A DNA stretch of 64,000 nucleotides, from the IMG/VR virus record IMGVR_UViG_3300022932_000014, positions 1 through 64,000 of that record; one strand, given 5' to 3'. Under the pieces are notes generated by a model. The model saw only the letters and a program-made list of their open reading frames with translations, was not told the origin of the DNA and did no database searches. Below are positions 1 through 64,000 of the stretch, one piece after another. Position 1 is the first letter of the stretch; each line of letters starts with the position of its first letter. The DNA comes from a virus. A program made the position numbers and the translations under genes.

Positions 1-1898
1 AATACCTGGGCTTGTTCTTCGGCTTCTTGACCTGTACCTAATCCTAATTCTTTAGCTAATTCGTCATTTTTAACAGCATTTATTTGACGTTGAAAATCAA
101 AAAAGCCTTCCTGTACGCTACTTATAGCTTGATTACGTTCTATGTGAGCTATGGCCGATTCCGCATCAGCTAGTAATTCTCCTGTTAAATCACCTCTTTG
201 TATTGCTTGTTGTTTTGATTCTTGAGAAGCCTGTATTTTATTATTTGCAATTACATTATTTATATGGTTATCTGCTGTAAATGCATTAGCGTAATCAACT
301 GTTCTTTGTGTTTCTTCTCTCTCAGCCGTAACATCTCCAAATTTAAATCTGGAATGCACTCCTGCACCTAATACCCCAACAATAGCTCCTACAAGTCCTT
401 CTGAAAGTCCCTCTTTTGTGCCATAAGTGTCTTGAAGTGCTTCTGTAAATGCATCAGCCACTCCATAAGTTGTTTTTGTTTTTTCGGGGTCAAAAGCATT
501 TAGCATGTATTTTTCGGCAGTTTGTGAAACAACTCTTTGTCCCATTTCTTCTTGTGCTTCTGGAATTGCTGCCCCTAATACTCCCCAAACTTTACCTGCT
601 ATTCTCTGTCCTTTAGTTGCCTCTAAAGCTTTATACAGTATTTTACCTTCTTCTGTAATTGTTTTATCAAATCCAATACCTAATAAGCTTCTTTTTAGAA
701 AGCTATTACCTACATTTGGATTCACTGTTTTTCCTATTAATGCATTTCCAAATTGGGCTAAATTAGAGGTTCCTACAATAATCATATTAGCTCCAAAAAC
801 ATAATTTCCTGTTGTAGTTAATTGGTCTTTGAAAGCAGAATATTCTTCAGGTGTCGGGTCAACTCCATTTACTTTTTGATAATTTTCAAGCCAGTCGTGT
901 TCTGTGGAATTCATATATTGGCGTGCTTCCATTCCAGCCTCATAACCTGCTGAACGTGTTGCTACCAAAGCTACATCCGCTATTTTTCTTATTTTATATG
1001 CATTTATAGAAGTAGTTTTATTTATCTCTCCTATCTTACCTAATACCTGATCACTTACTTTTCTACCTAACGCTGTAGTTTCTGCTTCTAGTAAGGCTGT
1101 AGATGATCCTTTAGACAATATTTTTGCCGCGTTTAAAGCTTCTAAAGTTTTTGCTTCCCCTCCAGCTCCTTTAATTGTCCACTTTGCTAATTTTGCTAAT
1201 TGACTTTCTTGAGCTAATAACCCTAATCCTCCTGTTGCAGCTGTCCATATTCCTTCTGAAATAAGTAAGCCCGCTGTAAATGATAATCCTCCAAATACTT
1301 TATCTGCCCAGAAATTAGTTGTAGCTACCTGACCAAATAAACTTGCATTATTTTCTTGTTCTGTATAATAATTTGGTAATTTATAGTCAAGTTTAACATT
1401 CAAATCATCAAGATAATTGTTGAAATCTGTATTATATGCTTCGGATAAACTTCCTTTAGATATCCCTTCAACTAAACTGTCAACGACTCCTAAAGTCCCT
1501 CCTAATACAGCAACACCTGTTTTACCAAGTAACTTACCAAATCCGTTTGTCCATTTTTCAGATGTTGTTTGTTGTTGCGCAAGCCTTTCTTGGTTATTTG
1601 TACCTGGTATAAAATTCTCATACCTTCCTATATATTCTCCATTAGAAAGAGGCGTGTAAGCTTCATTGTAAGACTCATTAGCATATCCCTTCAATGCTCT
1701 TGGTTCTTCTTTAAATTGAGAGCCAAATAAGGAAGGTGCTTGTGCAAAAGGGTTTGAAGATAAGTCAGGCTGAACTTCTTTTTTCCTTACATCTTGTGCA
1801 ATAAAAGTGGTAGGTGTAGTAATAACAGGAGCCACTGTTGCATCTGCTAGTAATTGAGTATCTATTGGATTATAACCTGCTGTAGTTGGTTCTGCCAT
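1..1898 (-). CDS. Large virion (cargo/ejected) protein, C-terminus beyond window
   Basis: An uninterrupted leftward reading frame of 632 codons starts at the ATG at 1898 (protein begins MAEPTTAGYNP) and leaves the window with no stop. It starts 4 bases after the stop of the 894-residue protein upstream, which argues for the same operon. The visible part is Ala/Gly-rich, with hydrophobic glycine-rich stretches around residues 140-160 and 205-235 and again near 540. These resemble internal proteins that cross or insert into membranes during DNA ejection. The C-terminal visible part is Gln/Glu-rich helix. In crAss-like phages the genes between the muzzle gene and the virion RNA polymerase encode large cargo proteins, and the position fits. 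No catalytic motif is visible. The function is inferred from size, composition and position only. Confidence 0.75.
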   Translation of the reverse strand, partial: MAEPTTAGYNPIDTQLLADATVAPVITTPTTFIAQDVRKKEVQPDLSSNPFAQAPSLFGSQFKEEPRALKGYANESYNEAYTPLSNGEYIGRYENFIPGTNNQERLAQQQTTSEKWTNGFGKLLGKTGVAVLGGTLGVVDSLVEGISKGSLSEAYNTDFNNYLDDLNVKLDYKLPNYYTEQENNASLFGQVATTNFWADKVFGGLSFTAGLLISEGIWTAATGGLGLLAQESQLAKLAKWTIKGAGGEAKTLEALNAAKILSKGSSTALLEAETTALGRKVSDQVLGKIGEINKTTSINAYKIRKIADVALVATRSAGYEAGMEARQYMNSTEHDWLENYQKVNGVDPTPEEYSAFKDQLTTTGNYVFGANMIIVGTSNLAQFGNALIGKTVNPNVGNSFLKRSLLGIGFDKTITEEGKILYKALEATKGQRIAGKVWGVLGAAIPEAQEEMGQRVVSQTAEKYMLNAFDPEKTKTTYGVADAFTEALQDTYGTKEGLSEGLVGAIVGVLGAGVHSRFKFGDVTAEREETQRTVDYANAFTADNHINNVIANNKIQASQESKQQAIQRGDLTGELLADAESAIAHIERNQAISSVQEGFFDFQRQINAVKNDELAKELGLGTGQEAEEQAQV

Positions 1899-1902
1899 GT
1901 GC

Positions 1903-4587
1903 TTATTTTAGTCTGTTTAAAACTGTGTCTATTTCTTTAGGGTTTTGTTGTAGGTATTCTAGTACTGCTTCTCCCACTAATATTTGTGGATATTGTTTAA
2001 TAAATAAAAGAAGTTGTTTATCCATTACTTGTTTACCTGTCTCTGTTTCACTTAGAAGTAATGGCGCTCCTCCTTTTTTAAGAGATACAGAAGTTGTCCA
2101 TTGTCCTTGAACTGGAGTAGCGCTAACGGTAAATTTATTGTAAGCATCTTTTGACATTAGTGCTGTTAAAGCTTCAATTTTTTCTGCGGGAATTAACGCT
2201 TGTAATTTTTGTTTATAAACTTGATCTGTTGTTGGTTGAGTTAAAAAATAACTTGGATTAACTTTAGAACCCATTTGAAAATTCGCTCCTAATGTACCTG
2301 AAATAAAATTACTTGCTTTGTTTAAAGCTGATTTTTGTTGTATATCTAAAAATTGAATATTTTCATTATTTATAGGAGTTGTATAATTACCTGCTGTAAC
2401 TTGTCTTGATTGCGCTTCATTTAAAGCCTGTGCATTTAAAACATTATATAAATCATCTCCTCTTTTAACTGTGTATGTTCTGGCACTTCCGAATATTCCT
2501 TTGACACCCTCTTTTAGACCTGATTGTATAACTTCAAAACTTCCATCATCCGTTCTTCTAAAACTAAGTCCTTTTTTAGGATCAAAAGCTACTTCTCCCT
2601 CCATTTGAGGAATTGCATTAATTATCTGTTCTTTTACTTTATCATTAGTAACTGTTGCTAACTTATTTGTTGTTACAATTCCTTTTCCTTTATCGGCCAC
2701 TATTTTATTTCTTCCTGACAAAGAGTCTTCTCTTAAACTGACAGATCCGAATGGATTTAAAGTTGTTCTCACTCCCGCTCTATCTGCTAGGGTCTCTAAG
2801 CCATTTAATACATTTTCAAAAACTGGTATTTTTGTAGGATCTGCCAATAATGTTTTTTGAAGATTATCCCACCCTCCGTTTTTATTTACAAAGTCTTGTG
2901 CTTGCCTTACTTCAGGAGAATCTGCTGTTTTACTCATTATAGGTATACCATAAGCCCCTGTTGTCTCCACTCTTCCTAAAGAATTTAGTTTTTGTCTAAG
3001 AGAGCTTACATATTTTGCAGGATCTTGTTTGAACACATTTACTGTTTGTGTATTAGATTCTTTTAAAACTGAGGCCATGTCGTTTCTTCTAACATAAGCT
3101 TCTAAAATTTGAGAATACTGTTCTGGAAATAAGTTAGATAAACCTGATTTGCTAAATGCTGTCTTTGCGGCAGTTGCTGGAGCATATCCGCTCTTTATAG
3201 CTTCTGCATAATTTGCTTGATATGATTTTTTAGTATTATCATCTATTCCTCCTCCTTGTAGTGTATTATTCGCCAAAGAAACAATTCCAACACTTTCTGT
3301 AGCGAAATCTTTTACTAATGTGGTATATGGATTAGTTTCATCTACATTTTCCACAGGTAAGTTTGAAAGAGAAACTCCTGTACCTGATCCAACTGCACCT
3401 ACGGCTTCTTTATTTATTTCTTGTTGTAGTTTTGTCATTTCTAAAGAATGCTTTTGTACAGCTCTTGATTCGGCAGAATACTTAAGTTCTAAATCTTTAG
3501 CATCATAAAAAGCAGCATCCGTATCATAAGTAACAGAGGTTTTAGCTCCTGCCATTTTTGCAAAAGTAGTTTTCCAATTTGTAGTTTCTAAAAATCCCCC
3601 TATTGAAGCGGAATTGTTAGGGTCAATACTTTTAAAACTTTGTAAATATTGTGATTTTCTATCTTCTTCTGCTGTTTTATTTCTAAATGCTTGGTTTCTT
3701 TGTTCCTGTGTTAAGTTTTTATTATTGTAATCTACATTATACTTTTCAATATTTGCATTTAAGTTTTCTTCTACATTTTTTGTATATGATTTAAATGCTT
3801 CTTGAGCAACTGCTAATCCATTTTCTCCTTGGTATTTAGCCCAACCATTTATCTGTAATTGTTTTCCTTCTTGTGGGGATAGTATTTGAGGCATGTAAGC
3901 CAATATCTCAGATTCTGTAAGTCCTTTAACAGAAGTTGTTTTTGTTCTTCTTACGCCATCACTATCAGTAAACGGAATTTCAACTGTTTCTTCTCCTTTT
4001 AGCTCTTTAAATGCCTTTGCTTTTTCTAAGGCCGATTTATTTACATCAATGTAGTTTGTATATTGAAGCGCTCCAATTTTATCAACCTTATTACCCTGAG
4101 CATCTCTACCTTGAAGATAGTTAGCAATTCCTGCTTGCTCTTGAGCAAATGCATAATTTACATCAGAATAACTGCCATCATTCTTTTCTCTTTTTTTCTT
4201 TATTTCCGTGTCAAAATTACGAATAGACTGTGAAATACCAATTTGATCTAAAGTATAATCATCAATGGCCATATTGGTATAAGCATTGATTTTATTTGTT
4301 AGTCCACTTTTTGCCCAATTTATTTTACCACTTTTATTTACTTCATCAATAAGTCCTTGGACATTTTGAGCGAATCTATCTTTGTCTTCTTGTCGCAATA
4401 ATAGATTTTCCTGCACTTTTAATTGAGCAAGATTATTATTATACTTTTGTAATCCGTTATCATACTTACCCTGATTAACAGAAAGTGCCTGATTAAGTAA
4501 ATTTAGATTTATTGGACTTTGATATTCTTGTGGAGTATCAGGAGTGGATAAATAAGATGCCATATATTGTTGTTTATTAAAACGCAA
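1903..4587 (-). CDS. Large virion-associated protein, 894 aa
   Basis: This is an 894-residue, mostly helical, Gln/Asn/Lys-rich protein with no recognised enzyme motif. The N-terminus (MRFNKQQYMASYLSTPDTPQ) is followed by long charged helices with coiled-coil character at roughly residues 30-320. It lies between two other very large proteins in the block that encodes cargo or ejection proteins in crAss-like phages, so it is probably packaged in the capsid and ejected. It has its own promoter: a TTTG at 4647-4650 (minus strand) lies 20 bases from a degenerate -7 element at 4619-4626. The transcript would therefore have a leader of about 25 nt. The gene is certain from its length; the role is inferred from context. 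Confidence 0.8.
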   Translation of the reverse strand: MRFNKQQYMASYLSTPDTPQEYQSPINLNLLNQALSVNQGKYDNGLQKYNNNLAQLKVQENLLLRQEDKDRFAQNVQGLIDEVNKSGKINWAKSGLTNKINAYTNMAIDDYTLDQIGISQSIRNFDTEIKKKREKNDGSYSDVNYAFAQEQAGIANYLQGRDAQGNKVDKIGALQYTNYIDVNKSALEKAKAFKELKGEETVEIPFTDSDGVRRTKTTSVKGLTESEILAYMPQILSPQEGKQLQINGWAKYQGENGLAVAQEAFKSYTKNVEENLNANIEKYNVDYNNKNLTQEQRNQAFRNKTAEEDRKSQYLQSFKSIDPNNSASIGGFLETTNWKTTFAKMAGAKTSVTYDTDAAFYDAKDLELKYSAESRAVQKHSLEMTKLQQEINKEAVGAVGSGTGVSLSNLPVENVDETNPYTTLVKDFATESVGIVSLANNTLQGGGIDDNTKKSYQANYAEAIKSGYAPATAAKTAFSKSGLSNLFPEQYSQILEAYVRRNDMASVLKESNTQTVNVFKQDPAKYVSSLRQKLNSLGRVETTGAYGIPIMSKTADSPEVRQAQDFVNKNGGWDNLQKTLLADPTKIPVFENVLNGLETLADRAGVRTTLNPFGSVSLREDSLSGRNKIVADKGKGIVTTNKLATVTNDKVKEQIINAIPQMEGEVAFDPKKGLSFRRTDDGSFEVIQSGLKEGVKGIFGSARTYTVKRGDDLYNVLNAQALNEAQSRQVTAGNYTTPINNENIQFLDIQQKSALNKASNFISGTLGANFQMGSKVNPSYFLTQPTTDQVYKQKLQALIPAEKIEALTALMSKDAYNKFTVSATPVQGQWTTSVSLKKGGAPLLLSETETGKQVMDKQLLLFIKQYPQILVGEAVLEYLQQNPKEIDTVLNRLK

Positions 4588-4618
4588 AATCCCACCCTAT
4601 TTATATAAGATGGAATTG

Positions 4619-4650
4619 CGAAATTACGTTATTTATTTGAGATTTGCAAA
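4619..4650 (-). promoter_or_regulatory. Promoter of the 894-aa cargo gene
   Basis: Minus-strand TTTG (4647-4650), 20 bases, TAATTTCG (4619-4626). The -7 element is degenerate, but the spacing matches the other promoters. Confidence 0.55.
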
Positions 4651-4672
4651 TTAATTATTTTTTGCACTACGT

Positions 4673-7600
4673 TTAAGTTCTTTGAGCGCCTCCAAAACGT
4701 TTCTTTTTAGCTTGGACATTGAATTTTTGTAAAGTTTTCTTTGCATCTAATAATCTTTGATACTCGTCTTGTGGACTTGCGCTGTAATTAGTAGCTAAAT
4801 CTAAATTAGTCATAGCAACTCCATCAGGTGTATACCTAGCATTGTCATACATGGAGTTTATTAGGTTTACAGAGTTTACAGTGTTATAATTACCTAAATT
4901 TACTTTTTGAGCAGTATTATAATAATTTCTAAGATTCTGTTGAGTTATTGCATCAGCTTTTAATATTCTACCTTCATAACTTAATAAATCACTAGCTCTT
5001 GCGTCTTCCTCTCTGGCTTGTATTTGTGCATTTGCTGCATTGGCCTGAAATGTAGAGGCTTGATTTTGTCCTGCGACTTGACCCATTACATTATTTAATT
5101 GAGCTTGTGTATTAGCCTGTACTTGTGCTATTGCCGAGGCTCTTTGCGCGTCTGGCAAACTATTTAAACTCTCTATTGTTGAAGCTTCTTGCCTTCTAAT
5201 TTCATTAACTTGTGCATCAGGTGAAACTAATGGTGCTTCAATTCTATCATATCTCCTATTTATTTTTAGAGCCCCTTGTAAACTATCTGGCAATAAAGGA
5301 CTTTGATCAGGTAAATTTAGTAATCCCAGTGTATTTATTTCCTGATTATTTGCTGTAAATGATGGAAGTTTATTGGTTGGAGAAGGTTTGGTTGCCAGAG
5401 GTCTTGAATCAGGTGTTACTTCTGCAATTCCATAATCAGCTGATGTATCTCCAATAAGACCTTCAATGTTATCTAAATTTTTAATACTAGGAGCAGAAAG
5501 TTTAGCTCTTAAAGGTGAGTTTTTTAGTTGTTTAACTGTTAATATTCCATTGTCGGCCAATAACTGTTTTTCTTCTGGTGTTACTAAGTTAATTTGCATT
5601 GAATATCTTCCAGAAGTAAAATTACCTAATTTTTCATCATACCCTCTAATAGCTCTAGACTGATCTGTTTCTCCTGTTGTATCTGGTAAAAAAGTCTCTT
5701 CTGTTAAATATCTTTGAGCTTCTTTAACTGCATCTGAATTAAAGTTATTAGGGTTATTTATAATAGTTTGAGCTGAGTCTTTCATATTCTCATCTATCAA
5801 TCTTTGCACATTCCCTACAATTTCAGATTGTTTGTTTAAAGGTACATTCCCTTTTAACTTTACATTCCCTTTTGAGTCAACTGTTATCAATTGTTTAAAT
5901 CCAGGATCAGAATTAATAATATTTGGAAAATTATTATACAGATTTTGAAGAGCTTCTTGTGACTTAACTACTCCATATGCCTCTTGATTAGCTGATTGTT
6001 GTTCTCTAATATTTTTACTGTAAGGATTTAAGTTACTAGTTACATTGGCTGTTCTATTTCCTCCGTTTTGAAATTCATAAAGTAATTCTTTTACTTTTTC
6101 TTGTGGAAGACTATATTTTTTAGAATATTCTATAATCATATCTCCATTATAAAGGCCTCCATTTTGCATAATGGGTTTTGTAATTTCCTCTGCATTATGA
6201 CCTACTTTAGAATCTTCTTGTAAATTAAATACTTCATCAAAAAAGCTTTTACGTGCTTCTATTATAGGTAATTTCTCTTGCTCTAATTCTTGAAATTCTT
6301 CAGTTAGGAAATTTACGTTAATTCTAATTGTATCTTCTAAGTTTGGATTATGTAATAATTTATCTGCTTGTTTTTGAAGTTTTGAGGCTATGTCCTCTTG
6401 TTCTTTAATAATTTTATCAAGCCCTGTTTTTCTGTTGAATTTGTCAATTACATCTGCATAAGTGTTTGTAGACTTAACCCCTAAATCATATTCTTCATTA
6501 AATTTTTTAGCGCCGTCTTTACCTATTTTTAAATGGTCGGAAATAATTTGAGAGTCTTCTGGTAATTGTTCTGCTGTAAGTTCAATACCTCCTTTTTCAT
6601 GAGTAGCCCCTAATGCTTTTTGAATTGTCCCATCAGGTTTTTTTATGTACTCATCTTTTTCTATTTCGGCAACTTTTTCTCCTTCTGGAGTTTCAGCTAC
6701 ATATTCCCCTGTTGCTACCTTATTTTCGTCTTTTTTTTTTAATCTTCCCCCGTCTTTCATAAATGCTTGAGGCTCTTGAACAGGCGGTGCTTGTCCTTGT
6801 TGTAAGGTAGAAACCATTTCTTGAAGAGCAGCTTGCTGTTGGTCTGGTGGTAATTGTTGTAGTTCAGCCATTATTGCTTGTGGGTCTTGGCCTGTAGATT
6901 CTGCAAAAGCTATTACAATATCTTCTGGACTAGGGGTTGATTGCTGCCCGCCTTCCTGAAAATATCCACCTATTTGTAAAGACTGAGTTGCAGGTACAGA
7001 AGCTTGTCTTGCTTTCTGTTGATACTCATTTAAAATATTTTGTCTTCTATTGGCCGTACCTAATCCTGAAACAAGATTTCTTCCTAATCCTGTTGCTAAT
7101 TTAGTTGCTGAGACTCCGATATCAAAAGCATTTCCTGTTCCGATACCTTGGCCTAATTTATAAGCTGCGCTAGGAATATCGAAGCCTCCATATGGGTTAA
7201 AATAAGAAAAATTTTCTGTTACATTTGGTGTTTGAGTAGGCGTTTGTAGTGGGTTTCCATTCATGTCGTATTGATCTCTTTGATCTACAACACCATCTCC
7301 ATTATTATCCCCTTGAATATACTCTGATCCTGTATCTTGGACTCCATAAGTATTAGGAGCTGTAATTTGAGGTGGAGTAGAATATGGTGATAGTTCATTA
7401 GGATTGTAGGTAAATCCATTATTTGTAGTATTTGGTAGAGTATATTGTTGAGCTAATTGATTAGAGTAAGTACCAAATTCATTGGTGTCAAACTGATTTG
7501 TTGTTGGTGGTTGCAGTGTTATTGGTTGTGGAGTATACCCTATATTACTAGGCGCTGTAAAATTTCCTCCTATTTGTTTGTTTTTTTGATTCCACATTGA

Positions 7601-7729
7601 ATAAGCAATGGCAATTGCCTGATCTTGTTTATAACCTTCATCTGAAAGTGTTTTTATCTTGTCAGAAATCCATTCCTGTTTAGAATTACCACCATCTTTA
7701 TATCTATTATTTTTTATTCTTCTTTCCAT
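4673..7729 (-). CDS. Large virion-associated protein with EF-hand-like loop and repeated GG motifs, 1018 aa
   Basis: The N-terminal helix pair (about residues 20-50, EGYKQDQAIAIAYS) is a module I recognise from crAss-type structural proteins. Residues 141-152 form a dockerin/EF-hand-type calcium loop (DNNGDGVVDQRD). A Gln-rich stretch follows at about 270-320. A central beta-rich module with THEKGG (near residue 380) resembles a domain common in large Bacteroidota-phage virion proteins. The rest is helical and Gln/Asn-rich. Short motifs of the form Q-x-G-G or K-D-G-G recur (IGG, QEGG, KDGG, QNGG twice, and FGG near the C-terminus) and may mark processing sites. The stop directly precedes the 85-base promoter gap, and the start abuts the lysozyme/peptidase gene. 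A cargo or ejection protein is the most likely role. Confidence 0.75.
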   Translation of the reverse strand: MERRIKNNRYKDGGNSKQEWISDKIKTLSDEGYKQDQAIAIAYSMWNQKNKQIGGNFTAPSNIGYTPQPITLQPPTTNQFDTNEFGTYSNQLAQQYTLPNTTNNGFTYNPNELSPYSTPPQITAPNTYGVQDTGSEYIQGDNNGDGVVDQRDQYDMNGNPLQTPTQTPNVTENFSYFNPYGGFDIPSAAYKLGQGIGTGNAFDIGVSATKLATGLGRNLVSGLGTANRRQNILNEYQQKARQASVPATQSLQIGGYFQEGGQQSTPSPEDIVIAFAESTGQDPQAIMAELQQLPPDQQQAALQEMVSTLQQGQAPPVQEPQAFMKDGGRLKKKDENKVATGEYVAETPEGEKVAEIEKDEYIKKPDGTIQKALGATHEKGGIELTAEQLPEDSQIISDHLKIGKDGAKKFNEEYDLGVKSTNTYADVIDKFNRKTGLDKIIKEQEDIASKLQKQADKLLHNPNLEDTIRINVNFLTEEFQELEQEKLPIIEARKSFFDEVFNLQEDSKVGHNAEEITKPIMQNGGLYNGDMIIEYSKKYSLPQEKVKELLYEFQNGGNRTANVTSNLNPYSKNIREQQSANQEAYGVVKSQEALQNLYNNFPNIINSDPGFKQLITVDSKGNVKLKGNVPLNKQSEIVGNVQRLIDENMKDSAQTIINNPNNFNSDAVKEAQRYLTEETFLPDTTGETDQSRAIRGYDEKLGNFTSGRYSMQINLVTPEEKQLLADNGILTVKQLKNSPLRAKLSAPSIKNLDNIEGLIGDTSADYGIAEVTPDSRPLATKPSPTNKLPSFTANNQEINTLGLLNLPDQSPLLPDSLQGALKINRRYDRIEAPLVSPDAQVNEIRRQEASTIESLNSLPDAQRASAIAQVQANTQAQLNNVMGQVAGQNQASTFQANAANAQIQAREEDARASDLLSYEGRILKADAITQQNLRNYYNTAQKVNLGNYNTVNSVNLINSMYDNARYTPDGVAMTNLDLATNYSASPQDEYQRLLDAKKTLQKFNVQAKKKRFGGAQRT

Positions 7730-10294
7730 TTATGAAAATCTTTTATTTTTAGTTCTTTTTAACTGTGGGGTTTCGTGTATTACTTTACCTTTGAATTGAT
7801 ACTCTTGATTAGGATACATCATTTGTTGATTTCCATATTCATCTACACCCAAAATAGGGTAATTGACATTTTTCATCGTAATTAATCCTGAATCAGTTGG
7901 GACAATAACTTCTTGTTGAGGATAATCATAAACACCATTCGGGCTTATAGGAATATTCCCACCATTTTGTGCGTAAACAGCACTAGTTTCTTGGTTGTTT
8001 TGAGCTATTGTATTTATGGCTTTTACTATTTTATCATCATCATAAGCCTTGTAAAATATCTCTTCATCTAGGCCTTTTTCTTTGACCATTTGTTGAAGTT
8101 GTTTTATATCTACTTTTTGTCCTGGTTTTAAACCTAAGTTTTGTCTAAACATGTGAAAATTACCATATGTTTCTTCAGGATGTGATAAGTACTCTCTATC
8201 TCTTTTAAATGTCCCTTTCTGTTGGTTATTTACATCTCCTAAAACTCTTTGTAGCGCTGGTGCAACTACAGCATCTATATTGGAGGCATGGCTAAGTTCA
8301 TGACCTAAAACACTTCTCATATTAGGCGCTTTAGAATATGGAGTGGATTCTCTTTGTCTTTGATATAGTATCTCTCCTGTTTTTTCATTTGTACCTCTAT
8401 TACTAGTTTGCTGAAAATATGGACTAGTATACAAAGCGTCTGCTCCTATTTTAGACAAGTATCCAATATCTTCATTAGTTTCCGCCTCTCTTATTGGAGT
8501 TCTTAACCCTTTACCAATAAAATCTTGAAGCCTATTAGCATCTAAACCTGTGTTCTTAGAAAATTTTTCTTTAGTGGCTGGATCAGAATACCAATTAATA
8601 AAATCTTGAGAAGCTTGTTGCTCAACTAATTTATCTCTCTTTAGGGGTTTATCTGTAGGTTTTACTGTTCTTACATAATTTGTTTCTCCTTGGTTTAAGG
8701 AACTGTTTATTTTAATTACATCAGATAATTTTCTTTTATCGTTATTATCCTCTATTAAAACTTTAGGTATAATGTTAACCAGCCCTGTTTGTCCAAATAC
8801 TGATGACAGAGCTCCTCCATTTTGTCCATAAATTAAATTATTATCTTCATTTTGCGCTACATTATTCATTAAATATATAATAGCTTCGTCTGAATAAACA
8901 CTTTGTAATCTATCTTTAGTGGCAGATTTTTTAGTTCTTTTAAACATCTCTGGAGTAAAATCTTGCTTTCCTGCATCATAAACACCTTCTCTTTTAAGTA
9001 GGTATCTGAACGCATCTAAATCTGCTTTGTTTTCTCCTGGAATTAAATCATGTTCAGGGATATTTTTATCTTTTTTATGATAATTAGTAAGCCTTCTTAT
9101 ATCTGTCTTATTAAACCTGTCTTCTGGAAATAAACTAGTAGTGGCATGTGATCTCTCGTGAGTCTCTATTTCCTCAGATGTTGGTTGAGTTGCATTTGGA
9201 TAAACATCTCTATGAGTATCAATATTATATTTAGAATCTAATTGTATTTTCTTTGTAAATGGACTGTAATAACTGCCTCTTTCACCTTCTTCTTGTTTTT
9301 TACCTAATAATGACTGTATTACATTTGGTGCTGGTGGAGCTTTATATGGAAAAACTTCAGGGTTTGTTCCTACTAATCTTCTTTTTATTTCACCCTCAAC
9401 ATCTTCATAACCGCTATTTTTTAAACGTTCTCTATATTTAGGCGAGTTAAGGTATTCTAGAGTGAATTGCTTTGGTGTTATTGGATTAGCGTTATTCATA
9501 GGAAGATCATAAATACCTCCTCTTTGAAAGTATTGCTCTTGATTATAGATATCTTCTTGTTGTACTTGGTTAGGATCAACATACTGTACTTGGGAAGCTA
9601 CTAATAAATCTTGTATGAATCTTTGTTGATTAATTTGTTCTTGCTGTTTACTGTTTAACTCTTCTTTGGCCTTTTTTACGGCTTCTGTTTCATTTTCTGG
9701 CGCTAAGGTAGGTATATCTATAATGGAAACCAAATTACTTACTTCTGGTGTGTATGTAATAGGTATTTCATTAGTAGGTGGCGTATAACTGTCTATTGCT
9801 CTTTGTGCTGTTCCTTTTAAAAACTGTTGTTGGTCTAACTCTGTGAGGGAACTGCCTGATAATTTTTTATAAGTGTTTAATACTAAGTTTTGTCTTTTAG
9901 TATCAGCATGAAATTTTACTTTTGGCCTCTCATAATCATCTGATACAATTCTACCTGTATTATAAACACCTTGCGCTGTTCTTAACTTATCTCCTGCTTT
10001 TTTATGAGTATTATTTAATTCCCAATTTACAAAATCTAATTGGTTGTCTAAATCTGTCCAATTTGATCCGTATTTATTTTGTAAGGCCTCTAATCTTCCA
10101 CTGTGCCACTGCGCGATACCTTTTGATCCTTTTGTATCCGCTGTTCCTAATATAGTAGTATTCAGATTACTTTCTCTTATCAAATTACCCACAATACCTG
10201 CTGCTTGGTCAGGAGTCCATCCATAACTAAGCATTTTCTTATAGGCGTATTCTTCTTTGTTTTGTTGCTTTATTTTATCTTTTATTAGCACCAT
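7730..10294 (-). CDS. Virion polyprotein: tail-lysozyme domain plus two HExxH metallopeptidase-like domains
   Basis: Residues 15-150 match the phage tail lysozyme type, with GWTPDQAAGIVGNLIRES and the likely catalytic Glu41, then GIAQWH at 59-64. This domain would open peptidoglycan during DNA entry. Two later regions each hold a zinc-peptidase HExxH signature, at 379-383 (HERSH) and 665-669 (HELSH). Short QxGG motifs sit at 257-260, 491-494 and 776-779, each at the boundary between these regions, so the protein looks like a chain of units that may be cut apart. The start overlaps the stop of the upstream homing endonuclease by one base, and the next gene begins at once, so translation is coupled. 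I see the peptidase motifs directly; zinc binding and activity are inferred, and third ligands were not assigned. Confidence 0.8.
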   Translation of the reverse strand: MVLIKDKIKQQNKEEYAYKKMLSYGWTPDQAAGIVGNLIRESNLNTTILGTADTKGSKGIAQWHSGRLEALQNKYGSNWTDLDNQLDFVNWELNNTHKKAGDKLRTAQGVYNTGRIVSDDYERPKVKFHADTKRQNLVLNTYKKLSGSSLTELDQQQFLKGTAQRAIDSYTPPTNEIPITYTPEVSNLVSIIDIPTLAPENETEAVKKAKEELNSKQQEQINQQRFIQDLLVASQVQYVDPNQVQQEDIYNQEQYFQRGGIYDLPMNNANPITPKQFTLEYLNSPKYRERLKNSGYEDVEGEIKRRLVGTNPEVFPYKAPPAPNVIQSLLGKKQEEGERGSYYSPFTKKIQLDSKYNIDTHRDVYPNATQPTSEEIETHERSHATTSLFPEDRFNKTDIRRLTNYHKKDKNIPEHDLIPGENKADLDAFRYLLKREGVYDAGKQDFTPEMFKRTKKSATKDRLQSVYSDEAIIYLMNNVAQNEDNNLIYGQNGGALSSVFGQTGLVNIIPKVLIEDNNDKRKLSDVIKINSSLNQGETNYVRTVKPTDKPLKRDKLVEQQASQDFINWYSDPATKEKFSKNTGLDANRLQDFIGKGLRTPIREAETNEDIGYLSKIGADALYTSPYFQQTSNRGTNEKTGEILYQRQRESTPYSKAPNMRSVLGHELSHASNIDAVVAPALQRVLGDVNNQQKGTFKRDREYLSHPEETYGNFHMFRQNLGLKPGQKVDIKQLQQMVKEKGLDEEIFYKAYDDDKIVKAINTIAQNNQETSAVYAQNGGNIPISPNGVYDYPQQEVIVPTDSGLITMKNVNYPILGVDEYGNQQMMYPNQEYQFKGKVIHETPQLKRTKNKRFS

Positions 10295-11049
10295 TAGTCT
10301 GTTATTTCTACTTGATAATTTATTAAAGCTTCATATGTTTTTGGAGCTAATTTAGGTTTCCATATTTCGGCAACTTCTTTTATGTGTGTCTCTTTGGCTA
10401 CTTTGTAAGCCTGAAATGCTTCTTCAGGGGTGTTGAACATACCTAAGTGAATTAGTTTATTCTCTACTCTAATCTTAGCGTCAAATCTTCCGTTTCTTCT
10501 ACTTACACCTAAAGGTAGTTCCCCTCTGCAAGATTGCCTTTTTGTCAGTAGTTTATTTATCTCTAAAGGCACAAAACAGCAATTTTCAGGAGAATATATT
10601 TTATTTCCTTTTATAAGTACATCTTTATCTAAATGCCATCCTTCCATATGAGGTTTCCAATTTTCTTCATACCATTTTGCAAAGTTTTGGAAATTGTGCC
10701 ATTCTGAATTAACACTACATCCAATGTAAGTGGGATATTTTTTATGTAATTTATCATCATAGCTTCTCTGTAATGCAGACCCCCAAGATTTATAATACTT
10801 TGTCACTACACCATCTATAATAGACTTATAATCCCCCTCTCCCATATATCCAACTCCATAGACATTTTTTAAATATGGATTTTTAATTGAACCACTTTTA
10901 ATATTTGTATAAGTTCTATTATATAATATATACTTTTCGTTAACTATTATTGTGCAATTACGCGCACTGATATAATCAATTATTCTAACAGATTCACATT
11001 GGTTGGATATGTGAATTTCTCCAACCCTTTCTTTTTTCTTTGATTTCAT
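10294..11049 (-). CDS. AP2-domain HNH-type homing endonuclease (copy 2)
   Basis: This 251-residue protein has the layout of phage AP2/HNH homing endonucleases. A region with W-NFQNFAKW, then LDKDVLIKGNKIYSPENCC, forms the degenerate HNH core. An AP2-like DNA-binding module follows (LPLGVSRRNGRF to HLGMFNTPEEAFQAYK). It is a clear paralogue of the protein at 12041-12625, and the last 11 residues (ALINYQVEITD) are identical. About 60 extra N-terminal residues are unlike the other copy. It has its own promoter (11066-11097) although it sits inside the structural operon, and its stop overlaps the next start by one base. It is a selfish insertion between the muzzle C-terminal piece and the lysozyme gene. 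No intron boundaries are evident. Confidence 0.8.
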   Translation of the reverse strand: MKSKKKERVGEIHISNQCESVRIIDYISARNCTIIVNEKYILYNRTYTNIKSGSIKNPYLKNVYGVGYMGEGDYKSIIDGVVTKYYKSWGSALQRSYDDKLHKKYPTYIGCSVNSEWHNFQNFAKWYEENWKPHMEGWHLDKDVLIKGNKIYSPENCCFVPLEINKLLTKRQSCRGELPLGVSRRNGRFDAKIRVENKLIHLGMFNTPEEAFQAYKVAKETHIKEVAEIWKPKLAPKTYEALINYQVEITD

Positions 11050-11065
11050 TTATAAATTATTTGTC

Positions 11066-11097
11066 CAAAGATATAATTTTATTTTGATATATGCAAC
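11066..11097 (-). promoter_or_regulatory. Promoter of AP2/HNH endonuclease copy 2
   Basis: Minus-strand GTTG (11094-11097), 20 bases, TATCTTTG (11066-11073), 17 bases ahead of the start codon. The -33 element overlaps the stop region of the muzzle C-terminal gene. Confidence 0.65.
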
Positions 11098-12038
11098 TAT
11101 TGCTCTAAATTTACTTTTGAACTTAAAAGATTAATTGCATATCTAAGTCTTGTCTCTATTGACTGTTCTAACCTAATTGTGAATACATTGCTGCGGAGAG
11201 GTTCAAGAACATTCTTGCCACTAAATTTTACAATATCTGTATTAATTGTTTTATTTATTTGATTTTTATCCCAAATCCAAGTAGGCTGGTTAGCCTTATG
11301 AGAGAGCATCCTATTATAAAAATAATTAGTAGTATACTCACTTCCCACCTTCGTCACAAGTACTTCTTGATACGAACCATCTTTTGCGGTAATAGGATAT
11401 TTAGAAATAAATGATAATTGACCTGTATTTGGTACAAGTCTTAGTTCTCCTGAATTGGTAAACGGTGAGTAAATCCACATCTTATTAAAAGGCTTATCAT
11501 CTATTTGAGCTGAATCATAGGCATTGTGATACCTACTCACTTCCATTTCAAAACCAACTGTTTTTAACAGTATTTCTCCATATTCTCGTTTCAGCATGTA
11601 TTCAACTAAGAATGGATACTTTTTACCGTAAAATACTTGATAACTTCTATTAGTTAGTAAGTGTGACCACAATCCTAATTCTGTTGAGTCTGTACTTTGG
11701 TTTATTCCTGTTTGGAAATAATTTTGGTGAGGGATGTAATAGTTTGGAGTGTAACTGTAAAACCCTACCCACTTTTGCTCTATGGGAGAAAATGCGATCG
11801 TCCAGCTAACGTCTTCAAAATAGTTAGGATCTGTCACTGAAACAGGTGTTTTTACTTTTTCAATTGTTGGCTCAACGCTCTCAGTACAAGAACATACTGC
11901 ATTTCCATTTGGGAGTATTATTGTTTCACACCCATCATCGCATACAATATCATTTATAACTACTGTGCAGTTACAATATACTATTCCTTCTATTGTTTGT
12001 TGAGAGCATGTCTCATTTGGACAATTACATGTTGCCAT
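11097..12038 (-). CDS. Muzzle/tail-stabilisation protein, detached C-terminal part
   Basis: I chose the ATG at 12038 (MATCNCPNETC), directly after the stop of the endonuclease gene. An upstream in-frame start would lie inside that gene. The first 60 residues are Cys-rich. The remainder (SWTIAFSPIEQKWVGFYSY, then YYIPHQNYF and VFYGKKYPFLVEY) is a beta-rich region that I recognise as the usual C-terminal part of crAss-type muzzle/tail-stabilisation proteins. There it follows sequence like FITKKDY, which in this genome is found in the 2233-residue gene upstream. The muzzle protein therefore appears to be made as two polypeptides with an endonuclease gene between them. Both edges are Cys-rich, which might help the pieces associate. 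That the pieces reassemble is inferred. Confidence 0.7.
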   Translation of the reverse strand: MATCNCPNETCSQQTIEGIVYCNCTVVINDIVCDDGCETIILPNGNAVCSCTESVEPTIEKVKTPVSVTDPNYFEDVSWTIAFSPIEQKWVGFYSYTPNYYIPHQNYFQTGINQSTDSTELGLWSHLLTNRSYQVFYGKKYPFLVEYMLKREYGEILLKTVGFEMEVSRYHNAYDSAQIDDKPFNKMWIYSPFTNSGELRLVPNTGQLSFISKYPITAKDGSYQEVLVTKVGSEYTTNYFYNRMLSHKANQPTWIWDKNQINKTINTDIVKFSGKNVLEPLRSNVFTIRLEQSIETRLRYAINLLSSKVNLEQ

Positions 12039-12040
12039 AG

Positions 12041-12625
12041 TTAATCGGTTATTTCTACTTGGTAGTTTATTAATGCTGAATAGCATGCTTCTGTAATCTT
12101 ACTGCGCCATTTATATGCAATCTCTTTAATATAAATTTCTTTGGCGATCTTGTATACTTGGAAAGCTTCTTCAGGAGTATTAAATATTCCTAAATGATCT
12201 CTATCTTTACCAAATCTGGCTCTAAATTTTTTACCTGATTTTGTAACACCTATTGGATATTTTCCTCTTGATTTTCCGCTTTTTATAAATAAACTATTAA
12301 TTTCAAGTGGAACTAGACAACATGCTTCGGGAGAGTAAATTCTATTACCTTTTATTAAAATATCTTTATCTAAAGCCCAACCCAACATTTTTTCAACTGT
12401 ATACCTTTTTTCAAACCATTTTGCGAAGTTTTGAAAATTGTGCCATTCTTGATGTACTTCACATTTAATATAAGAAGGTTTCGTTTTATGGTATTTGGGG
12501 TCATAACACCTTTGTAACATACTTTGCCATATCTTGTAAGACTTATTAGAACTAATATACTTACCTATCCCTCTATATCCAACACCATATACAGAAGGTT
12601 TTAATCTGTGATCAATCTCAATCAT
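12041..12625 (-). CDS. AP2-domain HNH-type homing endonuclease (copy 1)
   Basis: This 194-residue protein contains YKIWQSMLQRCY, then WHNFQNFAKWFE (61-72) and LDKDILIKGNRIYSPEACC (85-103), the degenerate HNH core. An AP2-like module follows at about 122-160 (YPIGVTKSGKKF to LGIFNTPEEAFQVYK). The family is known as free-standing or intron-borne homing endonucleases of phages. It lies between the two parts of the muzzle protein and is served by a near-consensus promoter at 12644-12675 (TTTG-N20-TATATTTG, minus strand). Its stop is 2 bases before the start of the muzzle C-terminal piece, so that piece may depend on translation coupled to the endonuclease. Its last 11 residues are identical to those of the copy at 10294-11049, which suggests recent duplication or gene conversion. 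Confidence 0.82.
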   Translation of the reverse strand: MIEIDHRLKPSVYGVGYRGIGKYISSNKSYKIWQSMLQRCYDPKYHKTKPSYIKCEVHQEWHNFQNFAKWFEKRYTVEKMLGWALDKDILIKGNRIYSPEACCLVPLEINSLFIKSGKSRGKYPIGVTKSGKKFRARFGKDRDHLGIFNTPEEAFQVYKIAKEIYIKEIAYKWRSKITEACYSALINYQVEITD

Positions 12626-12643
12626 TTTATTTTTAATTTTTTA

Positions 12644-12675
12644 CAAATATAGTAATAATATTGTTAATACACAAA
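12644..12675 (-). promoter_or_regulatory. Promoter of AP2/HNH endonuclease copy 1
   Basis: Minus-strand TTTG (12672-12675), 20 bases, TATATTTG (12644-12651), in the gap behind the muzzle gene. It would also drive the muzzle C-terminal gene. Confidence 0.75.
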
Positions 12676-12711
12676 TTTCACTCAGACAATTACAAACCAT
12701 ATTTAATTTTT

Positions 12712-15700
12712 TTAAGGTATTATAGTCCATCCTTTAGCTAAAAGTAATGTTTCTGTATTTGTTCCTGTAATACCTAGTGCAGGTATATTACTTGATGCTT
12801 CTAGTATTCCATTATTTCCAGCTAACGCTATCCAACTTGTTTCCGTGTTCCAAGATGTAACAGTAATTTTATTATTATTTAAATACAATCGCTGAAGGCT
12901 ATTTGGTAAAGCTAAACTTGGATTAAATATTACAATATCATTAGCATTTAAGAATAGTTGCTGAAGGCTACTTGGTAAAGGAATTGTGGGATTAAATGTG
13001 ACAATCTCATTAACTTGTAATCCTAAATCTAATAGCCCACTTGGTAAAGCTAAACTTGGATTAAATATTACAATATCATTAGTAGCCAGATTTAAATTTT
13101 TTAAACTAGTTGGCAAAGGAATTGTAGGATTGAAAGTTACGATTTTATTAGCTTGTAAATTCAAAGTTTCAAGTCCATTCGGTAAAGGGGTTGTAGGGTT
13201 GAATGTGACAATATCATTACTAACTAAATTTAAATTTTTTAAACTAGTTGGCAAAGGAATTGCAGGATTGAAAGTTACTATATTATTATTTTGTAAACTT
13301 AAATTTAACAACCCATTTGATAAAGCTTCAATAGGGTCAAAAACTACAATAGAATTAGTAACAAAATTTAAACCTGTAAGACTTGGTATTTTTACAATGT
13401 TAACCGTAGTTACATTTTTACTGTCTATTATTAAACTTGTCATATTAGTATTAACTCTAAATCTCACTCTTCCTCCAACTAAAGAGAAATTTGTTATAGT
13501 TGCAAATGTTGTTCCAGATTGCGTTAAGAAAAATGATTCCCAAGCACTCACTGTAGACAATGTTCCCCAATTTGTTGAAACAACATCAAAATTTATTGCG
13601 GGCGGTTGAACTGTCACTGTAACAACTGTCGTAATTGAAATACATCCATCAATTGTAGGTGTAATCGTATAAACGGCTGTTCCCGAAGTAATTCCATCAT
13701 TAATTAATAAGTCAGTTATTGATGTTCCTGATCCGCTTGTTGCTCCTGTAACTCCACTTTGAACTACTGTCCATGTGAAAAGTGCTCCTGGATCTCCACT
13801 TAAAGTGATGTTTGTTGTTTGGCCACTATTTATGTTTTGAGAAGGCGGTGTTGCAACTACTGTAGCTTCACAATCACAATCTGCTGGTACTGTTGTTGAA
13901 AGTGTACAGGTCTGTGTATCTTCATCATAAATATAACCATCTGGGCACAAAGTCCCTGATAATGTTGTTTTTTCACATAACTCTGTTATTGGATTATATT
14001 CGTACCCTATCGGACAAGTTATCTCACTTTCTCCACAATCTGTGTAAAAACCAATATTCTTGTCAAATTTTAGACATGGATCAACTTTAGGTATATAGTC
14101 TTTTTTAGTTATAAATACGCGTCTGAATCGACTATCGTAACCCATAGCTATACCAACTCCATTTATTGCATTATCTGTATCTAAATCGCTTATATTAGCT
14201 ATTTGAGATTTTAGTATTTTAAATGGAAGATGTTCTTTAAACCAATTTCTCATTCCACTTGGTTTACCATTTATAAGACTTGATATCTCGTTCATTCCTT
14301 GACCACCACTTGGGATCTCAATAACTTGGCCTCTTTTAGCATCTACGTGATAATGACCAAATTCACAACTTACAGATTCTGAACTTCCTGTTCCTCCAAA
14401 TCCAAGATCTGTTTCTGAATAGGTCATTGGTCTTCTTGCAAAAGCTGAAGATAAATTTCTTGAATCCGCTCTTTTACCATCATCTACGGCCACATCAATA
14501 GCATTGAATAGAGAAGTTGCATTTTCTTGTCTAATTAGAATTTGCTCTCTTTCAATTGTGCGGATATCTTTTAGTTTTCCATATTTACTATCAAACTCAT
14601 AAAAGTCTAGTGGTTTGTAATTTAAGTAAGGATCATTATAATTATTTTCACTGTTGTCTGGTTGCGACCACATTATACCATTAGGCTTATCATTTCTACA
14701 ATCGCTTTCTGACTGATCAAAATTATCTGACAAGGTTCTATATGCTGTAGTTGTTACAGGTTTAGAATATATTTGATTATAAAAGAAAAATTCTCCTTTT
14801 TTAATTGATACATTTTTTTCTTGTGTCCATTCAGATGTATCTCCTGTATTTGGATAAAAGTTTCTTTCTAATGTTGGTTCGGCGGTTCTATTCCAGGTAT
14901 TTATTCTAGTTTCAGTTAAGAAATTAGGAACTCCATAATAATATAGATAAAATTTGCTTGGTGGTCTATAGTAATTAGTTTGTTTAGTTTCACAATCAAA
15001 TTTTAAATCATAATCTATGTCTGGAAATAAAGCAGACTGTCTTCTGTAGTCTGTCATTACTTCATAATCTACATAAAATCTAGGTTCTCTCCCTATATTA
15101 GAATAAAATTTATAATTAAAGGGTGTTAAACTTGCTAAACCAAATGCTGTATCTGTAAACAACGGCATTTTTCTTTTAAGCGTATGTCTAGAAATAAAAG
15201 TGTCTCCTCCAAAAATAGATAAGCATGTTGTTTTAGGATTTTTCAAGTCTCCTCTGTATCCTGTTGACAACCATTTTATAGAATTAATTGTACCGTATTG
15301 TGAAGGTAAGTAGTTTTTTAAAGCCACATATGGATTGGCAACATTTTTCTTTATTACTTTACTTATTCCTGTAGTACAAGCATTATTTTGACTTGCTATA
15401 GTTAAAGACGAGGTATTTGTATCTATCTTATTGTTATCAAAAGATACATATTCTGTAGGATAATTTAGTGTATTAGAAACACCTAAAGTTAACAGAACAG
15501 ATTTTTCTCTATCTAAATTATTTATGCTTATTTTTTCTCCTGTGACATCATCTACTTGTGAAAAATTACCTTCTTTTAAATACTTTGCGGAATATAGAGA
15601 CCTGATTTGATTTCCATTTTCTTGTAATAATTGCATGTAATTATACTTAGCACTAGAATGAAAATATGAAGAAAAGTTTTCAGGTTGCCCTAAATCTCTA

Positions 15701-18700
15701 AATGCTTTTATCCATTCTAATCTGTGTCGCCCGTAATTTACAACTACAGAACTAATTGCTGATAATGCTCCTGCTATAATAGAAAGCACAATACCTGCTG
15801 GATTGACAGATACTACAAATCCTGCGGCAACTCTATAGTTCTCCCCTGCATTTGCCAACTGTACTGCAACTTCTGTAGCTACCTCTAGTCCTGCTAATAA
15901 TCCTGCTAAGTCTTTTGCTTTTCTTGTTAAGATTACAAATTTTGGATGATCTTTTACTTCATTAAAATAACTGTTATCTGTTTGTCCAAATACATATCCC
16001 TGCACAGATAATTCTGTTGGTAGTGTGTATCTATAATAATCTGTTTCTGGACTGTGATAAGTGAATTTATCGTTCTTTAATCCATTGTAAGGATGTGGGA
16101 TAAATGTTGTTCTACTTCTGTCTGAATAATTTAAAATATCACTTCCTAAATCATTATAAGGATAATTAGAATAGTAAATAGACTGTGTTTTGTCATTATC
16201 ATCTATATACTTTCTCATATCAAATATAAGACCTGAAGACATTATACTTCTATCTTGTGCTATATCTCCTCTGAAGATTTCATATCCTGATATTTGATTT
16301 CTTTTTTCTTCACTTAATAATCCGTTATTGACCGAGATATCTAAGAATGAATTGATTGTAGTTTCATCTATTGTTATTCCTAATGGATATATCACTGAAT
16401 CACTTTGAGTCAATTGAGGATTTTCATACATGAAAGGACTAACCTTATTATCAGGAAATTTAAAATGTCTTATATTTCTACAAGTAAAATTTACTAAAGG
16501 TTTTTCAACACTATCTTTCTTCCACTGGTAATTGCCTTCTGAATCTAAAATAGGTATGAACACCTCTGAAATAGTTGTACCTTCTACAAATTCTAATTCA
16601 AATTTTTCTCTTTGAAAGATATTTATATCCGCAGGTTTTATTTTTAAAGTGCTAGAATCATATAAAGAAGTATTATCGGGATAAATCTCTTGACTTTCCC
16701 AATAAGCAAAATCTCCTTTTTTATATGGAGTGGCTATACATGAATTTGCAACAGGTTTATTGAATGTACAAGTTGCCGTGTAAGTTTGTTTTTTATCTAT
16801 TCTTATAGATTCATAAGTTACATCTATTCTGGAGTATTCTCTACTTCTAATAACTACAGCAAAACACCCACTTAAAGGTGCTGTTCTGTACACTATTTCT
16901 TCTGCGCAATTCTCTTGGCTTATGATTTTAGCATCAATAGCTACATAAAAGTTTTGACCTGAAATTTGACCTATATTTGTAGAAATTCCTGCTTCATTAG
17001 TAATAGTCCAATCTAAAGAGTTATCTGCTTTCTGGAAAAACAACATCTCTCCTTGTGTTGCATCTACTACTTTAGAATATAAAGGTGTTGTTGAATTACA
17101 TTTATTATAAATAGAAAATCTTATATCATTTCCTGCTGAAATATTATCTGTTTGCTGTAATTCTTTTATTTTAGATACTTCTAATACGAATCTATCTCTA
17201 CTTAATATATCTCCCTTAAACCATAAAACTCCTTTGTGTAATTTATTTGTCCATTCTGCTCCTGAAGCAACTGTATCTTTTGTTGTTTGAAGTTCTGCTA
17301 CAGTTTCTGCCCCATAATAATCATGAAAATATCCTTGATTAAAACTACTTGTAGGTGTAACTTCTGCAATTGCATCAGCATATGTACATTCTAAATTTTC
17401 AAATTGAAGAGTTCTGTAAAAAGCAGTTCTTGGTTGAGGGGGGAATCCTCCTCTACATTGCATAAAAGCAGTTTCAAAATCTGTATTTCTTTTTGGATTC
17501 CCTGTACTTGTATCTAATTCATAAATTGTACAAGTTTGTGGAGGTTTTGTTTTAATATACTCTGTTGGGAAAACAGCATCCACCATAGTAGCAGATTCTC
17601 CGACAATGGCTCCTACAATTAATTCTTCATCATCTAATATGGGCGCTTCACAATTATTATAATTTGGTGTGCAATTTAAGTTACTATAACAGTCTATATC
17701 AAAATAATTACAGAAAGGGTAAGAATTTGCATCAGAAGGAGACGGACAATTTGCATAAGTTAAACAATCACCATTAGTAATAGTGTCAGTTATAAAGGTT
17801 GTTAAATCTACGTAATTCTGAGTTGTTTCTATACTAAATGTTGCGCCTGGTGTAGTGGTAACATTTTGATAAACACAGTTTTTTTGAATGTCTTCCTGTA
17901 CTTCAACTATTTCCAAAGAGTCAGAAGAACAAAAATCTTCATCTTCAGTTGCTGTATTATAATATTGCCAATATTTAGTTCTGTCTGTTGAATTACAAGC
18001 GCTTTTATTTGACTCTATAGAAATTCTATCTTTATTAGTGATAGGCACTTCTATTAAATCATTTTCTTTTGCATTTCTATTAATTAAAGGAAATAAAGAT
18101 GTTTTATAACCACCTTCTAATAAAAATCTTATAGAGTAAGGTACTACTTCATCTCTATTGATAGATAAATATAGTGAGTCTTTTACTCCGTCTTTATATA
18201 GATCTTCTTTAGCTATATGTGTTTGCCACTTTAAAAAAGAACCTAATAAATTAACTACAGGTTGCAGATTTATTTCTTTTTCAGTTGTTATTCCCGCGCC
18301 TATTAATGAATTATTACTCTCAGTTAAAAATTCCCAGCGTTGAATATATAAATTCTCTCTGATTAAATCAGATAATTCAATTGTTTGTTTATTTTGTTCC
18401 CCTCCATAAATAACTGTTGTGTCGTTTATATTGTGAATTCCTTCTATGAAAAATCGTGTCACTCCAACATCCTCTAAAGTTGTTTGAATAACTGCAATTT
18501 TATAATGTGTAAATCTTTTATCTAAATTACCAACTTGAAGTTTAATAGAAAAATTAGTTGGTGTTCCTAATTCTGCTTGAGTTAAAGTAACATTATTTCT
18601 GTCAAATATTTGAATAGGGTTAGTTATAGAAGTATATTCTGATATTTCATTACCTAATTGATCTGTATAAGCAATTAGAAACTCATAAGTCCCTAATTTG

Positions 18701-19413
18701 AGTCTTCCTCCTAATTCAATTGAAACTGGAGTTAATTCTGGTAAGTTATATCTTTTAAAAATAAGAAGTTTATCTGCGTCTAAACAGGTAGGAACTATTT
18801 CATCTACTCCGCAATTAATATCTCCTGTTTGTTTATATTGTTGTAAATTATCTAATACTATGTATCTAGGAGGTGTATTGTCATCAGTGAAGTATATTGT
18901 TTTACCACACTTCTCATTTTTTATAACTGTTTTTTTTATCGGCGAGTTAACAGAAAATTGAAATCCTTTTTCTGGTTCCCCCGCTAATATGTGACATTCA
19001 TCACTAAGTAATGTTTCATATATATTTAGTTCTGTCTGCGTAATATTTTCTAATGGTTCCGCTAAATCAAAGTATTTTACACATCCTTCACAATCATTCT
19101 GCAAGTCGTCTATATTTTGAATTTGCTGAACATTTTTTATCTGGCCAAATTCTCCCACGCCTGTTGTAGGATTTACTAGGAAGAAATAGGTTGAATTGGA
19201 ATAAATATCATTTGTACCATTAATTACTTTAAATCCTGCTTTAAATCTAGAGGAAAGTAAATTAGACATCTCATTGGTTAAAGTGAAACTTCCTCCATCT
19301 ATCCCATCAAAAAGGCCATTCAAAAGAGTTGAGTAATCAGCTTCTCCTAAATTATATTGATCTCTATTTAATCCTCTTTGAGGTTGATTTAATTTTATAT
19401 CTGGTTTAGCCAA
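12712..19413 (-). CDS. Muzzle/tail-stabilisation protein, main part, with PKD-like and LRR C-terminus, 2233 aa
   Basis: The N-terminus (KLNQPQRGLNRDQYNLGEADY) and the long beta-rich body are of the crAss muzzle (P22 gp10-related tail stabilisation, Tstab) type. This protein closes the distal end of the tail barrel. A hydrophobic, Ala/Gly-rich helical hairpin lies at about residues 1165-1225. Near residue 1765 the normal FITKKDY region is followed by features that are unusual for the family. These are Cys-rich CPxGYxYxxxTxxC repeats (about 1780-1845), a PKD/Ig-like domain (about 1850-1935), and then a leucine-rich-repeat domain (about 2000-2190) of 23-residue units such as LKNLNLVSNDIVTFNP. 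The usual C-terminal region is encoded separately at 11097-12038. The exposed LRR could bind a host surface component; this is inferred. Confidence 0.85.
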   Translation of the reverse strand: MAKPDIKLNQPQRGLNRDQYNLGEADYSTLLNGLFDGIDGGSFTLTNEMSNLLSSRFKAGFKVINGTNDIYSNSTYFFLVNPTTGVGEFGQIKNVQQIQNIDDLQNDCEGCVKYFDLAEPLENITQTELNIYETLLSDECHILAGEPEKGFQFSVNSPIKKTVIKNEKCGKTIYFTDDNTPPRYIVLDNLQQYKQTGDINCGVDEIVPTCLDADKLLIFKRYNLPELTPVSIELGGRLKLGTYEFLIAYTDQLGNEISEYTSITNPIQIFDRNNVTLTQAELGTPTNFSIKLQVGNLDKRFTHYKIAVIQTTLEDVGVTRFFIEGIHNINDTTVIYGGEQNKQTIELSDLIRENLYIQRWEFLTESNNSLIGAGITTEKEINLQPVVNLLGSFLKWQTHIAKEDLYKDGVKDSLYLSINRDEVVPYSIRFLLEGGYKTSLFPLINRNAKENDLIEVPITNKDRISIESNKSACNSTDRTKYWQYYNTATEDEDFCSSDSLEIVEVQEDIQKNCVYQNVTTTPGATFSIETTQNYVDLTTFITDTITNGDCLTYANCPSPSDANSYPFCNYFDIDCYSNLNCTPNYNNCEAPILDDEELIVGAIVGESATMVDAVFPTEYIKTKPPQTCTIYELDTSTGNPKRNTDFETAFMQCRGGFPPQPRTAFYRTLQFENLECTYADAIAEVTPTSSFNQGYFHDYYGAETVAELQTTKDTVASGAEWTNKLHKGVLWFKGDILSRDRFVLEVSKIKELQQTDNISAGNDIRFSIYNKCNSTTPLYSKVVDATQGEMLFFQKADNSLDWTITNEAGISTNIGQISGQNFYVAIDAKIISQENCAEEIVYRTAPLSGCFAVVIRSREYSRIDVTYESIRIDKKQTYTATCTFNKPVANSCIATPYKKGDFAYWESQEIYPDNTSLYDSSTLKIKPADINIFQREKFELEFVEGTTISEVFIPILDSEGNYQWKKDSVEKPLVNFTCRNIRHFKFPDNKVSPFMYENPQLTQSDSVIYPLGITIDETTINSFLDISVNNGLLSEEKRNQISGYEIFRGDIAQDRSIMSSGLIFDMRKYIDDNDKTQSIYYSNYPYNDLGSDILNYSDRSRTTFIPHPYNGLKNDKFTYHSPETDYYRYTLPTELSVQGYVFGQTDNSYFNEVKDHPKFVILTRKAKDLAGLLAGLEVATEVAVQLANAGENYRVAAGFVVSVNPAGIVLSIIAGALSAISSVVVNYGRHRLEWIKAFRDLGQPENFSSYFHSSAKYNYMQLLQENGNQIRSLYSAKYLKEGNFSQVDDVTGEKISINNLDREKSVLLTLGVSNTLNYPTEYVSFDNNKIDTNTSSLTIASQNNACTTGISKVIKKNVANPYVALKNYLPSQYGTINSIKWLSTGYRGDLKNPKTTCLSIFGGDTFISRHTLKRKMPLFTDTAFGLASLTPFNYKFYSNIGREPRFYVDYEVMTDYRRQSALFPDIDYDLKFDCETKQTNYYRPPSKFYLYYYGVPNFLTETRINTWNRTAEPTLERNFYPNTGDTSEWTQEKNVSIKKGEFFFYNQIYSKPVTTTAYRTLSDNFDQSESDCRNDKPNGIMWSQPDNSENNYNDPYLNYKPLDFYEFDSKYGKLKDIRTIEREQILIRQENATSLFNAIDVAVDDGKRADSRNLSSAFARRPMTYSETDLGFGGTGSSESVSCEFGHYHVDAKRGQVIEIPSGGQGMNEISSLINGKPSGMRNWFKEHLPFKILKSQIANISDLDTDNAINGVGIAMGYDSRFRRVFITKKDYIPKVDPCLKFDKNIGFYTDCGESEITCPIGYEYNPITELCEKTTLSGTLCPDGYIYDEDTQTCTLSTTVPADCDCEATVVATPPSQNINSGQTTNITLSGDPGALFTWTVVQSGVTGATSGSGTSITDLLINDGITSGTAVYTITPTIDGCISITTVVTVTVQPPAINFDVVSTNWGTLSTVSAWESFFLTQSGTTFATITNFSLVGGRVRFRVNTNMTSLIIDSKNVTTVNIVKIPSLTGLNFVTNSIVVFDPIEALSNGLLNLSLQNNNIVTFNPAIPLPTSLKNLNLVSNDIVTFNPTTPLPNGLETLNLQANKIVTFNPTIPLPTSLKNLNLATNDIVIFNPSLALPSGLLDLGLQVNEIVTFNPTIPLPSSLQQLFLNANDIVIFNPSLALPNSLQRLYLNNNKITVTSWNTETSWIALAGNNGILEASSNIPALGITGTNTETLLLAKGWTIIP
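12880..13400 (-). repeat. Tandem 69-bp repeats encoding leucine-rich repeats
   Basis: About seven consecutive units of 69 bp (23 codons) encode L-x-x-L-x-L-x-x-N-x-I-V-x-F-N-P-x-x-P-L-P. Adjacent and alternate units are very similar at the nucleotide level. For example, the blocks around 13090-13140 and 13225-13280 are nearly identical, which implies recent expansion by duplication or recombination. The opposite strand shows a 207-codon open frame here only because the repeat lacks stops in that frame. Confidence 0.85.
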
Positions 19414-19435
19414 AACTGTACTTTATTTTTAATTG

Positions 19436-20305
19436 TTAACCTCTGCCGAAATTATTGAATTTTCTAAATCTCTTATCTCTTCTTTGTTTTAACCCTTCGT
19501 CCCAATTTTCTCCTGTGATAGAATTAAACCTTACTTGTGCTAAAGCAGCTGTTTTATCTTTTTGTGACTCCCCTTTGTAAAACTGTAATTTAGTTAGTAC
19601 GTTAGCGTCATCGTCATTTGCCCAAACCAATTCAAATACTTTGGCTTTCCCTGATGAAATAAGATATTTATAAATATTTTTATTTGGGTCTTCGGGTAAA
19701 ATAATTTCTTCCTCTTCATCAACTAATAGTCCTTGATACCAGATACATATAAACCCATTTGAGAAATTTGTTTGTAAAGTATTATTTATAATATTTATAT
19801 GATAAGGTGATGATTTAACATATACATTTTCACATTTTAAATCTAATTTACTTTTATCAAATCCAGGAACTAATTTTAAAATAGTGTTATTTCCATAGTA
19901 AAAATTAGCTTTTAAATCTCTATTAAAAAAATAAGTTTTCTCTTCTACATACTTATAGTCTCCTTCTAATATTTTTGAACCGTTGTCCCAAATTTCAGAG
20001 GCTTCTTTTCTAACTCTATAAAAATAACTGTTTATTAATTCTGGCTCGTTGCAGTCTGCTTCTGGAACACATCCTATCGGACTTGTTTTTACAGCTTTAG
20101 TGAGCGAGAAAAAGTTATCAGGCAAAGTAGCTTGGCCGTTTTTAATTTGTAATACATGGGAATATACTTCCATGACATTACCGCCAAAACCTTTTAGCTC
20201 ATTTAATAAGAATAGTTTTAATGAGATGTCGTCAATCAATCCCATTTCATCATACATTTTTAAATCTGATGTTATGTCGGCCAGTACATTTTTTAATGTT
20301 GTCAT
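19436..20305 (-). CDS. Head-tail connector/ring protein (P22 gp4-like type), 289 aa
   Basis: The protein starts with a helical segment (about 1-45). A loop with LPDNFFSLTKAVK (about 57-70) follows, then alternating beta strands and a helical C-terminus ending in basic residues (KQRRDKRFRKFNNF). This layout, and its position between the muzzle gene and the IHF-like gene, matches the ring or tail-tubular proteins that build the crAss tail barrel. The 4-base overlap with the IHF-like gene indicates translational coupling. It resembles the proteins at 20891-21556 and 36909-37574 in architecture, though not closely in sequence. Which ring position it occupies cannot be said from the sequence. Confidence 0.65.
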   Translation of the reverse strand: MTTLKNVLADITSDLKMYDEMGLIDDISLKLFLLNELKGFGGNVMEVYSHVLQIKNGQATLPDNFFSLTKAVKTSPIGCVPEADCNEPELINSYFYRVRKEASEIWDNGSKILEGDYKYVEEKTYFFNRDLKANFYYGNNTILKLVPGFDKSKLDLKCENVYVKSSPYHINIINNTLQTNFSNGFICIWYQGLLVDEEEEIILPEDPNKNIYKYLISSGKAKVFELVWANDDDANVLTKLQFYKGESQKDKTAALAQVRFNSITGENWDEGLKQRRDKRFRKFNNFGRG

Positions 20306-20898
20306 TTCAATATTGGGGGATCAATTTTAGAATTTTCTCGGCCATATAAATTATTCAATAACATAAATGACATTCTATATTTTTTACTTTTTTTTCTAAG
20401 TCTGTATTTCAAACTATTGATTAGTCGTTGATCAAAAGCTTTATCCATTGTCCATTGTTGCATGGAACTATCTTTTCTTATCGGCATAAAAACTGGACTA
20501 TACATGCAACCCATAGTTTGTAAATACTTTCCTTTAACTAAATAGCCATCAATATAGAAATTTCTTATTTTTCTTTCAGGGTGGCGCATCATACAGAAAT
20601 ATCCAAAACCTTCTATAAATACACCTGCTTCATTTTCTAACATACGTTTCTTAATTTCTTTAAGGCATTCTCGCATTAGAAAGAATAATTTTTGTTTAGC
20701 TATCCGTTTTTTATACTTTGTCTTTTGTCTGTAAAACTTATGTGCTCGAGGAGAAAATATTAATTCGGACTTTAAAAATTTAGTACTTTCTTCATATAAA
20801 GGTTCGGGAAGCTGTTTTGTAGGTGGTATTTGTTTTTTATGATTAGTACATCTAAACACCCTTTTTACAGCATCTCTTTTTAAATATTTCTTAGCCAT
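20302..20898 (-). CDS. IHF/HU-like protein of the crAss structural block
   Basis: Residues about 68-112 carry an HU/IHF-type pattern: a helix (LFFLMRECLKEIKKRM), then GVFIEGFGYF, then a basic arm. crAss-like phages typically encode IHF-like proteins next to tail genes, so location and motif agree. The rest of the 198 residues is strongly basic (many K/R, several Cys) and lies outside the HU fold. The gene overlaps the upstream ring gene by 8 bases and the downstream ring gene by 4 bases, so the three form a tight translational unit. It could bind DNA in the virion or have become a structural tail component; the sequence does not decide between these. Confidence 0.7.
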   Translation of the reverse strand: MAKKYLKRDAVKRVFRCTNHKKQIPPTKQLPEPLYEESTKFLKSELIFSPRAHKFYRQKTKYKKRIAKQKLFFLMRECLKEIKKRMLENEAGVFIEGFGYFCMMRHPERKIRNFYIDGYLVKGKYLQTMGCMYSPVFMPIRKDSSMQQWTMDKAFDQRLINSLKYRLRKKSKKYRMSFMLLNNLYGRENSKIDPPILK

Positions 20899-21556
20899 TA
20901 GGATTTAAATTCGGATTTGTATCTTCTTGAATTTGCTTAGTTAAAGATAACTGTTTTAATGTTTCCTGGACTACAACTTCTTCTAATTTATTAGGACAGA
21001 CAAATTCAAAATCCCAAACAGAATCACATTTATTTTTACTGCATTCAGATATTTGCTCTAACTCATATAAGTCCTGAGAAATTAAATATAAGTTTCCCGT
21101 ATAAAATTCATAATCTGGGATGTAAATATAATTGTCTTTGATGTAAAAATACTTTTTATTTGTTTTTCCCGTTCTTTCCTTATTTTTTCGGTATTGTGTG
21201 GCTGTTATAGGATCAAATGCATAACTTCCGTCTATACTTGTAACTTCTTTTAAGGTGTGTCCATATTTTGACCAAATAAGTTCTGGAATCTTTTTCTTAC
21301 TTCTCATTAAAGTCTTGCAAGTTTTAAATTCCACTATTGGGCAATCTATAATGTCAATGTTTTTAAATTCCGTACAAGGTATTTCTTTATATATATTAGC
21401 TTCTCTGTATAAACTTTTATCATTTAATTTCTGACTAATATAAAATTTTGCTTTGCTCTCTAAAGTAGATAATACAAGCCTCCTACTAATTCTACTATCT
21501 TTGGAATCAGCTTTTAGTGTGTCTAATACAATAGATGTTATTTCTAAGTTTGTCAT
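20891..21556 (-). CDS. Ring/connector-type structural protein, 221 aa
   Basis: An N-terminal helical region (LEITSIVLDTLKADSKDS) leads into a beta-rich middle and a C-terminal helix (LEEVVVQETLKQLSLTK). This is the architecture of small crAss tail ring proteins. It is the first gene after a terminator and has a full extended late promoter (21561-21606). Only four bases separate the -7 element from the ATG, so the mRNA is probably leaderless. The IHF-like and second ring genes follow with short overlaps. The assignment to the ring group rests on position and fold-like layout, not on a specific motif. Confidence 0.6.
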   Translation of the reverse strand: MTNLEITSIVLDTLKADSKDSRISRRLVLSTLESKAKFYISQKLNDKSLYREANIYKEIPCTEFKNIDIIDCPIVEFKTCKTLMRSKKKIPELIWSKYGHTLKEVTSIDGSYAFDPITATQYRKNKERTGKTNKKYFYIKDNYIYIPDYEFYTGNLYLISQDLYELEQISECSKNKCDSVWDFEFVCPNKLEEVVVQETLKQLSLTKQIQEDTNPNLNPNG

Positions 21557-21560
21557 GTTG

Positions 21561-21606
21561 CAAATTTAGTGATATTTAATTACTTTAACAAATTACTTAA
21601 TTTTAA
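21561..21606 (-). promoter_or_regulatory. Extended late promoter for the ring/IHF/muzzle operon
   Basis: On the minus strand, TTAAAATTAAGTAATTTG (21589-21606) is followed by exactly 20 bases and TAAATTTG (21561-21568). The -33/-7 pair is the Bacteroidota form. The upstream AT element is shared with the promoters at 38576, 43224 and 46143 and with the rightward one at 53358. Confidence 0.85.
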
Positions 21607-21607
21607 A

Positions 21608-21634
21608 CAAAAAGGAGAGCATTTCTACTCTCCT
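21608..21634 (-). terminator. Rho-independent terminator after the fibre block
   Basis: On the minus strand a 7-bp stem AGGAGAG/CTCTCCT (21613-21619 with 21628-21634) encloses an 8-base loop and is followed by a T tract. It lies between the stop at 21668 and the next promoter, so it ends the tail-fibre transcript. Confidence 0.8.
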
Positions 21635-21667
21635 CGTTGAATATAGGATGACCAAAAACCTATATTT

Positions 21668-22252
21668 TTAACAAACTTCATTCGTATGTATCCTATTGAA
21701 AGTATTTGTAAATAATATATTTGATGTAGCTAAATCAGTTACTTTTATAAATATAGAACTTGTGAAACCTACTCCTGCTTTTGCATTCATACCAAATATA
21801 TAAGTGGTATCAGTAGATATATTAACTGTAGTGTCTGTATCAATTCCTGTCTGACCAGGTAAAACGGGTAGTCCTATGACAGGGATATAAGTAGCAACAC
21901 TTAAAAAATTAGATGTTATCTCTACGGTTACTGTGGCCTCTGGTAGTATTCTGATTGTAAATATTCCATCACAATTATCCTGCACTATTGTTATTTTTTT
22001 AATTGTATCAGGTATGCAAAGACCGTTATTAGTTATAGATGTATCAACTGTCTTTACTATACTGTTCTCTATTGCGCAAAATGTTTCACTTGTCATTCCA
22101 TCAACTCCCCCGACACTGCTATTTACTAATATTGATGTACAATCTAAATAGCTATAAGCTTGAGATAAAGGGTCTGACGAACTAACTGTATAATTTATAC
22201 AATTTGTTGATTGTGTTTCTGTCTTAAATATTAATTTTTTTATGTTGTTCAT
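21668..22252 (-). CDS. Beta-rich tail-associated protein, 194 aa
   Basis: This is the last gene of the fibre block before a terminator. The protein is Thr/Ile/Val-rich with regular strands and few charges, and it contains several Cys (for example near residues 18, 39, 60 and 78). This composition is typical of fibre tips and adhesin-like decorations. It starts 4 bases after the stop of the 446-residue fibre gene. No recognised domain is visible. A fibre accessory or receptor-contact protein is plausible from context. Confidence 0.55.
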   Translation of the reverse strand: MNNIKKLIFKTETQSTNCINYTVSSSDPLSQAYSYLDCTSILVNSSVGGVDGMTSETFCAIENSIVKTVDTSITNNGLCIPDTIKKITIVQDNCDGIFTIRILPEATVTVEITSNFLSVATYIPVIGLPVLPGQTGIDTDTTVNISTDTTYIFGMNAKAGVGFTSSIFIKVTDLATSNILFTNTFNRIHTNEVC

Positions 22253-22255
22253 ATC

Positions 22256-23596
22256 TTAGGCTTTAGTGTCAGCAATCAGGTCAAAAGAGTTACTTGTACC
22301 TATTTGTTCTAATCCTACAGCATATCCTTGACCTTTAATCTTTAACCCTATAGGATTAGTTATGGTTGTACCTGAGCCTACAAATGTTACATCAGCTGTT
22401 CCTTTTTGAGTAAATCCTGCGAAGAAGTTTTCTGGTAATCCTGATGGAACTGTAATTGTAATTGGGGTTGCTCCATTATTAATTTTAATGCTATAATTGT
22501 TATCTGCCTCCAATAAAGTGTAGTTTGTAGTTATTGCTTTTTGTAAATTAACTGTTTCTACAGTATAGGGTGTTGCAATAGTTCCGTTTCCTGTTACTAC
22601 TGTAGTTATTCCACTATTTAATTTGGTTTCAGATCCATCTTGTGTATTACTTATTACAAATGGTGATCCTGATGTACCTGCGCCTGTTACTGAGATGTTT
22701 GTCCCTGCATTTATTACTGTAGAGGCTCCTGTGGCAGTTGAATTAATTATGTAAGGAGTCGCCGTAGTTCCGTTTCCTGTTATAGTTACATTAGTGCCTG
22801 CACTAACTTTGGTTTCACTCCCATCAACTATTGGTATTTGGTCTACAGTTGCTAGTACTCTTGTTCCTGACCCCGATCCATTTGGAAATAATAAATTGAC
22901 ATCATTATATAGAGGAGTTTCAAATCTTACTTTAATTTTTTTATTATTAACAAAATCAACTTGTTGCCTTAGTTCTATTATTCCGCCTGAAATAGACATA
23001 ACTCCAATATCAAAAATACCGTCGTGGCCATAATTACCACTTAAAGTTGTAACATTTCCACCTATACTGAAATTACCTGATTGTATGTTAGCTCCAGGAT
23101 TTTCTATAATTTGTGCAAGAAATTGAGTAGGTGTCAGGTTGTACTCGGCTGTACTTCCTTGAGTAGCAGTATTACCCGTATCCAATACACTTTGCAAATC
23201 TTGTAATTCAGGCACAGAAACAGATAACTGTATTTCATTAGTACTTGGGGTAATTACAATTGATCCGTCTGATGTTATTGTTTTCAGTTCTTTTCGTCCG
23301 ATTCCATCAACTCCTTTGTATATTTGAGCACCTGACCCTACATTCACTAAATTAATAGACGCAATTAGTTCTGCAATAGCTGTACAAATATATTCATCAA
23401 GTTGTTGTACGGCCTCTGTAAAAACCGTTCCTGCTGAGACACCTGAGCATTCTAAATCTTGTGCCAAAACAATGCAATCTGTGGAAAGATCTGCAACTGG
23501 GCATGTACAGGGTTCTGGAGGACATAGTGGATTACAAAGACTGAATTGAGGTTCTGGTTGACAACCACAATTATTTTGTTGGCAATTAGTGCACAT
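22256..23596 (-). CDS. Cys-rich adaptor plus tail-fibre protein, 446 aa
   Basis: The first 35 residues contain about nine Cys in paired spacing (CTNCQQNNCGC, CNPLCPPEPCTC). An adaptor segment follows (DLSTDCIVLAQDLECSGVSAGT to LDEYICTAIAEL) of a type that recurs in fibre proteins of Bacteroidota phages and probably docks the fibre to the tail. The middle has repeated GNGTTATPY-like strands (about 255-345), typical of trimeric fibres. The C-terminus is a compact beta domain. The protein at 23609-23854 carries the same adaptor with little else. The role is recognised from the adaptor and repeats; the receptor is unknown. Confidence 0.7.
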   Translation of the reverse strand: MCTNCQQNNCGCQPEPQFSLCNPLCPPEPCTCPVADLSTDCIVLAQDLECSGVSAGTVFTEAVQQLDEYICTAIAELIASINLVNVGSGAQIYKGVDGIGRKELKTITSDGSIVITPSTNEIQLSVSVPELQDLQSVLDTGNTATQGSTAEYNLTPTQFLAQIIENPGANIQSGNFSIGGNVTTLSGNYGHDGIFDIGVMSISGGIIELRQQVDFVNNKKIKVRFETPLYNDVNLLFPNGSGSGTRVLATVDQIPIVDGSETKVSAGTNVTITGNGTTATPYIINSTATGASTVINAGTNISVTGAGTSGSPFVISNTQDGSETKLNSGITTVVTGNGTIATPYTVETVNLQKAITTNYTLLEADNNYSIKINNGATPITITVPSGLPENFFAGFTQKGTADVTFVGSGTTITNPIGLKIKGQGYAVGLEQIGTSNSFDLIADTKA

Positions 23597-23608
23597 AAAT
23601 TATTATTG

Positions 23609-23854
23609 TTATGCGTTCTCTAACGCGGTTATTCTTGTTTCAAAGTTTGCTCCTTGAGCTTCTAAAACTAATATTCTATTTCTTGCGTCTACTAATGAAA
23701 GTAAATAAGCATTTAAAACTGTTGTTATTGTTGAATTAGGTGGTAAATTTAAGTAAGTGATTGCAGTTTCTAACACTACACAGTTTGCGCTTACTTGTTC
23801 TCCATGACATTCATCTTCTATTATTACAGGTATTATTGACTCTTGACAGCTCAT
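23609..23854 (-). CDS. Short Cys/coiled-coil tail adaptor protein, 81 aa
   Basis: This is a small protein with Cys at 3, 16 and 24, then a short helical adaptor (AITYLNLPPNSTITTVLNAY) and a C-terminal heptad-like coil ending RITALENA. It corresponds to the adaptor part of the 446-residue fibre and probably trimerises. It sits 12 bases upstream of that fibre gene. A linker or chaperone role in fibre attachment is inferred. Confidence 0.6.
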   Translation of the reverse strand: MSCQESIIPVIIEDECHGEQVSANCVVLETAITYLNLPPNSTITTVLNAYLLSLVDARNRILVLEAQGANFETRITALENA

Positions 23855-23863
23855 ATTTTTAAA

Positions 23864-24313
23864 TTATCCATTATTTATGCAAATTTTTTCTGCTACTACT
23901 TTCATCCAATCTCCTAATGTTAAAATAGAATTATCACAAGGATCTACTAGACATCCTATTACATCTAAACAATCTCCAATTGGTTTTGAACAAATAGCTT
24001 CTGTTTCTAATTCTGTAACTCTATTTTTTAAGTCGCATATCTCAGCTTCAAATTTAAGTAGTGCATTTTTTACAATTATTTTTCCTTCTGTTGTTACATA
24101 CTCCAGACAAGATTCTCCTAATTCTGATAAGTCAATTTCATTTTTTATTTCCCCTACTTGATTGTACAAATCCTGTGTTACTTGTTCTTGATCTAGACAT
24201 AATTCTTCTGCTAATTCTGACTGTGAGTTTGGTGTCCCCTCAAAATCTACGCATGCTGAATAGCTTCTGGTTCCGCAGGTATTACTTACTTTATTACCGC
24301 AATTTTTTGCCAT
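23864..24313 (-). CDS. Cys-rich coiled-coil tail adaptor protein, 149 aa
   Basis: I place the start at the ATG at 24313 (MAKNCGNKVSNTCG), two bases after the stop of the preceding fibre. The longer open frame upstream lies inside that gene. The sequence has Cys-rich ends and a central coil (LLKFEAEICDLKNRVTELE) followed by a CLDVIGCLVDPCDNS region. It belongs with the two neighbouring Cys-adaptor proteins and probably forms part of the fibre attachment site. Confidence 0.6.
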   Translation of the reverse strand: MAKNCGNKVSNTCGTRSYSACVDFEGTPNSQSELAEELCLDQEQVTQDLYNQVGEIKNEIDLSELGESCLEYVTTEGKIIVKNALLKFEAEICDLKNRVTELETEAICSKPIGDCLDVIGCLVDPCDNSILTLGDWMKVVAEKICINNG

Positions 24314-24315
24314 TT

Positions 24316-25683
24316 TTAATATATTTCTGTACCTGTTATGTACGTTACTGATGCTGTTCCTGTTGTTGCTGTTCTTAATCTCACTAAAGCATTTGCTGGT
24401 ATAATACCTACTAAAGTTCCTGTTTGACCATTTGTTAATTGTAAAGTCACTGTAATTCCTACTCCGCTTGAATTTCCATTTTGCGCTGGTAATAGCCAAG
24501 TACTACCTGCATTCGTTGAATATTCTAGATATGACATAGCTGATGATGTACCTATAAGTAAAGGATTTGTTACAGAACATGTCACTGAATATGAAACCAT
24601 TGCTTGCTTTGTAGTCGATATTGTAAAATTACTATTAAGCGTTCTTACAACTGGTGTATTTATTGTCGGCTCAACATAACCTATTGTAAAATTTGGATAA
24701 GTGCCTGTTATTGACATTCTATTACCAGCTGTTAATGTTACTGTTTGATCTGGTGATAAGTTTGTTATTATATTGCTAGTTATATTTATTCCAGATCCTG
24801 CTGTATAATTATTGTTGATTATTAAATCTCCTGAGCCTAAAAGTGTATTACCATTTAGTGTTTTAATATTTGTGCCACTTACTAAAGTGTTTTGTTTGGT
24901 ATTTAATGCTGTTTGTGTGGCTGTACTTATTGGTTTATTTAAATCAGAAATATTATCTATATTACCTAACCCTATATCTGATTTTGTAAGAGATATATTG
25001 GAAGTAAGTGCAACTCCATTTATTGTTCTACTGTCTGTTATAGGTGTATAACCTAATGCTAATGTCACTTGACCTGAAGTTATTCCAGTTAAGAAACTAC
25101 TTGGATTTCCTGTTAAAGGGTAAGCATCTGTGATACCATATCCTGATATTGTTGTTGGCTTTCCTGTCAAACTACTAAAAGATTGAGCAGGTATACTTGT
25201 CAAGTATCCACTGTTATTTGTCCATTGTGATATATTACCACTCTTATTTGTAAGCGTGTTTGTAGATGTTGCTGTTATATACCCGCTTCCATTAATAAGT
25301 TGATTATTATCCGTAGGGATCGTAGGTTTATTCAATATCTGTGATACTCCACTAACAGAACTCCAATCTGAATTAGCCTGACTGGCAGGTATTGCAGGGA
25401 ATGTAGATAATGTGCCATCTCCTCTTATATATTGTGTTATAGATCCTGTTGGTGTTGTATACTTTGTATCTAGAGATGTTTGTAGGTTACTAATTTGGTT
25501 TATAGGTAGAATTAAATGTGAAACATCCGTCTTTTGCCAATAATTGTTTCCAGGTTGAACAAATACAAAATTAGGGGGTGATATTAAAGCATCAACATTT
25601 AATACTGGTAGTATTTCCGAAGATTTTTGACAATAGATATTTCCAGCAATTAGAAATAGTAAAAAAGACAAATTTTTTTTCAT
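24316..25683 (-). CDS. Tail-fibre protein with an N-terminal secretion signal, 455 aa
   Basis: The body has fibre-type repeats: GYGITDAYPLTGNPSSFLTG, then SDIGLGNIDN and TLNGNTLLGSGDL, motifs common in phage fibres. A C-terminal globular domain (about 340-455) resembles receptor-binding tips. The N-terminus is odd. MKKNLSFLLFLIAGNIYCQ is a basic n-region, a hydrophobic core, and a cut site before Gln like those of flavobacterial exported proteins. A signal peptide is not expected on a virion fibre. Either the fibre has captured a host-like exported N-terminus or the product is really secreted. It is co-transcribed with the neighbouring fibre genes. Confidence 0.7.
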   Translation of the reverse strand: MKKNLSFLLFLIAGNIYCQKSSEILPVLNVDALISPPNFVFVQPGNNYWQKTDVSHLILPINQISNLQTSLDTKYTTPTGSITQYIRGDGTLSTFPAIPASQANSDWSSVSGVSQILNKPTIPTDNNQLINGSGYITATSTNTLTNKSGNISQWTNNSGYLTSIPAQSFSSLTGKPTTISGYGITDAYPLTGNPSSFLTGITSGQVTLALGYTPITDSRTINGVALTSNISLTKSDIGLGNIDNISDLNKPISTATQTALNTKQNTLVSGTNIKTLNGNTLLGSGDLIINNNYTAGSGINITSNIITNLSPDQTVTLTAGNRMSITGTYPNFTIGYVEPTINTPVVRTLNSNFTISTTKQAMVSYSVTCSVTNPLLIGTSSAMSYLEYSTNAGSTWLLPAQNGNSSGVGITVTLQLTNGQTGTLVGIIPANALVRLRTATTGTASVTYITGTEIY

Positions 25684-25699
25684 TTATATTTATTAGTTA

Positions 25700-28393
25700 T
25701 TATATTACAATCCACTTTGAACCATTACTGTATAATTCTACATTTGAACCCATCAATAGACTATAGGTGTTTACTAGAGGTAATCCTCCGTTATATATTA
25801 CATTCAGTCCTCCATTTGAATTAACTATAACTGTTCCAGACCCTGTGTTATATAAAGCTACTTTTTTAGTAGTGTTTCCAATTGGATTAGGTAATGTCCA
25901 TGTAGCTGTACTACCTTCAAATACATAGTAATTAACTGCTGAATCTGAAGTGAGCGTTAAAGTTGAAGAAGATGTATTTGTGTTAGATATTAGCACCTGT
26001 GCTGATAAGTTACCGCTTGCATCTGCTACAACTGTTCCTGTTCCTGCTAAATTAGGTATTGTTACAGCCCCCGTGGATTTATTTATGGTAAATCTTTCTG
26101 TCCCTCCTGTTTTTATGTTAAAGGTGGTTGCATCGAGCCAAATCTGATTGTCAAAATTGTTTCCAAAATCTATCGTCGGGGTTGATCCATTAATACGCAT
26201 CCCGTCTTTTAAGTCTAAAATCCTGTTTGGAGAAGCCGTTGCTAAACCTAACCTTTTATTCGTGTTGTCCCAAATAAAATTTACGTCTGCTGATTGATCG
26301 CTACCACTAATCCAAAAAGGCACATAACCCGATGTTCCTGTTCCTGTTACCGGATCTGTTAAAATATCTTGTTTCCCATTAAGTCCATCTGTTACAAACT
26401 CCGTTGTAGCAACACCCACAGTAGACGTGCCGCTTGGAAGGGTTATAGCTGTTGGATATTTAATATAGTCTCTGTCGAAAAACGTTAGCGCATCATCTAA
26501 TATAAAATGACTCGGGTCTCCATGCTCCCCTATACAAACAACAACCTGAGTTATTAAAGCGTAGGGGTCCATTCTTGTGTTAAATAGCAAACTGTTATCG
26601 TCAATATCTACAACGGTATCCTCAGGACTTGCGGTCATTCGGTACTTAATTTTAGGAAAATCAGTAGCAAGTTTTAAATTAGGATCGTGACCCGCCGTGG
26701 CCGTATCATAATCCGCAGGATTAGAGAAACCGTAAGCCGTTTGTATAGCTCCAGCAAATCCTATATCGTACTGTGCTCTTAAGTTAGTAGCGGGATATAT
26801 TCCGTACCACGCATCAATATTATGTGAGGTAGAACTCATTAAATTTAATGATACTATACCGCCCATGCTTTGACCTATAAGTATTATTTTAGTTATATTG
26901 TACTCACTTTGAAGATATGTTATTAAAGCGTCATAAGCATCAATTCCGGCTTGATTTCCCCAACTGTCTCCCGCTCCATTAGAAGAAGCCACCATATAAC
27001 CTGCTTGGATAAATTGATCTGTTATTCTTTTTTGGTCTGGGTCAACAAAAGGGTCGTTTTGGTTTCCGCTTGCCCCGTGAAAATAGACCATCAAAGGGAA
27101 TCCCCTGTTTCCGTTTTCACCTTTTCTGAAAGCTATTCTAGTGTTTTGACCTCCGATAACTGGTGTTAATGTTTCTACTTCCCAAAGTTTGTCATATAAC
27201 AAATCACTCTTCGTTTTTACGTAATTGTTGTACAAATTCAAAGCCGTTACTTTTTTAGGAGCAGAAGAAGCCGACCCATCAGAAATTGCAAAGGTGTCTA
27301 TATCAGTAATAGTTCCTTTATTTGGCAAAGCAGTTATTTGTGCTCCTAAATCGCCTAAGAAATTACTTTCTACTGACCATTGATTACCAACAGGATCATA
27401 AATAAAATTCCATGTATCATAAGATTTTGCGCTTGTTGGCACTTTGTCAATTACAGCGCCTGCATTAATAGTTAAATTTGTAACTGACGCGTTAAATGCA
27501 ATCGTGACTTTTTTAGCCTCTGTTAGTGTTGGAAGTGTTACTGTGTAGTTCGCCACTAATCCCCCTTCAACCAATAAGGCATCTTCATCCGCAGTAATTA
27601 TTCTGCTACCTCCATTTGTTGCTGTTACGTAGCCCCATGTTAAAAGAATCGGCAATTGATCTTTTAATATCTTACCATTTACATCTAATCCTGCATATCC
27701 GTTTGCTATATTTTTTTCTACCTTATTTTCTTTTGCATCCAAAGAACTTTGTAAATTAACTACTGTTGAAATAGCTTGTGTGCCTGTATGATTAACTCTG
27801 TTTCTATTATTTGTATCCCTAGTATTTAATTGAGAAGTATTTTCAAATCCAACATTATTTACAAACTCTGTTAAGTTTATATTATCTGCTAACTCAGTTG
27901 GTGTTATTGAATTAGGTTTAACACTTGCAGATATACTCGGTATAGCATCGTTGTAATTAAAATCTATTGTTGTTGTGTCTGTTAAAGTATTCCCTACAGC
28001 ATCTTGTGCTTGCTCATCTGTGTAGTTGTTTACATCCCCAACAAACAGAAAATTCCCATCAACCAATTGATTATTAAATTGTACTTTTGTACTTGGTAAA
28101 TCTTCTGGTTGAACTGCGGAATTAATTGTATCGAGTATATCTGATTGAATACTGATTTTTACATCTGTTGTTCCTATAATTGAAATAGTTCCGTCTGTAT
28201 TAAAAACTGTCTGTACCCCTGGGTTTGTTATACTACCATCGTCTTTTAAAGGATAAGGTATTCCATTTACATCTGTTATATATGTGGAAATAGCTGAATC
28301 TCCATCTGCTTTTATATATAATATAGCATTCGGTATAGGCTTATTAGGTAAGGCTTTTAATTTATAATTTTTTACTTCTATCCCTGTACTCAT
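25700..28393 (-). CDS. Tail fibre with embedded alpha/beta-hydrolase (esterase/deacetylase-like) domain, 897 aa
   Basis: The first 400 residues are fibre-like repeats with a beta-strand linker. About 420-640 is an alpha/beta hydrolase. It has the oxyanion segment MVYFHGASG (near 436-444), the nucleophile elbow GQSMGG (near 505-510), a candidate Asp in SPEDTVVD (near 588) and a candidate His in GEHGDPSHF (near 622-630). The layout is like PHB-depolymerase/feruloyl-esterase-type hydrolases. The C-terminal 250 residues return to fibre sequence (NKRLGLATASPNRILDLKDG). The domain probably removes esters or acetyl groups from surface glycans. The DNA encoding it (about 26400-27300) looks less AT-rich than its surroundings, which suggests recent acquisition. 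Confidence 0.8.
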   Translation of the reverse strand: MSTGIEVKNYKLKALPNKPIPNAILYIKADGDSAISTYITDVNGIPYPLKDDGSITNPGVQTVFNTDGTISIIGTTDVKISIQSDILDTINSAVQPEDLPSTKVQFNNQLVDGNFLFVGDVNNYTDEQAQDAVGNTLTDTTTIDFNYNDAIPSISASVKPNSITPTELADNINLTEFVNNVGFENTSQLNTRDTNNRNRVNHTGTQAISTVVNLQSSLDAKENKVEKNIANGYAGLDVNGKILKDQLPILLTWGYVTATNGGSRIITADEDALLVEGGLVANYTVTLPTLTEAKKVTIAFNASVTNLTINAGAVIDKVPTSAKSYDTWNFIYDPVGNQWSVESNFLGDLGAQITALPNKGTITDIDTFAISDGSASSAPKKVTALNLYNNYVKTKSDLLYDKLWEVETLTPVIGGQNTRIAFRKGENGNRGFPLMVYFHGASGNQNDPFVDPDQKRITDQFIQAGYMVASSNGAGDSWGNQAGIDAYDALITYLQSEYNITKIILIGQSMGGIVSLNLMSSTSHNIDAWYGIYPATNLRAQYDIGFAGAIQTAYGFSNPADYDTATAGHDPNLKLATDFPKIKYRMTASPEDTVVDIDDNSLLFNTRMDPYALITQVVVCIGEHGDPSHFILDDALTFFDRDYIKYPTAITLPSGTSTVGVATTEFVTDGLNGKQDILTDPVTGTGTSGYVPFWISGSDQSADVNFIWDNTNKRLGLATASPNRILDLKDGMRINGSTPTIDFGNNFDNQIWLDATTFNIKTGGTERFTINKSTGAVTIPNLAGTGTVVADASGNLSAQVLISNTNTSSSTLTLTSDSAVNYYVFEGSTATWTLPNPIGNTTKKVALYNTGSGTVIVNSNGGLNVIYNGGLPLVNTYSLLMGSNVELYSNGSKWIVI

Positions 28394-28405
28394 TTTGTTT
28401 TTTAT

Positions 28406-28741
28406 TTACCAACTTATTTGTGTCCAGTCGTATTTATTATATATATTTGTTATATTTTGTGGAGGACAATCTCTAAATGGTTTCATTTTTTCTATATCAC
28501 ACCTCTTAGGATTCCCTAAAGTACCATTTATTTTTTTCCAAACCCATTCTGATAATTCACAATTTTTCATTGAAAAAGTTTTTATGTAAAGCTGATAGAA
28601 TTCAATCTTACTATTATCTCCCCCGTCACCTAACATAAAATGATCTTTCAAATACTGTTTATCATTTTCTTCTAGTAGGTTTTGTTCCCATTGCAATAAG
28701 TAATTTACAATATTTATTTTTTCTAAACTTTCTTGCCCCAT
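28406..28741 (-). CDS. Unknown small tail-block protein, 111 aa
   Basis: I do not recognise this protein. It is Trp- and charge-rich (WEQNLLEENDKQYLKDHF, WVWKKINGTLGNPKRC) with a C-terminal CPPQNITNIYNKYDW. Its start overlaps the stop of the 103-residue protein upstream by one base, and its stop is 12 bases before the hydrolase fibre. A fibre-assembly chaperone or accessory role is possible from position only. Confidence 0.6.
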   Translation of the reverse strand: MGQESLEKINIVNYLLQWEQNLLEENDKQYLKDHFMLGDGGDNSKIEFYQLYIKTFSMKNCELSEWVWKKINGTLGNPKRCDIEKMKPFRDCPPQNITNIYNKYDWTQISW

Positions 28742-29052
28742 TATACTACTGTTTTTAAATCACCCGCTGGGGTTTTATACCACCTACTTGTCTCTAAACC
28801 TCCTAATATTGCTGAAGCATTATCTGCAAAAGTGGGTAAGGTAATACTTGTGCCATTTAATATATTGTAAACTTCACTAATAGTTGCAAATGGATTTAGC
28901 TTACTAGGAGAATTTGAATTATCCAAAGCATCTATTTCATCTTGTGTTAACTTGTATCCTTCTGACCTATTATATAAATCTAAAAGGATTGGTTTTAGTT
29001 TTTCAGGTTGATTGAACCAAATTAAATTTTTTATTTTTTGCAGAGTGGTCAT
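28741..29052 (-). CDS. Small helical tail-block protein, 103 aa, paralogous N-terminus with 32536-32826
   Basis: I chose the ATG at 29052 (MTTLQKIKNLIW), one base after the stop of the upstream gene. A longer frame to 29115 would overlap that gene. The first 30 residues (KIKNLIWFNQPEKLKPILLDLYN) closely resemble the start of the protein at 32536-32826 (QIKKLYNYNSASKLKKLFTDLYN). The two therefore share a docking or assembly helix pair, and each sits next to a large fibre or spike gene. This suggests a spike-specific assembly or attachment factor. Confidence 0.6.
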   Translation of the reverse strand: MTTLQKIKNLIWFNQPEKLKPILLDLYNRSEGYKLTQDEIDALDNSNSPSKLNPFATISEVYNILNGTSITLPTFADNASAILGGLETSRWYKTPAGDLKTVV

Positions 29053-29053
29053 A

Positions 29054-29587
29054 TTAACATTTTTGTTTATCAAATAGGGAAATAGCTTCTTGAAAATATC
29101 TATCAGCCTTAACAAAATCTCCTAATTTAGTCCATGATTTAGCTACAGATAAAAATTGATCTATTTTTTGAAAAGGTTTTATTTGTTTTTCTGTTTGATC
29201 TGTGAAATCAAATCCTATTTGAGTTAGGGACTTTGCTATTTCTAAGTCTATTTCATCTGTTTTAAGGTAATATTTCTCTTTTTCTATATCTTCATACCCG
29301 CTAAGTAATTTAATGGTGTAAATGCCATCAGGTAAGTTTACATAAGTTTCTTTTGTACAATCACCTTTTAAACATGATATTCCTAAATTATGAGAGTTAA
29401 AATTATTTACCGCCCACTTTTTAAAAGAAACTGTTTTGTATTTTGAAGATCCTGGAATTTTTATTGATATGTAACTTGGTTTATTTTCCGCATATAGCCA
29501 ATCACTATTATCAGCTACGGAGAGTATTTTTGGATTGCCTGTTTCAAAAACTTCAAAATCTATTTTTATTTGGCCAACTATTTCCAT
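29054..29587 (-). CDS. Unknown protein with beta N-domain and helical C-terminus, 177 aa
   Basis: I prefer the ATG at 29587 (MEIVGQIKIDFEVFETG), which overlaps the stop of a 21-codon frame upstream. The N-terminal half is beta-rich and includes ISIKIPGSSKYKTVSFKKW and GIYTIKLLSGYED. The C-terminal half has helix pairs resembling a TPR-like hairpin (FLSVAKSWTKLGDFVKADRYFQEAI). I have seen no known function for this combination. It lies in the fibre block and could be a fibre chaperone. Confidence 0.6.
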   Translation of the reverse strand: MEIVGQIKIDFEVFETGNPKILSVADNSDWLYAENKPSYISIKIPGSSKYKTVSFKKWAVNNFNSHNLGISCLKGDCTKETYVNLPDGIYTIKLLSGYEDIEKEKYYLKTDEIDLEIAKSLTQIGFDFTDQTEKQIKPFQKIDQFLSVAKSWTKLGDFVKADRYFQEAISLFDKQKC

Positions 29588-29588
29588 A

Positions 29589-29654
29589 TTATACACGAAT
29601 TAAATCTATTTCTTTTTTTATTGACAAGTAATCGGCTAAAGTGCCTGACTTCAT
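29589..29654 (-). CDS. Possible 21-aa leader or micro-protein
   Basis: An ATG at 29654 opens a 21-codon frame (MKSGTLADYLSIKKEIDLIRV). Its stop TAA overlaps the start region of the next gene in the pattern TAATATG, which would couple translation. It fills the only gap between the spike gene and the 177-residue protein. It may be a real micro-protein, a translational leader, or a chance frame. Confidence 0.35.
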   Translation of the reverse strand: MKSGTLADYLSIKKEIDLIRV

Positions 29655-29668
29655 ATTTATATTATTTA

Positions 29669-32533
29669 TTAAAATGGATAGGATTTACCTATACCTAAGT
29701 TATATAATTCTTGTATTTCTGAATTAATTATTTGTCTATTCCAAACACCAAGTTCATCAATTTTACCTGAAAAAAAGTATAAGGGCGTAATTCCAGCTTC
29801 TGCACCCAATCTAAATCTATTCCCTGTATTACTTCCTATTAAAGTATTAGACATGGTTTGAGTTTTAACTAAAATTCCATTAATATAGGCTAATAAAATT
29901 CCTGAATTAAAAGTAACAGTAAACATATACCAAACATTCATATTTAATACTTGATCTATAGTTATATCTGTATGTGTACTACCATTACCTATAGAAAGTA
30001 TTAATTTATTACCTACTACGCTTCCATTGGTATATAAAGAAATTCCATATTTATTATCAACCCTTTCTTCATTAGATAATATCATTTGTATTCCTGAAAA
30101 AGAATTTATATTTACCCAAGTATTTATACTTATTTTTTCTCCTGTAACTGGAACTATTCCTGTTAAATAATTAGACCCCGTAAATTCTGCACTATTATTT
30201 ATTTTACCAGTACTATATAAAACAGATCCAGTATTAGTTAGTGTGTAGTTATTACCTGTAGAATCAATAGAATTACCAGAGTTTTCATCTTCTTTCCAAT
30301 ATCCAAATAAGTCTAATAATAAATTACTAGGTGGAACATTTGGTAAATCATCTAAGAATCCATCTCCTCTCGTTTTTGTAAAAGTACCTTCTATTCTATT
30401 GAATCCGTAATAGTTAGATAAAACTATATCATCTATTGTTGTTGTTGTTTTAAAAGTAGGTGTTACATCATTTGAAGCTACATGATGTACTCCTATTGCT
30501 CTAATATACTTTAATGATGCACTGTTATTTAATAAGTTATCCGATCCTAAAATAGTAACTCCATTAATTAATAACTTATCAACTTTAGCTAAATTTAAAA
30601 TCTCAACTAATGGAGAATCATTAGGTATTGTATTTCTTTCAACATATGCTGAAATATTTAATATACCCACTGTTGCGCCATCTATAACAAAATGACTTAT
30701 TGTACTTGTCGTGTAAGGATCATTTGAGTAATAATTTTCAATATTTAATGTTTTTAAAACAGTATTAACTCCTTTCACCATAAATGATGGATTATTATTA
30801 ACCGAGAAATCATTTCTCATATAATTTCTTAAAGTTATTCTTTCAGCATTACAATTTAATGAGGCTTTTGCGAAATTACCTCCATAAGCCGTTCCGCTTA
30901 AATTAGTAACGTTTATATTTTCAATTAACACTTTCCCTACATTACCAGGTCCTGCATCTTCTAATCCTGCTGGATTTTGTAAATAATTATCAATTACTAA
31001 CCAATAAGCTTGACAAATTCCTTCTACATTTCTAATTGAAACATTATCTATTAATTTATTTCCACTTAATAATCTAATTCCCATTTGTGAATTATCAAAA
31101 TATAGGTTTTGAAAATCTACGTTTGTTGCTGAACCAGATTTACCAAAATAGACTGTGTAATCTCCAGGGTCAACTCCATTTTTAAGCAATGAAGTATTCA
31201 GTGTAATTGCGTCATCACCACATTTTGCTCTAAGTCCATTTACTTTAATATTATTTTGATACCCGTCAAAATCTAAGCCATCTTGGTTAACATATACTGT
31301 TTCTCCTTGATATATATTCATATTTTCGACTACTACATTTTCATTTGTATGAAATAAACATGCATAAGTTCTAGTATTAATTAAGTTAATATCTTTTAAC
31401 TGTATATTTTTAACACCATACATTCTAATCCCTGTAACAAATCCATAAGTTGAACTGGAGTGCATTTGTTTAGATAGCCCCTCTCTATATCCATTACCAT
31501 TCCATATACCACCTGTTATAGATATATTAGTATCTGGAAAAACACCTGGTAATGATACAGGTAAGGCATTATAATTAGATAGTATAGCTTTGTCTGAATT
31601 ATCTCTAAGAATTGCCCCACACCCTTCTAACGCAATAATTGTAGTATAACTTTTTATATTTAATCCTGTAACAGAATATTTACCATCCCAATATACTAGT
31701 AAGCGATTGTCAAATGATGCTTCATCTAAAATAGATTGAATTATTGAAGTATTATCAGTTCCAAAAGTTGAACTATTTAGTGATATATCAGCATCTGATA
31801 TACACCCTTTATCTGATAAAAAAATAATTCTATTTTCACTTCCTGCCCCTTTGTTAGCTAAAAACCATTGTTTATTTACAGCATCCAAATCTTCAATAGG
31901 GTCTTGAACAGGTAATGTCCCTCCTCCTGTTCCTATTGTACCTGCTTGATATATTGGTATATTATTTGGTCTTGCTACACTATCTGGACTATCTATTCCT
32001 AATTCTAAAAATGCAAATGTTGCACTTCCATCAGGTTGAAAAGCAGTTCCTGTATAAATTCCATTAGAAAATGTTGGTGGAGATGGCAAATCAGATAATT
32101 GTTTCCATCCTATTGTTACAGCTTCTGCATTTCCACTTCCATCAAATCCTACAACTTGTCTCTCTGTACCTGTTGGTAATATTCCGCCTCCTGTAATAAC
32201 TGGATTTAAAGGATCTGAATTATCTACTCCAACACCTGTAACTGACTGAACTCCTGGGGCTGACCCGCCCCCATTAAAATTTCCAGTATTCTGTCTATAG
32301 AATTCTTCAAAATCAATTTGAGTGTAAGGACTTCCATCTTCTTCTAAAAGCTGTGTAATTAATAAAGGTGTATCACTATTCCAATCTTTAATATTAAAAA
32401 ATCTATAATGAGCTTTATTTAAGTTAGACTTGTCTACCAGAACTTCTTTTACAAATCCATAGAAAGTTTCTTTGGTGTTATCATTTGAAAGAACGATGTA
32501 ATTGTCTTTTCTATAAAATTTATAATTGTCCAT
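29669..32533 (-). CDS. Tailspike: GH28/pectinase-like beta-helix with C-terminal LamG domain, 954 aa
   Basis: The N-terminal 110 residues form an attachment domain, followed by a linker with SVTGVGVDNSDPLNP. From about 235 to 700 there is a right-handed beta-helix. It carries polygalacturonase-type signatures: GIWNGNG (near 343), VNQDGLDFDG (near 415-424) and CGDDAITLN (near 436-444), which supply the acidic residues used by GH28 enzymes. The later GH28 GHG and RIK motifs are not evident. Residues about 735-954 are a LamG/concanavalin-like sugar-binding domain (ISINTWVNINSFSG, then YINGILVKTQ, and GKIDELGVWNR). The protein probably binds and cuts host capsule or exopolysaccharide. The small protein at 32536-32826 is 2 bases upstream. 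Confidence 0.82.
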   Translation of the reverse strand: MDNYKFYRKDNYIVLSNDNTKETFYGFVKEVLVDKSNLNKAHYRFFNIKDWNSDTPLLITQLLEEDGSPYTQIDFEEFYRQNTGNFNGGGSAPGVQSVTGVGVDNSDPLNPVITGGGILPTGTERQVVGFDGSGNAEAVTIGWKQLSDLPSPPTFSNGIYTGTAFQPDGSATFAFLELGIDSPDSVARPNNIPIYQAGTIGTGGGTLPVQDPIEDLDAVNKQWFLANKGAGSENRIIFLSDKGCISDADISLNSSTFGTDNTSIIQSILDEASFDNRLLVYWDGKYSVTGLNIKSYTTIIALEGCGAILRDNSDKAILSNYNALPVSLPGVFPDTNISITGGIWNGNGYREGLSKQMHSSSTYGFVTGIRMYGVKNIQLKDINLINTRTYACLFHTNENVVVENMNIYQGETVYVNQDGLDFDGYQNNIKVNGLRAKCGDDAITLNTSLLKNGVDPGDYTVYFGKSGSATNVDFQNLYFDNSQMGIRLLSGNKLIDNVSIRNVEGICQAYWLVIDNYLQNPAGLEDAGPGNVGKVLIENINVTNLSGTAYGGNFAKASLNCNAERITLRNYMRNDFSVNNNPSFMVKGVNTVLKTLNIENYYSNDPYTTSTISHFVIDGATVGILNISAYVERNTIPNDSPLVEILNLAKVDKLLINGVTILGSDNLLNNSASLKYIRAIGVHHVASNDVTPTFKTTTTIDDIVLSNYYGFNRIEGTFTKTRGDGFLDDLPNVPPSNLLLDLFGYWKEDENSGNSIDSTGNNYTLTNTGSVLYSTGKINNSAEFTGSNYLTGIVPVTGEKISINTWVNINSFSGIQMILSNEERVDNKYGISLYTNGSVVGNKLILSIGNGSTHTDITIDQVLNMNVWYMFTVTFNSGILLAYINGILVKTQTMSNTLIGSNTGNRFRLGAEAGITPLYFFSGKIDELGVWNRQIINSEIQELYNLGIGKSYPF

Positions 32534-32535
32534 GT

Positions 32536-32826
32536 TTATTCTGAAATTGTGCCAGAAGCTTTTAATTTTGTATTGTACTCATCTATTTTTGCTTCAATTG
32601 CATCAAGTCTTGCTTCAACAGCTGTTCTTTGCGCATCCACTGATGTTCTTGCCGCCGCTAAATCTGCAAATGTTGCAGGTACTGCTGGAAGATTAGTTGT
32701 CGGTGTAATTTTAGCTATTGTAGCTGAAGGTTTTGAAATACTATTATATAAATCAGTAAACAGTTTTTTTAGTTTGCTTGCGGAATTATAATTGTATAAT
32801 TTCTTTATTTGTTCTGGTATTGTCAT
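32536..32826 (-). CDS. Small coiled-coil protein paired with the tailspike, 96 aa
   Basis: The N-terminus (MTIPEQIKKLYNYNSASKLKKLFTDLYN) is paralogous to that of the protein at 28741-29052. The C-terminal half is a heptad coiled coil (RTAVEARLDAIEAKIDEYN). It starts inside the end of the upstream membrane-protein gene (41-base overlap) and its stop is 2 bases before the tailspike gene. A spike adaptor or trimerisation partner fits these facts. Confidence 0.65.
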   Translation of the reverse strand: MTIPEQIKKLYNYNSASKLKKLFTDLYNSISKPSATIAKITPTTNLPAVPATFADLAAARTSVDAQRTAVEARLDAIEAKIDEYNTKLKASGTISE

Positions 32827-33208
32827 TTTGTTTATTTTTAAATTTGATTATTGCTATTATAATTAATATACTTATTGCTATATAGTCATTTGTACTGATT
32901 TCTTTTACATTGAAGAACAGCCTATCTATTATATCCTGAGCTAAGAAAAAGAATAATAATTCTCCTATTAACCATGAAACCTTCTTTACAGTTTTAAATA
33001 CAGATAATAATAAAAGTAACATTGCTGATCTTTCAACTACTACAAAATGTATAAACCAAATATCATCATTACAATTACTTGTATATGCACTTATACTTCT
33101 GCAAAAGAATAGAACTGTTATTGATAGTAAAAGTGTTATTCTAGATACTACCAGTTGGTGGTTTTGGAGGCGTTGGAAGTGGCGTATCAGCCGATTTAGG
33201 TTTATCAT
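32786..33208 (-). CDS. Multi-span membrane protein of the lysis cassette, 140 aa
   Basis: Several hydrophobic segments are visible (ITLLLSITVLFF, AMLLLLLSVF, WLIGELLFFFLAQDII, DYIAISILIIIAIIKF), giving about four membrane spans and a basic tail. The ATG at 33208 lies inside the 48-residue gene in another frame. No good start exists between that gene's stop (33141) and the first span, so the two genes probably overlap by 68 bases. It sits directly after the endolysin and could be a second holin, an antiholin or a superinfection protein. Confidence 0.55.
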   Translation of the reverse strand: MINLNRLIRHFQRLQNHQLVVSRITLLLSITVLFFCRSISAYTSNCNDDIWFIHFVVVERSAMLLLLLSVFKTVKKVSWLIGELLFFFLAQDIIDRLFFNVKEISTNDYIAISILIIIAIIKFKNKQNDNTRTNKEIIQL

Positions 33209-33287
33209 TATCTTTTTTCTTTTTAAATTTGATTATTCCTGCGATAATAACTACTAATATAATTCCTGCTACTATGTATTCTTTCAT
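33141..33287 (-). CDS. 48-aa single-span protein with proline-rich tail (o-spanin-like position)
   Basis: An ATG at 33287 overlaps the endolysin stop and opens a 48-codon frame ending in TAG at 33141. The protein is one membrane span (YIVAGIILVVIIAGIIKF), a KKKK patch, and a Pro-rich tail (TPLPTPPKPPTGSI). Small Pro-rich proteins nested with other lysis genes recall Rz1-type outer-membrane spanins, but there is no lipobox Cys. It overlaps the start of the 140-residue membrane protein in another frame. Confidence 0.55.
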   Translation of the reverse strand: MKEYIVAGIILVVIIAGIIKFKKKKDNDKPKSADTPLPTPPKPPTGSI

Positions 33288-33922
33288 TGTTTTATTTGTT
33301 TGTAATATTTTTTTGTATTCTCTATTCTTTCTTTTAAGTGATTTGGAGTTTTATCACTATTTTTATTTCCAAGATTAATTGCTTTACTTAACTGTGTAAT
33401 ACTTAAAGCATCAACTTTTGAAGCTAAGTCCCATAACTTATTCTGCTCAAAATAATATAGTCCTGTTTCCCAAAAATACTTTGTTGCTATTTCTTCGGTT
33501 GTTAATACCGTTTTAGACCCAATCCACTTAGAAAAACCTTTATAATTATTATACATGGTTAATTGTATACCACCTACCCCTCTGTATCTATACCCGTCAC
33601 CACTTGCTTCATTGCCATTACCTCCTCTATTTGCATATGCCCTATTAGCTATCTTTTGTGGTTGTCTGGCGTAGTTTATTCTATCCTGTTCCGTTGGGAA
33701 GTATTTTAAAAAATAGTCTTTTAAACCTTCTTTTGAATAATTTAAATTCTCTTTGTCTTTTGTGAAATTTGCTGACTCTATTGAGAATTGACCTAAGAAA
33801 TTAGCAAGTTGCTCATCAGATTTAATTTTCCAAACCTCTTTCATTTTGGCAAAAGTTTTTTTACCTAGAATGCCGTCTGCTATAAGCCCATTTGATTTTT
33901 GAAATTCTGCTATTTTACTCAT
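33284..33922 (-). CDS. Endolysin: peptidoglycan-binding motif plus GH19-type lysozyme
   Basis: The first 28 residues match a peptidoglycan-binding repeat (FQKSNGLIADGILGKKTFAKM). The rest is a GH19/chitinase-like lysozyme: NFLGQFSIESANF with the likely catalytic Glu49, a second acidic residue in DKENLNYS (Glu58), then NRAYANRGGNG and YRYRGVGGIQLT, which form the substrate cleft. It has no signal peptide, so it needs a holin. It overlaps the holin gene upstream by 4 bases and the 48-residue gene downstream by 4 bases. Host cell-wall lysis is the evident role. Confidence 0.88.
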   Translation of the reverse strand: MSKIAEFQKSNGLIADGILGKKTFAKMKEVWKIKSDEQLANFLGQFSIESANFTKDKENLNYSKEGLKDYFLKYFPTEQDRINYARQPQKIANRAYANRGGNGNEASGDGYRYRGVGGIQLTMYNNYKGFSKWIGSKTVLTTEEIATKYFWETGLYYFEQNKLWDLASKVDALSITQLSKAINLGNKNSDKTPNHLKERIENTKKYYKQIKQ

Positions 33923-34173
33923 TCTTCTGGTGGTATTTGTTTATTCTCGAATTTCTTAGAAATTTCTGTTATTCCTGTCAAAGCTCCTAGAAATACTAAC
34001 AGTGATTGAAAAACAGTAATGGCATTTACATTGATTGGTGTTTTTAAAAATCTATCTGATACTACAATGAAAGTGCCAAGTCCTAGAACGAAAAGAAATG
34101 TAATTAGTGTCATTATACTTTTTCTAGACCAAATTCCATCCTTATTTTTTAAAGTGTCATCTATTAGTTTCAT
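33919..34173 (-). CDS. Holin-like two-span membrane protein, 84 aa
   Basis: A short charged N-terminus precedes two hydrophobic segments (LITFLFVLGLGTFIVV and ITVFQSLLVFLGALTGITEI). A charged C-terminal tail follows (KKFENKQIPPEE). The size, topology, and overlaps of 4 bases with the coiled-coil membrane gene upstream and the endolysin downstream fit a holin that releases the endolysin. Confidence 0.75.
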   Translation of the reverse strand: MKLIDDTLKNKDGIWSRKSIMTLITFLFVLGLGTFIVVSDRFLKTPINVNAITVFQSLLVFLGALTGITEISKKFENKQIPPEE

Positions 34174-34559
34174 TGGGCGTTTTCTTTTTTATACTTATCA
34201 AAAGCTAGTTTAAGTTTTTCGTGGTCAACTTTCAGTTGTTCATATTCTTTTACAAGTAAGTTATATTTTGCTTCAAATTTTTTACTTTCGCCAACTACAA
34301 CAGCATATGAGATTTGCATATCGTTGAAATTTTTCTGTAAATCTCTATTATGGCTTTCTACTTGGTTAAGTCTTAAGGTTAATTCTTGTGTTATTGCAGA
34401 ATTATGTTCTATGTATTTATCATAAATCCGCTGAAGCGCTGAAATGGCGTCCGCCCCCTCTGTCTTTAGTTTTATCTCTTTAGATTTTCTACCTGTAACC
34501 CAAGCACCTAATAACCCCGCAACAAAAACAAATTCTCTCCAATATTCTATCCAATTCAT
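34170..34559 (-). CDS. Membrane-anchored coiled-coil protein, spanin-like, 129 aa
   Basis: One N-terminal membrane span (FVFVAGLLGAWVTG) is followed by a basic patch. A continuous coiled coil then runs from about 30 to the C-terminus (LTLRLNQVESHNRDLQKNF and further heptads). This is the layout of an inner-membrane spanin, and the gene is first in the holin-endolysin cassette. Its transcript would come through the terminator at 34578-34609 or from an unseen promoter. The spanin assignment is from layout and neighbours, since spanins share little sequence. Confidence 0.6.
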   Translation of the reverse strand: MNWIEYWREFVFVAGLLGAWVTGRKSKEIKLKTEGADAISALQRIYDKYIEHNSAITQELTLRLNQVESHNRDLQKNFNDMQISYAVVVGESKKFEAKYNLLVKEYEQLKVDHEKLKLAFDKYKKENAQ

Positions 34560-34571
34560 TGATTAACTTTT

Positions 34572-34609
34572 ATTAAAAAAGGAGAGAAAATTTTAGCCTT
34601 CTCTCCTTT
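34572..34609 (-). terminator. Strong rho-independent terminator after the 752-aa structural gene
   Basis: A perfect 11-bp stem (34578-34588 with 34599-34609, AAAGGAGAGAA/TTCTCTCCTTT) encloses a 10-base loop. It is followed on the minus strand by a T run. It lies between the stop at 34630 and the lysis cassette at 34559, so partial readthrough could keep lysis genes at a lower level than structural genes. Confidence 0.88.
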
Positions 34610-34629
34610 GATCATTAATTGGACATTAT

Positions 34630-36888
34630 TTATTTTGCAAATGCTTGTACTACAGGCAATCCAGCTGCACTAGCTAATTGTGCTAAAAGTGTCTCTACTG
34701 CGGTTTGACGACCAACTTCAACAATAATATTAAGATTTGTTTTAATTGAAGAATGCGGTAACAATTTGTAATAGAACTGAGGTCTAATTGTAATTGTATA
34801 TTGAATATACTGTGCTAAACCTCTAAGTCTTGACTCTTGCCCCCATAACCATTTACCGTAGTTATTACCTACAAATCTCTCAACACCATCTAAGTTATAT
34901 CTGGCCTGATCTTCTCTGTTATATAAATAACCCCCTAATGCTTCTGGATCTGCGGCGATTGACAACACTTTTACTTTGAAAGGAAATTTACTTGATTCCC
35001 AGTTCTCTGCAATATATGTTGCTTGACCACCTGCTACAGAGATACGAGTTGAAGTTGCATAAAATGGCATATCATCTCTATATTCTTCTGATCCTGACAT
35101 TGTGAAAGGTTTACCTCTGAAACGAATACCCATTTTTGCTGCTGCATCGTACTCATCAATAGCTGTCTCCCAAACATTTAAACCATAGTTTTTAGGCGCT
35201 TCTGCTGTAAACAATCCTCTGAATTCGTCTGAACACTCTTCGCAAATAATGTTTGTTGGTACATTAGTTCTATAAGTAGTTTGACATAAAGAAGAAATTT
35301 GTGCTCCTGATCCTACCGCTGGTGCAACTGTACCTGTTAATGTACCTGTAGCTGTTGCGATAGAGAATCCTGGATATGTTGCTGATGGCGCTACTAAAAT
35401 AATTGTTGCTCCACTAGAAGTGATTGTTCCTCCTGTTGCTAATTCAATAGCGGCTTTATTAGCTGTAATAAAGTTAGTAGCTGTAGTAGCTAAATCTGTA
35501 GCAAATGTAGATGTATAAGGGATACCACCAATTGTAATTGTAGCTGTTCCTGAAGTACCTGTTAGTGTTGCTGTTCTTGACAAGTTAACTGTATCAATTG
35601 CAATTGTTAAATCAGGATAAGCTTCTTGTAAATCTGCTAAAATATTTCCGCCACACTCGTCATCTGCAATTGTGATTGTATATGCTTTTGTAGTTGACTG
35701 ACAAATATCTCCTAATACCCATGCAGTAGAAACTGTAGTTGCATTAGAACAAACTGCTTGAACTTCTCCTGCCAAATCAAATACCGCTGTTGAAGCTGGT
35801 GCAGAAATAGCTCTGAATGTTGAAATTTGTGCGTCTGTTAACTCTGCTGTTACCACTACTGTGTATGTTCCTACACCCGCAACTGAACCACCAATTTTAA
35901 CTGCTGTTCCTGTTACAAATCCTGGTAAATCATCAATTGTAGTTACTAAACTTGCTCCATCATCTTCTAAAGCAATAGAGTAAACAAATCCTGCTACAAT
36001 TTCTGTATATCCTGCTGGGCAAGTATCACATCCTTTAATTTTAGAAGCTAAACTTGTTGTATAAGCAGGAATTGATGTCCCCACTGGAGCTTGTAAAGTA
36101 TAAACTGTTTGATTACCTGAAACTTCATCCGTTCTTACAACTTTATAAAGTGGGTATTGTGCTTGTACTCTGGCTAAGGCAGTTGAATCTCCATTATCAA
36201 ATAAAGTTAAATTGTAATATTGATAATCAACTGTATCTTCTAATGCTCCGTTTAAGCTATTAACAACTAATGCGTCAACATAGTCTGTTACAGGTACACC
36301 ACCCAATAATTTTGTAGCGTTAAATTCAGCCACAGCTTTTTCAACTAGTTCTTGCATTGTAACCACACCATTGGCGCAATCAATACATACTCCGTCATCG
36401 TCAAGATAAGGATATTGTAGGTCTAATCTAATAGTTGTTTCTCCTTCTTTATAACCTAAATTATACATTGGATCTCCGCAAAGAGTAATGTCAATTCCTG
36501 TAGAAGTTCTTTCTCCTACTATAATTTCTGTTCCTGGTTTTCCATTGTATCCGATAATAAAATCATCTACTTCAATACCTGTTCTGTTTGGAACTTCTAC
36601 CCTAATATCCTCAATATCAGCAATTCTGAAAGTCTGGCTCTCATATGCTTTATTTGTAGTGTATTGAGACACTGGTTTATCGAACGCCCCTACAAGCAAA
36701 TCGAATGATTTATCTTTTGATTGTCCTGTGAAAGTTGAATAAACTTTTCTTCCGTTTTGTGTAAGTTCTTTATTATCGTTACTAACAATGGCTAGTACGC
36801 CATTAGTTACATTTAAAGAACCACCTGTTGTTAGAGTCTTACCATCTAGGATGAAAAAGTCTCTCTCTAATGCTCCCGCTGTTGCCAT
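34630..36888 (-). CDS. Abundant virion structural protein with inserted beta modules, 752 aa
   Basis: The N-terminus (ALERDFFILDGKTLTTGG) and C-terminus (WLWGQESRLRGLAQYIQYT, then IKTNLNIIVEVGRQTA) look like one conserved structural core. I recall this core from crAss-type virions but cannot place it exactly (head auxiliary or tail-associated). Between them lie Cys-containing beta modules, for example ITIGGIPYTSTFATDLATTA, of a type found inserted in several Bacteroidota-phage structural proteins. A strong terminator follows directly, suggesting high expression. The upstream connector gene is 20 bases away. Confidence 0.65.
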   Translation of the reverse strand: MATAGALERDFFILDGKTLTTGGSLNVTNGVLAIVSNDNKELTQNGRKVYSTFTGQSKDKSFDLLVGAFDKPVSQYTTNKAYESQTFRIADIEDIRVEVPNRTGIEVDDFIIGYNGKPGTEIIVGERTSTGIDITLCGDPMYNLGYKEGETTIRLDLQYPYLDDDGVCIDCANGVVTMQELVEKAVAEFNATKLLGGVPVTDYVDALVVNSLNGALEDTVDYQYYNLTLFDNGDSTALARVQAQYPLYKVVRTDEVSGNQTVYTLQAPVGTSIPAYTTSLASKIKGCDTCPAGYTEIVAGFVYSIALEDDGASLVTTIDDLPGFVTGTAVKIGGSVAGVGTYTVVVTAELTDAQISTFRAISAPASTAVFDLAGEVQAVCSNATTVSTAWVLGDICQSTTKAYTITIADDECGGNILADLQEAYPDLTIAIDTVNLSRTATLTGTSGTATITIGGIPYTSTFATDLATTATNFITANKAAIELATGGTITSSGATIILVAPSATYPGFSIATATGTLTGTVAPAVGSGAQISSLCQTTYRTNVPTNIICEECSDEFRGLFTAEAPKNYGLNVWETAIDEYDAAAKMGIRFRGKPFTMSGSEEYRDDMPFYATSTRISVAGGQATYIAENWESSKFPFKVKVLSIAADPEALGGYLYNREDQARYNLDGVERFVGNNYGKWLWGQESRLRGLAQYIQYTITIRPQFYYKLLPHSSIKTNLNIIVEVGRQTAVETLLAQLASAAGLPVVQAFAK

Positions 36889-36908
36889 TCTATTGTTTTT
36901 TGTTTAAA

Positions 36909-37574
36909 TTAATTTTTTGTTATTGCGTTTTGTTTTTCTGCTTGATATTTTGGATCGTCTGTGTTCAATAAAAATTCTGCTGCTAATAAATCTATTACTC
37001 TATTCATAAATTTATCGTCGAATTCTGGATTATTTGAATTAAACTCACTCTCTGGATTTTCTGGGTCTTTAAGACCAACTTGGATTGGATAACGATAGTA
37101 GGAAAGATTTGCTCTATCGATGGTAAAGTCATCTGAAGTGTAGATAATTATTTTATCAGATGCTAAATGAAAAGGTGTTTCTCTGTGCTTAAAAGATGGA
37201 TTGTTATTAGAATCTCTGAGTATTCCATTAGTGTCATCATCTTTAATTTCGAAGCAATCTACTTTTTTTCTTTCACAGCTATCTTTAGTGGCCGTGCAAA
37301 ATAAGTTAGAGAAATCAAAATAGTCTTTAGGTAGACTAAATTCTGCGAAGTCTTTTAGTTTTTTTGAAGATGGTATAGATAAATCATGAACTAATATTTT
37401 CTGAATATATCTTATATCATCTTCAAATTTCCTATCTAGAAACACTTCTATAAGCCTGTTAGTTACATTATTAGCTAAAACGCAAAACCTTCCTTTATCT
37501 AAACTGATCTTATCGGTGGTGGCGTTCTCATTTAGTTTTATAATTGTACTTTGGTAGAACTGTTCTGTTGTCAT
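36909..37574 (-). CDS. Head-tail connector/ring-type protein, 221 aa
   Basis: The helical N-terminus is followed by a FSLPKDYFDFSNLF segment comparable to LPDNFFSL in the protein at 19436-20305. A beta-rich middle and a C-terminal helix with DLLAAEFLLNTDDPKYQAEK come next. This is the general layout of P22 gp4-like connector and ring proteins. It begins 4 bases after the stop of the 323-residue gene, between capsid and tail genes. The exact ring is unknown. Confidence 0.6.
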   Translation of the reverse strand: MTTEQFYQSTIIKLNENATTDKISLDKGRFCVLANNVTNRLIEVFLDRKFEDDIRYIQKILVHDLSIPSSKKLKDFAEFSLPKDYFDFSNLFCTATKDSCERKKVDCFEIKDDDTNGILRDSNNNPSFKHRETPFHLASDKIIIYTSDDFTIDRANLSYYRYPIQVGLKDPENPESEFNSNNPEFDDKFMNRVIDLLAAEFLLNTDDPKYQAEKQNAITKN

Positions 37575-37578
37575 GTTT

Positions 37579-38550
37579 TTATCCTAATGCAGCATATACT
37601 AATTCTAATAAACCATTGTCTTTTAAAATATTTTTAGCTGCGTCTTTTAAATCTTTTCCTAATAAATGGTCATTTAAGTAGAATCCATTCATTCCTTTAA
37701 TTACTTTCTTCTCTCTTTGTAGGTGTTTTAAATCTTTAAACATTACAAGCTCTTTTTTACCAGAATCAGATTCATAGTAATTAGCATAAGTTTCTAGGAA
37801 AGCTTTTGGATTTTGATTGTCGTCTTTAGAAAGCCATGTAGTAAAGATGTCGTTAAGAAGTTCATCTCCGCTGTCAACAACTCCTGTAATTCCCATCCAC
37901 TCCAGAATAGCTGTTAGGCCTTCTTTATCTGTGGATAACAATGTAATAAATTTAGTAGTTGCCTGGCTAATTTCTAATTTTCTTTTTTGGCCGACATCAA
38001 CTACAGATTCTTTATTCTCCACTGCATATTGTGCACCTCCAATATAATAAGATTCACTTTCAAAACCTTCTGGGCATAAATCACCTTTAGAAATAAGGCA
38101 ATATAATTTGAATAATTGAATTGGATCAGAAGTATTATAGCTATTATCTAATTCAATATTTTCTGTAAGTGTATCCCAAAAATCAAAATTTTTGAAGTTT
38201 AATAATTGCTCTTTAGTATAAACGTCTAAAAGAGGGTTTATTATATGTTTGGTTATATTTTTTAAAGCTGTCTGTCTGAGTGTTTCGTCTGGATATAATC
38301 GAGTAAGTATTTTTGAGTTCTTTGTAATTCCCGCATCATACATTAATTTTTCAGAATCATAAGATCCTAACCTAACTCTATTGTATACATTTGGATCAAT
38401 TATTTTTGTAGACCTCAATTTTTGAAATCCGTCTGGTGCGCTAGCATCATACATGGGTATTACTTGATAAGTATAAGGTTTATCCGAAGTACCTATTTTT
38501 ATCTTGAATTCTTTATTACCGTTTTTATAAACTAATAATTCTTCTTGCAT
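37579..38550 (-). CDS. Unknown structural-block protein, 323 aa
   Basis: This helical, charged protein has no motif I recognise. Its conserved-looking elements are QVIPMYDASAPDG near the N-terminus and LTAILEWMGITG in the middle. It is the first gene after the homing endonuclease insertion and has a full extended late promoter (38576-38621) with a leader of about 20 nt. In crAss-like genomes this slot, just downstream of the capsid gene, holds virion or head-completion proteins. Confidence 0.6.
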   Translation of the reverse strand: MQEELLVYKNGNKEFKIKIGTSDKPYTYQVIPMYDASAPDGFQKLRSTKIIDPNVYNRVRLGSYDSEKLMYDAGITKNSKILTRLYPDETLRQTALKNITKHIINPLLDVYTKEQLLNFKNFDFWDTLTENIELDNSYNTSDPIQLFKLYCLISKGDLCPEGFESESYYIGGAQYAVENKESVVDVGQKRKLEISQATTKFITLLSTDKEGLTAILEWMGITGVVDSGDELLNDIFTTWLSKDDNQNPKAFLETYANYYESDSGKKELVMFKDLKHLQREKKVIKGMNGFYLNDHLLGKDLKDAAKNILKDNGLLELVYAALG

Positions 38551-38575
38551 TTTAAATCTTTTTGGTTTTACTCTG

Positions 38576-38621
38576 CAAATATAGTAATATGTTTTTATTA
38601 CAGCAAATTACTTAATTTTAG
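38576..38621 (-). promoter_or_regulatory. Extended late promoter overlapping the endonuclease 3' end
   Basis: On the minus strand CTAAAATTAAGTAATTTG (38604-38621) is followed by 20 bases and TATATTTG (38576-38583). The upstream element is encoded within the last codons of the endonuclease gene (K-L-S-N-L-L-stop). It drives the 323-residue gene and those after it. Confidence 0.85.
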
Positions 38622-39935
38622 AGTACCGCAATCGTATATCTTATTATAACCCTTAATTTCTTTTTTAGTTCTCACTTGACCCTTAGTAAAAAAGTAAGCA
38701 GGTGGTGTCTGTTCAATCACTTTAAATCCTAAAGCTTTTTCACGTTTTCCATAACTCCATCTCAAATCAACTGTAGTTGTATACTCACCTTTAAAGTTTT
38801 CTAGAAGTTTCTCAAACCCCTCATCAACAATAGTGTTAAGTTTGTTTACAAAAAGTAATTCTTTGTTATTTTCTGAAATTAAAGAAACTAATTCATTATT
38901 ATAGTAAAGCCCCACAATTACATCCGCTTCTACAAAATCGTCAATATAATTAATTTCCAGAAAGTCTGCATATTCTTCTTGATCAATTGTTTTTATTTCA
39001 CAATCCTTAACTGATAATTTATTTTCTGTCTTGTCTATAGCCTCTAATAATAGAGATTTTACTTTATCTTTACTATACATCCACTCGTCTTCAAATATAT
39101 GAATTAAATGAATATCTTTATCTATACACTGAGTTGTCTTATTTAAATGGTAATCACTATGTTGAAATTTATCAGAATGATAGTATACACCATTATATTC
39201 TAGGGCTACTCTTAAGTCAGGAATAAATATGTCTAATTCAGCTTTATTATTTAAAATATCCCTATTTGAATATTCGAATTCTAAATATGAGTGTAAAAAT
39301 CTTCTCAATTCTAATTCAGCGCTAGACGTTATAACATTACATTGGTTACAGCCAGAACCCTTGAAGTGGTTAGAAGGTATGACTTGGAAATCTCCATGTA
39401 TTTTGCAAGTAACTGTAATTGTATGGTTATCGCTTATATATTTTGTATTATCATATGTATATGTGTCAGAATGTCTGTCTCTTATTCTTTTCCAAAATTC
39501 TTCTATTGGTAAACGTAATTTATCAGACCTTTTATGTATTCCGCATTTTTTACATCCTCTTCCTTCTAAATGAGTATCAAACCTAATCGGGAATTTTCCA
39601 TGTTTTTTACATATAACTTGATATATATTCCTCTGTGTTGTAAAGTCTATTACTGATGAATAGTCATATAAATCACCATGTTTTAAAACAGCTTTTTGTA
39701 TACACTCCTCTTTAGATAATATCCTATCAACTGATCTTAATTTTATGCCGCAATCTGGGCATCCTTGACCTGATAAATGAGTATCATTTCGTTTATAAAA
39801 ATCCTTATTGTGTATAGGACAAGTTATAGTCATTTTACCCTGACTTTTGGTCAAGTATATAGTCTTACAATAATCATATTTATTATTGTGTACCTTGTTC
39901 GCCTTTTCTATGTACTCTTTTAATCTGTTATCCAT
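38598..39935 (-). CDS. Homing endonuclease: zinc-ribbon repeats plus Vsr/PD-(D/E)XK-like nuclease, 445 aa
   Basis: Three Cys-rich repeats (CPIH...GCPDCG at 49-64, CKKHG...GCKKCG at 110-132, CKIHG...GCNQC at 178-199) form DNA-binding zinc ribbons. The nuclease domain follows (about 204-310) with ELELRRFLHSY, then AELDIFIPDLRVALEYNG (acidic residues 233, 235 and 246) and LIHIFEDEW (276-284). This is the Vsr-like/EDxHD homing endonuclease type. A C-terminal domain (about 315-445) may add DNA contacts. It has its own promoter and probably a leaderless mRNA. It sits between the major capsid gene and the next virion gene, together with a small rightward gene. Confidence 0.82.
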   Translation of the reverse strand: MDNRLKEYIEKANKVHNNKYDYCKTIYLTKSQGKMTITCPIHNKDFYKRNDTHLSGQGCPDCGIKLRSVDRILSKEECIQKAVLKHGDLYDYSSVIDFTTQRNIYQVICKKHGKFPIRFDTHLEGRGCKKCGIHKRSDKLRLPIEEFWKRIRDRHSDTYTYDNTKYISDNHTITVTCKIHGDFQVIPSNHFKGSGCNQCNVITSSAELELRRFLHSYLEFEYSNRDILNNKAELDIFIPDLRVALEYNGVYYHSDKFQHSDYHLNKTTQCIDKDIHLIHIFEDEWMYSKDKVKSLLLEAIDKTENKLSVKDCEIKTIDQEEYADFLEINYIDDFVEADVIVGLYYNNELVSLISENNKELLFVNKLNTIVDEGFEKLLENFKGEYTTTVDLRWSYGKREKALGFKVIEQTPPAYFFTKGQVRTKKEIKGYNKIYDCGTLKLSNLL

Positions 39936-39939
39936 TCTA

Positions 39940-39970
39940 CAAATGTAATGATAATAAATTTAAAAACAAA
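39940..39970 (-). promoter_or_regulatory. Promoter of the homing endonuclease
   Basis: Minus-strand TTTG (39967-39970) is followed by 19 bases and TACATTTG (39940-39947). The ATG at 39935 follows the -7 element after only 4 bases. The extended upstream element of the late promoters is absent. Confidence 0.7.
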
Positions 39971-39983
39971 ATTTATTTTTTGC

Positions 39984-40013
39984 TTGTTTTGTAAAATAAA
40001 AGTATTATATTTG
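39984..40013 (+). promoter_or_regulatory. Rightward promoter of the isolated 87-aa gene
   Basis: A CTTG ending at 39986 is followed by 19 bases and TATATTTG (40006-40013), a good Bacteroidota promoter. It is back-to-back with the leftward endonuclease promoter. Confidence 0.7.
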
Positions 40014-40044
40014 CAGAGTAAAATTTAAATAAACAATTATAAAA

Positions 40045-40308
40045 ATGGAATTAAAACAAAACTACAACAGAGAAGAATTAAATTTCTCAAATATTATATC
40101 AGTTATAATGAGAATAGAATCTGATACTGAACAGGGTGATTCAATATTTTGGCATTCTAAAAGCTCTATACTTTTAGAGATAGATTTTAAAAGTAAATCT
40201 GTTAACTATAACATAGAGATAAAATCAAATATGAAAAATAAAAGATTTTATCAAATAGTTGGTGCATGCCATATTAACGGTTATGATTTTATTGAATCTT
40301 ACTTCTAA
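40045..40308 (+). CDS. Isolated rightward small gene (moron-like), 87 aa
   Basis: This is the only rightward gene in the leftward structural arm. It has its own promoter, a short A-rich leader and a terminator hairpin directly behind the stop, so it is an autonomous transcription unit. The 87-residue product is acidic at the N-terminus and beta-rich later (SILLEIDFKSKSVNYNIEIK) and has no known family that I recognise. Its position beside a homing endonuclease suggests the two arrived together. An early, host-directed or anti-competitor role is possible but unsupported. Confidence 0.7.
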   Translation: MELKQNYNREELNFSNIISVIMRIESDTEQGDSIFWHSKSSILLEIDFKSKSVNYNIEIKSNMKNKRFYQIVGACHINGYDFIESYF

Positions 40309-40316
40309 AAATAATA

Positions 40317-40341
40317 TCCCCTGATTTTTTAGGTCAGGGGA
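40317..40341. terminator. Bidirectional terminator between the 87-aa gene and the capsid gene
   Basis: A perfect 8-bp stem TCCCCTGA/TCAGGGGA (40317-40324 with 40334-40341) has a 9-base loop. It is T-rich on both outer sides, and the + strand continues ATTTTACTTTTTTATT. It would end the rightward 87-aa transcript and the leftward capsid transcript. Confidence 0.85.
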
Positions 40342-40355
40342 ATTTTACTTTTTTA

Positions 40356-42071
40356 TTAATTTAAACCTGCTTGGGCTTTTTCATCTAATTCTATGATGAC
40401 AAAACGTCCCTTGTCTAGGACAAGTCCTGCTACCATACTATAAATCCACCAAGATTGCATTTGGAATTTATTTGAAGATACAATATCAGATGCTTTCATG
40501 CTGTCATATCTGCCAAATTCTGACCCCCAATACGTCATAGATCCTTGAGGCTTAACAATATACACATTAGAACCGTTATCTCCTCCTTCAATTAGTGTTG
40601 CTCCTTGTGGTAATTTTCTATTATTTGAATATTTTTGATCTGCTGTATCCCAAACTACTGCTGAGTATGTAGTATGTGCTAACCCACCTTGGTGCATTCC
40701 ACTGATAAAACGATCTTCTCCTGGTCTGTAATCTAGAGATGGGTCATGTTTAAATGTGATATTTCCAATTCCATTTAGGTATACTTTTGAAAATCTAACA
40801 GCTGCAAATTCTAATTCTGTTAAGCTTGAACCTGATACTGGAGATTTAGGTAATAATCGATCTGCACCATTCCATTGACCTAATCCTGCATTTTGTGAAT
40901 TAATTTCTTCTTTAAAAATCTGATAGAAATTTTGAGCCATATACTTACCAACACTAAAGGTAACTTCTCTTAACTCATCTGGTAAAGGATTGTTAATAAA
41001 TAAGTATTCTACTGCATCGGCAACGTCAGCTCTTGTCATACCCATTGGACGAGCATAAGTGATGATTTTCCCTCTACGTAATTGTTTGTAGATACCTTCA
41101 TTCAATCTTGTGATACCGCTTCCATTAGCTCCTGGAATAATAGCAGCGTCTTGGAACATGAACTGTGTGTTTAATGCTTTTTGGTGGTATCTGTGTAAAA
41201 GTAACTCCATTGAAGCTCCTAATCTTAGATTTGCTCCTTTTTTTATTACCCCGCCAGCTCCTACATTAACAGCTTCGGTCATAATAGCAAACTCACCATT
41301 TTGATCAATATCTGATAAAAGTTCGTTAAGATATTCTTTAGTTGTAGATGCTGCTCCTGAGAATTTTCTCATATCTGCTCGACCTGTAACTGAAAATTCG
41401 TGTCCTGACATGTTACCAAGTTGGAACATACATTTCATAGTTGTAGGCATATCTGGCATATCAAAATTACCATAATTTGTACCGTACTCTCCTAAAATGT
41501 TTTGCGACACTTTGAAATATTGTCTTCCGCTTTTTAAGTATTGTTGATCATAGCTTGCTTTCTTATCATTTGTTACATAGATAACAGGAAGACTCCATCC
41601 ACCAACTACTTGTTGAATTTCTTCTCTGTCTGTCACCATAATTTGTACAGAAGATTTGTAGAAAGATGGTGCTAATACATCTCCCACTTCATAACGTTTA
41701 TTTAAAACAACTCTAAATACTGAGTTATCTAAACCTGCATATGGATATTCTAAAGAAGTATCTCTTACAGTTACGCATTTTCCTGAGTCTTTAATTGCAA
41801 CATCATAGTAAACTTTACCGTCTGCTCCATCTACTTCAAGCATTGCTTTTTTCTCTAGCAAGCCTGTATAAATTGGATAGTTTACCATTGCACCTTGTCC
41901 CCAAAGTTTAATTAATCCTAAATTGTTCTTGTCTGGATCTTGTTTGTACCAATCCGAGATTGAACTTGTGTCAAAGTGGCCTCCTATAGACTGAATAGTT
42001 TTTCTGTCCGTTCTTTGTACAATCATATCTCCGTTGTACAGCATATTTGGAGGAAGTTGTGTTACGCTCAT
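40356..42071 (-). CDS. Major capsid protein (crAss-type, HK97 fold), 571 aa
   Basis: The start (LPPNMLYNGDMIVQRTDRK) and many internal segments, such as FMFQDAAIIPGANGSGITRL and YARPMGMTRADVADAVEYL, are typical of the crAss major capsid protein. Its length of 571 is somewhat above the roughly 500 that I recall for gut members of the group. It follows the scaffold gene by 21 bases, downstream of the portal, in the standard order terminase-portal-scaffold-capsid. Expression comes from the extended late promoter ahead of the scaffold gene, and a terminator follows. Confidence 0.9.
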   Translation of the reverse strand: MSVTQLPPNMLYNGDMIVQRTDRKTIQSIGGHFDTSSISDWYKQDPDKNNLGLIKLWGQGAMVNYPIYTGLLEKKAMLEVDGADGKVYYDVAIKDSGKCVTVRDTSLEYPYAGLDNSVFRVVLNKRYEVGDVLAPSFYKSSVQIMVTDREEIQQVVGGWSLPVIYVTNDKKASYDQQYLKSGRQYFKVSQNILGEYGTNYGNFDMPDMPTTMKCMFQLGNMSGHEFSVTGRADMRKFSGAASTTKEYLNELLSDIDQNGEFAIMTEAVNVGAGGVIKKGANLRLGASMELLLHRYHQKALNTQFMFQDAAIIPGANGSGITRLNEGIYKQLRRGKIITYARPMGMTRADVADAVEYLFINNPLPDELREVTFSVGKYMAQNFYQIFKEEINSQNAGLGQWNGADRLLPKSPVSGSSLTELEFAAVRFSKVYLNGIGNITFKHDPSLDYRPGEDRFISGMHQGGLAHTTYSAVVWDTADQKYSNNRKLPQGATLIEGGDNGSNVYIVKPQGSMTYWGSEFGRYDSMKASDIVSSNKFQMQSWWIYSMVAGLVLDKGRFVIIELDEKAQAGLN

Positions 42072-42092
42072 TTTATTTTGTTTATTTGTTTT

Positions 42093-43214
42093 TTATGTTG
42101 GTATATTAAATCTAAATCCTGATTCTTGTTTTTCTTCTTTTGGCGCGACCTTTTGTGCAGCATCTTTTGGTGCTCTATTAATTGTTCGCATTGTACTTAA
42201 ATTTGTTTTAACTTTTGTTTCCAGCATTTTTTGTTGCAAATACTGTTCTTTATTAGTTAAAAAGAAAATTAGTTCTGAAGCTTCAATTGGGTCTTTCATT
42301 TTAGTTTCGTAGATAGTGTCTACAGCAAATTCTCCGTTTTGATCTTCTTTTGTTGCGGCATCTACTAATTTCTTAATATCATGCTCTGGTACTTTATCTT
42401 CTTTATATTTTTTAGTAAGCTCTGATCTGTAAACTTTTAAATTTTCTTTTTCCGCGGCCTTATCCTCAATTAGTTTTTTATTGATTTCATTTAAGTTATC
42501 GCTATATGCTTTTTGATGAAAATCTACAATTTGTTTGGCCACACTATCTAAAACAAACTCTTTCTTGTCTTCTTCTACTAATAGTTTTGCTCTACTTGGT
42601 GTATTTCCTTGACTTAAATAATGTTGATAAGCAATTGATTCTTGGTGTTTTTCATTTTCTAAATCCCATCCTTTACTTTCGTCAAACGGTTTCTCTAGTT
42701 GTTGTTCATTTTGGAATAACTCCGATAAGTTTCCTCCGTTTTTAACAATTTCTAGAATTAGTTTTTTTTCTTCCGCGATTCCGTCAATTGAAATATATTT
42801 TTCTTTGATATCCTCGTTCTTAATAGCTAACTGATCCTCTTCAAGTTTAAGATACTCTTCTTCTGTTAGATCTTCAATTTCAGAAAGTTTTGTTTCTGTT
42901 TCTCCCTCTTTAATAATTACATCTTCCCAAAGTCCTTTTTCAAGTTTCTTTTTTAATAGATTTGTGTAAAAATTATCTTTAGGTGTTTCTAAATTTAAAG
43001 GTTTAAACTCAGGATCTTTTTCTTCAGGTTTTTCTTCCGCGGGCGGATCTACAATTTCTTCCTCCTTTTTTTCTCCGCTTAAATCTAAAGGTTCAAATGT
43101 TAATTCTGAAGTTTCAGGAATTGTCTCGTCTGGTGGTGAGAATGAAAATCCTTTTTGTAAATCATCAAAGGATAAAGCTGTGTCTAAAGTACTTGTTTGG
43201 TTTTCTTGTGGCAT
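42093..43214 (-). CDS. Capsid scaffold protein, about 373 aa
   Basis: I place the start at the ATG at 43214 (MPQENQTSTLDTAL). An upstream TTG start would lie in the promoter. The protein is very acidic and Glu/Lys-rich, with disorder up to about residue 90, long coiled coils in the middle and a conserved-looking short C-terminus (ESGFRFNIPT). A Glu-rich helical protein between portal and capsid genes is the usual scaffold. The promoter's -7 element ends 10 bases before the ATG, so the mRNA has almost no leader. Confidence 0.75.
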   Translation of the reverse strand: MPQENQTSTLDTALSFDDLQKGFSFSPPDETIPETSELTFEPLDLSGEKKEEEIVDPPAEEKPEEKDPEFKPLNLETPKDNFYTNLLKKKLEKGLWEDVIIKEGETETKLSEIEDLTEEEYLKLEEDQLAIKNEDIKEKYISIDGIAEEKKLILEIVKNGGNLSELFQNEQQLEKPFDESKGWDLENEKHQESIAYQHYLSQGNTPSRAKLLVEEDKKEFVLDSVAKQIVDFHQKAYSDNLNEINKKLIEDKAAEKENLKVYRSELTKKYKEDKVPEHDIKKLVDAATKEDQNGEFAVDTIYETKMKDPIEASELIFFLTNKEQYLQQKMLETKVKTNLSTMRTINRAPKDAAQKVAPKEEKQESGFRFNIPT

Positions 43215-43223
43215 TGTATTGTG

Positions 43224-43269
43224 CAAATTTATGTTATTATTATCTGATATTCAAATTTCTTAATTTTAT
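43224..43269 (-). promoter_or_regulatory. Extended late promoter for scaffold and major capsid protein
   Basis: Minus-strand ATAAAATTAAGAAATTTG (43252-43269) is followed by 20 bases and TAAATTTG (43224-43231). It starts just behind the terminator of the portal transcript. Confidence 0.88.
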
Positions 43270-43271
43270 CG

Positions 43272-43311
43272 AAAAAGGTGTATTTTCCTTAATTTTTTAG
43301 TAAGATACACC
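43272..43311 (-). terminator. Rho-independent terminator after the portal gene
   Basis: The stem GGTGTAT/ATACACC (43277-43283 with 43305-43311), with an inner CTTA/TAAG pairing (43288-43291 with 43301-43304), is followed on the minus strand by five T. It separates the portal from the scaffold-capsid unit, so the capsid level can be set separately. Confidence 0.82.
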
Positions 43312-43329
43312 CTTATTTTAAAAGTAAGA

Positions 43330-46119
43330 TTAATTCTTGTTTATACTTGCGATTACTAAATTATTTCTATCGCGCTCCTTCTTTTGGGCTAATTCTTGTA
43401 CACGAAGCTGAAACTCTTTATCATCTTGTTCTCGCTTAGCATTCATATCCTCCTGCTTAATTTGAAGATTCTGACTCTTTAATTGTAGGTCGGCATTTGC
43501 ATAATCGTTATCCAGGGCTTGTTGTGTAACTCTATCTAATCTATCATACAAACTTGAATCTGCGTTTTGATTGATTGACATCTTACCATAACTATCAATT
43601 TGCTTGACTTCGATCGCGGTCTGATTACGGGAATCTTGTATTTTAGTTTCTTGCTCGTATTTAAGTTGTAATGCTTTATCAGCTGCTTGAATTTGTTTAT
43701 CGGCCAACTCTTGTTCGTGAGCTTGTTGTTGTTGAGTTGCTTTTTGGGCGTCGATACGATTTTGTTTCGCGTGAGCCATTATAGCTGTCATTGAATTAGA
43801 AGTTACAATTTCTGCCATATCTAATATATCCGCACCCGCCGTATTGTTCTGTAAAAGGGCTACTCTTAATGTCTCCAAAGTTTTCTTAGAGTTACTATCA
43901 GTAGCTAACTTGATCCCAAATTCTCTGGCCTGAAAAAAAGGATCCGATAGTTCTATAAAAGCTTTCTCCCCATCAGACTTAGTATATAAGAATGAGTAAT
44001 CTTTATTGTTTTTTTGGCAATATTGTGCTACAGTTAAATGTAATAAACATGCTCTTTTATCTGCTTCTGCTTGTACTGCGAAAAGGCCTTCTGTTTGTGC
44101 GTATGAGGCTGTATTTCCTTGTTTTATTCCTTCCGCGGTAGAATACTGATCTGGTGTTCCAATTCTTTGCGGAGTAATACCTATTTGCTCTAATGCCTGT
44201 AATTTAAATTGAACTGCTAAATTCATTCTATTATTAATCATTCCTGTATAATCAATAGATTGTGTAGCAAAAGCATTCATTGCAGGTTGACCTCCTTCTA
44301 AGTTTTGGCGAGAAGTATCTACAGGAACAATTCCAATGTCCTGAATTAAATCGTACATTTGCTCTAAAGCCTGTCTTGTATTTCCTGAACCTTTATATTC
44401 TGAAGGTAAGTATTTAATATCAAATAGAAAGAATGTTCCTAATTCTTTTTCAAGAAGTGAATATATTTGATTTAAAACGATGTTGTGTTTGATTATATAT
44501 GGACGTAGCTTTTTAGCTATTGAGTCTCCTATATATCCTGCCACTGGTATTTTAGCATCATATATATTACTTCCACCATCCATTGTTCCTTTGATTTGGA
44601 ATGGTAGTGCTTTTCCACCGATATATAAATCTTTGTCTAAATAACTGTTGTGTGATTTTGCTTTTACACCCCACCTAATTTCAGGTATCCAGGTGTATGC
44701 AATTGTATTGGGTTCCATTCTTAGTTCAGCCTCTTCTAAAGAGATTTTTCTAAGCGTGGTGATTTCATTTTCTTTTAAAAATTCTGGCAGTAAATCATCT
44801 GTTGTGAAAACCTGATCCATGTACCCGTCTTCATTGATATAATTTAAAATACCAACTCTTTTGTATGAACGCCAATATGATTCTGTTACTTGCAGTGTGT
44901 CTGATCTTAAATCAATGTCTGAACGTAATTCGCTCATTGTATTCTGACTTAAAAATCCTCCGCCTCTTGCTAATGGTGAATACCAAGATGGTACTACTTT
45001 TTGTTGTCCCTCTACTACAACTGTAGATTCTCCCATAGGAACTCCAAATGTATCTTGAAATTGAAGTCCTAATTCGTAATCATGAAATCCTGCAAATGGT
45101 AATTGTTGTACTTGGCCGAAGTTATTTTGTATTACTTGATTGACAGACGCTCCTCCACTATATCCTCCACTTTGATTTTGGTTGTAATAACCCATCAATC
45201 TTTTTTGAGTGTCTTCATCTATTCTGTCGCCGAATCTATTTAAGAATTTAGATGGTGACATTTGAGTTAAGAAAGATACGTATTCTGCATCTTGTGGATA
45301 TTCTATATCTAAATCTTCTGAAAATGATACTTGACATGGGTGCCATCTTTCTGGTTTATAGTAGTCGTATCCTATATGATAATGTCTAAACCATCTTCCT
45401 GTTAGAAGTCTATCAACCATCTCTTGACGGCTCATTTTCTCCATTCCAAAACGGTCTTGGTCTAATTCATATGTTTTTTCCGCCCACTCAGTAGCTGTTG
45501 TTTTCCAGTTTTTAAACATTGCCTCCTGAATTGCTTCTGGCGGAACAAGTTGATCTTTTTGCTGTTGTAGTTCCTGAGCATAAGCTTGCATTTCCTGTTC
45601 GGATTGAAACTGTCTGTCTTCATTTACTACTATTCCTCTTGCAAGTAATTTACGTTCTAATTCTAGATTAAAATTCTTTTGAGTGAATTCCCATAATTTG
45701 CTGTCTTGATCTCTAGTAAAATCATTTTGTGAAACGGGATCTGTATTATCTATTCTAAAGGCGGCCTTACTTGTAATCCAATCTGATTCAATTTGGTTGC
45801 ATATAATTCCTAAGAAGTCATAGTGTTTAGCATGAACTGGGTAATCTGTTTCTCCACGCAGTCTTATAATTTCTTTTGAGAAATCTTCTAGGCCGTAGTC
45901 AGAGTATATAAGCTCACCATTTATCATAGAAAAATAATCTTGAAACTGAATATTACGCGAATATTGTTTTACTGCGATCTGTTCAAGTCTATCCATGCAA
46001 AGCTGAATCCACTTGTCGTTTTTCTGACTTTCTAATAATGTCTGTGTAGGTAAGGCAGAAGAAAAGTCTCCGCCTTGGCCAAAGTTACTCAGGAAGCTGG
46101 TCGTGAATTGATCACTCAT
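43330..46119 (-). CDS. Portal protein (crAss-type), 929 aa
   Basis: This long portal has crAss-like elements: QYSRNIQFQDYFSMINGEL, then RWFRHYHIGYDYYKPERWHP, and a C-terminal Gln-rich coiled coil (QQQQAHEQELADKQIQAADK) that would form the barrel inside the head. It lies between the terminase and scaffold genes. The family forms the dodecameric DNA entry channel. It has its own extended late promoter and a terminator behind it. Confidence 0.88.
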   Translation of the reverse strand: MSDQFTTSFLSNFGQGGDFSSALPTQTLLESQKNDKWIQLCMDRLEQIAVKQYSRNIQFQDYFSMINGELIYSDYGLEDFSKEIIRLRGETDYPVHAKHYDFLGIICNQIESDWITSKAAFRIDNTDPVSQNDFTRDQDSKLWEFTQKNFNLELERKLLARGIVVNEDRQFQSEQEMQAYAQELQQQKDQLVPPEAIQEAMFKNWKTTATEWAEKTYELDQDRFGMEKMSRQEMVDRLLTGRWFRHYHIGYDYYKPERWHPCQVSFSEDLDIEYPQDAEYVSFLTQMSPSKFLNRFGDRIDEDTQKRLMGYYNQNQSGGYSGGASVNQVIQNNFGQVQQLPFAGFHDYELGLQFQDTFGVPMGESTVVVEGQQKVVPSWYSPLARGGGFLSQNTMSELRSDIDLRSDTLQVTESYWRSYKRVGILNYINEDGYMDQVFTTDDLLPEFLKENEITTLRKISLEEAELRMEPNTIAYTWIPEIRWGVKAKSHNSYLDKDLYIGGKALPFQIKGTMDGGSNIYDAKIPVAGYIGDSIAKKLRPYIIKHNIVLNQIYSLLEKELGTFFLFDIKYLPSEYKGSGNTRQALEQMYDLIQDIGIVPVDTSRQNLEGGQPAMNAFATQSIDYTGMINNRMNLAVQFKLQALEQIGITPQRIGTPDQYSTAEGIKQGNTASYAQTEGLFAVQAEADKRACLLHLTVAQYCQKNNKDYSFLYTKSDGEKAFIELSDPFFQAREFGIKLATDSNSKKTLETLRVALLQNNTAGADILDMAEIVTSNSMTAIMAHAKQNRIDAQKATQQQQAHEQELADKQIQAADKALQLKYEQETKIQDSRNQTAIEVKQIDSYGKMSINQNADSSLYDRLDRVTQQALDNDYANADLQLKSQNLQIKQEDMNAKREQDDKEFQLRVQELAQKKERDRNNLVIASINKN

Positions 46120-46142
46120 GGATTTTTGATATAGTTAATCCG

Positions 46143-46188
46143 CAAATTTACACATAAATAATAGTTTTAACAAATTACTTACTTTTAG
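46143..46188 (-). promoter_or_regulatory. Extended late promoter of the portal gene
   Basis: Minus-strand CTAAAAGTAAGTAATTTG (46171-46188) is followed by 20 bases and TAAATTTG (46143-46150). The upstream element overlaps the stop codon of the terminase gene. Confidence 0.88.
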
Positions 46189-48806
46189 AGTCTTGTTCTA
46201 CCACCTCTTCCTCCTCTAATTGGACTACGATTTATCACAACTTGCTTGTTCATTTCATGTTTTGGCTCTGTCAATCTTACTGGTACAAATTCCGCATCCA
46301 TTTTGTGTGCTTGTATTAATGCAATACCAAAAGCTGTAATTCTATCGTGGTTTTCTCCTTCTTTGTAATTAATAATTTCTTCTAGTAACATTTCATCATC
46401 AATTCTCTCTACTCCTAATATTTGAGATGTTGTTCCGTCTTCATGATGTGTTACAATTATTTCATTACAATAGTTTATAGCTTTATTTATAATTGCAGAC
46501 TTATTTCCCTGTGGTGATATTCCATACTGTCTCCTACCATTACTTTTAATGCTTAAATCAGCAGATACGTTAAATGTAGGCACAAGATATCTATCTGTTT
46601 GTCTTATAGTATCGAGATATACTTTAAATTCCATATCCTCATTCTCCATAAGAACTGCTTCTTCTGCATTGTATAATTCACATAACATATGACCCCACAT
46701 GTGAAATTTTCTATGTGGGTCAGGTCGGGATGTATAAATAGCGGCTATTCTATCACCCCATTCATCATTTCCAGATTGTCTTTTATAAACTACAAAACAA
46801 CCTAACGAATCTGTTCCAGACTGTTCCTGTTTATAGTCATCGAGCGAAATCCCGTACAATCCGCGTGGAGGCTTCTCTTCAGGTATACTCCCAAATACTA
46901 AGACAGGGGCATCAAAAAATCCACCTTCAAATGGAAATTTAGGTATTTCTTTACTTGATAAACTGGTTAATATCTTATTTCCTTCTCTTACTAAATCTAT
47001 TTTTCTTCCTAAGTCACCTGCTAATCTTTTTCTTTCTAGGTGAACTGTTGCTACTTCATATGGAAATGGATTTGTCTTACCTGACAAGAATATTTCTTCT
47101 GGTGATATTGGATAGTAGACAATTTCTTTTACTAATGTGGGTTTATGTTTTTGTTTTTTCTTTCTATCCGCCTGTATTATTTCATTACATCTTTTCCAGT
47201 CTGTAACTAATATTTTTATTTTTCTAAGATTTGGAGCATTTTCTAACTGTAGGTATTTTTCAAGATTTGACTCTATCTTTACCATTCCTGTTTTTGCCGA
47301 CATTTGAGCTGGAGCAAAAGTACCGAAGTTTTGTCTTTTCCAAGTAATATCTTCTTTAGGTATGTTTCTCTCTAATTTATCCCAGTCCATTGGTAGAATA
47401 TCATAATCATCTGGGTCTTTAAGTACTGTAAGGGCATCTCTTGACAGTTCTTCATTACCCCCAGTTCCAGATAAAATAGCTGTACACAACTTTCCATCTG
47501 GGGTATCAAATGAAGGTTTAGCTCCATTAAGCTGATCAATAAAAGGGGCTTTCATTATTTCATCTATCGCGAAGGCATCTGGAGTAAAACCAGCTAGGAT
47601 CTCAGAATTACTCACTGCACCCCCATCCAAGTTTATAATGTGGATAATGGCCTGAGAAATAATTTTATTTGTTTTGGTTCTTATTCCTAAAGGTATCTTT
47701 TTAGTCCAGTCATTACTGATATTATTTACAGCAAATGCAGGGTTTATATTTAAAGAGCAAACTTTTATATTTTTTTCTAACTGTCCTAAATCTTTTGCAG
47801 ATCCTCCTGCTACTACTAATTCTTTACCTCCTGTTATTGCAATATGGTATAAGTGAGATGCAAGTCCTGTTGATTTAAATAAACGTCTTGTAGCAGCTAT
47901 AAACAACATTTTTTCTTGTTTTCTTGCTGTTCTGTAGTTGTCTTGTATTATGTAGTATTCGTTATCCCTTAGTTCTGGTACTTTTACTTTTTTACCAGTT
48001 TTTTTTTCGCCCGTTACTTTATCAATAATCGTAATTGGAATTTCTGTTTGAAAGTGATTTATGTGAAAGTATAACCACGGTTCCATTTCAAGTCCATCGA
48101 TAGTTATGCCATATTTTAGCTTCTTAAATTCATTAATATAGTACTGAAGTGTTGGTATTTCCTGGTCAAAATAATGCTTCTCTGAATTCCATTTTGGGGG
48201 GTTTTCATTGTGAATATGCATCTCATTATTAGGTGGACTTGTGAAATCCAAATTCATAGAGTCAATCTTCCTTTTTATTTCAGGGTATTGCTCATACAAT
48301 ATTTCATGCATACACAATTGAGCAATCTTTGTATTCTCATGAAACTGAATTCCAGAGGTATCTTGACTCTCGTCATCTTTTATATTTAAAGATATTATTG
48401 CATCATCAATAGCATTTAATGATTTATAAAGAAGAGTATGAAAATCCATTTCTTCTTTTTTTAAATCTGTTGTTTTTATATCAGCTATAGAAGCTCCATT
48501 TACATAATCATCAATTCGATCAGTATGTAAACTAACTATACTTAAACTGTCTTTTATAAACTTTTTAAATGCTGGTAGATGATGATCTGCTTCACTTTTT
48601 TTTACAAAGTATTTCACCCTGTCTACAATAATACCTACAGCTTTATTTTGTACTTCAAATTCTTCTTGTTTTGCTGACTTCTTTTTTGCTTTTACTTCCT
48701 CACCTTTTATAACAAGTAAAGACCAATCATTATCTATTAGATATTTCTTGGTCTTTAAAAATCCTGGTTTGGTTTTCTTTATAAAGCTTGTGATAAAATC
48801 ACTCAT
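46185..48806 (-). CDS. terL: Terminase large subunit (crAss-type)
   Basis: The ATPase domain has a deviant Walker A (ATRRLFKST, about 305-313) preceded by a typical segment with EYYIIQDNYRTARKQEKMLF, and a Walker B at about 410-417 (DAFAIDEI). The nuclease domain begins around GLYGISLDDYKQE, with Asp656/Asp657 as likely metal ligands. A later acidic triad candidate is NHDRI near residue 820. The C-terminus is Arg/Gly-rich. At 873 residues it is long because of an N-terminal extension of about 200 residues. The gene starts directly at the stop of the 171-residue gene upstream. It packages DNA through the portal encoded next. Confidence 0.9.
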   Translation of the reverse strand: MSDFITSFIKKTKPGFLKTKKYLIDNDWSLLVIKGEEVKAKKKSAKQEEFEVQNKAVGIIVDRVKYFVKKSEADHHLPAFKKFIKDSLSIVSLHTDRIDDYVNGASIADIKTTDLKKEEMDFHTLLYKSLNAIDDAIISLNIKDDESQDTSGIQFHENTKIAQLCMHEILYEQYPEIKRKIDSMNLDFTSPPNNEMHIHNENPPKWNSEKHYFDQEIPTLQYYINEFKKLKYGITIDGLEMEPWLYFHINHFQTEIPITIIDKVTGEKKTGKKVKVPELRDNEYYIIQDNYRTARKQEKMLFIAATRRLFKSTGLASHLYHIAITGGKELVVAGGSAKDLGQLEKNIKVCSLNINPAFAVNNISNDWTKKIPLGIRTKTNKIISQAIIHIINLDGGAVSNSEILAGFTPDAFAIDEIMKAPFIDQLNGAKPSFDTPDGKLCTAILSGTGGNEELSRDALTVLKDPDDYDILPMDWDKLERNIPKEDITWKRQNFGTFAPAQMSAKTGMVKIESNLEKYLQLENAPNLRKIKILVTDWKRCNEIIQADRKKKQKHKPTLVKEIVYYPISPEEIFLSGKTNPFPYEVATVHLERKRLAGDLGRKIDLVREGNKILTSLSSKEIPKFPFEGGFFDAPVLVFGSIPEEKPPRGLYGISLDDYKQEQSGTDSLGCFVVYKRQSGNDEWGDRIAAIYTSRPDPHRKFHMWGHMLCELYNAEEAVLMENEDMEFKVYLDTIRQTDRYLVPTFNVSADLSIKSNGRRQYGISPQGNKSAIINKAINYCNEIIVTHHEDGTTSQILGVERIDDEMLLEEIINYKEGENHDRITAFGIALIQAHKMDAEFVPVRLTEPKHEMNKQVVINRSPIRGGRGGRTRL

Positions 48807-49322
48807 TTATTCTTTCGTATTTTCCTGCGCTTTAATTGCTTGCAAGACTATGTTTTTAATTTGCTCTAATTCAAGGCCTTTAGTTAAGCTTTCTTTTCTT
48901 TGCTCTAGTCTTCCTTTTTCAGTTTCTTTTGCCGAAAGTTTGCTGTCTACTACGAAGAATGGTTTTGGAATTAGATATTCTAAGCTTTCACATAATTCTG
49001 TAATTTCTTTTGGTAGAATCATTCCATCTCCAATTTCTAAATATGTTTTTACGTTTAAGTATAGAGTGTAAAATATATTTTGCAGATCTTGCATGTATAT
49101 TGTCTCTTCTATTTTTAAATCGTAAAGTAAGTTAGTGAATTCTTCTGGAACAATTAGTTCTTCTACTTCTTTGCTTTCATTGAAATTTAGTTGATAAACT
49201 TTTTCTACCGCCGATTGTCTTTTATCTTTGAAGTCAAGTTTAGTTTTTTCTAGGAATTCATTATAAAGTAAGTATTCTTTGTGTTTGGCTATGATGATAT
49301 CATAAAATTTATTCAAGCTCAT
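48807..49322 (-). CDS. Helical protein directly upstream of terL; small-terminase candidate, 171 aa
   Basis: The protein is almost entirely helical and charged, with coiled coils at both ends. The stop directly abuts the terL start, and the 5' end overlaps the 64-residue gene by 14 bases. Small terminase subunits are helical, usually lie just upstream of the large subunit, and diverge too far for motif recognition, so this is a candidate. No DNA-binding motif is clear. Confidence 0.5.
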   Translation of the reverse strand: MSLNKFYDIIIAKHKEYLLYNEFLEKTKLDFKDKRQSAVEKVYQLNFNESKEVEELIVPEEFTNLLYDLKIEETIYMQDLQNIFYTLYLNVKTYLEIGDGMILPKEITELCESLEYLIPKPFFVVDSKLSAKETEKGRLEQRKESLTKGLELEQIKNIVLQAIKAQENTKE

Positions 49323-49503
49323 GTGTGTATTTAGTTATTAATTGATCATTCTCGTTTTTACAAATAAGGTCTAGTAAATCAATTCGTTTATTGACTTCTT
49401 CAATATAATATTCACTACTTAATGAAAAACTATCTCTAAGTTCTTTTAATTGTAAAATCACTATGCTAATTAAGCTAGTATGAGGAGTTATATTACTTTC
49501 CAT
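49309..49503 (-). CDS. Unknown small helical protein, 64 aa
   Basis: The product has two predicted helices (SIVILQLKELRDSF, YYIEEVNKRIDLLDLI) and no recognised motif. It overlaps the next gene by 14 bases and the previous one by one base, so it belongs to the terminase operon. Function unknown. Confidence 0.55.
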   Translation of the reverse strand: MESNITPHTSLISIVILQLKELRDSFSLSSEYYIEEVNKRIDLLDLICKNENDQLITKYTHELE

Positions 49504-49751
49504 TATTTTTTATTTTGCCAATTTTCAAATTCTTCTTCTGTGTATTGTTCGTCTGCGAAATCTGTATTGATTGCGTTTTCTACTAATGTGTAAGCATCTT
49601 CGCTAGATAGTTTTCTTAGAAAGCTCAGTGACACTCCATTTTTTACCGCCTCTTTTTGAAATGCTGTAAATAACAAGTCTCCTAGGTTCATGTCTTGATG
49701 TTTTTGTCCTAGTGCTTGCAATGCTCTTAATGATTCTTGTGTGTAATTCAT
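49503..49751 (-). CDS. Unknown small acidic protein, 82 aa
   Basis: This is a helical protein with an acidic C-terminus (ADEQYTEEEFENWQ). It starts 4 bases after the stop of the DUF1573-like gene and overlaps the following start by one base. No family recognised. Confidence 0.55.
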   Translation of the reverse strand: MNYTQESLRALQALGQKHQDMNLGDLLFTAFQKEAVKNGVSLSFLRKLSSEDAYTLVENAINTDFADEQYTEEEFENWQNKK

Positions 49752-49755
49752 ATAT

Positions 49756-50085
49756 TTATAGAATAACTTGTCCTTTGATGTTAATTGTTGCTACTTTTGG
49801 TTGTTTGTCTTCGTGGAAATTTAAATATACTTTTTTATCAAATGGTTTTGTCATGTGAGTGTTTTTGTATTGTAATTCAATTTCAATTGTGTTTTTATCA
49901 ATTACTTCTGGGCTACTTTCTGTACATGAGCAGTCTGATTGTGATGTTAGGCCTTCTAAATTATTTCCTTTTATTTGAACTGTTCTTTTTGCGATTTGGT
50001 TCTTTTTTAGAATGCCGAAATTGATAATGTATCTATCTGTTGATTTCTCTATTTCTGTGTTTGTTTGTTTGTCTACTATAATCAT
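49756..50085 (-). CDS. DUF1573-like Ig-fold protein without signal peptide, 109 aa
   Basis: The pattern of an N-terminal strand set (FGILKKNQIAKRTVQIKGNN), a CSCT motif, spaced hydrophobic strands, and KKVYLNFHEDKQP ending in INIKGQV matches DUF1573 domains. These are common in exported Bacteroidota proteins. Here there is no signal peptide, so the protein is cytoplasmic or a virion part. It overlaps the upstream gene by 4 bases. The role in a phage is unknown; an Ig-like decoration or assembly factor is possible. Confidence 0.6.
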   Translation of the reverse strand: MIIVDKQTNTEIEKSTDRYIINFGILKKNQIAKRTVQIKGNNLEGLTSQSDCSCTESSPEVIDKNTIEIELQYKNTHMTKPFDKKVYLNFHEDKQPKVATINIKGQVIL

Positions 50086-50372
50086 TTTTCTATTCTTAAT
50101 TGTTTCATTATTTTATTAAACTCTTCTTTATTGTTATCCAATAACCAACCTTTAAAAATTGTATCTGCTTTTGATTCTCCTTCAATCTCATCTAAGTCGT
50201 CATAATGATATTTATACTCTGTTATTTTTATACAAGTCCCTCCTAAAAAGTCTTCATATAATCTTAAATAAAGCAGGTCAGCTCCAATAATATCATTTTT
50301 GTAATATGTAGGAGTACCTTTAAATCTTACTTTATCTCTTATCCAGCCGTAATTTTCTATAATTTCTTTCAT
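50082..50372 (-). CDS. Unknown small protein, 96 aa
   Basis: The protein has many Tyr and acidic residues (ADLLYLRLYEDFLGG, YKYHYDDLDEIEGE) and a helical C-terminus. It lies in the operon behind GroEL. I do not recognise it. The length is close to that of a GroES co-chaperonin, but the GroES mobile loop and strand pattern are not visible. Confidence 0.55.
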   Translation of the reverse strand: MKEIIENYGWIRDKVRFKGTPTYYKNDIIGADLLYLRLYEDFLGGTCIKITEYKYHYDDLDEIEGESKADTIFKGWLLDNNKEEFNKIMKQLRIEK

Positions 50373-50384
50373 TTTTTATTCTTT

Positions 50385-50681
50385 TTAGCGCCATTTTGGA
50401 GTTAAATCTATTTCTTCTAGTCCACAAACTGCCATTTTAACCCTGGTCTTAGCTTTGATACTACAACCGCAAGCACTACAAACTGCCTTAGTTATTTGAA
50501 TAAACATTAAAAACTTTTCTCTGAAAGTCAACTCTTTCTTATTTCTAGTATTGTATTCACAATTTTTACAGATTTCTCTTCTTTCTTTACACCAAGTCTC
50601 CTTACTATTTTTGTAAGCAATTAATCTAGAATTAAGGATCATCTTCCAAGTTGACCATTTTAGAAATTTATTTTTGACCAT
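50385..50681 (-). CDS. Small zinc-ribbon-like protein behind GroEL, about 98 aa
   Basis: I prefer the ATG at 50681 (MVKNKFLKWSTWK) over the one at 50702, since it shortens the overlap with the GroEL stop to 14 bases. The Cys pattern CKNCEYN...CSACGCSIKAKTR...C gives four or more potential zinc ligands. Similar small Cys proteins occur in many phages with unknown roles. It is translationally coupled to the chaperonin gene. Confidence 0.6.
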   Translation of the reverse strand: MVKNKFLKWSTWKMILNSRLIAYKNSKETWCKERREICKNCEYNTRNKKELTFREKFLMFIQITKAVCSACGCSIKAKTRVKMAVCGLEEIDLTPKWR

Positions 50682-52335
50682 TTGCTGTAAATATTGATGC
50701 ACTGTTATAAGTGATTGCTCCTAGAGTTAGGAATGTTCCTGAAATAGATACTGCATTTTGAAGTGCTAATCTTTCTACTTTTGTTGGATCAATAATCCCT
50801 CTTTCAAATAAATCTGTAAAGTCATTATTTTCTAAATCTATTCCATAACCGTATTCTTGTTTTTCTATCCTTTCTAAAAATTTATTACTATTTAAAGTCC
50901 ATAATAGAAATTTACTTTTATATTTTATTCCTGCGTTTTCTAAAATTTGAGTAAATGGGTATTCAAGTGATCTTATCAAAACTTCAACTCCTTTTTGTTC
51001 ATCTTTATTTCTTACTTCTATTTTAGCCGATTTAAGAGCATTTGCTATATTCAAATAGGTTACACCTCCACCAGCTACATATCCTTCTTCTAAACAAGCT
51101 TTAACTGCGCATAGGGCATCTTCTACTCTGTCTGTCTTTTCTCTTTTTTCTGGTGCGGAATAGCCACCTACTTTAATTACGGCAACCCCTTTGGTTAATT
51201 TAGAATATCTTTCTTTTACATATTCTGTTTCTTTTTTCCCTCCAGTGATGTTTTTAATTTGTTGTTTTACAATTTCTGTTCTTACTTTGATTTCTTCTTG
51301 ATTTCCTTTTCCACCAATTAAAACTGACTTATTAGCATCTGAAATCACTTTATCGATATGTCCTAGCCCTTCTAATGTAACATTATCTAAATCATCTCCT
51401 AAGTCTTCACTATAAACTTTTGCGCCTATTAGAGAGGCTATATCTTTAAGTGTTTCATTTTTTCTTGCGCCGAAAGAAGGTGATCTTAAATTCATCATTT
51501 TAAAGCCTTGATAACTAAATTCTAAAATCTCTTTTTGAACATGGCCAGAAATATTATCACAAATAATTAAAAGGCCTTCAAATACTCCTAATTCTCCGTT
51601 TTCATCTTTAGTAGTCGATAATTCAATAGCCTTATTCAACTGTCTTTTATCTTTTAGGTGTCCTTGGTAAATTAAAACATTCATGTCTTCAAAAACAGCT
51701 TCAAACTTTTCTCGGTCATTGATAAATTCCGCCAAAGAAAAAGGTACATCTAATTCATATCCTAAAGATGATTCTACAGAGGAAGTAATACTATCTGTTT
51801 CTTCTACCTTTATTGTTCCACTTTTACCTACTTTTCTGAAAGCTTCGACAACTAAATCAGATATTTCTTCATCTCCATTTGTAGAAACATTTGCTATGCT
51901 TTTAAGTGTTTTTAAATTACTTGAGTTTCTAGATAAAGTTTTTAAATGTTTTAAAGAGAAATCTAAAGCTAAATCTAGTCCTCTTTTTAATGATATTGCA
52001 TTTACTTTTCCAGTGTTTAAAACAAAATCTGCTTCATGAACAATAGCCTGTGCAAGTACTACACTAGAAGTGGTTCCGTCTCCAGCTCCCTCATTTGTTT
52101 GATTTGAAACTTGTTTTACTAGAGATGCTCCTGCGTTAATTATAGGATTTTCAGATTCAATTTCTTTAGATACAGATACTCCGTCTTTTGTTAATATAGG
52201 TAAAAGTAAATCTCTTACACACATTACATTTAACCCTTGTTTACCAAGAGTCACTTTAACTCCATTTGCAACTAAATCTACTCCTTCTTTTAATAACTTT
52301 CTGGCTTCTTGGCCGTAAACTACTTTATTCTCCAA
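50668..52335 (-). CDS. groEL: Phage-encoded GroEL-like chaperonin, 555 aa
   Basis: Family signatures are clear. There is an ATP site with TLGKQGLNVM, then LTKDGVSVSKEIE and GDGTTSSVVLAQAIV (containing the DGTT motif). The C-terminal equatorial domain includes EEGYVAGGGVTYLNIA and IDPTKVERLALQNAVSISG. The length is normal (bacterial about 548), but the Gly-Gly-Met tail is missing. No GroES gene is seen in the window, so it either uses host GroES or works without it, as reported for some phage chaperonins. It lies near the start of the leftward arm, upstream of head genes, and probably folds large virion proteins. Confidence 0.92.
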   Translation of the reverse strand: MENKVVYGQEARKLLKEGVDLVANGVKVTLGKQGLNVMCVRDLLLPILTKDGVSVSKEIESENPIINAGASLVKQVSNQTNEGAGDGTTSSVVLAQAIVHEADFVLNTGKVNAISLKRGLDLALDFSLKHLKTLSRNSSNLKTLKSIANVSTNGDEEISDLVVEAFRKVGKSGTIKVEETDSITSSVESSLGYELDVPFSLAEFINDREKFEAVFEDMNVLIYQGHLKDKRQLNKAIELSTTKDENGELGVFEGLLIICDNISGHVQKEILEFSYQGFKMMNLRSPSFGARKNETLKDIASLIGAKVYSEDLGDDLDNVTLEGLGHIDKVISDANKSVLIGGKGNQEEIKVRTEIVKQQIKNITGGKKETEYVKERYSKLTKGVAVIKVGGYSAPEKREKTDRVEDALCAVKACLEEGYVAGGGVTYLNIANALKSAKIEVRNKDEQKGVEVLIRSLEYPFTQILENAGIKYKSKFLLWTLNSNKFLERIEKQEYGYGIDLENNDFTDLFERGIIDPTKVERLALQNAVSISGTFLTLGAITYNSASIFTANGQK

Positions 52336-52343
52336 TTTTGTTT

Positions 52344-52808
52344 TTATTTATTTTCGGTTAATCTTTTGTATTCTTTATTTTGTATGTATTCTGTTGCGGC
52401 GTATATTTGATGACTTGGTTTATGCATTCTTCTGGCCGTTTCTGTTATTTCAAATCTTTCACAAATATATTTATTGAAAGTAAAAAATAATGGTAATTTT
52501 AAATGGGGTGTTCCCCAACCGTTCTCGTCTCCAAATCTTTTTATTTGCTGTATTTGATCTTCCACTTTTTTATAAGGTTCAGATCCAACTTCCATAAATT
52601 TTTTACTGTTTATTAAGAAGTTTTGGTTTTTATATAAATGGCCTAAATAGGGTAAATTTATTGCAAATACTTCTGGGTTTTTCGTTTCCTGGACAATATA
52701 TTCAAACATCCAATTAACTCCATCTAAACATTGTTTGTAATCATAAGTTAATTTATGTTTTCTAAATACTTCTTTTAATATGTCATCTAAGTAACTTAAC
52801 TGTTTCAA
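52344..52808 (-). CDS. Unknown protein, 154 aa
   Basis: This is a helical protein with an N-terminal helix pair (LDDILKEVFRKHKLTYDY) and a region (VFAINLPYLGHLYKNQNFL) that is reminiscent of conserved unknowns of crAss genomes. The C-terminus contains ITETARRMHKPSHQIY. It overlaps the previous gene by 4 bases and lies 8 bases before GroEL. No function assigned. Confidence 0.6.
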   Translation of the reverse strand: MKQLSYLDDILKEVFRKHKLTYDYKQCLDGVNWMFEYIVQETKNPEVFAINLPYLGHLYKNQNFLINSKKFMEVGSEPYKKVEDQIQQIKRFGDENGWGTPHLKLPLFFTFNKYICERFEITETARRMHKPSHQIYAATEYIQNKEYKRLTENK

Positions 52809-53254
52809 AAGGTCATTAAAATTAATTTACAGTCTTCATCTAAGACTTTCTTTCTTATTGTTTCTAAATCTGGCGACAATTTAAATTTTTGATAGTTTTT
52901 TTCGTCGCGCACTAAATATCCTCTGTCTCTTAATTTCTTATTAATTGCGTGAAGATGGTTTCTTGTTAACTGTTTACCTTTCTTTACTTTAGCTCTTTCA
53001 GGATTATCTTCAATTAAAAGCTGAATTACATCTTCTGAAATACCTTTTAATAAATAATAAAGTAAAATAGGCTTTTGAGAAGGTAATAATTTATTTTCTT
53101 CGGTCATTCTTAATTCTGAATACGCGGTTAAAAACTTGTCAAGTCTCTCTATTTTATTTTTAGAATCTACTTTCAAATTAAGCGCGTTTAATGGCTCTTT
53201 AAACTTCAAAAGTTTTGCTTCTAGTTCCTTAATTATTTTATCTTTTTCGTCCAT
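52805..53254 (-). CDS. Possible winged-helix DNA-binding protein, first gene of the leftward arm, 149 aa
   Basis: An N-terminal coil (IIKELEAKLLKF) precedes a segment with helix-turn-helix spacing. It contains KPILLYYLLKGISEDVIQLL, then QLTRNHLHAINKKLRDRGYLV, which resembles the recognition helix and wing of small transcription regulators or terminase-type HTH domains. It is the first leftward gene after the divergent promoter region and overlaps the next gene by 4 bases. It could regulate the switch between arms or be a terminase small-subunit-like DNA binder. Confidence 0.5.
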   Translation of the reverse strand: MDEKDKIIKELEAKLLKFKEPLNALNLKVDSKNKIERLDKFLTAYSELRMTEENKLLPSQKPILLYYLLKGISEDVIQLLIEDNPERAKVKKGKQLTRNHLHAINKKLRDRGYLVRDEKNYQKFKLSPDLETIRKKVLDEDCKLILMTF

Positions 53255-53271
53255 TTACTAGTAATAAAGTA

Positions 53272-53279
53272 CAAACTTA
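53272..53279 (-). promoter_or_regulatory. Probable -7 element of the leftward arm
   Basis: Minus-strand TAAGTTTG lies 17 bases ahead of the ATG at 53254. No TTTG is present 20 bases upstream, so this is weaker than the other promoters. The divergent gap 53255-53427 holds this element, a rightward extended promoter at 53358-53403, and a GTCAAA sequence at 53331 with no matching -7 element. Confidence 0.45.
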
Positions 53280-53357
53280 GTATATTAAAATGATATATCC
53301 TAGACTTTTAACTTTTTATTAAGATAGTATGTCAAAAATATTTTGTATGGGAGCTGT

Positions 53358-53403
53358 CTAAAAGTAAGTAATTTTTTATTTTGATTCTGTTTTTGTATAT
53401 TTG
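53358..53403 (+). promoter_or_regulatory. Rightward promoter with the extended late element
   Basis: CTAAAAGTAAGTAATTTT (53358-53375) is followed by 20 bases and TATATTTG (53396-53403), ahead of the ATG at 53428. It is the only rightward copy of the upstream element seen at the structural-gene promoters. Confidence 0.8.
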
Positions 53404-53427
53404 CTTCACATTTAAAACCAAAAGAAA

Positions 53428-53682
53428 ATGCTTAGTTACGAAGACTTTTATTCTCGTATATGGAATCATTATATCAGTTATAGTGACGTTTCATTTCAGT
53501 ATAGAGAACAGAATATAGAATTTATTAAAGCTCTTACTTTTTCTTTATTTAGAAAGTATGAGAGTAAAAATGTTAGTGAATCTGTTTATGCTGAGAGTCT
53601 TAAACTATTCTTTTATAATTTATTTCTTTTTAAGCCCGAAGTTTTTGATGGCGGAGAAGAAAAAGATTTCAACCAAAATTAA
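53428..53682 (+). CDS. Unknown small protein, 84 aa, first rightward gene
   Basis: The protein is rich in Tyr, Phe and Ser with helices (QNIEFIKALTFSLFRKYESK, AESLKLFFYNLFLF) and an acidic C-terminus (GGEEKDFNQN). It has no known family that I recognise. It has its own promoter with the extended late element, unlike the other rightward genes, so it may be expressed late. The non-coding structured region begins directly behind it. Confidence 0.6.
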   Translation: MLSYEDFYSRIWNHYISYSDVSFQYREQNIEFIKALTFSLFRKYESKNVSESVYAESLKLFFYNLFLFKPEVFDGGEEKDFNQN

Positions 53683-53686
53683 TTTA

Positions 53687-53718
53687 TTTGCATATTAGAT
53701 TTTTATTTTGTATATTTG
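53687..53718 (+). promoter_or_regulatory. Promoter at the head of the non-coding region
   Basis: TTTG (53687-53690), 20 bases, TATATTTG (53711-53718). No gene follows within reach. The transcript would begin near 53725 and run through about 100 bases (to the second promoter) or into the structured RNA. Confidence 0.75.
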
Positions 53719-53817
53719 CGTTAAAATTAAGTAGATCGTGAGAGGGCGTACTATAAGTGGGGGTTTTGAAGCCTAAAGAACTTCTTTAAAAATCATCACT
53801 AATTTCTACTGAATTAA

Positions 53818-53849
53818 TTTGCATATGTCAAAAATAATTTGTAAGTTTG
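53818..53849 (+). promoter_or_regulatory. Promoter of the large structured RNA
   Basis: TTTG (53818-53821), 20 bases, TAAGTTTG (53842-53849), with a GTCAAA box at 53827-53832 exactly 15 bases ahead of the -7 element. Transcription would start near 53855. Confidence 0.8.
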
Positions 53850-53855
53850 CATTTC

Positions 53856-54460
53856 AATAAAGAAAAATACCGATTTATATTAGTTGTGATAACCTAATAT
53901 ATAAGTAAAGACATATAAAAAGAAGGAAGCCTTTTAAAACGTAAAACAGTTGTTATCACCAGCGGACTGTTAGTTTTAAGAGGCTTTCGCGTTTAATAAC
54001 ATGGAGCTGCGATATAATCGCTCATGTTGCGGAAAAGGGATTTAATTTCCTGGACTTAAGCTAAAGGGAAAAGGAGGTGTCTTTTGCACTATTTCCGCCT
54101 GAAGGTTGATTATTCAGCCAAAATTTACTCTTATAAGGAGAGGGGGTTTGGGGGTGAGGATAAATAAAAAAGAATTCCTATGAGGAAGGAACGACCGAAC
54201 CCAACTGGATAGTTGGAATTACTACGTACTATACTTCAAAAACTGATAAAAAATAATACATTAGTTAAACGAGGTACGAAGCGAAGCGTAGAACCTTGGT
54301 TAACCTCCGCCCGAGCAGGGCATTACTTTACGCATAGTTACAGTTTGAAGTAGGGTACGTGGTAATAACTGTTTTTTGATTAGCTTTGTCTCTAGTTTTG
54401 CCGCCAAACTATAGTAAAATAAAAGAAACAGTTAAATATATTAGGGCGGCAAAATAAAAA
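53856..54460 (+). ncRNA. Candidate large ornate structured RNA, about 600 nt
   Basis: The stretch 53683-54530 has no convincing reading frame and is visibly richer in G and C than its surroundings. Behind the promoter at 53818-53849 I can pair several helices. 53876-53883 pairs with 53894-53901. 53925-53940 pairs with 53973-53988 around an inner helix 53945-53950/53966-53971. A hairpin spans 54000-54026. 54029-54035 pairs with 54092-54098. Further hairpins are at 54104-54119, 54175-54187 and 54201-54216. A long helix joins 54218-54240 with 54344-54366 (22 of 23 positions pair). Inside it are hairpins at 54264-54304 and 54309-54321. At the 3' end 54367-54374/54426-54433 and 54396-54405/54445-54454 cross as a pseudoknot. 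The loops at 53886-53893 and 53952-53959 are perfectly complementary. This is hand pairing, not a computed fold. It could belong to GOLLD, ROOL or another large RNA class, or be new. Confidence 0.65.
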
Positions 54461-54481
54461 CTAAAAATAATTACTTAAAAA

Positions 54482-54513
54482 TTAGGTAATTTAAAAAATA
54501 ATTTGTAAATTTG
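54482..54513 (+). promoter_or_regulatory. Promoter of the 91-aa gene and following early genes
   Basis: TTAG (54482-54485), 20 bases, TAAATTTG (54506-54513), with TTAAAA in the place of the GTCAAA box (54491). The ATG is at 54531. Confidence 0.65.
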
Positions 54514-54530
54514 TTTAAAATTAATAATAG

Positions 54531-54806
54531 ATGGGAACAAAACAAGATTGGGAAACTTATGAAAAGATTCTCGTTAAATTTGACTACACACCAGAACAGA
54601 TAGAATCTGTTAAAGAAGTTAGAGAAAATTACGACTTATGTCCTTACGAACAATTCAGAGAATTATTTCTACAAGGAGTAATTGAGAGAGTAGCTAAAAT
54701 TAAGAAGCCTCGAAACTATTTTGTAAATGAAGAAGGAGAATTCTTATTTCTAAATCACTATCATAAAGGATATCAAGTTGCCGCAAGATTTAAAACAGAA
54801 GAGTAA
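54531..54806 (+). CDS. Unknown small early protein, 91 aa
   Basis: This is a charged helical protein (DWETYEKILVKFDYTPEQIE) with a beta hairpin near the end (YFVNEEGEFLFLNHYHKGYQ). No family recognised. It is the first protein gene after the structured RNA, and its stop overlaps the next start by one base (TAATG). Confidence 0.6.
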   Translation: MGTKQDWETYEKILVKFDYTPEQIESVKEVRENYDLCPYEQFRELFLQGVIERVAKIKKPRNYFVNEEGEFLFLNHYHKGYQVAARFKTEE

Positions 54807-55009
54807 TGAAAGAAAAAATAGAAGAATTAATATCTCAGCATGATTTCGCACAAAAAGAAATAAAAAACATGTTAGAAGAGCTATCTCAAATAGATGATAC
54901 CAAACTATCACCTGTGGATTTAAATCAATTAGACTGCTCAAAAATAGCTTTGGATAGTGAACATACATTAAGAGGTCAGTTTGTAGAGAGTTTAAAAGAT
55001 TTATTATAA
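54806..55009 (+). CDS. Unknown small coiled-coil protein, 67 aa
   Basis: The sequence is a helical coil (IEELISQHDFAQKEIKNMLE) followed by a second helix. It is coupled to the genes on both sides (one-base overlap before, 4 bases after). No function recognised. Confidence 0.55.
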   Translation: MKEKIEELISQHDFAQKEIKNMLEELSQIDDTKLSPVDLNQLDCSKIALDSEHTLRGQFVESLKDLL

Positions 55010-55013
55010 AATT

Positions 55014-55472
55014 ATGAGCATAAAATATAAAAAAGACGGAATTGAAATTAATGGTGAGTTTTTATCTTTAGTAAATATCACCGAAAAGTGCAATGAAATT
55101 AAACTTAAAGAAGACAAATTAGTTATTCTTCAAATGTCTTGGGATTCAAGAGGCGGTTCTGTATTCGAACAAAGATCTTTACCTTTAGAAAAAGCACTTA
55201 GAGTTAAAGAAATCCTTTTAGGAGAAACAGTTGATTTCGGTGAAATTTGGGGGAAACACTCAGAAGTGTATGGTCAAATGGAAGAAAATGATTTTAAAAT
55301 TATTGACGATAAGAAAAAAGTAAAAGAGTTTCTTAGACAACACCCTAATGGAATTGATTATGATCATAGTTTTATTGAGAGATTTATTGAAAGATCCGAA
55401 GAAAATTTAGAATATGATGAAGACGAAGTTGACCAAGAGACTATTGATGAATTAAAATCTTTATTGAGATAA
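55014..55472 (+). CDS. Unknown acidic protein, 152 aa
   Basis: The N-terminal half is beta-rich (LVILQMSWDSRGGSVFEQR), and the C-terminal half is strongly acidic (ENLEYDEDEVDQETIDE). The acidic tail could mimic DNA or bind a basic partner, as in several phage host-takeover proteins, but there is no specific evidence. It lies 2 bases ahead of the next gene. Confidence 0.55.
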   Translation: MSIKYKKDGIEINGEFLSLVNITEKCNEIKLKEDKLVILQMSWDSRGGSVFEQRSLPLEKALRVKEILLGETVDFGEIWGKHSEVYGQMEENDFKIIDDKKKVKEFLRQHPNGIDYDHSFIERFIERSEENLEYDEDEVDQETIDELKSLLR

Positions 55473-55474
55473 TT

Positions 55475-55687
55475 ATGAAACACGTAAACGAAATTCGATT
55501 TGAGGGGAAAACTCCTTGGATAAAAGCAATGAATAAAGCTAATGAATATTATGTGAACTCTATGGATGAGAGACTAACAGAAGCAGAGAGAAGTTTAAAT
55601 CATGATTTATGGTTCGATACTAAATTTGATATTGAGATGGGAGTTTATGGAAATAATTCAGAAAGTGGTGGAGGAACTTGGGTTTAA
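55475..55687 (+). CDS. Unknown small protein, 70 aa
   Basis: This helical, Trp- and Glu-containing protein (KAMNKANEYYVNSMDERLTE) ends in a Gly-rich GGGTWV. Its last 10 bases overlap the probable TTG start of the next gene. Function unknown. Confidence 0.55.
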   Translation: MKHVNEIRFEGKTPWIKAMNKANEYYVNSMDERLTEAERSLNHDLWFDTKFDIEMGVYGNNSESGGGTWV

Positions 55688-56061
55688 TTTTGACCGCTAA
55701 AAAAGAAGATAAAGTACAGATTAAACAGTTTAAAGATTCTTCCAGTAATTGGTTTGTAAACTTCGCTCACTACTATTTAAATGAAAATAATGAATTGTTG
55801 TGGGCGAGTGGAGAATCAGACAGTGTTGAGTACAGAACATCAATTGAGGCCTATATTAAGAGAAACAAGAAACAGTTTAAACCTCGTGAAGAAAGTGTAT
55901 TAAATAAGGAAGAAAAGGTTTATATAACTCTTAATTTTGGAAAATATTCTGGAAAAAATCTGTCAGAAATTAAAGACTTAGACCGAAAATATCTTCTCTG
56001 GCTTAAAAAAGAAACAAAAGACGATAAGTTAAGAGAAGAAATAATAAGTGTACTGAAATAA
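55678..56061 (+). CDS. ExoX-C-like domain protein, 127 aa or slightly shorter
   Basis: No ATG exists in the frame, so a TTG start is needed, either at 55678 (with GAGGAA just upstream) or at 55690. The C-terminal 55 residues (ITLNFGKYSGKNLSEIKDL, then RKYLLWLKKE) match the small domain at the C-terminus of exodeoxyribonuclease X and related phage proteins (FGKxxG...YLxWL). The N-terminal part is a beta-rich unknown. A role in DNA processing is likely from the domain's usual company, but no nuclease motif is present here. Confidence 0.6.
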   Translation: MGLILTAKKEDKVQIKQFKDSSSNWFVNFAHYYLNENNELLWASGESDSVEYRTSIEAYIKRNKKQFKPREESVLNKEEKVYITLNFGKYSGKNLSEIKDLDRKYLLWLKKETKDDKLREEIISVLK

Positions 56062-56075
56062 AAGATTTAAAAACA

Positions 56076-56107
56076 GTTGTATATGTCAAATAAAAATTGT
56101 AGATTTA
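56076..56107 (+). promoter_or_regulatory. Promoter of the recombination genes
   Basis: GTTG (56076-56079), 20 bases, TAGATTTA (56100-56107), with GTCAAA at 56085-56090, 15 bases ahead of the -7 element. The ATG at 56112 follows after 4 bases, so the mRNA is probably leaderless. Confidence 0.72.
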
Positions 56108-56111
56108 CATA

Positions 56112-56489
56112 ATGAAAAGATACAGTAAAAAAGCTTTAGAAAAAAGAAAAGAAGAGAGATCAGGTTTATCTGAATTTTTTGAAAGACATATAGAAATTGC
56201 AAAATCAAAATACTGTACAAATTGCGGTGAAAAATTAAAAGGAGATGTGAGTGAGATAGCACACAGGCTTCCAAAATCAACTTTTAAATCCATAATGTGT
56301 GATGACCAAAATGTTGTATATCTAGGAGGAAGATTTAGTAATTGTGGTTGTCATAGTTTATATGATGGTAGTAATGAACAATTACAGTCTCTTTCAATTT
56401 TTTTGGCGGAAAAAGAAGTTATAAAAGAGTTATTAGAAAAAGTAACAGAAGAAATAAATTATAAAACATACGATAGATGGCAACTTTAG
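56112..56489 (+). CDS. Treble-clef/HNH-like nuclease of NinG type, 125 aa
   Basis: A basic N-terminus is followed by CTNCGEKLKG (about 35-44), then EIAHRLPKS, then a conserved Asn-containing segment and CGCHSLYDG. These fit a treble-clef (HNH/endonuclease VII-like) fold as in lambda NinG-type recombination proteins. The gene overlaps the RecA-like gene by 13 bases, which supports a joint role in recombination, perhaps resolving or nicking branched DNA. The exact active site is not certain. Confidence 0.62.
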   Translation: MKRYSKKALEKRKEERSGLSEFFERHIEIAKSKYCTNCGEKLKGDVSEIAHRLPKSTFKSIMCDDQNVVYLGGRFSNCGCHSLYDGSNEQLQSLSIFLAEKEVIKELLEKVTEEINYKTYDRWQL

Positions 56490-57448
56490 CAGAAACGCTT
56501 AAAAAATTAAATAAAGGAAAAAGAGAACAGGATAATTACTCTTTATTAGGAGAAAAAGAAGTTGTCAGAACAAGAACATCTACAGGTAGTCCCTATCTTG
56601 ATTATTTATCAGGCGGGTTTATGAATGGGGGATATAACTGTATAGTTGCCAAAGGAGGTAGTGGTAAAAGTTCTATATCTTTATTAGCTTGTAAAGACGT
56701 TATTTCAAGAGGTAAGGTTGCTGTATATTTTGATGGAGAAGGAACTTTAGATGATTCTTACTTTAAAAGAATGGGTGTTAATAAAGATAATTTTATTCAC
56801 ATACGTCACAGAAACTTAGAAAGAATGTTAGATGAGGCCGAAGCATTTTCACAAGCAGATGAGGTGGGAATCATAGTCTTTGATTCTGTACCCATTTTTA
56901 AATCTACTGTGATTCAAGAAAAATCAGCAAGTGATTATACAATGGGAATTGAAGCCAATCGTTGGGGAACTAGAATGACCTTAATTGAGGGATATGCTGT
57001 TACAAGAGATATTTGTTTATTAGGTTTACAGCACTGGAAAAAAGACCCAGGAGTAATGATGGGCGATAATCGAGTACTTTCAAGAGGTGAGTGGCAAGGA
57101 ACTATGATGAATACATTCATAGATCTAACTAAGAAGAAGATATTAAAAGATGAAGATGATAATGTAGTTGGCCATACTTTAGAAGTAAGAATTAGAAAAT
57201 CAAAAGGAAGTTCTTATGACCCAACAGAAATATACAAACTTAATTTTTATAATGAGGGCGGTTTCAATCAAATAGATGAATATGCCAGAGTATTTATAGA
57301 AACTGAAATAGTGAAACAAGGCGGGGCTTGGGTTAAGTTTCCAAGTGCAGATGCAGAAGAGATTTCTTTACAAGGGGTAGATAAATTTATTGATCACTTA
57401 AAAGCTAATCCCAGAGATTTTGAATTTTTAAAACAGCAATTAATATGA
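56477..57448 (+). CDS. RecA/UvsX-like recombinase, 323 aa
   Basis: Walker A is VAKGGSGKS (57-65) and Walker B is GIIVFDSVP (131-139, Asp136). The substrate-facing segment (ASDYTMGIEANRWGTRMTLIEG) and later DNA-binding loop region fit UvsX-type recombinases of phages. The N-terminus (MATLAETLKKLNKGK) is like RecA-family starts. It would carry out strand exchange for recombination-dependent replication and repair. It overlaps the NinG-type gene before it by 13 bases and the next gene by 4 bases. Confidence 0.85.
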   Translation: MATLAETLKKLNKGKREQDNYSLLGEKEVVRTRTSTGSPYLDYLSGGFMNGGYNCIVAKGGSGKSSISLLACKDVISRGKVAVYFDGEGTLDDSYFKRMGVNKDNFIHIRHRNLERMLDEAEAFSQADEVGIIVFDSVPIFKSTVIQEKSASDYTMGIEANRWGTRMTLIEGYAVTRDICLLGLQHWKKDPGVMMGDNRVLSRGEWQGTMMNTFIDLTKKKILKDEDDNVVGHTLEVRIRKSKGSSYDPTEIYKLNFYNEGGFNQIDEYARVFIETEIVKQGGAWVKFPSADAEEISLQGVDKFIDHLKANPRDFEFLKQQLI

Positions 57449-57873
57449 GACCACTTGAAGAGATATTAAATGAATATGAAGAATTAAGAAAGTCTTTTAG
57501 AAACACTACAAAAAGTGGCAGTTTAACTAAAGAAAGTCTTATCGAATTTCAGGGTAGATTTATTGATGTCAAAGCTGACCTTAAATATTGGAGAGTAAAA
57601 TATACTCATGAGTGGACTAGAAGAGACGACAAAGCAGCGACGGCGATTAAATTTAGAATTGCAGTTGCTATGACTAGAGGAGAATATGAAACAGGAGACG
57701 GAGAGGCAAAATTACCAACAATTACTAATGCTGAGAAGTTAGCAAGCGGAAGTAAGGAGTATAGGGAGTTTGTGGAACAAAGAGGTTTTTATAAAGAGTC
57801 ATTAACCAATCTAAGTGATACTCGGGAAGATATTAATTCTTATATTAATGAGATTAAAGACAGGCTGAAATAA
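57445..57873 (+). CDS. Unknown helical protein coupled to the recombinase, 142 aa
   Basis: The protein is helical and charged (EEILNEYEELRKSFRN, KADLKYWRVKYTHEWTRRDD) with a C-terminal coil. It overlaps the recombinase stop by 4 bases. Its position would suit a recombination mediator of UvsY type, but I see no sequence proof. Confidence 0.55.
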   Translation: MRPLEEILNEYEELRKSFRNTTKSGSLTKESLIEFQGRFIDVKADLKYWRVKYTHEWTRRDDKAATAIKFRIAVAMTRGEYETGDGEAKLPTITNAEKLASGSKEYREFVEQRGFYKESLTNLSDTREDINSYINEIKDRLK

Positions 57874-58157
57874 TGGAATACTTAGAATACTATAAAGAGA
57901 TGAAAGACACAATTGCAGAAATAGGAGAATTAAAAGCAGAAATTTGGTATAAATCAGAGATTCCATATGCAGATATTGTTTTAGATTTATTTGATGATAT
58001 TACAAATGATATTGAGGATGATAAGTTTAATATTGGAATTACTTTATATAAAACTTATTCTTTGCTTTCAGTTTTTAATCCCGCGAAAAAGGATGACATA
58101 GAAGTTTTAGAACAGTTAAAAGAAAAGTTAGAACGAATAAATAAAGTAACATTATAA
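57873..58157 (+). CDS. Unknown small acidic protein, 94 aa
   Basis: This helical, Asp/Glu-rich protein (DIVLDLFDDITNDIEDDKFN) overlaps both neighbours by one base (TAATG junctions). No family recognised. Confidence 0.55.
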   Translation: MEYLEYYKEMKDTIAEIGELKAEIWYKSEIPYADIVLDLFDDITNDIEDDKFNIGITLYKTYSLLSVFNPAKKDDIEVLEQLKEKLERINKVTL

Positions 58158-58396
58158 TGGAAGAAAGATATAAAAAATTAGGCAGTATTTCAATAGTAGT
58201 TGATCCAAAAAGTTATGAAAAATATGGAGAAATTACTGGAGGATTCGATGATATACAACTTGAAAAACACATTAAAGAGTACGGTTATAAAGAATTATTG
58301 GAGCAATTAGCTTATATGCAATGGAGAGTATGGCAAACGGTTAGAGAATTGAATTCTAAAGAGGCTAATATAAATACAGTAGTAAATGACAAATAA
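58157..58396 (+). CDS. Unknown small protein, 79 aa
   Basis: The short sequence has a helical C-terminus (YKELLEQLAYMQWRVWQTVR). It overlaps the next gene by 11 bases. No function recognised. Confidence 0.5.
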   Translation: MEERYKKLGSISIVVDPKSYEKYGEITGGFDDIQLEKHIKEYGYKELLEQLAYMQWRVWQTVRELNSKEANINTVVNDK

Positions 58397-58853
58397 GTAC
58401 TACGCAATAACAGAAATAGTTGAAATTCCAATTTATATCGAACCAAAGCAATATAATAGTGATGAAATTTCTAAAATTATGACTGAAGCTTTATTTTTAC
58501 CAATAAATTCTAATCCACCAGAATCATTACCTCAATATATGACTATTCCAATGTCTGAGGAGACTTATAAATTCATCAGTAATGTATCCAATATTTATTC
58601 TACAAGTTTCGGCGAAAAAGAATATGAAATAAATAAAGTGAAATTTAAAATATTCACAGAAGAAGAGTATAAATTAAGATATGGTAAATTGAATGAAAAT
58701 ATACCAGAACAATGTGAAGCAGATAATAATCTTGAAGTAAGAATTAAAAAATCAAATATAGTTGAATTGTATAATTTTGCATATGAACAAGCTGTTAAAA
58801 CAGGAACTGTAAAGGAATTACACGAACTAGACTCTAAAATAAATGGCAACTAA
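58386..58853 (+). CDS. Unknown protein, 155 aa
   Basis: This mixed alpha/beta protein has an Ile/Pro-rich N-terminus (ITEIVEIPIYIEPKQYN) and a helical end. It is part of the early gene string and starts inside the previous gene. No function recognised. Confidence 0.5.
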   Translation: MTNKYYAITEIVEIPIYIEPKQYNSDEISKIMTEALFLPINSNPPESLPQYMTIPMSEETYKFISNVSNIYSTSFGEKEYEINKVKFKIFTEEEYKLRYGKLNENIPEQCEADNNLEVRIKKSNIVELYNFAYEQAVKTGTVKELHELDSKINGN

Positions 58854-58862
58854 AATATAAAT

Positions 58863-59102
58863 ATGAAACACATAATAGATAGAGTAATTACAAGAACTCA
58901 AAAAGAAGGTAATTCAGAAAATGTAAAAGAAATAGGTAAACGTGTATATAATGAACTATTAGAAAAATATTATTGTAATAAACCTACAGTAAAAGATTTA
59001 GAATTATTATTCTACGATTTAAATTATGATGTAGATAAAAATCTTGAAACACATCTTAAAATACAGTCTACTTTTGAGTTACTTAATCATCTAGAAAAGT
59101 AA
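58863..59102 (+). CDS. Unknown small protein, 79 aa
   Basis: The protein is basic at the N-terminus and helical throughout (VKEIGKRVYNELLEKYYC). It is followed 5 bases later by a 53-codon gene. No function recognised. Confidence 0.5.
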   Translation: MKHIIDRVITRTQKEGNSENVKEIGKRVYNELLEKYYCNKPTVKDLELLFYDLNYDVDKNLETHLKIQSTFELLNHLEK

Positions 59103-59107
59103 TTTAT

Positions 59108-59269
59108 ATGAGTAAATTTAAATGGTGGCGTAAATTTAAAGGAGGAGAATGGTTTTATAACAGATATATTTTTGACTTGGGTAGAGGAGTAATATATGTT
59201 TACGAAAGGCAATTGCCAAAATTTGGATGGAGTTATAATATAGAACAATACAACGAAAAATGGCCGTAA
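59108..59269 (+). CDS. Small aromatic, basic protein, 53 aa
   Basis: An ATG at 59108 opens a 53-codon frame ending at 59269 that fills the gap between two genes. The protein is basic and rich in Trp/Tyr/Phe (SKFKWWRKFKGGEWFYNRY, then LPKFGWSYNI). It overlaps the following HNH gene by 10 bases, an arrangement typical of this operon. Function unknown. Confidence 0.6.
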   Translation: MSKFKWWRKFKGGEWFYNRYIFDLGRGVIYVYERQLPKFGWSYNIEQYNEKWP

Positions 59270-59661
59270 AAAAAGTTAAAAATCCAAAAGTACCTAGAAC
59301 TAGAAATAATTTCACTTTAACAGAAGCAGGTTTTTGGGGAATGATTAGAAGTTGTTTGAGAAATGCTTCCAGATGGTGGAAACCAATTGCTCAGTGTAAA
59401 TTAAATTCTAGAAGGGCTTATAAGGGAGTTAATAAATCACAAAAGTGGGAATATCTTTGCAATCATTGCGGAGATTGGTTTATGGAAAAAGAGGTGCAAA
59501 TAGATCACATCATTGACGCAGGAACACTAACAAGAGCAGAAGATTTATCAGGATTTGTAGAAAGACTTTTTTGTGAAGTTGATGGTTTTCAATGTCTATG
59601 CAAACCATGTCATCAAATAAAAACTAATTCGGTAAGGTCGGCGAAAAAAGAAAATAAATAA
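59260..59661 (+). CDS. HNH endonuclease, 133 aa
   Basis: The zinc and HNH elements are in order: YLCNHCGDWF (Cys pair), EVQIDHIIDAG (the first His), and FQCLCKPCHQIKTNS (second Cys pair and last His). The basic N-terminus probably binds DNA. Free HNH enzymes of this kind occur in many phage replication regions, as homing nucleases or DNA-processing enzymes. It is embedded in the early operon and overlaps the gene before it. Confidence 0.78.
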   Translation: MAVKKVKNPKVPRTRNNFTLTEAGFWGMIRSCLRNASRWWKPIAQCKLNSRRAYKGVNKSQKWEYLCNHCGDWFMEKEVQIDHIIDAGTLTRAEDLSGFVERLFCEVDGFQCLCKPCHQIKTNSVRSAKKENK

Positions 59662-59669
59662 TAAAAAAT

Positions 59670-59975
59670 ATGATAAACAAAGTAACATACCAAGAAGAAC
59701 CAACATTATTTGATGATATCGTAGAGTTCTCTATTGAAGAGAATATGGATCACAGAAGAGGTAGCAGTTTTTATAGAGACGAGATTATTGAATTCATAGA
59801 AGAAGATAGTAAGCATTTTCCTGATATTAAAGATTTTGAAAAATATATAGGAACTTGGAAAACTAATAATGTTATTTGGAGTGAAGATGACGGTTTTGAT
59901 ACTGATTACACATCACTTATCCGAGTTAAACAAAAAGAAGTAATAAGTTATGAATGGGAGGAAGTAAATGAATAA
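59670..59975 (+). CDS. Unknown acidic protein, 101 aa
   Basis: This Glu/Asp-rich protein (EEPTLFDDIVEFSIEENMDH) has Trp near the end (VISYEWEEVNE). It overlaps the next gene by 8 bases. No family recognised. Confidence 0.55.
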   Translation: MINKVTYQEEPTLFDDIVEFSIEENMDHRRGSSFYRDEIIEFIEEDSKHFPDIKDFEKYIGTWKTNNVIWSEDDGFDTDYTSLIRVKQKEVISYEWEEVNE

Positions 59976-60252
59976 ACTTATAGAAAATTATAAGAACTCT
60001 TTAGAAGCTTTGTCTGAATATTTCGAAATAGATAATTTTGGAGATTACATTATTCAAGAATGTGCAGAAGATTATTGGGAAGACTTCGGAGGAGAAATAC
60101 AATACGGAAATGAAGATGACCCTGATTACTCAAATGAATATAAACAAATAATTAGAAAAGATGAGTTAACAGCCGTTTTAGTTAGGTCAGATTTTGGTGG
60201 TGATGATTACTGGAATATATTTTATACAAAAAATGAAATAAAAGACGAATAA
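59968..60252 (+). CDS. Unknown acidic protein, 94 aa
   Basis: The protein is strongly acidic (CAEDYWEDFGGEIQYGNEDD) with a beta-rich C-terminus (LTAVLVRSDFGGDDYWNIFY). Two acidic proteins in a row may act on basic host factors, but there is no motif to show this. Confidence 0.55.
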   Translation: MNKLIENYKNSLEALSEYFEIDNFGDYIIQECAEDYWEDFGGEIQYGNEDDPDYSNEYKQIIRKDELTAVLVRSDFGGDDYWNIFYTKNEIKDE

Positions 60253-60255
60253 ATA

Positions 60256-60287
60256 TTTGTTTATCTCAAACTAAATCACTACATTTA
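60256..60287 (+). promoter_or_regulatory. Promoter of the PhoH-like gene
   Basis: TTTG (60256-60259), 20 bases, TACATTTA (60280-60287), with CTCAAA at 60265-60270, 15 bases ahead of the -7 element. Confidence 0.75.
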
Positions 60288-60306
60288 CTTCACTAAATAA
60301 TAAAAT

Positions 60307-60990
60307 ATGATAAATTCACCGAAGAAGGAAAACAAAGAAAAAAGAGTTCTTAAAACAGAGCCCAAGTTGAAGGTAGATTTAAACGAAGAGCAAAAAGAGT
60401 TTGTAAAATTATTTTATGAGTTTGATGTTTGTTTTCTTCACGGCGATTTTGGTTCAGGGAAATCTTTAGCGGCTGTTCATACAGCATTAACAGCGTTCAG
60501 AAAGAAGCAGTTTAACAATATCTGGATCACACGCCCCATGATCAAAAATTCTCTAGCCGCACTTCCTGGAACATTAGAGGAAAAAATGGCACCCTACACC
60601 TTCCCAATCACTCAAAATATGGAAGTATGTCAAGGTAAAGAGACAACAGATAAAATGTTGAGAGAAGGGTTAGTTAAAATAATGCCTATTGAAGTAGCTA
60701 AAGGTTGTACATTTATTGACAGTGTAGTCATTGTAGATGAATATGAAGACATGTCTTACGCTGATTTTAGAACAATTTTGACACGTTTGGGAAAAGGTAG
60801 CAAAATGATTTTTTGTGGTTCAAAAGAACAGGTAGATAAACAAATAGGTAAAAACAGTTGTATTTATGAGGCTATGAAGTTAGAAAATTCTGGATTAGTA
60901 GGTTATAAAACATTAAAATCTAATCATAGAAATCCTATTCTAACACAAATTATAGATTATTTAGAAAAAGGTGAGCAAAAAGTTGCGTAA
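60307..60990 (+). CDS. PhoH-like ATPase, 227 aa
   Basis: Walker A is HGDFGSGKS (45-53) and Walker B is VVIVDEYED (140-148). A sensor-like segment MIFCGSKEQVDKQ and a final arginine segment (LKSNHRNP) follow, as in the PhoH family of P-loop ATPases. It lacks the N-terminal PIN nuclease domain found in PhoH2. PhoH-like genes are common in phages of marine and gut bacteria and are probably linked to RNA or DNA remodelling. It has its own promoter and precedes a non-coding gap. Confidence 0.85.
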   Translation: MINSPKKENKEKRVLKTEPKLKVDLNEEQKEFVKLFYEFDVCFLHGDFGSGKSLAAVHTALTAFRKKQFNNIWITRPMIKNSLAALPGTLEEKMAPYTFPITQNMEVCQGKETTDKMLREGLVKIMPIEVAKGCTFIDSVVIVDEYEDMSYADFRTILTRLGKGSKMIFCGSKEQVDKQIGKNSCIYEAMKLENSGLVGYKTLKSNHRNPILTQIIDYLEKGEQKVA

Positions 60991-61013
60991 TTAAAAAATT
61001 AATTGTAAATTTA
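60982..61013 (+). promoter_or_regulatory. Promoter of the 61-kb leader/small RNA
   Basis: GTTG (60982-60985), 20 bases, TAAATTTA (61006-61013), with TTAAAA at 60991. It overlaps the 3' end of the PhoH-like gene. Confidence 0.65.
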
Positions 61014-61019
61014 CAGTAC

Positions 61020-61145
61020 TTATCTGCATACCATAAGAACTTCTTTTAGGTCAATTTTATCGGTATCATCCCCTTCAATAGTATTGTTGGGCTATAAGAG
61101 AGGTAAGCTTGTTCTACCGAGAGATATATTCTTCTCTTTTTAATT
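61020..61145 (+). ncRNA. Candidate small RNA or structured leader, about 125 nt
   Basis: The gap 60991-61181 contains a promoter, no reading frame and a 3' hairpin followed by a T tract. A hairpin with CCC/GGG and CAAT/ATTG stems and a matched TT/TT internal loop can be drawn at about 61071-61091, and GGTA/TACC near 61103-61118. The transcript could end at 61145 as a small RNA, or continue as a leader into the gene at 61182. The evidence is hand pairing only. Confidence 0.4.
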
Positions 61146-61150
61146 TTTTT
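61120..61150 (+). terminator. Possible terminator or attenuator ahead of the 329-aa gene
   Basis: AGAGA (61120-61124) pairs with TCTCT (61133-61137) around an 8-base loop, followed by TTTTAATTTTTTT. The stem is short and AT/AG-rich, so termination would be partial. Confidence 0.45.
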
Positions 61151-61181
61151 ATCGCGCGAAAACAATAATAAACAAAAATAA

Positions 61182-62171
61182 ATGGCAAAATACACATTAT
61201 TTGGAAAAGAGGTTACAAAAGAAGAATTTGACAGGGAAGTTTACAAAGGGATTGATGGGACTATAGTTTTAAATGACTCATTTTTCTTAGATGAGATTTT
61301 ACATTCTCTTTTCCCGACAAAAGATGAAGAAGAGAGTAAATCAGTAAGAGGAGCGACTATTGATATGTCTGAGTTAAAAGAAAACGTATTTAAAAATTTA
61401 AAATTCAGAAATGAAAAACTTTCACAAGAAGAAAAAGATAAAGTTAATCAATTAAGAAGCAGTATTACAGGGGTATTTTGTAATGAACCTTATGATTTTA
61501 AATTACCAGTTACTGGAGTAATAAATCACACAGGAGGAACAGTTTTTGAAAAAGTTCAGGATTCAACTATACCAAATAAAGATATTGACCCTTTTTATGT
61601 TGTTGATATAAAGAATATTTCTAAAGTAGATTTAAAGAGAAATGATTTGGATGAAATGCTCGACTATGTTTTTAGAGGTCAATATGAAGATAAACAAGAC
61701 CCACTAGAAGCTTACAACGCTATAACGGGACATAGTACAAGACATAAAAGTCAAGGAGTAAAGCAAGACGATTTAGGCAAGGGAATAAAAAATACTCCAA
61801 ATCCAATAAACAAAGAAAAATTTCCAGAAAGGCTTGGTGGGCAAATAAAGAGAGGTAAAATATTTACTTACGATCCAGAAAACTTGGCAGGTAAAAAAGA
61901 AACAGAAGGAAAACTTCACTACGAATTATCTTGGGAATTTATAGAAGAAATGGCTAAAAGAATGGCCAATAATAAATCTGATAAATACCCTTTATATAAT
62001 TGGAAAAAACCTATTGATGTAGAAGATTTAAAAGACGCTATAAACAGACATCATATCGAAGTGATGAAAGGAAATTATAAAGACGGGGATGAGATATTAG
62101 GACATGTTGTATCATATGCTTGTAATGCTATGATGTTGTGGGAACAGTTAAGAAATAAAAATAGCAAATGA
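61182..62171 (+). CDS. Protein with C-terminal DUF5664-like (dATP/dGTP diphosphohydrolase) domain, 329 aa
   Basis: The C-terminal third (about 245-325) shows the DUF5664 pattern. KLHYELSWEFIEEMAKRM is followed by DKYPLYNW, NRHHIEVMKG, DEILGHVVSYACNAMMLW and an end helix. This helical fold is related to MazG-like nucleotide pyrophosphohydrolases. The N-terminal 200 residues are unknown and partly acidic. A role in trimming the dNTP pool fits its place among replication genes. Not every catalytic acidic residue could be confirmed, so activity is uncertain. Its stop overlaps the next start by 4 bases. Confidence 0.6.
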   Translation: MAKYTLFGKEVTKEEFDREVYKGIDGTIVLNDSFFLDEILHSLFPTKDEEESKSVRGATIDMSELKENVFKNLKFRNEKLSQEEKDKVNQLRSSITGVFCNEPYDFKLPVTGVINHTGGTVFEKVQDSTIPNKDIDPFYVVDIKNISKVDLKRNDLDEMLDYVFRGQYEDKQDPLEAYNAITGHSTRHKSQGVKQDDLGKGIKNTPNPINKEKFPERLGGQIKRGKIFTYDPENLAGKKETEGKLHYELSWEFIEEMAKRMANNKSDKYPLYNWKKPIDVEDLKDAINRHHIEVMKGNYKDGDEILGHVVSYACNAMMLWEQLRNKNSK

Positions 62172-62614
62172 AAAAATTATATTTAAATGTCGTAACTCAG
62201 GTTGTAAATGAAGAGGGAGAAGAGCTACTTGAAAGAGCATCTGGTAAAAAATCTAAAGATGTAGGAGGATTAACACGTGAATGGTTTGAAGAACAAGGTT
62301 TAAAAGTGCCCAAAGACCTTGATGATGACATAGAAAGAGATGAAGATGGTGCAGTATTTCTAGATAAAAAACATTTAAGTTATGAATCCTTATCCGTTAC
62401 TATACCTCTTAAAAATATAGACAGTTGGGTTGAAGATTCTGAAATAGGGAGTATTGTTTACATGAAATCAGGTTTGTTCTACCACGTGTATGAAACAACA
62501 GAAGAAATTGACGACTATGTGAATTATGTTTGTCTTACAAGAATACAAGAACTGTGGATAGATATTAAAATTTGGTTTGAAAATATTTTTTCGCGGAAAA
62601 AGAAAATAAATTAG
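62168..62614 (+). CDS. Unknown protein, 148 aa
   Basis: The acidic N-terminal half (KDLDDDIERDEDGAVFLD) is followed by a beta region (GSIVYMKSGLFYHVYETTEE) and a basic C-terminus (FSRKKKIN). No family recognised. It is translationally coupled to the DUF5664-like gene. Confidence 0.55.
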   Translation: MKKLYLNVVTQVVNEEGEELLERASGKKSKDVGGLTREWFEEQGLKVPKDLDDDIERDEDGAVFLDKKHLSYESLSVTIPLKNIDSWVEDSEIGSIVYMKSGLFYHVYETTEEIDDYVNYVCLTRIQELWIDIKIWFENIFSRKKKIN

Positions 62615-62642
62615 GATTTGTCAAATAGAATCACTATATTTG
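62611..62642 (+). promoter_or_regulatory. Promoter of the single-stranded DNA-binding protein gene
   Basis: TTAG (62611-62614), 20 bases, TATATTTG (62635-62642), with GTCAAA at 62620-62625, 15 bases ahead of the -7 element. The leader is about 40 nt, longer than at other genes. Confidence 0.75.
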
Positions 62643-62686
62643 TATACAATAAATTAATAAAAACAATTAAATAAAGTTAGGTAAAA

Positions 62687-63409
62687 ATGGCAATTGAAAA
62701 AAACTATTTGCAATTAGAATTCGGAAGCGGTCAATTCTTTGACTATTCAAAAGATGAAAAAGAAGGTTATGTAAAACACACTTCTTCAAAAGGAAATATC
62801 TCATACAGAAAATACTCAAAAGATGGAGTATCTGGTGTATTAGAATCAGTTTCAATTTATGAAGGAAAATTTGGGAATCAAATCTCTTTAAATATTAAAG
62901 ATGGAGATAATGTCTATTATGTTCCAGTGGATGTAGCCGATCAAAAAGGTAATGTTGACACGTACGCGGAAAGTTTAATCAAGGTACTTCCAAAATTAAA
63001 TAAAGGAGATAAAATCACAATCAGTGGTTATAATTTCACGCCCGAAGGAGATAAGTATTCTAAAATTGGTATCTCTGTGAAAGTTAATGGGGAGAAGGTA
63101 AAAGGATTGACCAATGCTTATATAGATAAAGAAGGTAAATCTGTAGAAGGGGATATTCCTGGGCTTACTTGGAAAAAAGATGCTCTAGGTAAAAATAAAC
63201 CAACAGCTGTTACTTTAGAAGCCAAAAATGACTATCTTTTAGGAGTGTTAAAAGCAGAAACAGACCGACTAAAGTGGGTTCAAGGCGAATCTGCACCATC
63301 TGCGGAACAACAAACACCAAAAACTGAAATTCCTAAAGCTACACCAACAGAAGCATTTGATCCAGCAACAAATATGAAAGAGGATGACTATGAAAATTTA
63401 CCTTTTTAA
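62687..63409 (+). CDS. Single-stranded DNA-binding protein (candidate), 240 aa
   Basis: The core is beta-rich, with strands such as VLESVSIYEGKFGNQISLNI and GDKITISGYNF that suit an OB fold. A disordered Pro/Thr-rich linker (about 200-225) follows, and then the acidic C-terminal tip EDDYENLPF, which closely resembles the protein-docking tail of SSB proteins. It has its own strong promoter, as expected for a protein needed in quantity during replication. The assignment rests mainly on the tail and the position. Confidence 0.72.
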   Translation: MAIEKNYLQLEFGSGQFFDYSKDEKEGYVKHTSSKGNISYRKYSKDGVSGVLESVSIYEGKFGNQISLNIKDGDNVYYVPVDVADQKGNVDTYAESLIKVLPKLNKGDKITISGYNFTPEGDKYSKIGISVKVNGEKVKGLTNAYIDKEGKSVEGDIPGLTWKKDALGKNKPTAVTLEAKNDYLLGVLKAETDRLKWVQGESAPSAEQQTPKTEIPKATPTEAFDPATNMKEDDYENLPF

Positions 63410-63411
63410 AA

Positions 63412-63921
63412 ATGAGTCATAAAACATGTATATCATGTAATATTAGTAAACCATTCGAAGAGTACTATAAACACTCTTCGATGAGTTTTGGTGTAGATAG
63501 TAAATGTAAAGAATGCGTGAAAGCTCGTGCTAAATTAAGACATCATAACCTAACAGAAAATGATCCTGATTTTGTTGAGAATGAAAGAAAAAGACATCGA
63601 GAAAAATATGAAAGGCTCGGTTATAAAAATCAACAGTTAGAGTGGGATAAAGATAAACCTTGGAAGAAAACAGTAATATACAAGAACTTAAGTAGAAAGC
63701 TTAATTTAGATAAAGGTTTTGAAGCACACCACTGGAATTATAATGACGAATATTTAGAAGACATTTTTGTTTTAGAGGCAAGACCGCATAAAAAATTACA
63801 CACTTATCTAAGTTTAGATATAGAAAAAAGAATATTTTATCTTAAAGACGGTACATACTTAGATAGTAAAGAGAAACATAAAAATTTCATTGATAGCCTA
63901 CAAATTAAAATACACAACTAA
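63412..63921 (+). CDS. HNH-type homing endonuclease, 169 aa
   Basis: An N-terminal zinc motif (CISCNISKPFEEYYKHSS, then CKECVKAR) is typical of phage HNH proteins. The nuclease core is seen in GFEAHHWNYNDEYLEDIFVL followed by RPHKKLHTYLS, giving His-Asn-His-like ligands. It starts 2 bases after the SSB-like gene and ends with a hairpin, as expected for an inserted selfish gene. It is unrelated in sequence to the AP2-type endonucleases of the left arm. Confidence 0.75.
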   Translation: MSHKTCISCNISKPFEEYYKHSSMSFGVDSKCKECVKARAKLRHHNLTENDPDFVENERKRHREKYERLGYKNQQLEWDKDKPWKKTVIYKNLSRKLNLDKGFEAHHWNYNDEYLEDIFVLEARPHKKLHTYLSLDIEKRIFYLKDGTYLDSKEKHKNFIDSLQIKIHN

Positions 63922-63925
63922 AACA

Positions 63926-63949
63926 AACCCTCGTGAAATATCGGGGGTT
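63926..63949 (+). terminator. Hairpin after the HNH gene (possible terminator)
   Basis: An 8-bp stem AACCCTCG/CGGGGGTT (63926-63933 with 63942-63949, one U-G pair) encloses an 8-base loop. No T tract follows on the + strand, so termination is uncertain. mRNA end protection is an alternative. Confidence 0.5.
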
Positions 63950-63967
63950 AATAAAAATAAAAAATAA

Positions 63968-64000
63968 TGAACGAAGAAAAAGAAGAATTAACGCAGTATA
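63968..64000 (+). CDS. Start of a further gene, cut by the window edge
   Basis: An ATG at 63968, after an A-rich leader, opens a frame (MNEEKEELTQY) that continues past the window. Only 11 codons are visible, so nothing can be said about function. Confidence 0.45.

What the first reader, a model, noticed from the sequence alone, without database searches (positions are those of the whole stretch)
7730..10294. Lysozyme plus two HExxH units separated by QxGG motifs: a virion polyprotein?
QRGG, QNGG and QNGG occur at the joints between a tail-lysozyme domain, a first HExxH region, a second HExxH region and the C-terminus. Motifs at every joint suggest cleavage sites, with the HExxH units as possible maturation proteases or as enzymes injected into the host.
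Basis: partly seen in the sequence, partly recalled or inferred. Interest (0 to 1): 0.65.

Follow-up and report, generated by a model that had tools for sequence, protein, structure and literature searches.

The report
Phage cargo enzyme with swappable modules
A phage of the crAss-like kind carries a particle protein made of a cell-wall-cutting enzyme and two related zinc-protease modules, joined by a short conserved tag at which modules are swapped between phages and where the chain may be cut.

Summary
The 854-aa ORF has a tail-lysozyme domain (PF18013), two HExxH units and QRGG/QNGG/QNGG exactly at the module borders. QxGG is concentrated in this protein and the next virion protein (8 of 12 in the proteome, Fisher p = 8e-8).

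The QxGG sites are true module joints. Relatives drop module B, replace module A, reverse the A/B order or carry module C in the next gene. DNA identity collapses at the joint. Two unrelated Cellulophaga phages share 659 bp of module B from 4 nt after the GG.

A and B are homologous, divergent zincins. HExxH...E is near-invariant in 29 A modules; A models well (pLDDT 86), while the B model is unreliable. Phi4:1 and phi14:2 relatives are annotated as found in virions by MS/MS, and the gene follows a muzzle homologue, as crassvirus cargo genes do.

The joint is a linear motif (hydrophobic-[AFM]-[QK]-x-G-G, free +1 residue) in a disordered tail. That looks like a cleavage site, but no cleavage was shown and no dedicated processing protease was found. 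The concept (polyvalent proteins with zincins) is known; the joint grammar and these zincin families appear undescribed in the sources searched. Interest 0.58.

The parts
7730..10294 (-). ORF of 854 aa: lysozyme - QRGG - zincin A - QNGG - zincin B - QNGG - module C
9866..10255 (-). Phage tail lysozyme domain (PF18013), residues 14-143; nearest solved structure is phi29 gp13 lysozyme (Morphogenesis protein 1)
9515..9526 (-). Joint 1, QRGG, residues 257-260
   Evidence: window and L004 DNA identity drops from 95% to 50% here
8813..9514 (-). Module A, residues 261-494: divergent zincin ending in joint 2
9146..9160 (-). HERSH of module A, residues 379-383 (both H invariant in 29 homologues)
9032..9034 (-). 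Presumed third zinc ligand E421 of module A (invariant in 29 homologues)
8813..8824 (-). Joint 2, QNGG, residues 491-494, in a disordered tail of module A
7958..8812 (-). Module B, residues 495-779: second zincin-like module, homologous to A; absent from L005, L006 and L008
8288..8302 (-). HELSH of module B, residues 665-669
8171..8173 (-). Presumed third zinc ligand E708 of module B (invariant in 4 homologues)
7958..7969 (-). Joint 3, QNGG, residues 776-779
7733..7957 (-). Module C, residues 780-854; in phi17:2 and phi4:1 it is at the start of the next gene, in other phages in other contexts
4673..7729 (-). Neighbour virion protein, 1018 aa, with seven [QK]xGG (five QxGG); its phi4:1 homologue gp40 is annotated as virion by MS/MS; N-terminal module swapped at a joint in L005
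12712..19413 (-). Muzzle-protein homologue upstream (csAssE-Sib muzzle, 35% identity), placing the finding's gene in the crassvirus cargo slot

Best explanation
This is a virion cargo protein of a crAss-related phage, put together from exchangeable modules. The N-terminal lysozyme would cut peptidoglycan during entry. The two paralogous zincins (A, B) would be peptidases carried in the particle. Each module ends in a short linear motif, roughly hydrophobic-[A/F/M]-[Q/K]-x-G-G, in a disordered tail, and recombination places whole modules between these motifs. I think most likely the motifs are processing sites cut after GG, in the virion or on ejection, freeing lysozyme and zincins. The cutting protease is unknown; the zincins are candidates. 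Shown: architecture, homology, joint motif, module swaps. Supported by homologues: virion location. Inferred: catalysis, ejection, cleavage.
For: Module gain, loss, swap and reordering at joints. A 659-bp, 78% DNA match of module B between phi4:1 and phi14:2 begins 4 nt after the GG. Module A is bracketed by GG in 23 of 28 proteins upstream and 15 of 28 downstream against about 0.2 at random positions; Q/K stands two residues before GG in 33 of 38 joints against 75 of 445 other GG pairs. Conserved A, Q/K and GG sit in a variable linker, with high variability from +1, as expected for P-side protease specificity. The joint is disordered in the model. In L032, L042, L046 and L051 a 9-15-residue leader ending in xxGG precedes an N-terminal module A, where an interdomain linker would join nothing. 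Joint codons vary, so selection is on protein. Near-invariant HExxH...E. MS/MS notes for phi4:1 gp41 and phi14:2 g070. Muzzle-adjacent position.
Against: No cleavage product or terminus was seen. No C39_2 or S78 protease was found in G000, and the C48 search is uninformative because its control was silent. Foldseek against PDB gives no confident match for A (best E = 0.09), and the B model is poor (pLDDT 49). Iyer et al. report N4 vRNAP, also with a zincin, packaged uncut. One A homologue (L045) has HTMSH without the catalytic Glu. The N-terminal GG leader is not a general trend in joint-bearing proteins (3 seen, 3.2 expected). The lysozyme domain of L006/L008 differs with a border not at a joint.
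Confidence: 0.52

Rival explanations
1. The QxGG joints are only flexible linkers. The protein stays one chain and works as a tethered lysozyme plus two peptidases during envelope passage, as phi29 gp13 joins a lysozyme to an endopeptidase.
For: GG is a common hinge; the joint is predicted disordered; the lysozyme matches phi29 gp13 in PDB; no processing protease found.
Against: Specific residues at -5 and -4 are kept in an otherwise variable linker, Q/K at -4 is five-fold enriched, and four proteins have the motif after a 9-15-residue leader with no domain before it.
Confidence: 0.3
2. The zincins are injected effectors that cut host proteins (defence or envelope proteins); the joints matter only for shuffling effector modules between phages.
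For: Fast module turnover and transfer between unrelated phages of one host; crassvirus cargo slot; polyvalent proteins as early-infection effectors (PMC5512222); ART-PolyVal protein in the same genome.
Against: Does not explain the specific residues around GG or the same joints in the neighbour protein, which has no known enzyme domain. Compatible with the best explanation rather than exclusive of it.
Confidence: 0.35
3. The zincins are the virion-maturation proteases and cut the QxGG sites in cis and in trans.
For: A and B end in the joint itself; homologues in Suoliviridae crassviruses lie between portal and major capsid genes, with the motif-like VAQGG or YLAEGG after the zincin; P1 DdrB precedent.
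Against: No direct link between zincin and site; the joint is not docked in the model; zincin identity varies (B absent, A replaced) while the motif stays the same, which fits a shared protease in trans better.
Confidence: 0.22
4. The motif is a DNA-level recombination hotspot with no protein role.
For: Module breakpoints coincide with joints.
Against: Gly codons at the 13 GG sites use GGT, GGA, GGC and GGG freely and the flanking DNA differs; amino-acid preference is kept across divergent phages.
Confidence: 0.05

Closest known systems
Polyvalent proteins with zincin-like MPTase domains (Iyer et al. 2017, PMC5512222)
   Same: Several unrelated domains in one phage protein, zincin modules in more than one copy, lysozyme fusions, proposed delivery with DNA and proposed self-processing
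   Different: Modules A and B match no Pfam or NCBIfam family; no joint motif turned up in the passages read there; here modules are bracketed and exchanged at hydrophobic-[AFM]-[QK]-x-G-G
phi29 gp13 (tail-knob lysozyme plus M23 endopeptidase; PDB 3csq)
   Same: Lysozyme of the same kind followed by a metallopeptidase in one virion protein
   Different: The peptidase there is M23 (my knowledge), here HExxH zincins; QxGG joints not known there
Crassvirus cargo proteins C1 and C2 (phi-crAss001 gp45 and gp46; PMC10172136)
   Same: Gene position after the muzzle gene; virion proteins expected to leave before DNA
   Different: No detectable sequence match of the 854-aa or 1018-aa protein to crAss001 chains in PDB
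Adenovirus protease (AVP) processing sites (PMC4246237)
   Same: Reported sites (M/I/L)XGG|X, with Gln or Asn also seen at P4, resemble [Q/K]xGG|x; several virion precursors share the site
   Different: No C5/C48-type cysteine protease found in this phage (control silent); convergence at most
T4/phiKZ/SPN3US prohead-protease maturation (PMC5694885)
   Same: Ejection and head proteins processed at a short motif shared by many proteins
   Different: Motif there is A-X-E or similar, cut after Glu; here GG

Membership tests
Zincin metallopeptidase superfamily (module A) | HExxH on one helix and a downstream Glu on the next helix | tested here: met
   H119, H123 and E161 invariant, E120 over 90% in 29 homologues; HExxH in helix 113-126, Glu in helix 159-175
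Zincin metallopeptidase superfamily (module A) | Zincin fold by structural match | tested here: inconclusive
   Many of the top PDB hits are zincins (Zmp1, selecase, lethal factor, an M48-type peptidase) but best E = 0.09; confident viral hits are uncharacterised phage proteins
Zincin metallopeptidase superfamily (module B) | HExxH, downstream Glu, fold | tested here: inconclusive
   Residues conserved in 4 sequences, hhalign to A 97%, E = 1.2e-10, but model pLDDT 49
Polyvalent proteins | Two or more unrelated enzymatic domains in one mobile-element protein | tested here: met
   PF18013 lysozyme plus two zincin-like modules
Polyvalent proteins | Belongs to a described MPTase-PolyVal clade | tested here: inconclusive
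   No Pfam family reaches its cut-off; M78 and M91 only as weak hits. The 12 published clades are not available as profiles here
Polyvalent proteins | Delivered into the host with the DNA | not testable with these tools
   Only virion presence of homologues is on record
Crassvirus cargo proteins C1/C2 | Sequence homology to crAss001 gp45/gp46 | tested here: not met
   phmmer against PDB chains finds no crAss001 cargo chain
Crassvirus cargo proteins C1/C2 | Gene directly after the muzzle gene | tested here: met
   Muzzle homologue 12712-19413, with its C-terminal part at 11097-12086, precedes; an HNH gene lies between
AVP-type GG processing | GG at the cut with restricted residue at P4 | tested here: met
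   Q/K in 33 of 38 joints; GG invariant and +1 free
AVP-type GG processing | Encoded cysteine protease of the C5/C48 kind | tested here: inconclusive
   No PF02902 match, but the control set was silent
AVP-type GG processing | Cleaved chains in virions | not testable with these tools
   No peptide-level mass spectra available
Phage tail lysozyme PF18013 | Score above curated cut-off | tested here: met
   100.7 bits against cut-off 28.2

The most novel reading that the evidence does not exclude
Bacteroidota phages related to crAss phages share a polyprotein-processing grammar: virion cargo is built from modules that all end in hydrophobic-[AFM]-[QK]-x-G-G, cut after GG by a phage protease with adenovirus-protease-like specificity, possibly the zincin modules themselves, giving crassviruses a maturation protease not yet recognised.
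Probability: 0.2. Interest if true: 0.85.

Novelty: new variant of a known kind. Interest (0 to 1): 0.58.

Why it matters
If the joints are cut, phages related to the most abundant viruses of the human gut would process their cargo as animal viruses process polyproteins, and the joint motif would mark cargo modules in many unannotated giant virion proteins. Even if they are not cut, the joints mark where phages trade whole enzyme modules between unrelated genomes, and two zincin families without any Pfam entry are defined. The question is directly testable in cultured Cellulophaga phages.

Tried and rejected
(1) DNA recombination signal at the joints: rejected, codons vary. (2) General N-terminal GG leader in all joint-bearing proteins: not enriched (3 against 3.2 expected); GG close to the C-terminus mildly enriched (7 against 1.8), both. 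(3) Known processing proteases in the genome: PF13529 and PF04586 absent, PF02902 uninformative; no protease in Pfam/PHROG scans of ten head and tail genes. (4) Solved relatives of module A by sequence: none. (5) Bacterial genomes encoding module A: two genome-contig scans confirmed no relative, so it looks virus-restricted, though the pattern search is limited. (6) Module B fold: model too poor to search. (8) My searches found no paper on GG processing in crAss-like phages; most subscription papers are not held.

Full report
What was checked. The ORF 7730-10294 (-) encodes 854 aa with a PF18013 tail lysozyme at 14-143, HERSH at 379, HELSH at 665, and exactly three GG pairs, all as QxGG at 257-260, 491-494 and 776-779. 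Shuffling this protein's residues gives three or more QxGG with P = 0.0013. In the whole 143,127-bp virus record the motif is concentrated: 8 of 12 QxGG lie in this protein and the adjacent 1018-aa protein 4673-7729, Fisher p = 8e-8.

Identity of the genome. [quoted passage not shown] The 2233-aa ORF 12712-19413 matches the csAssE-Sib muzzle protein at 35% identity; the 221-aa ORF 20891-21556 weakly matches crAss001 ring protein gp40 (E = 0.016). Apart from a 329-aa ORF that corresponds to the C-terminal part of the phi17:2 muzzle homologue and an HNH endonuclease gene, the finding's gene follows the muzzle gene. In crAss001 the muzzle is followed by cargo proteins that are expected to leave the virion before the DNA (PMC10172136; the exact gene order there is from my own knowledge). 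The homologues phi4:1 gp41 (this protein) and gp40 (the neighbour) and phi14:2 g070 (modules B and an A-like zincin) are annotated in GenBank as found by virion MS/MS.

The joints are module borders. Close relatives differ by whole modules. L004 has the same lysozyme, B and C but a different A (37% identity); L005 and L006 have A but no B and a different C; phi17:2 has lysozyme-B-A and carries C at the start of the next gene. In 60-nt steps, DNA identity with L004 is about 95% up to nt 780 (joint 1) and about 50% after it; with L005 it is 81-100% up to joint 2 at nt 1482 and about 45% after it. The neighbour gene shows the same at its second joint (aa 55): unlike L005 before it, 90-100% identical after it. 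Phi4:1 and phi14:2, from different phage groups but the same host species, share a 659-bp DNA match at 78% identity that starts 4 nt after the GG of the first joint of gp41 and ends shortly before the second. Not all exchange is at joints: the lysozyme domain of L006 and L008 differs with borders elsewhere.

The joint is a linear motif. Module A has 49 related loci in IMG/VR. In 28 proteins with a locatable core, a GG lies within 35 residues before the core in 23 and within 30 after it in 15, against 0.21 and 0.19 for random positions. Q or K stands two residues before the GG in 33 of 38 such joints, against 75 of 445 GG pairs in other ORFs of the same loci. Aligned on GG, column entropy is 1.19 bits at -5 (mostly Ala), 1.37 at -4 (Q/K) and 0 at GG, while the linker before and the residues from +1 on lie mostly at 2.2-3.5 bits. 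Codons at the joints vary, so the constraint is on the protein. In the A model the joint (223-234) is disordered. In L032, L042, L046 and L051, module A is N-terminal and still preceded by a 9-15-residue leader ending in xxGG; a linker would have nothing to link there, whereas a processing site would make sense. These points favour, but do not show, cleavage after GG.

The HExxH units. In 29 A modules (27-97% identity to the window) both His and the downstream Glu are invariant, and the catalytic Glu is missing in L045 (HTMSH). AlphaFold2 with this alignment gives pLDDT 86, with strands followed by the HExxH helix and a second helix carrying the Glu, the layout described for zincins of polyvalent proteins. 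Foldseek against PDB returns zincins among its best hits but none with E below 0.09; against viral models it finds phi4:1, phi14:2 and Crassvirales proteins with confidence. No Pfam family reaches its cut-off; PHROGs places all 29 in phrog_24249 'tail protein'. A and B are homologous by profile comparison, in a register that ends at the joint (97%, E = 1.2e-10). Module B could only be modelled poorly (4 sequences, pLDDT 49), so its zincin nature rests on conserved residues and homology to A.

How it most likely works. The lysozyme opens peptidoglycan at entry (family knowledge; nearest solved relative phi29 gp13). The zincins are carried as peptidases. The joints are probably cut, in the particle or on ejection, separating lysozyme and zincins. 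AVP of adenovirus cuts (M/I/L)XGG|X and also accepts Gln or Asn at P4 (PMC4246237), which shows that a virion protease can have such a specificity; this is analogy, not membership. Phages with known maturation proteases, such as SPN3US, cut head and ejection proteins after Glu (PMC5694885). Which protease would act here is open. The zincins are candidates: Suoliviridae crassviruses keep a module-B relative between portal and major capsid genes, followed by a GG. But a motif that stays constant while the zincins are swapped fits a separate protease in trans better, and the neighbour protein has joints without a zincin. No C39_2 or S78 protease was found, and the C48 search was uninformative.

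What is known and what is new. Iyer et al. 2017 described phage proteins with several unrelated domains, zincins as the commonest, and suggested processing or effector roles; they cite P1 DdrB as cut before packaging and N4 vRNAP as packaged uncut. This protein works like those. New, as far as the sources searched show, are the joint motif, the evidence that modules are exchanged at it, and two zincin families without a Pfam model. I rate it a new variant of a known kind.

Noticed in passing
window 12712-19413 (-) and 11097-12086 (-): The muzzle homologue is split compared with phi17:2: the 2233-aa ORF ends in leucine-rich repeats (about aa 1983-2200, PDB LRR hits) and the C-terminal muzzle part is a separate 329-aa ORF.
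   Followed up: partly
window 10294-11049 (-); L006 4521-5417: Endonuclease genes at this locus: an HNH homing endonuclease just before the lysozyme gene (an equivalent ORF in L005 and L008, none in L004), and in L006 an ORF that looks like a GIY-YIG endonuclease replaces the start of the neighbour gene after MKRVK.
   Followed up: partly
G000:C1:131888-138196 (-), locus L013 11889-18197: A 2102-aa protein with an ART-PolyVal domain near its N-terminus, beyond the window.
   Followed up: partly
L074 6075-6458, L079 4075-4458 and L080 4203-4556: Suoliviridae crassviruses have a second small HExxH protein (117-127 aa, one annotated as putative zincin superfamily protease) between portal and capsid genes, next to the module-B relative.
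   Followed up: partly
Module C: L050 aa 51-95, L064 aa 48-93, L037 aa about 891: A 45-aa module (ITMKGV..P.IG....G....M.PG..Y.F.....V.E.P) recurs in unrelated virion proteins, in L050 and L064 followed by xxGG; no family name known to me.
   Followed up: partly
window 50668-52335 (-): GroEL-like chaperonin (PF00118, E = 2.8e-57) in the phage genome.
   Followed up: no
18 joint-bearing proteins in the loci set: GG followed by only a few residues at the C-terminus is over-represented (7 proteins against 1.8 expected), for example ...KKKRFGGAQRT in window 4673-7729.
   Followed up: partly
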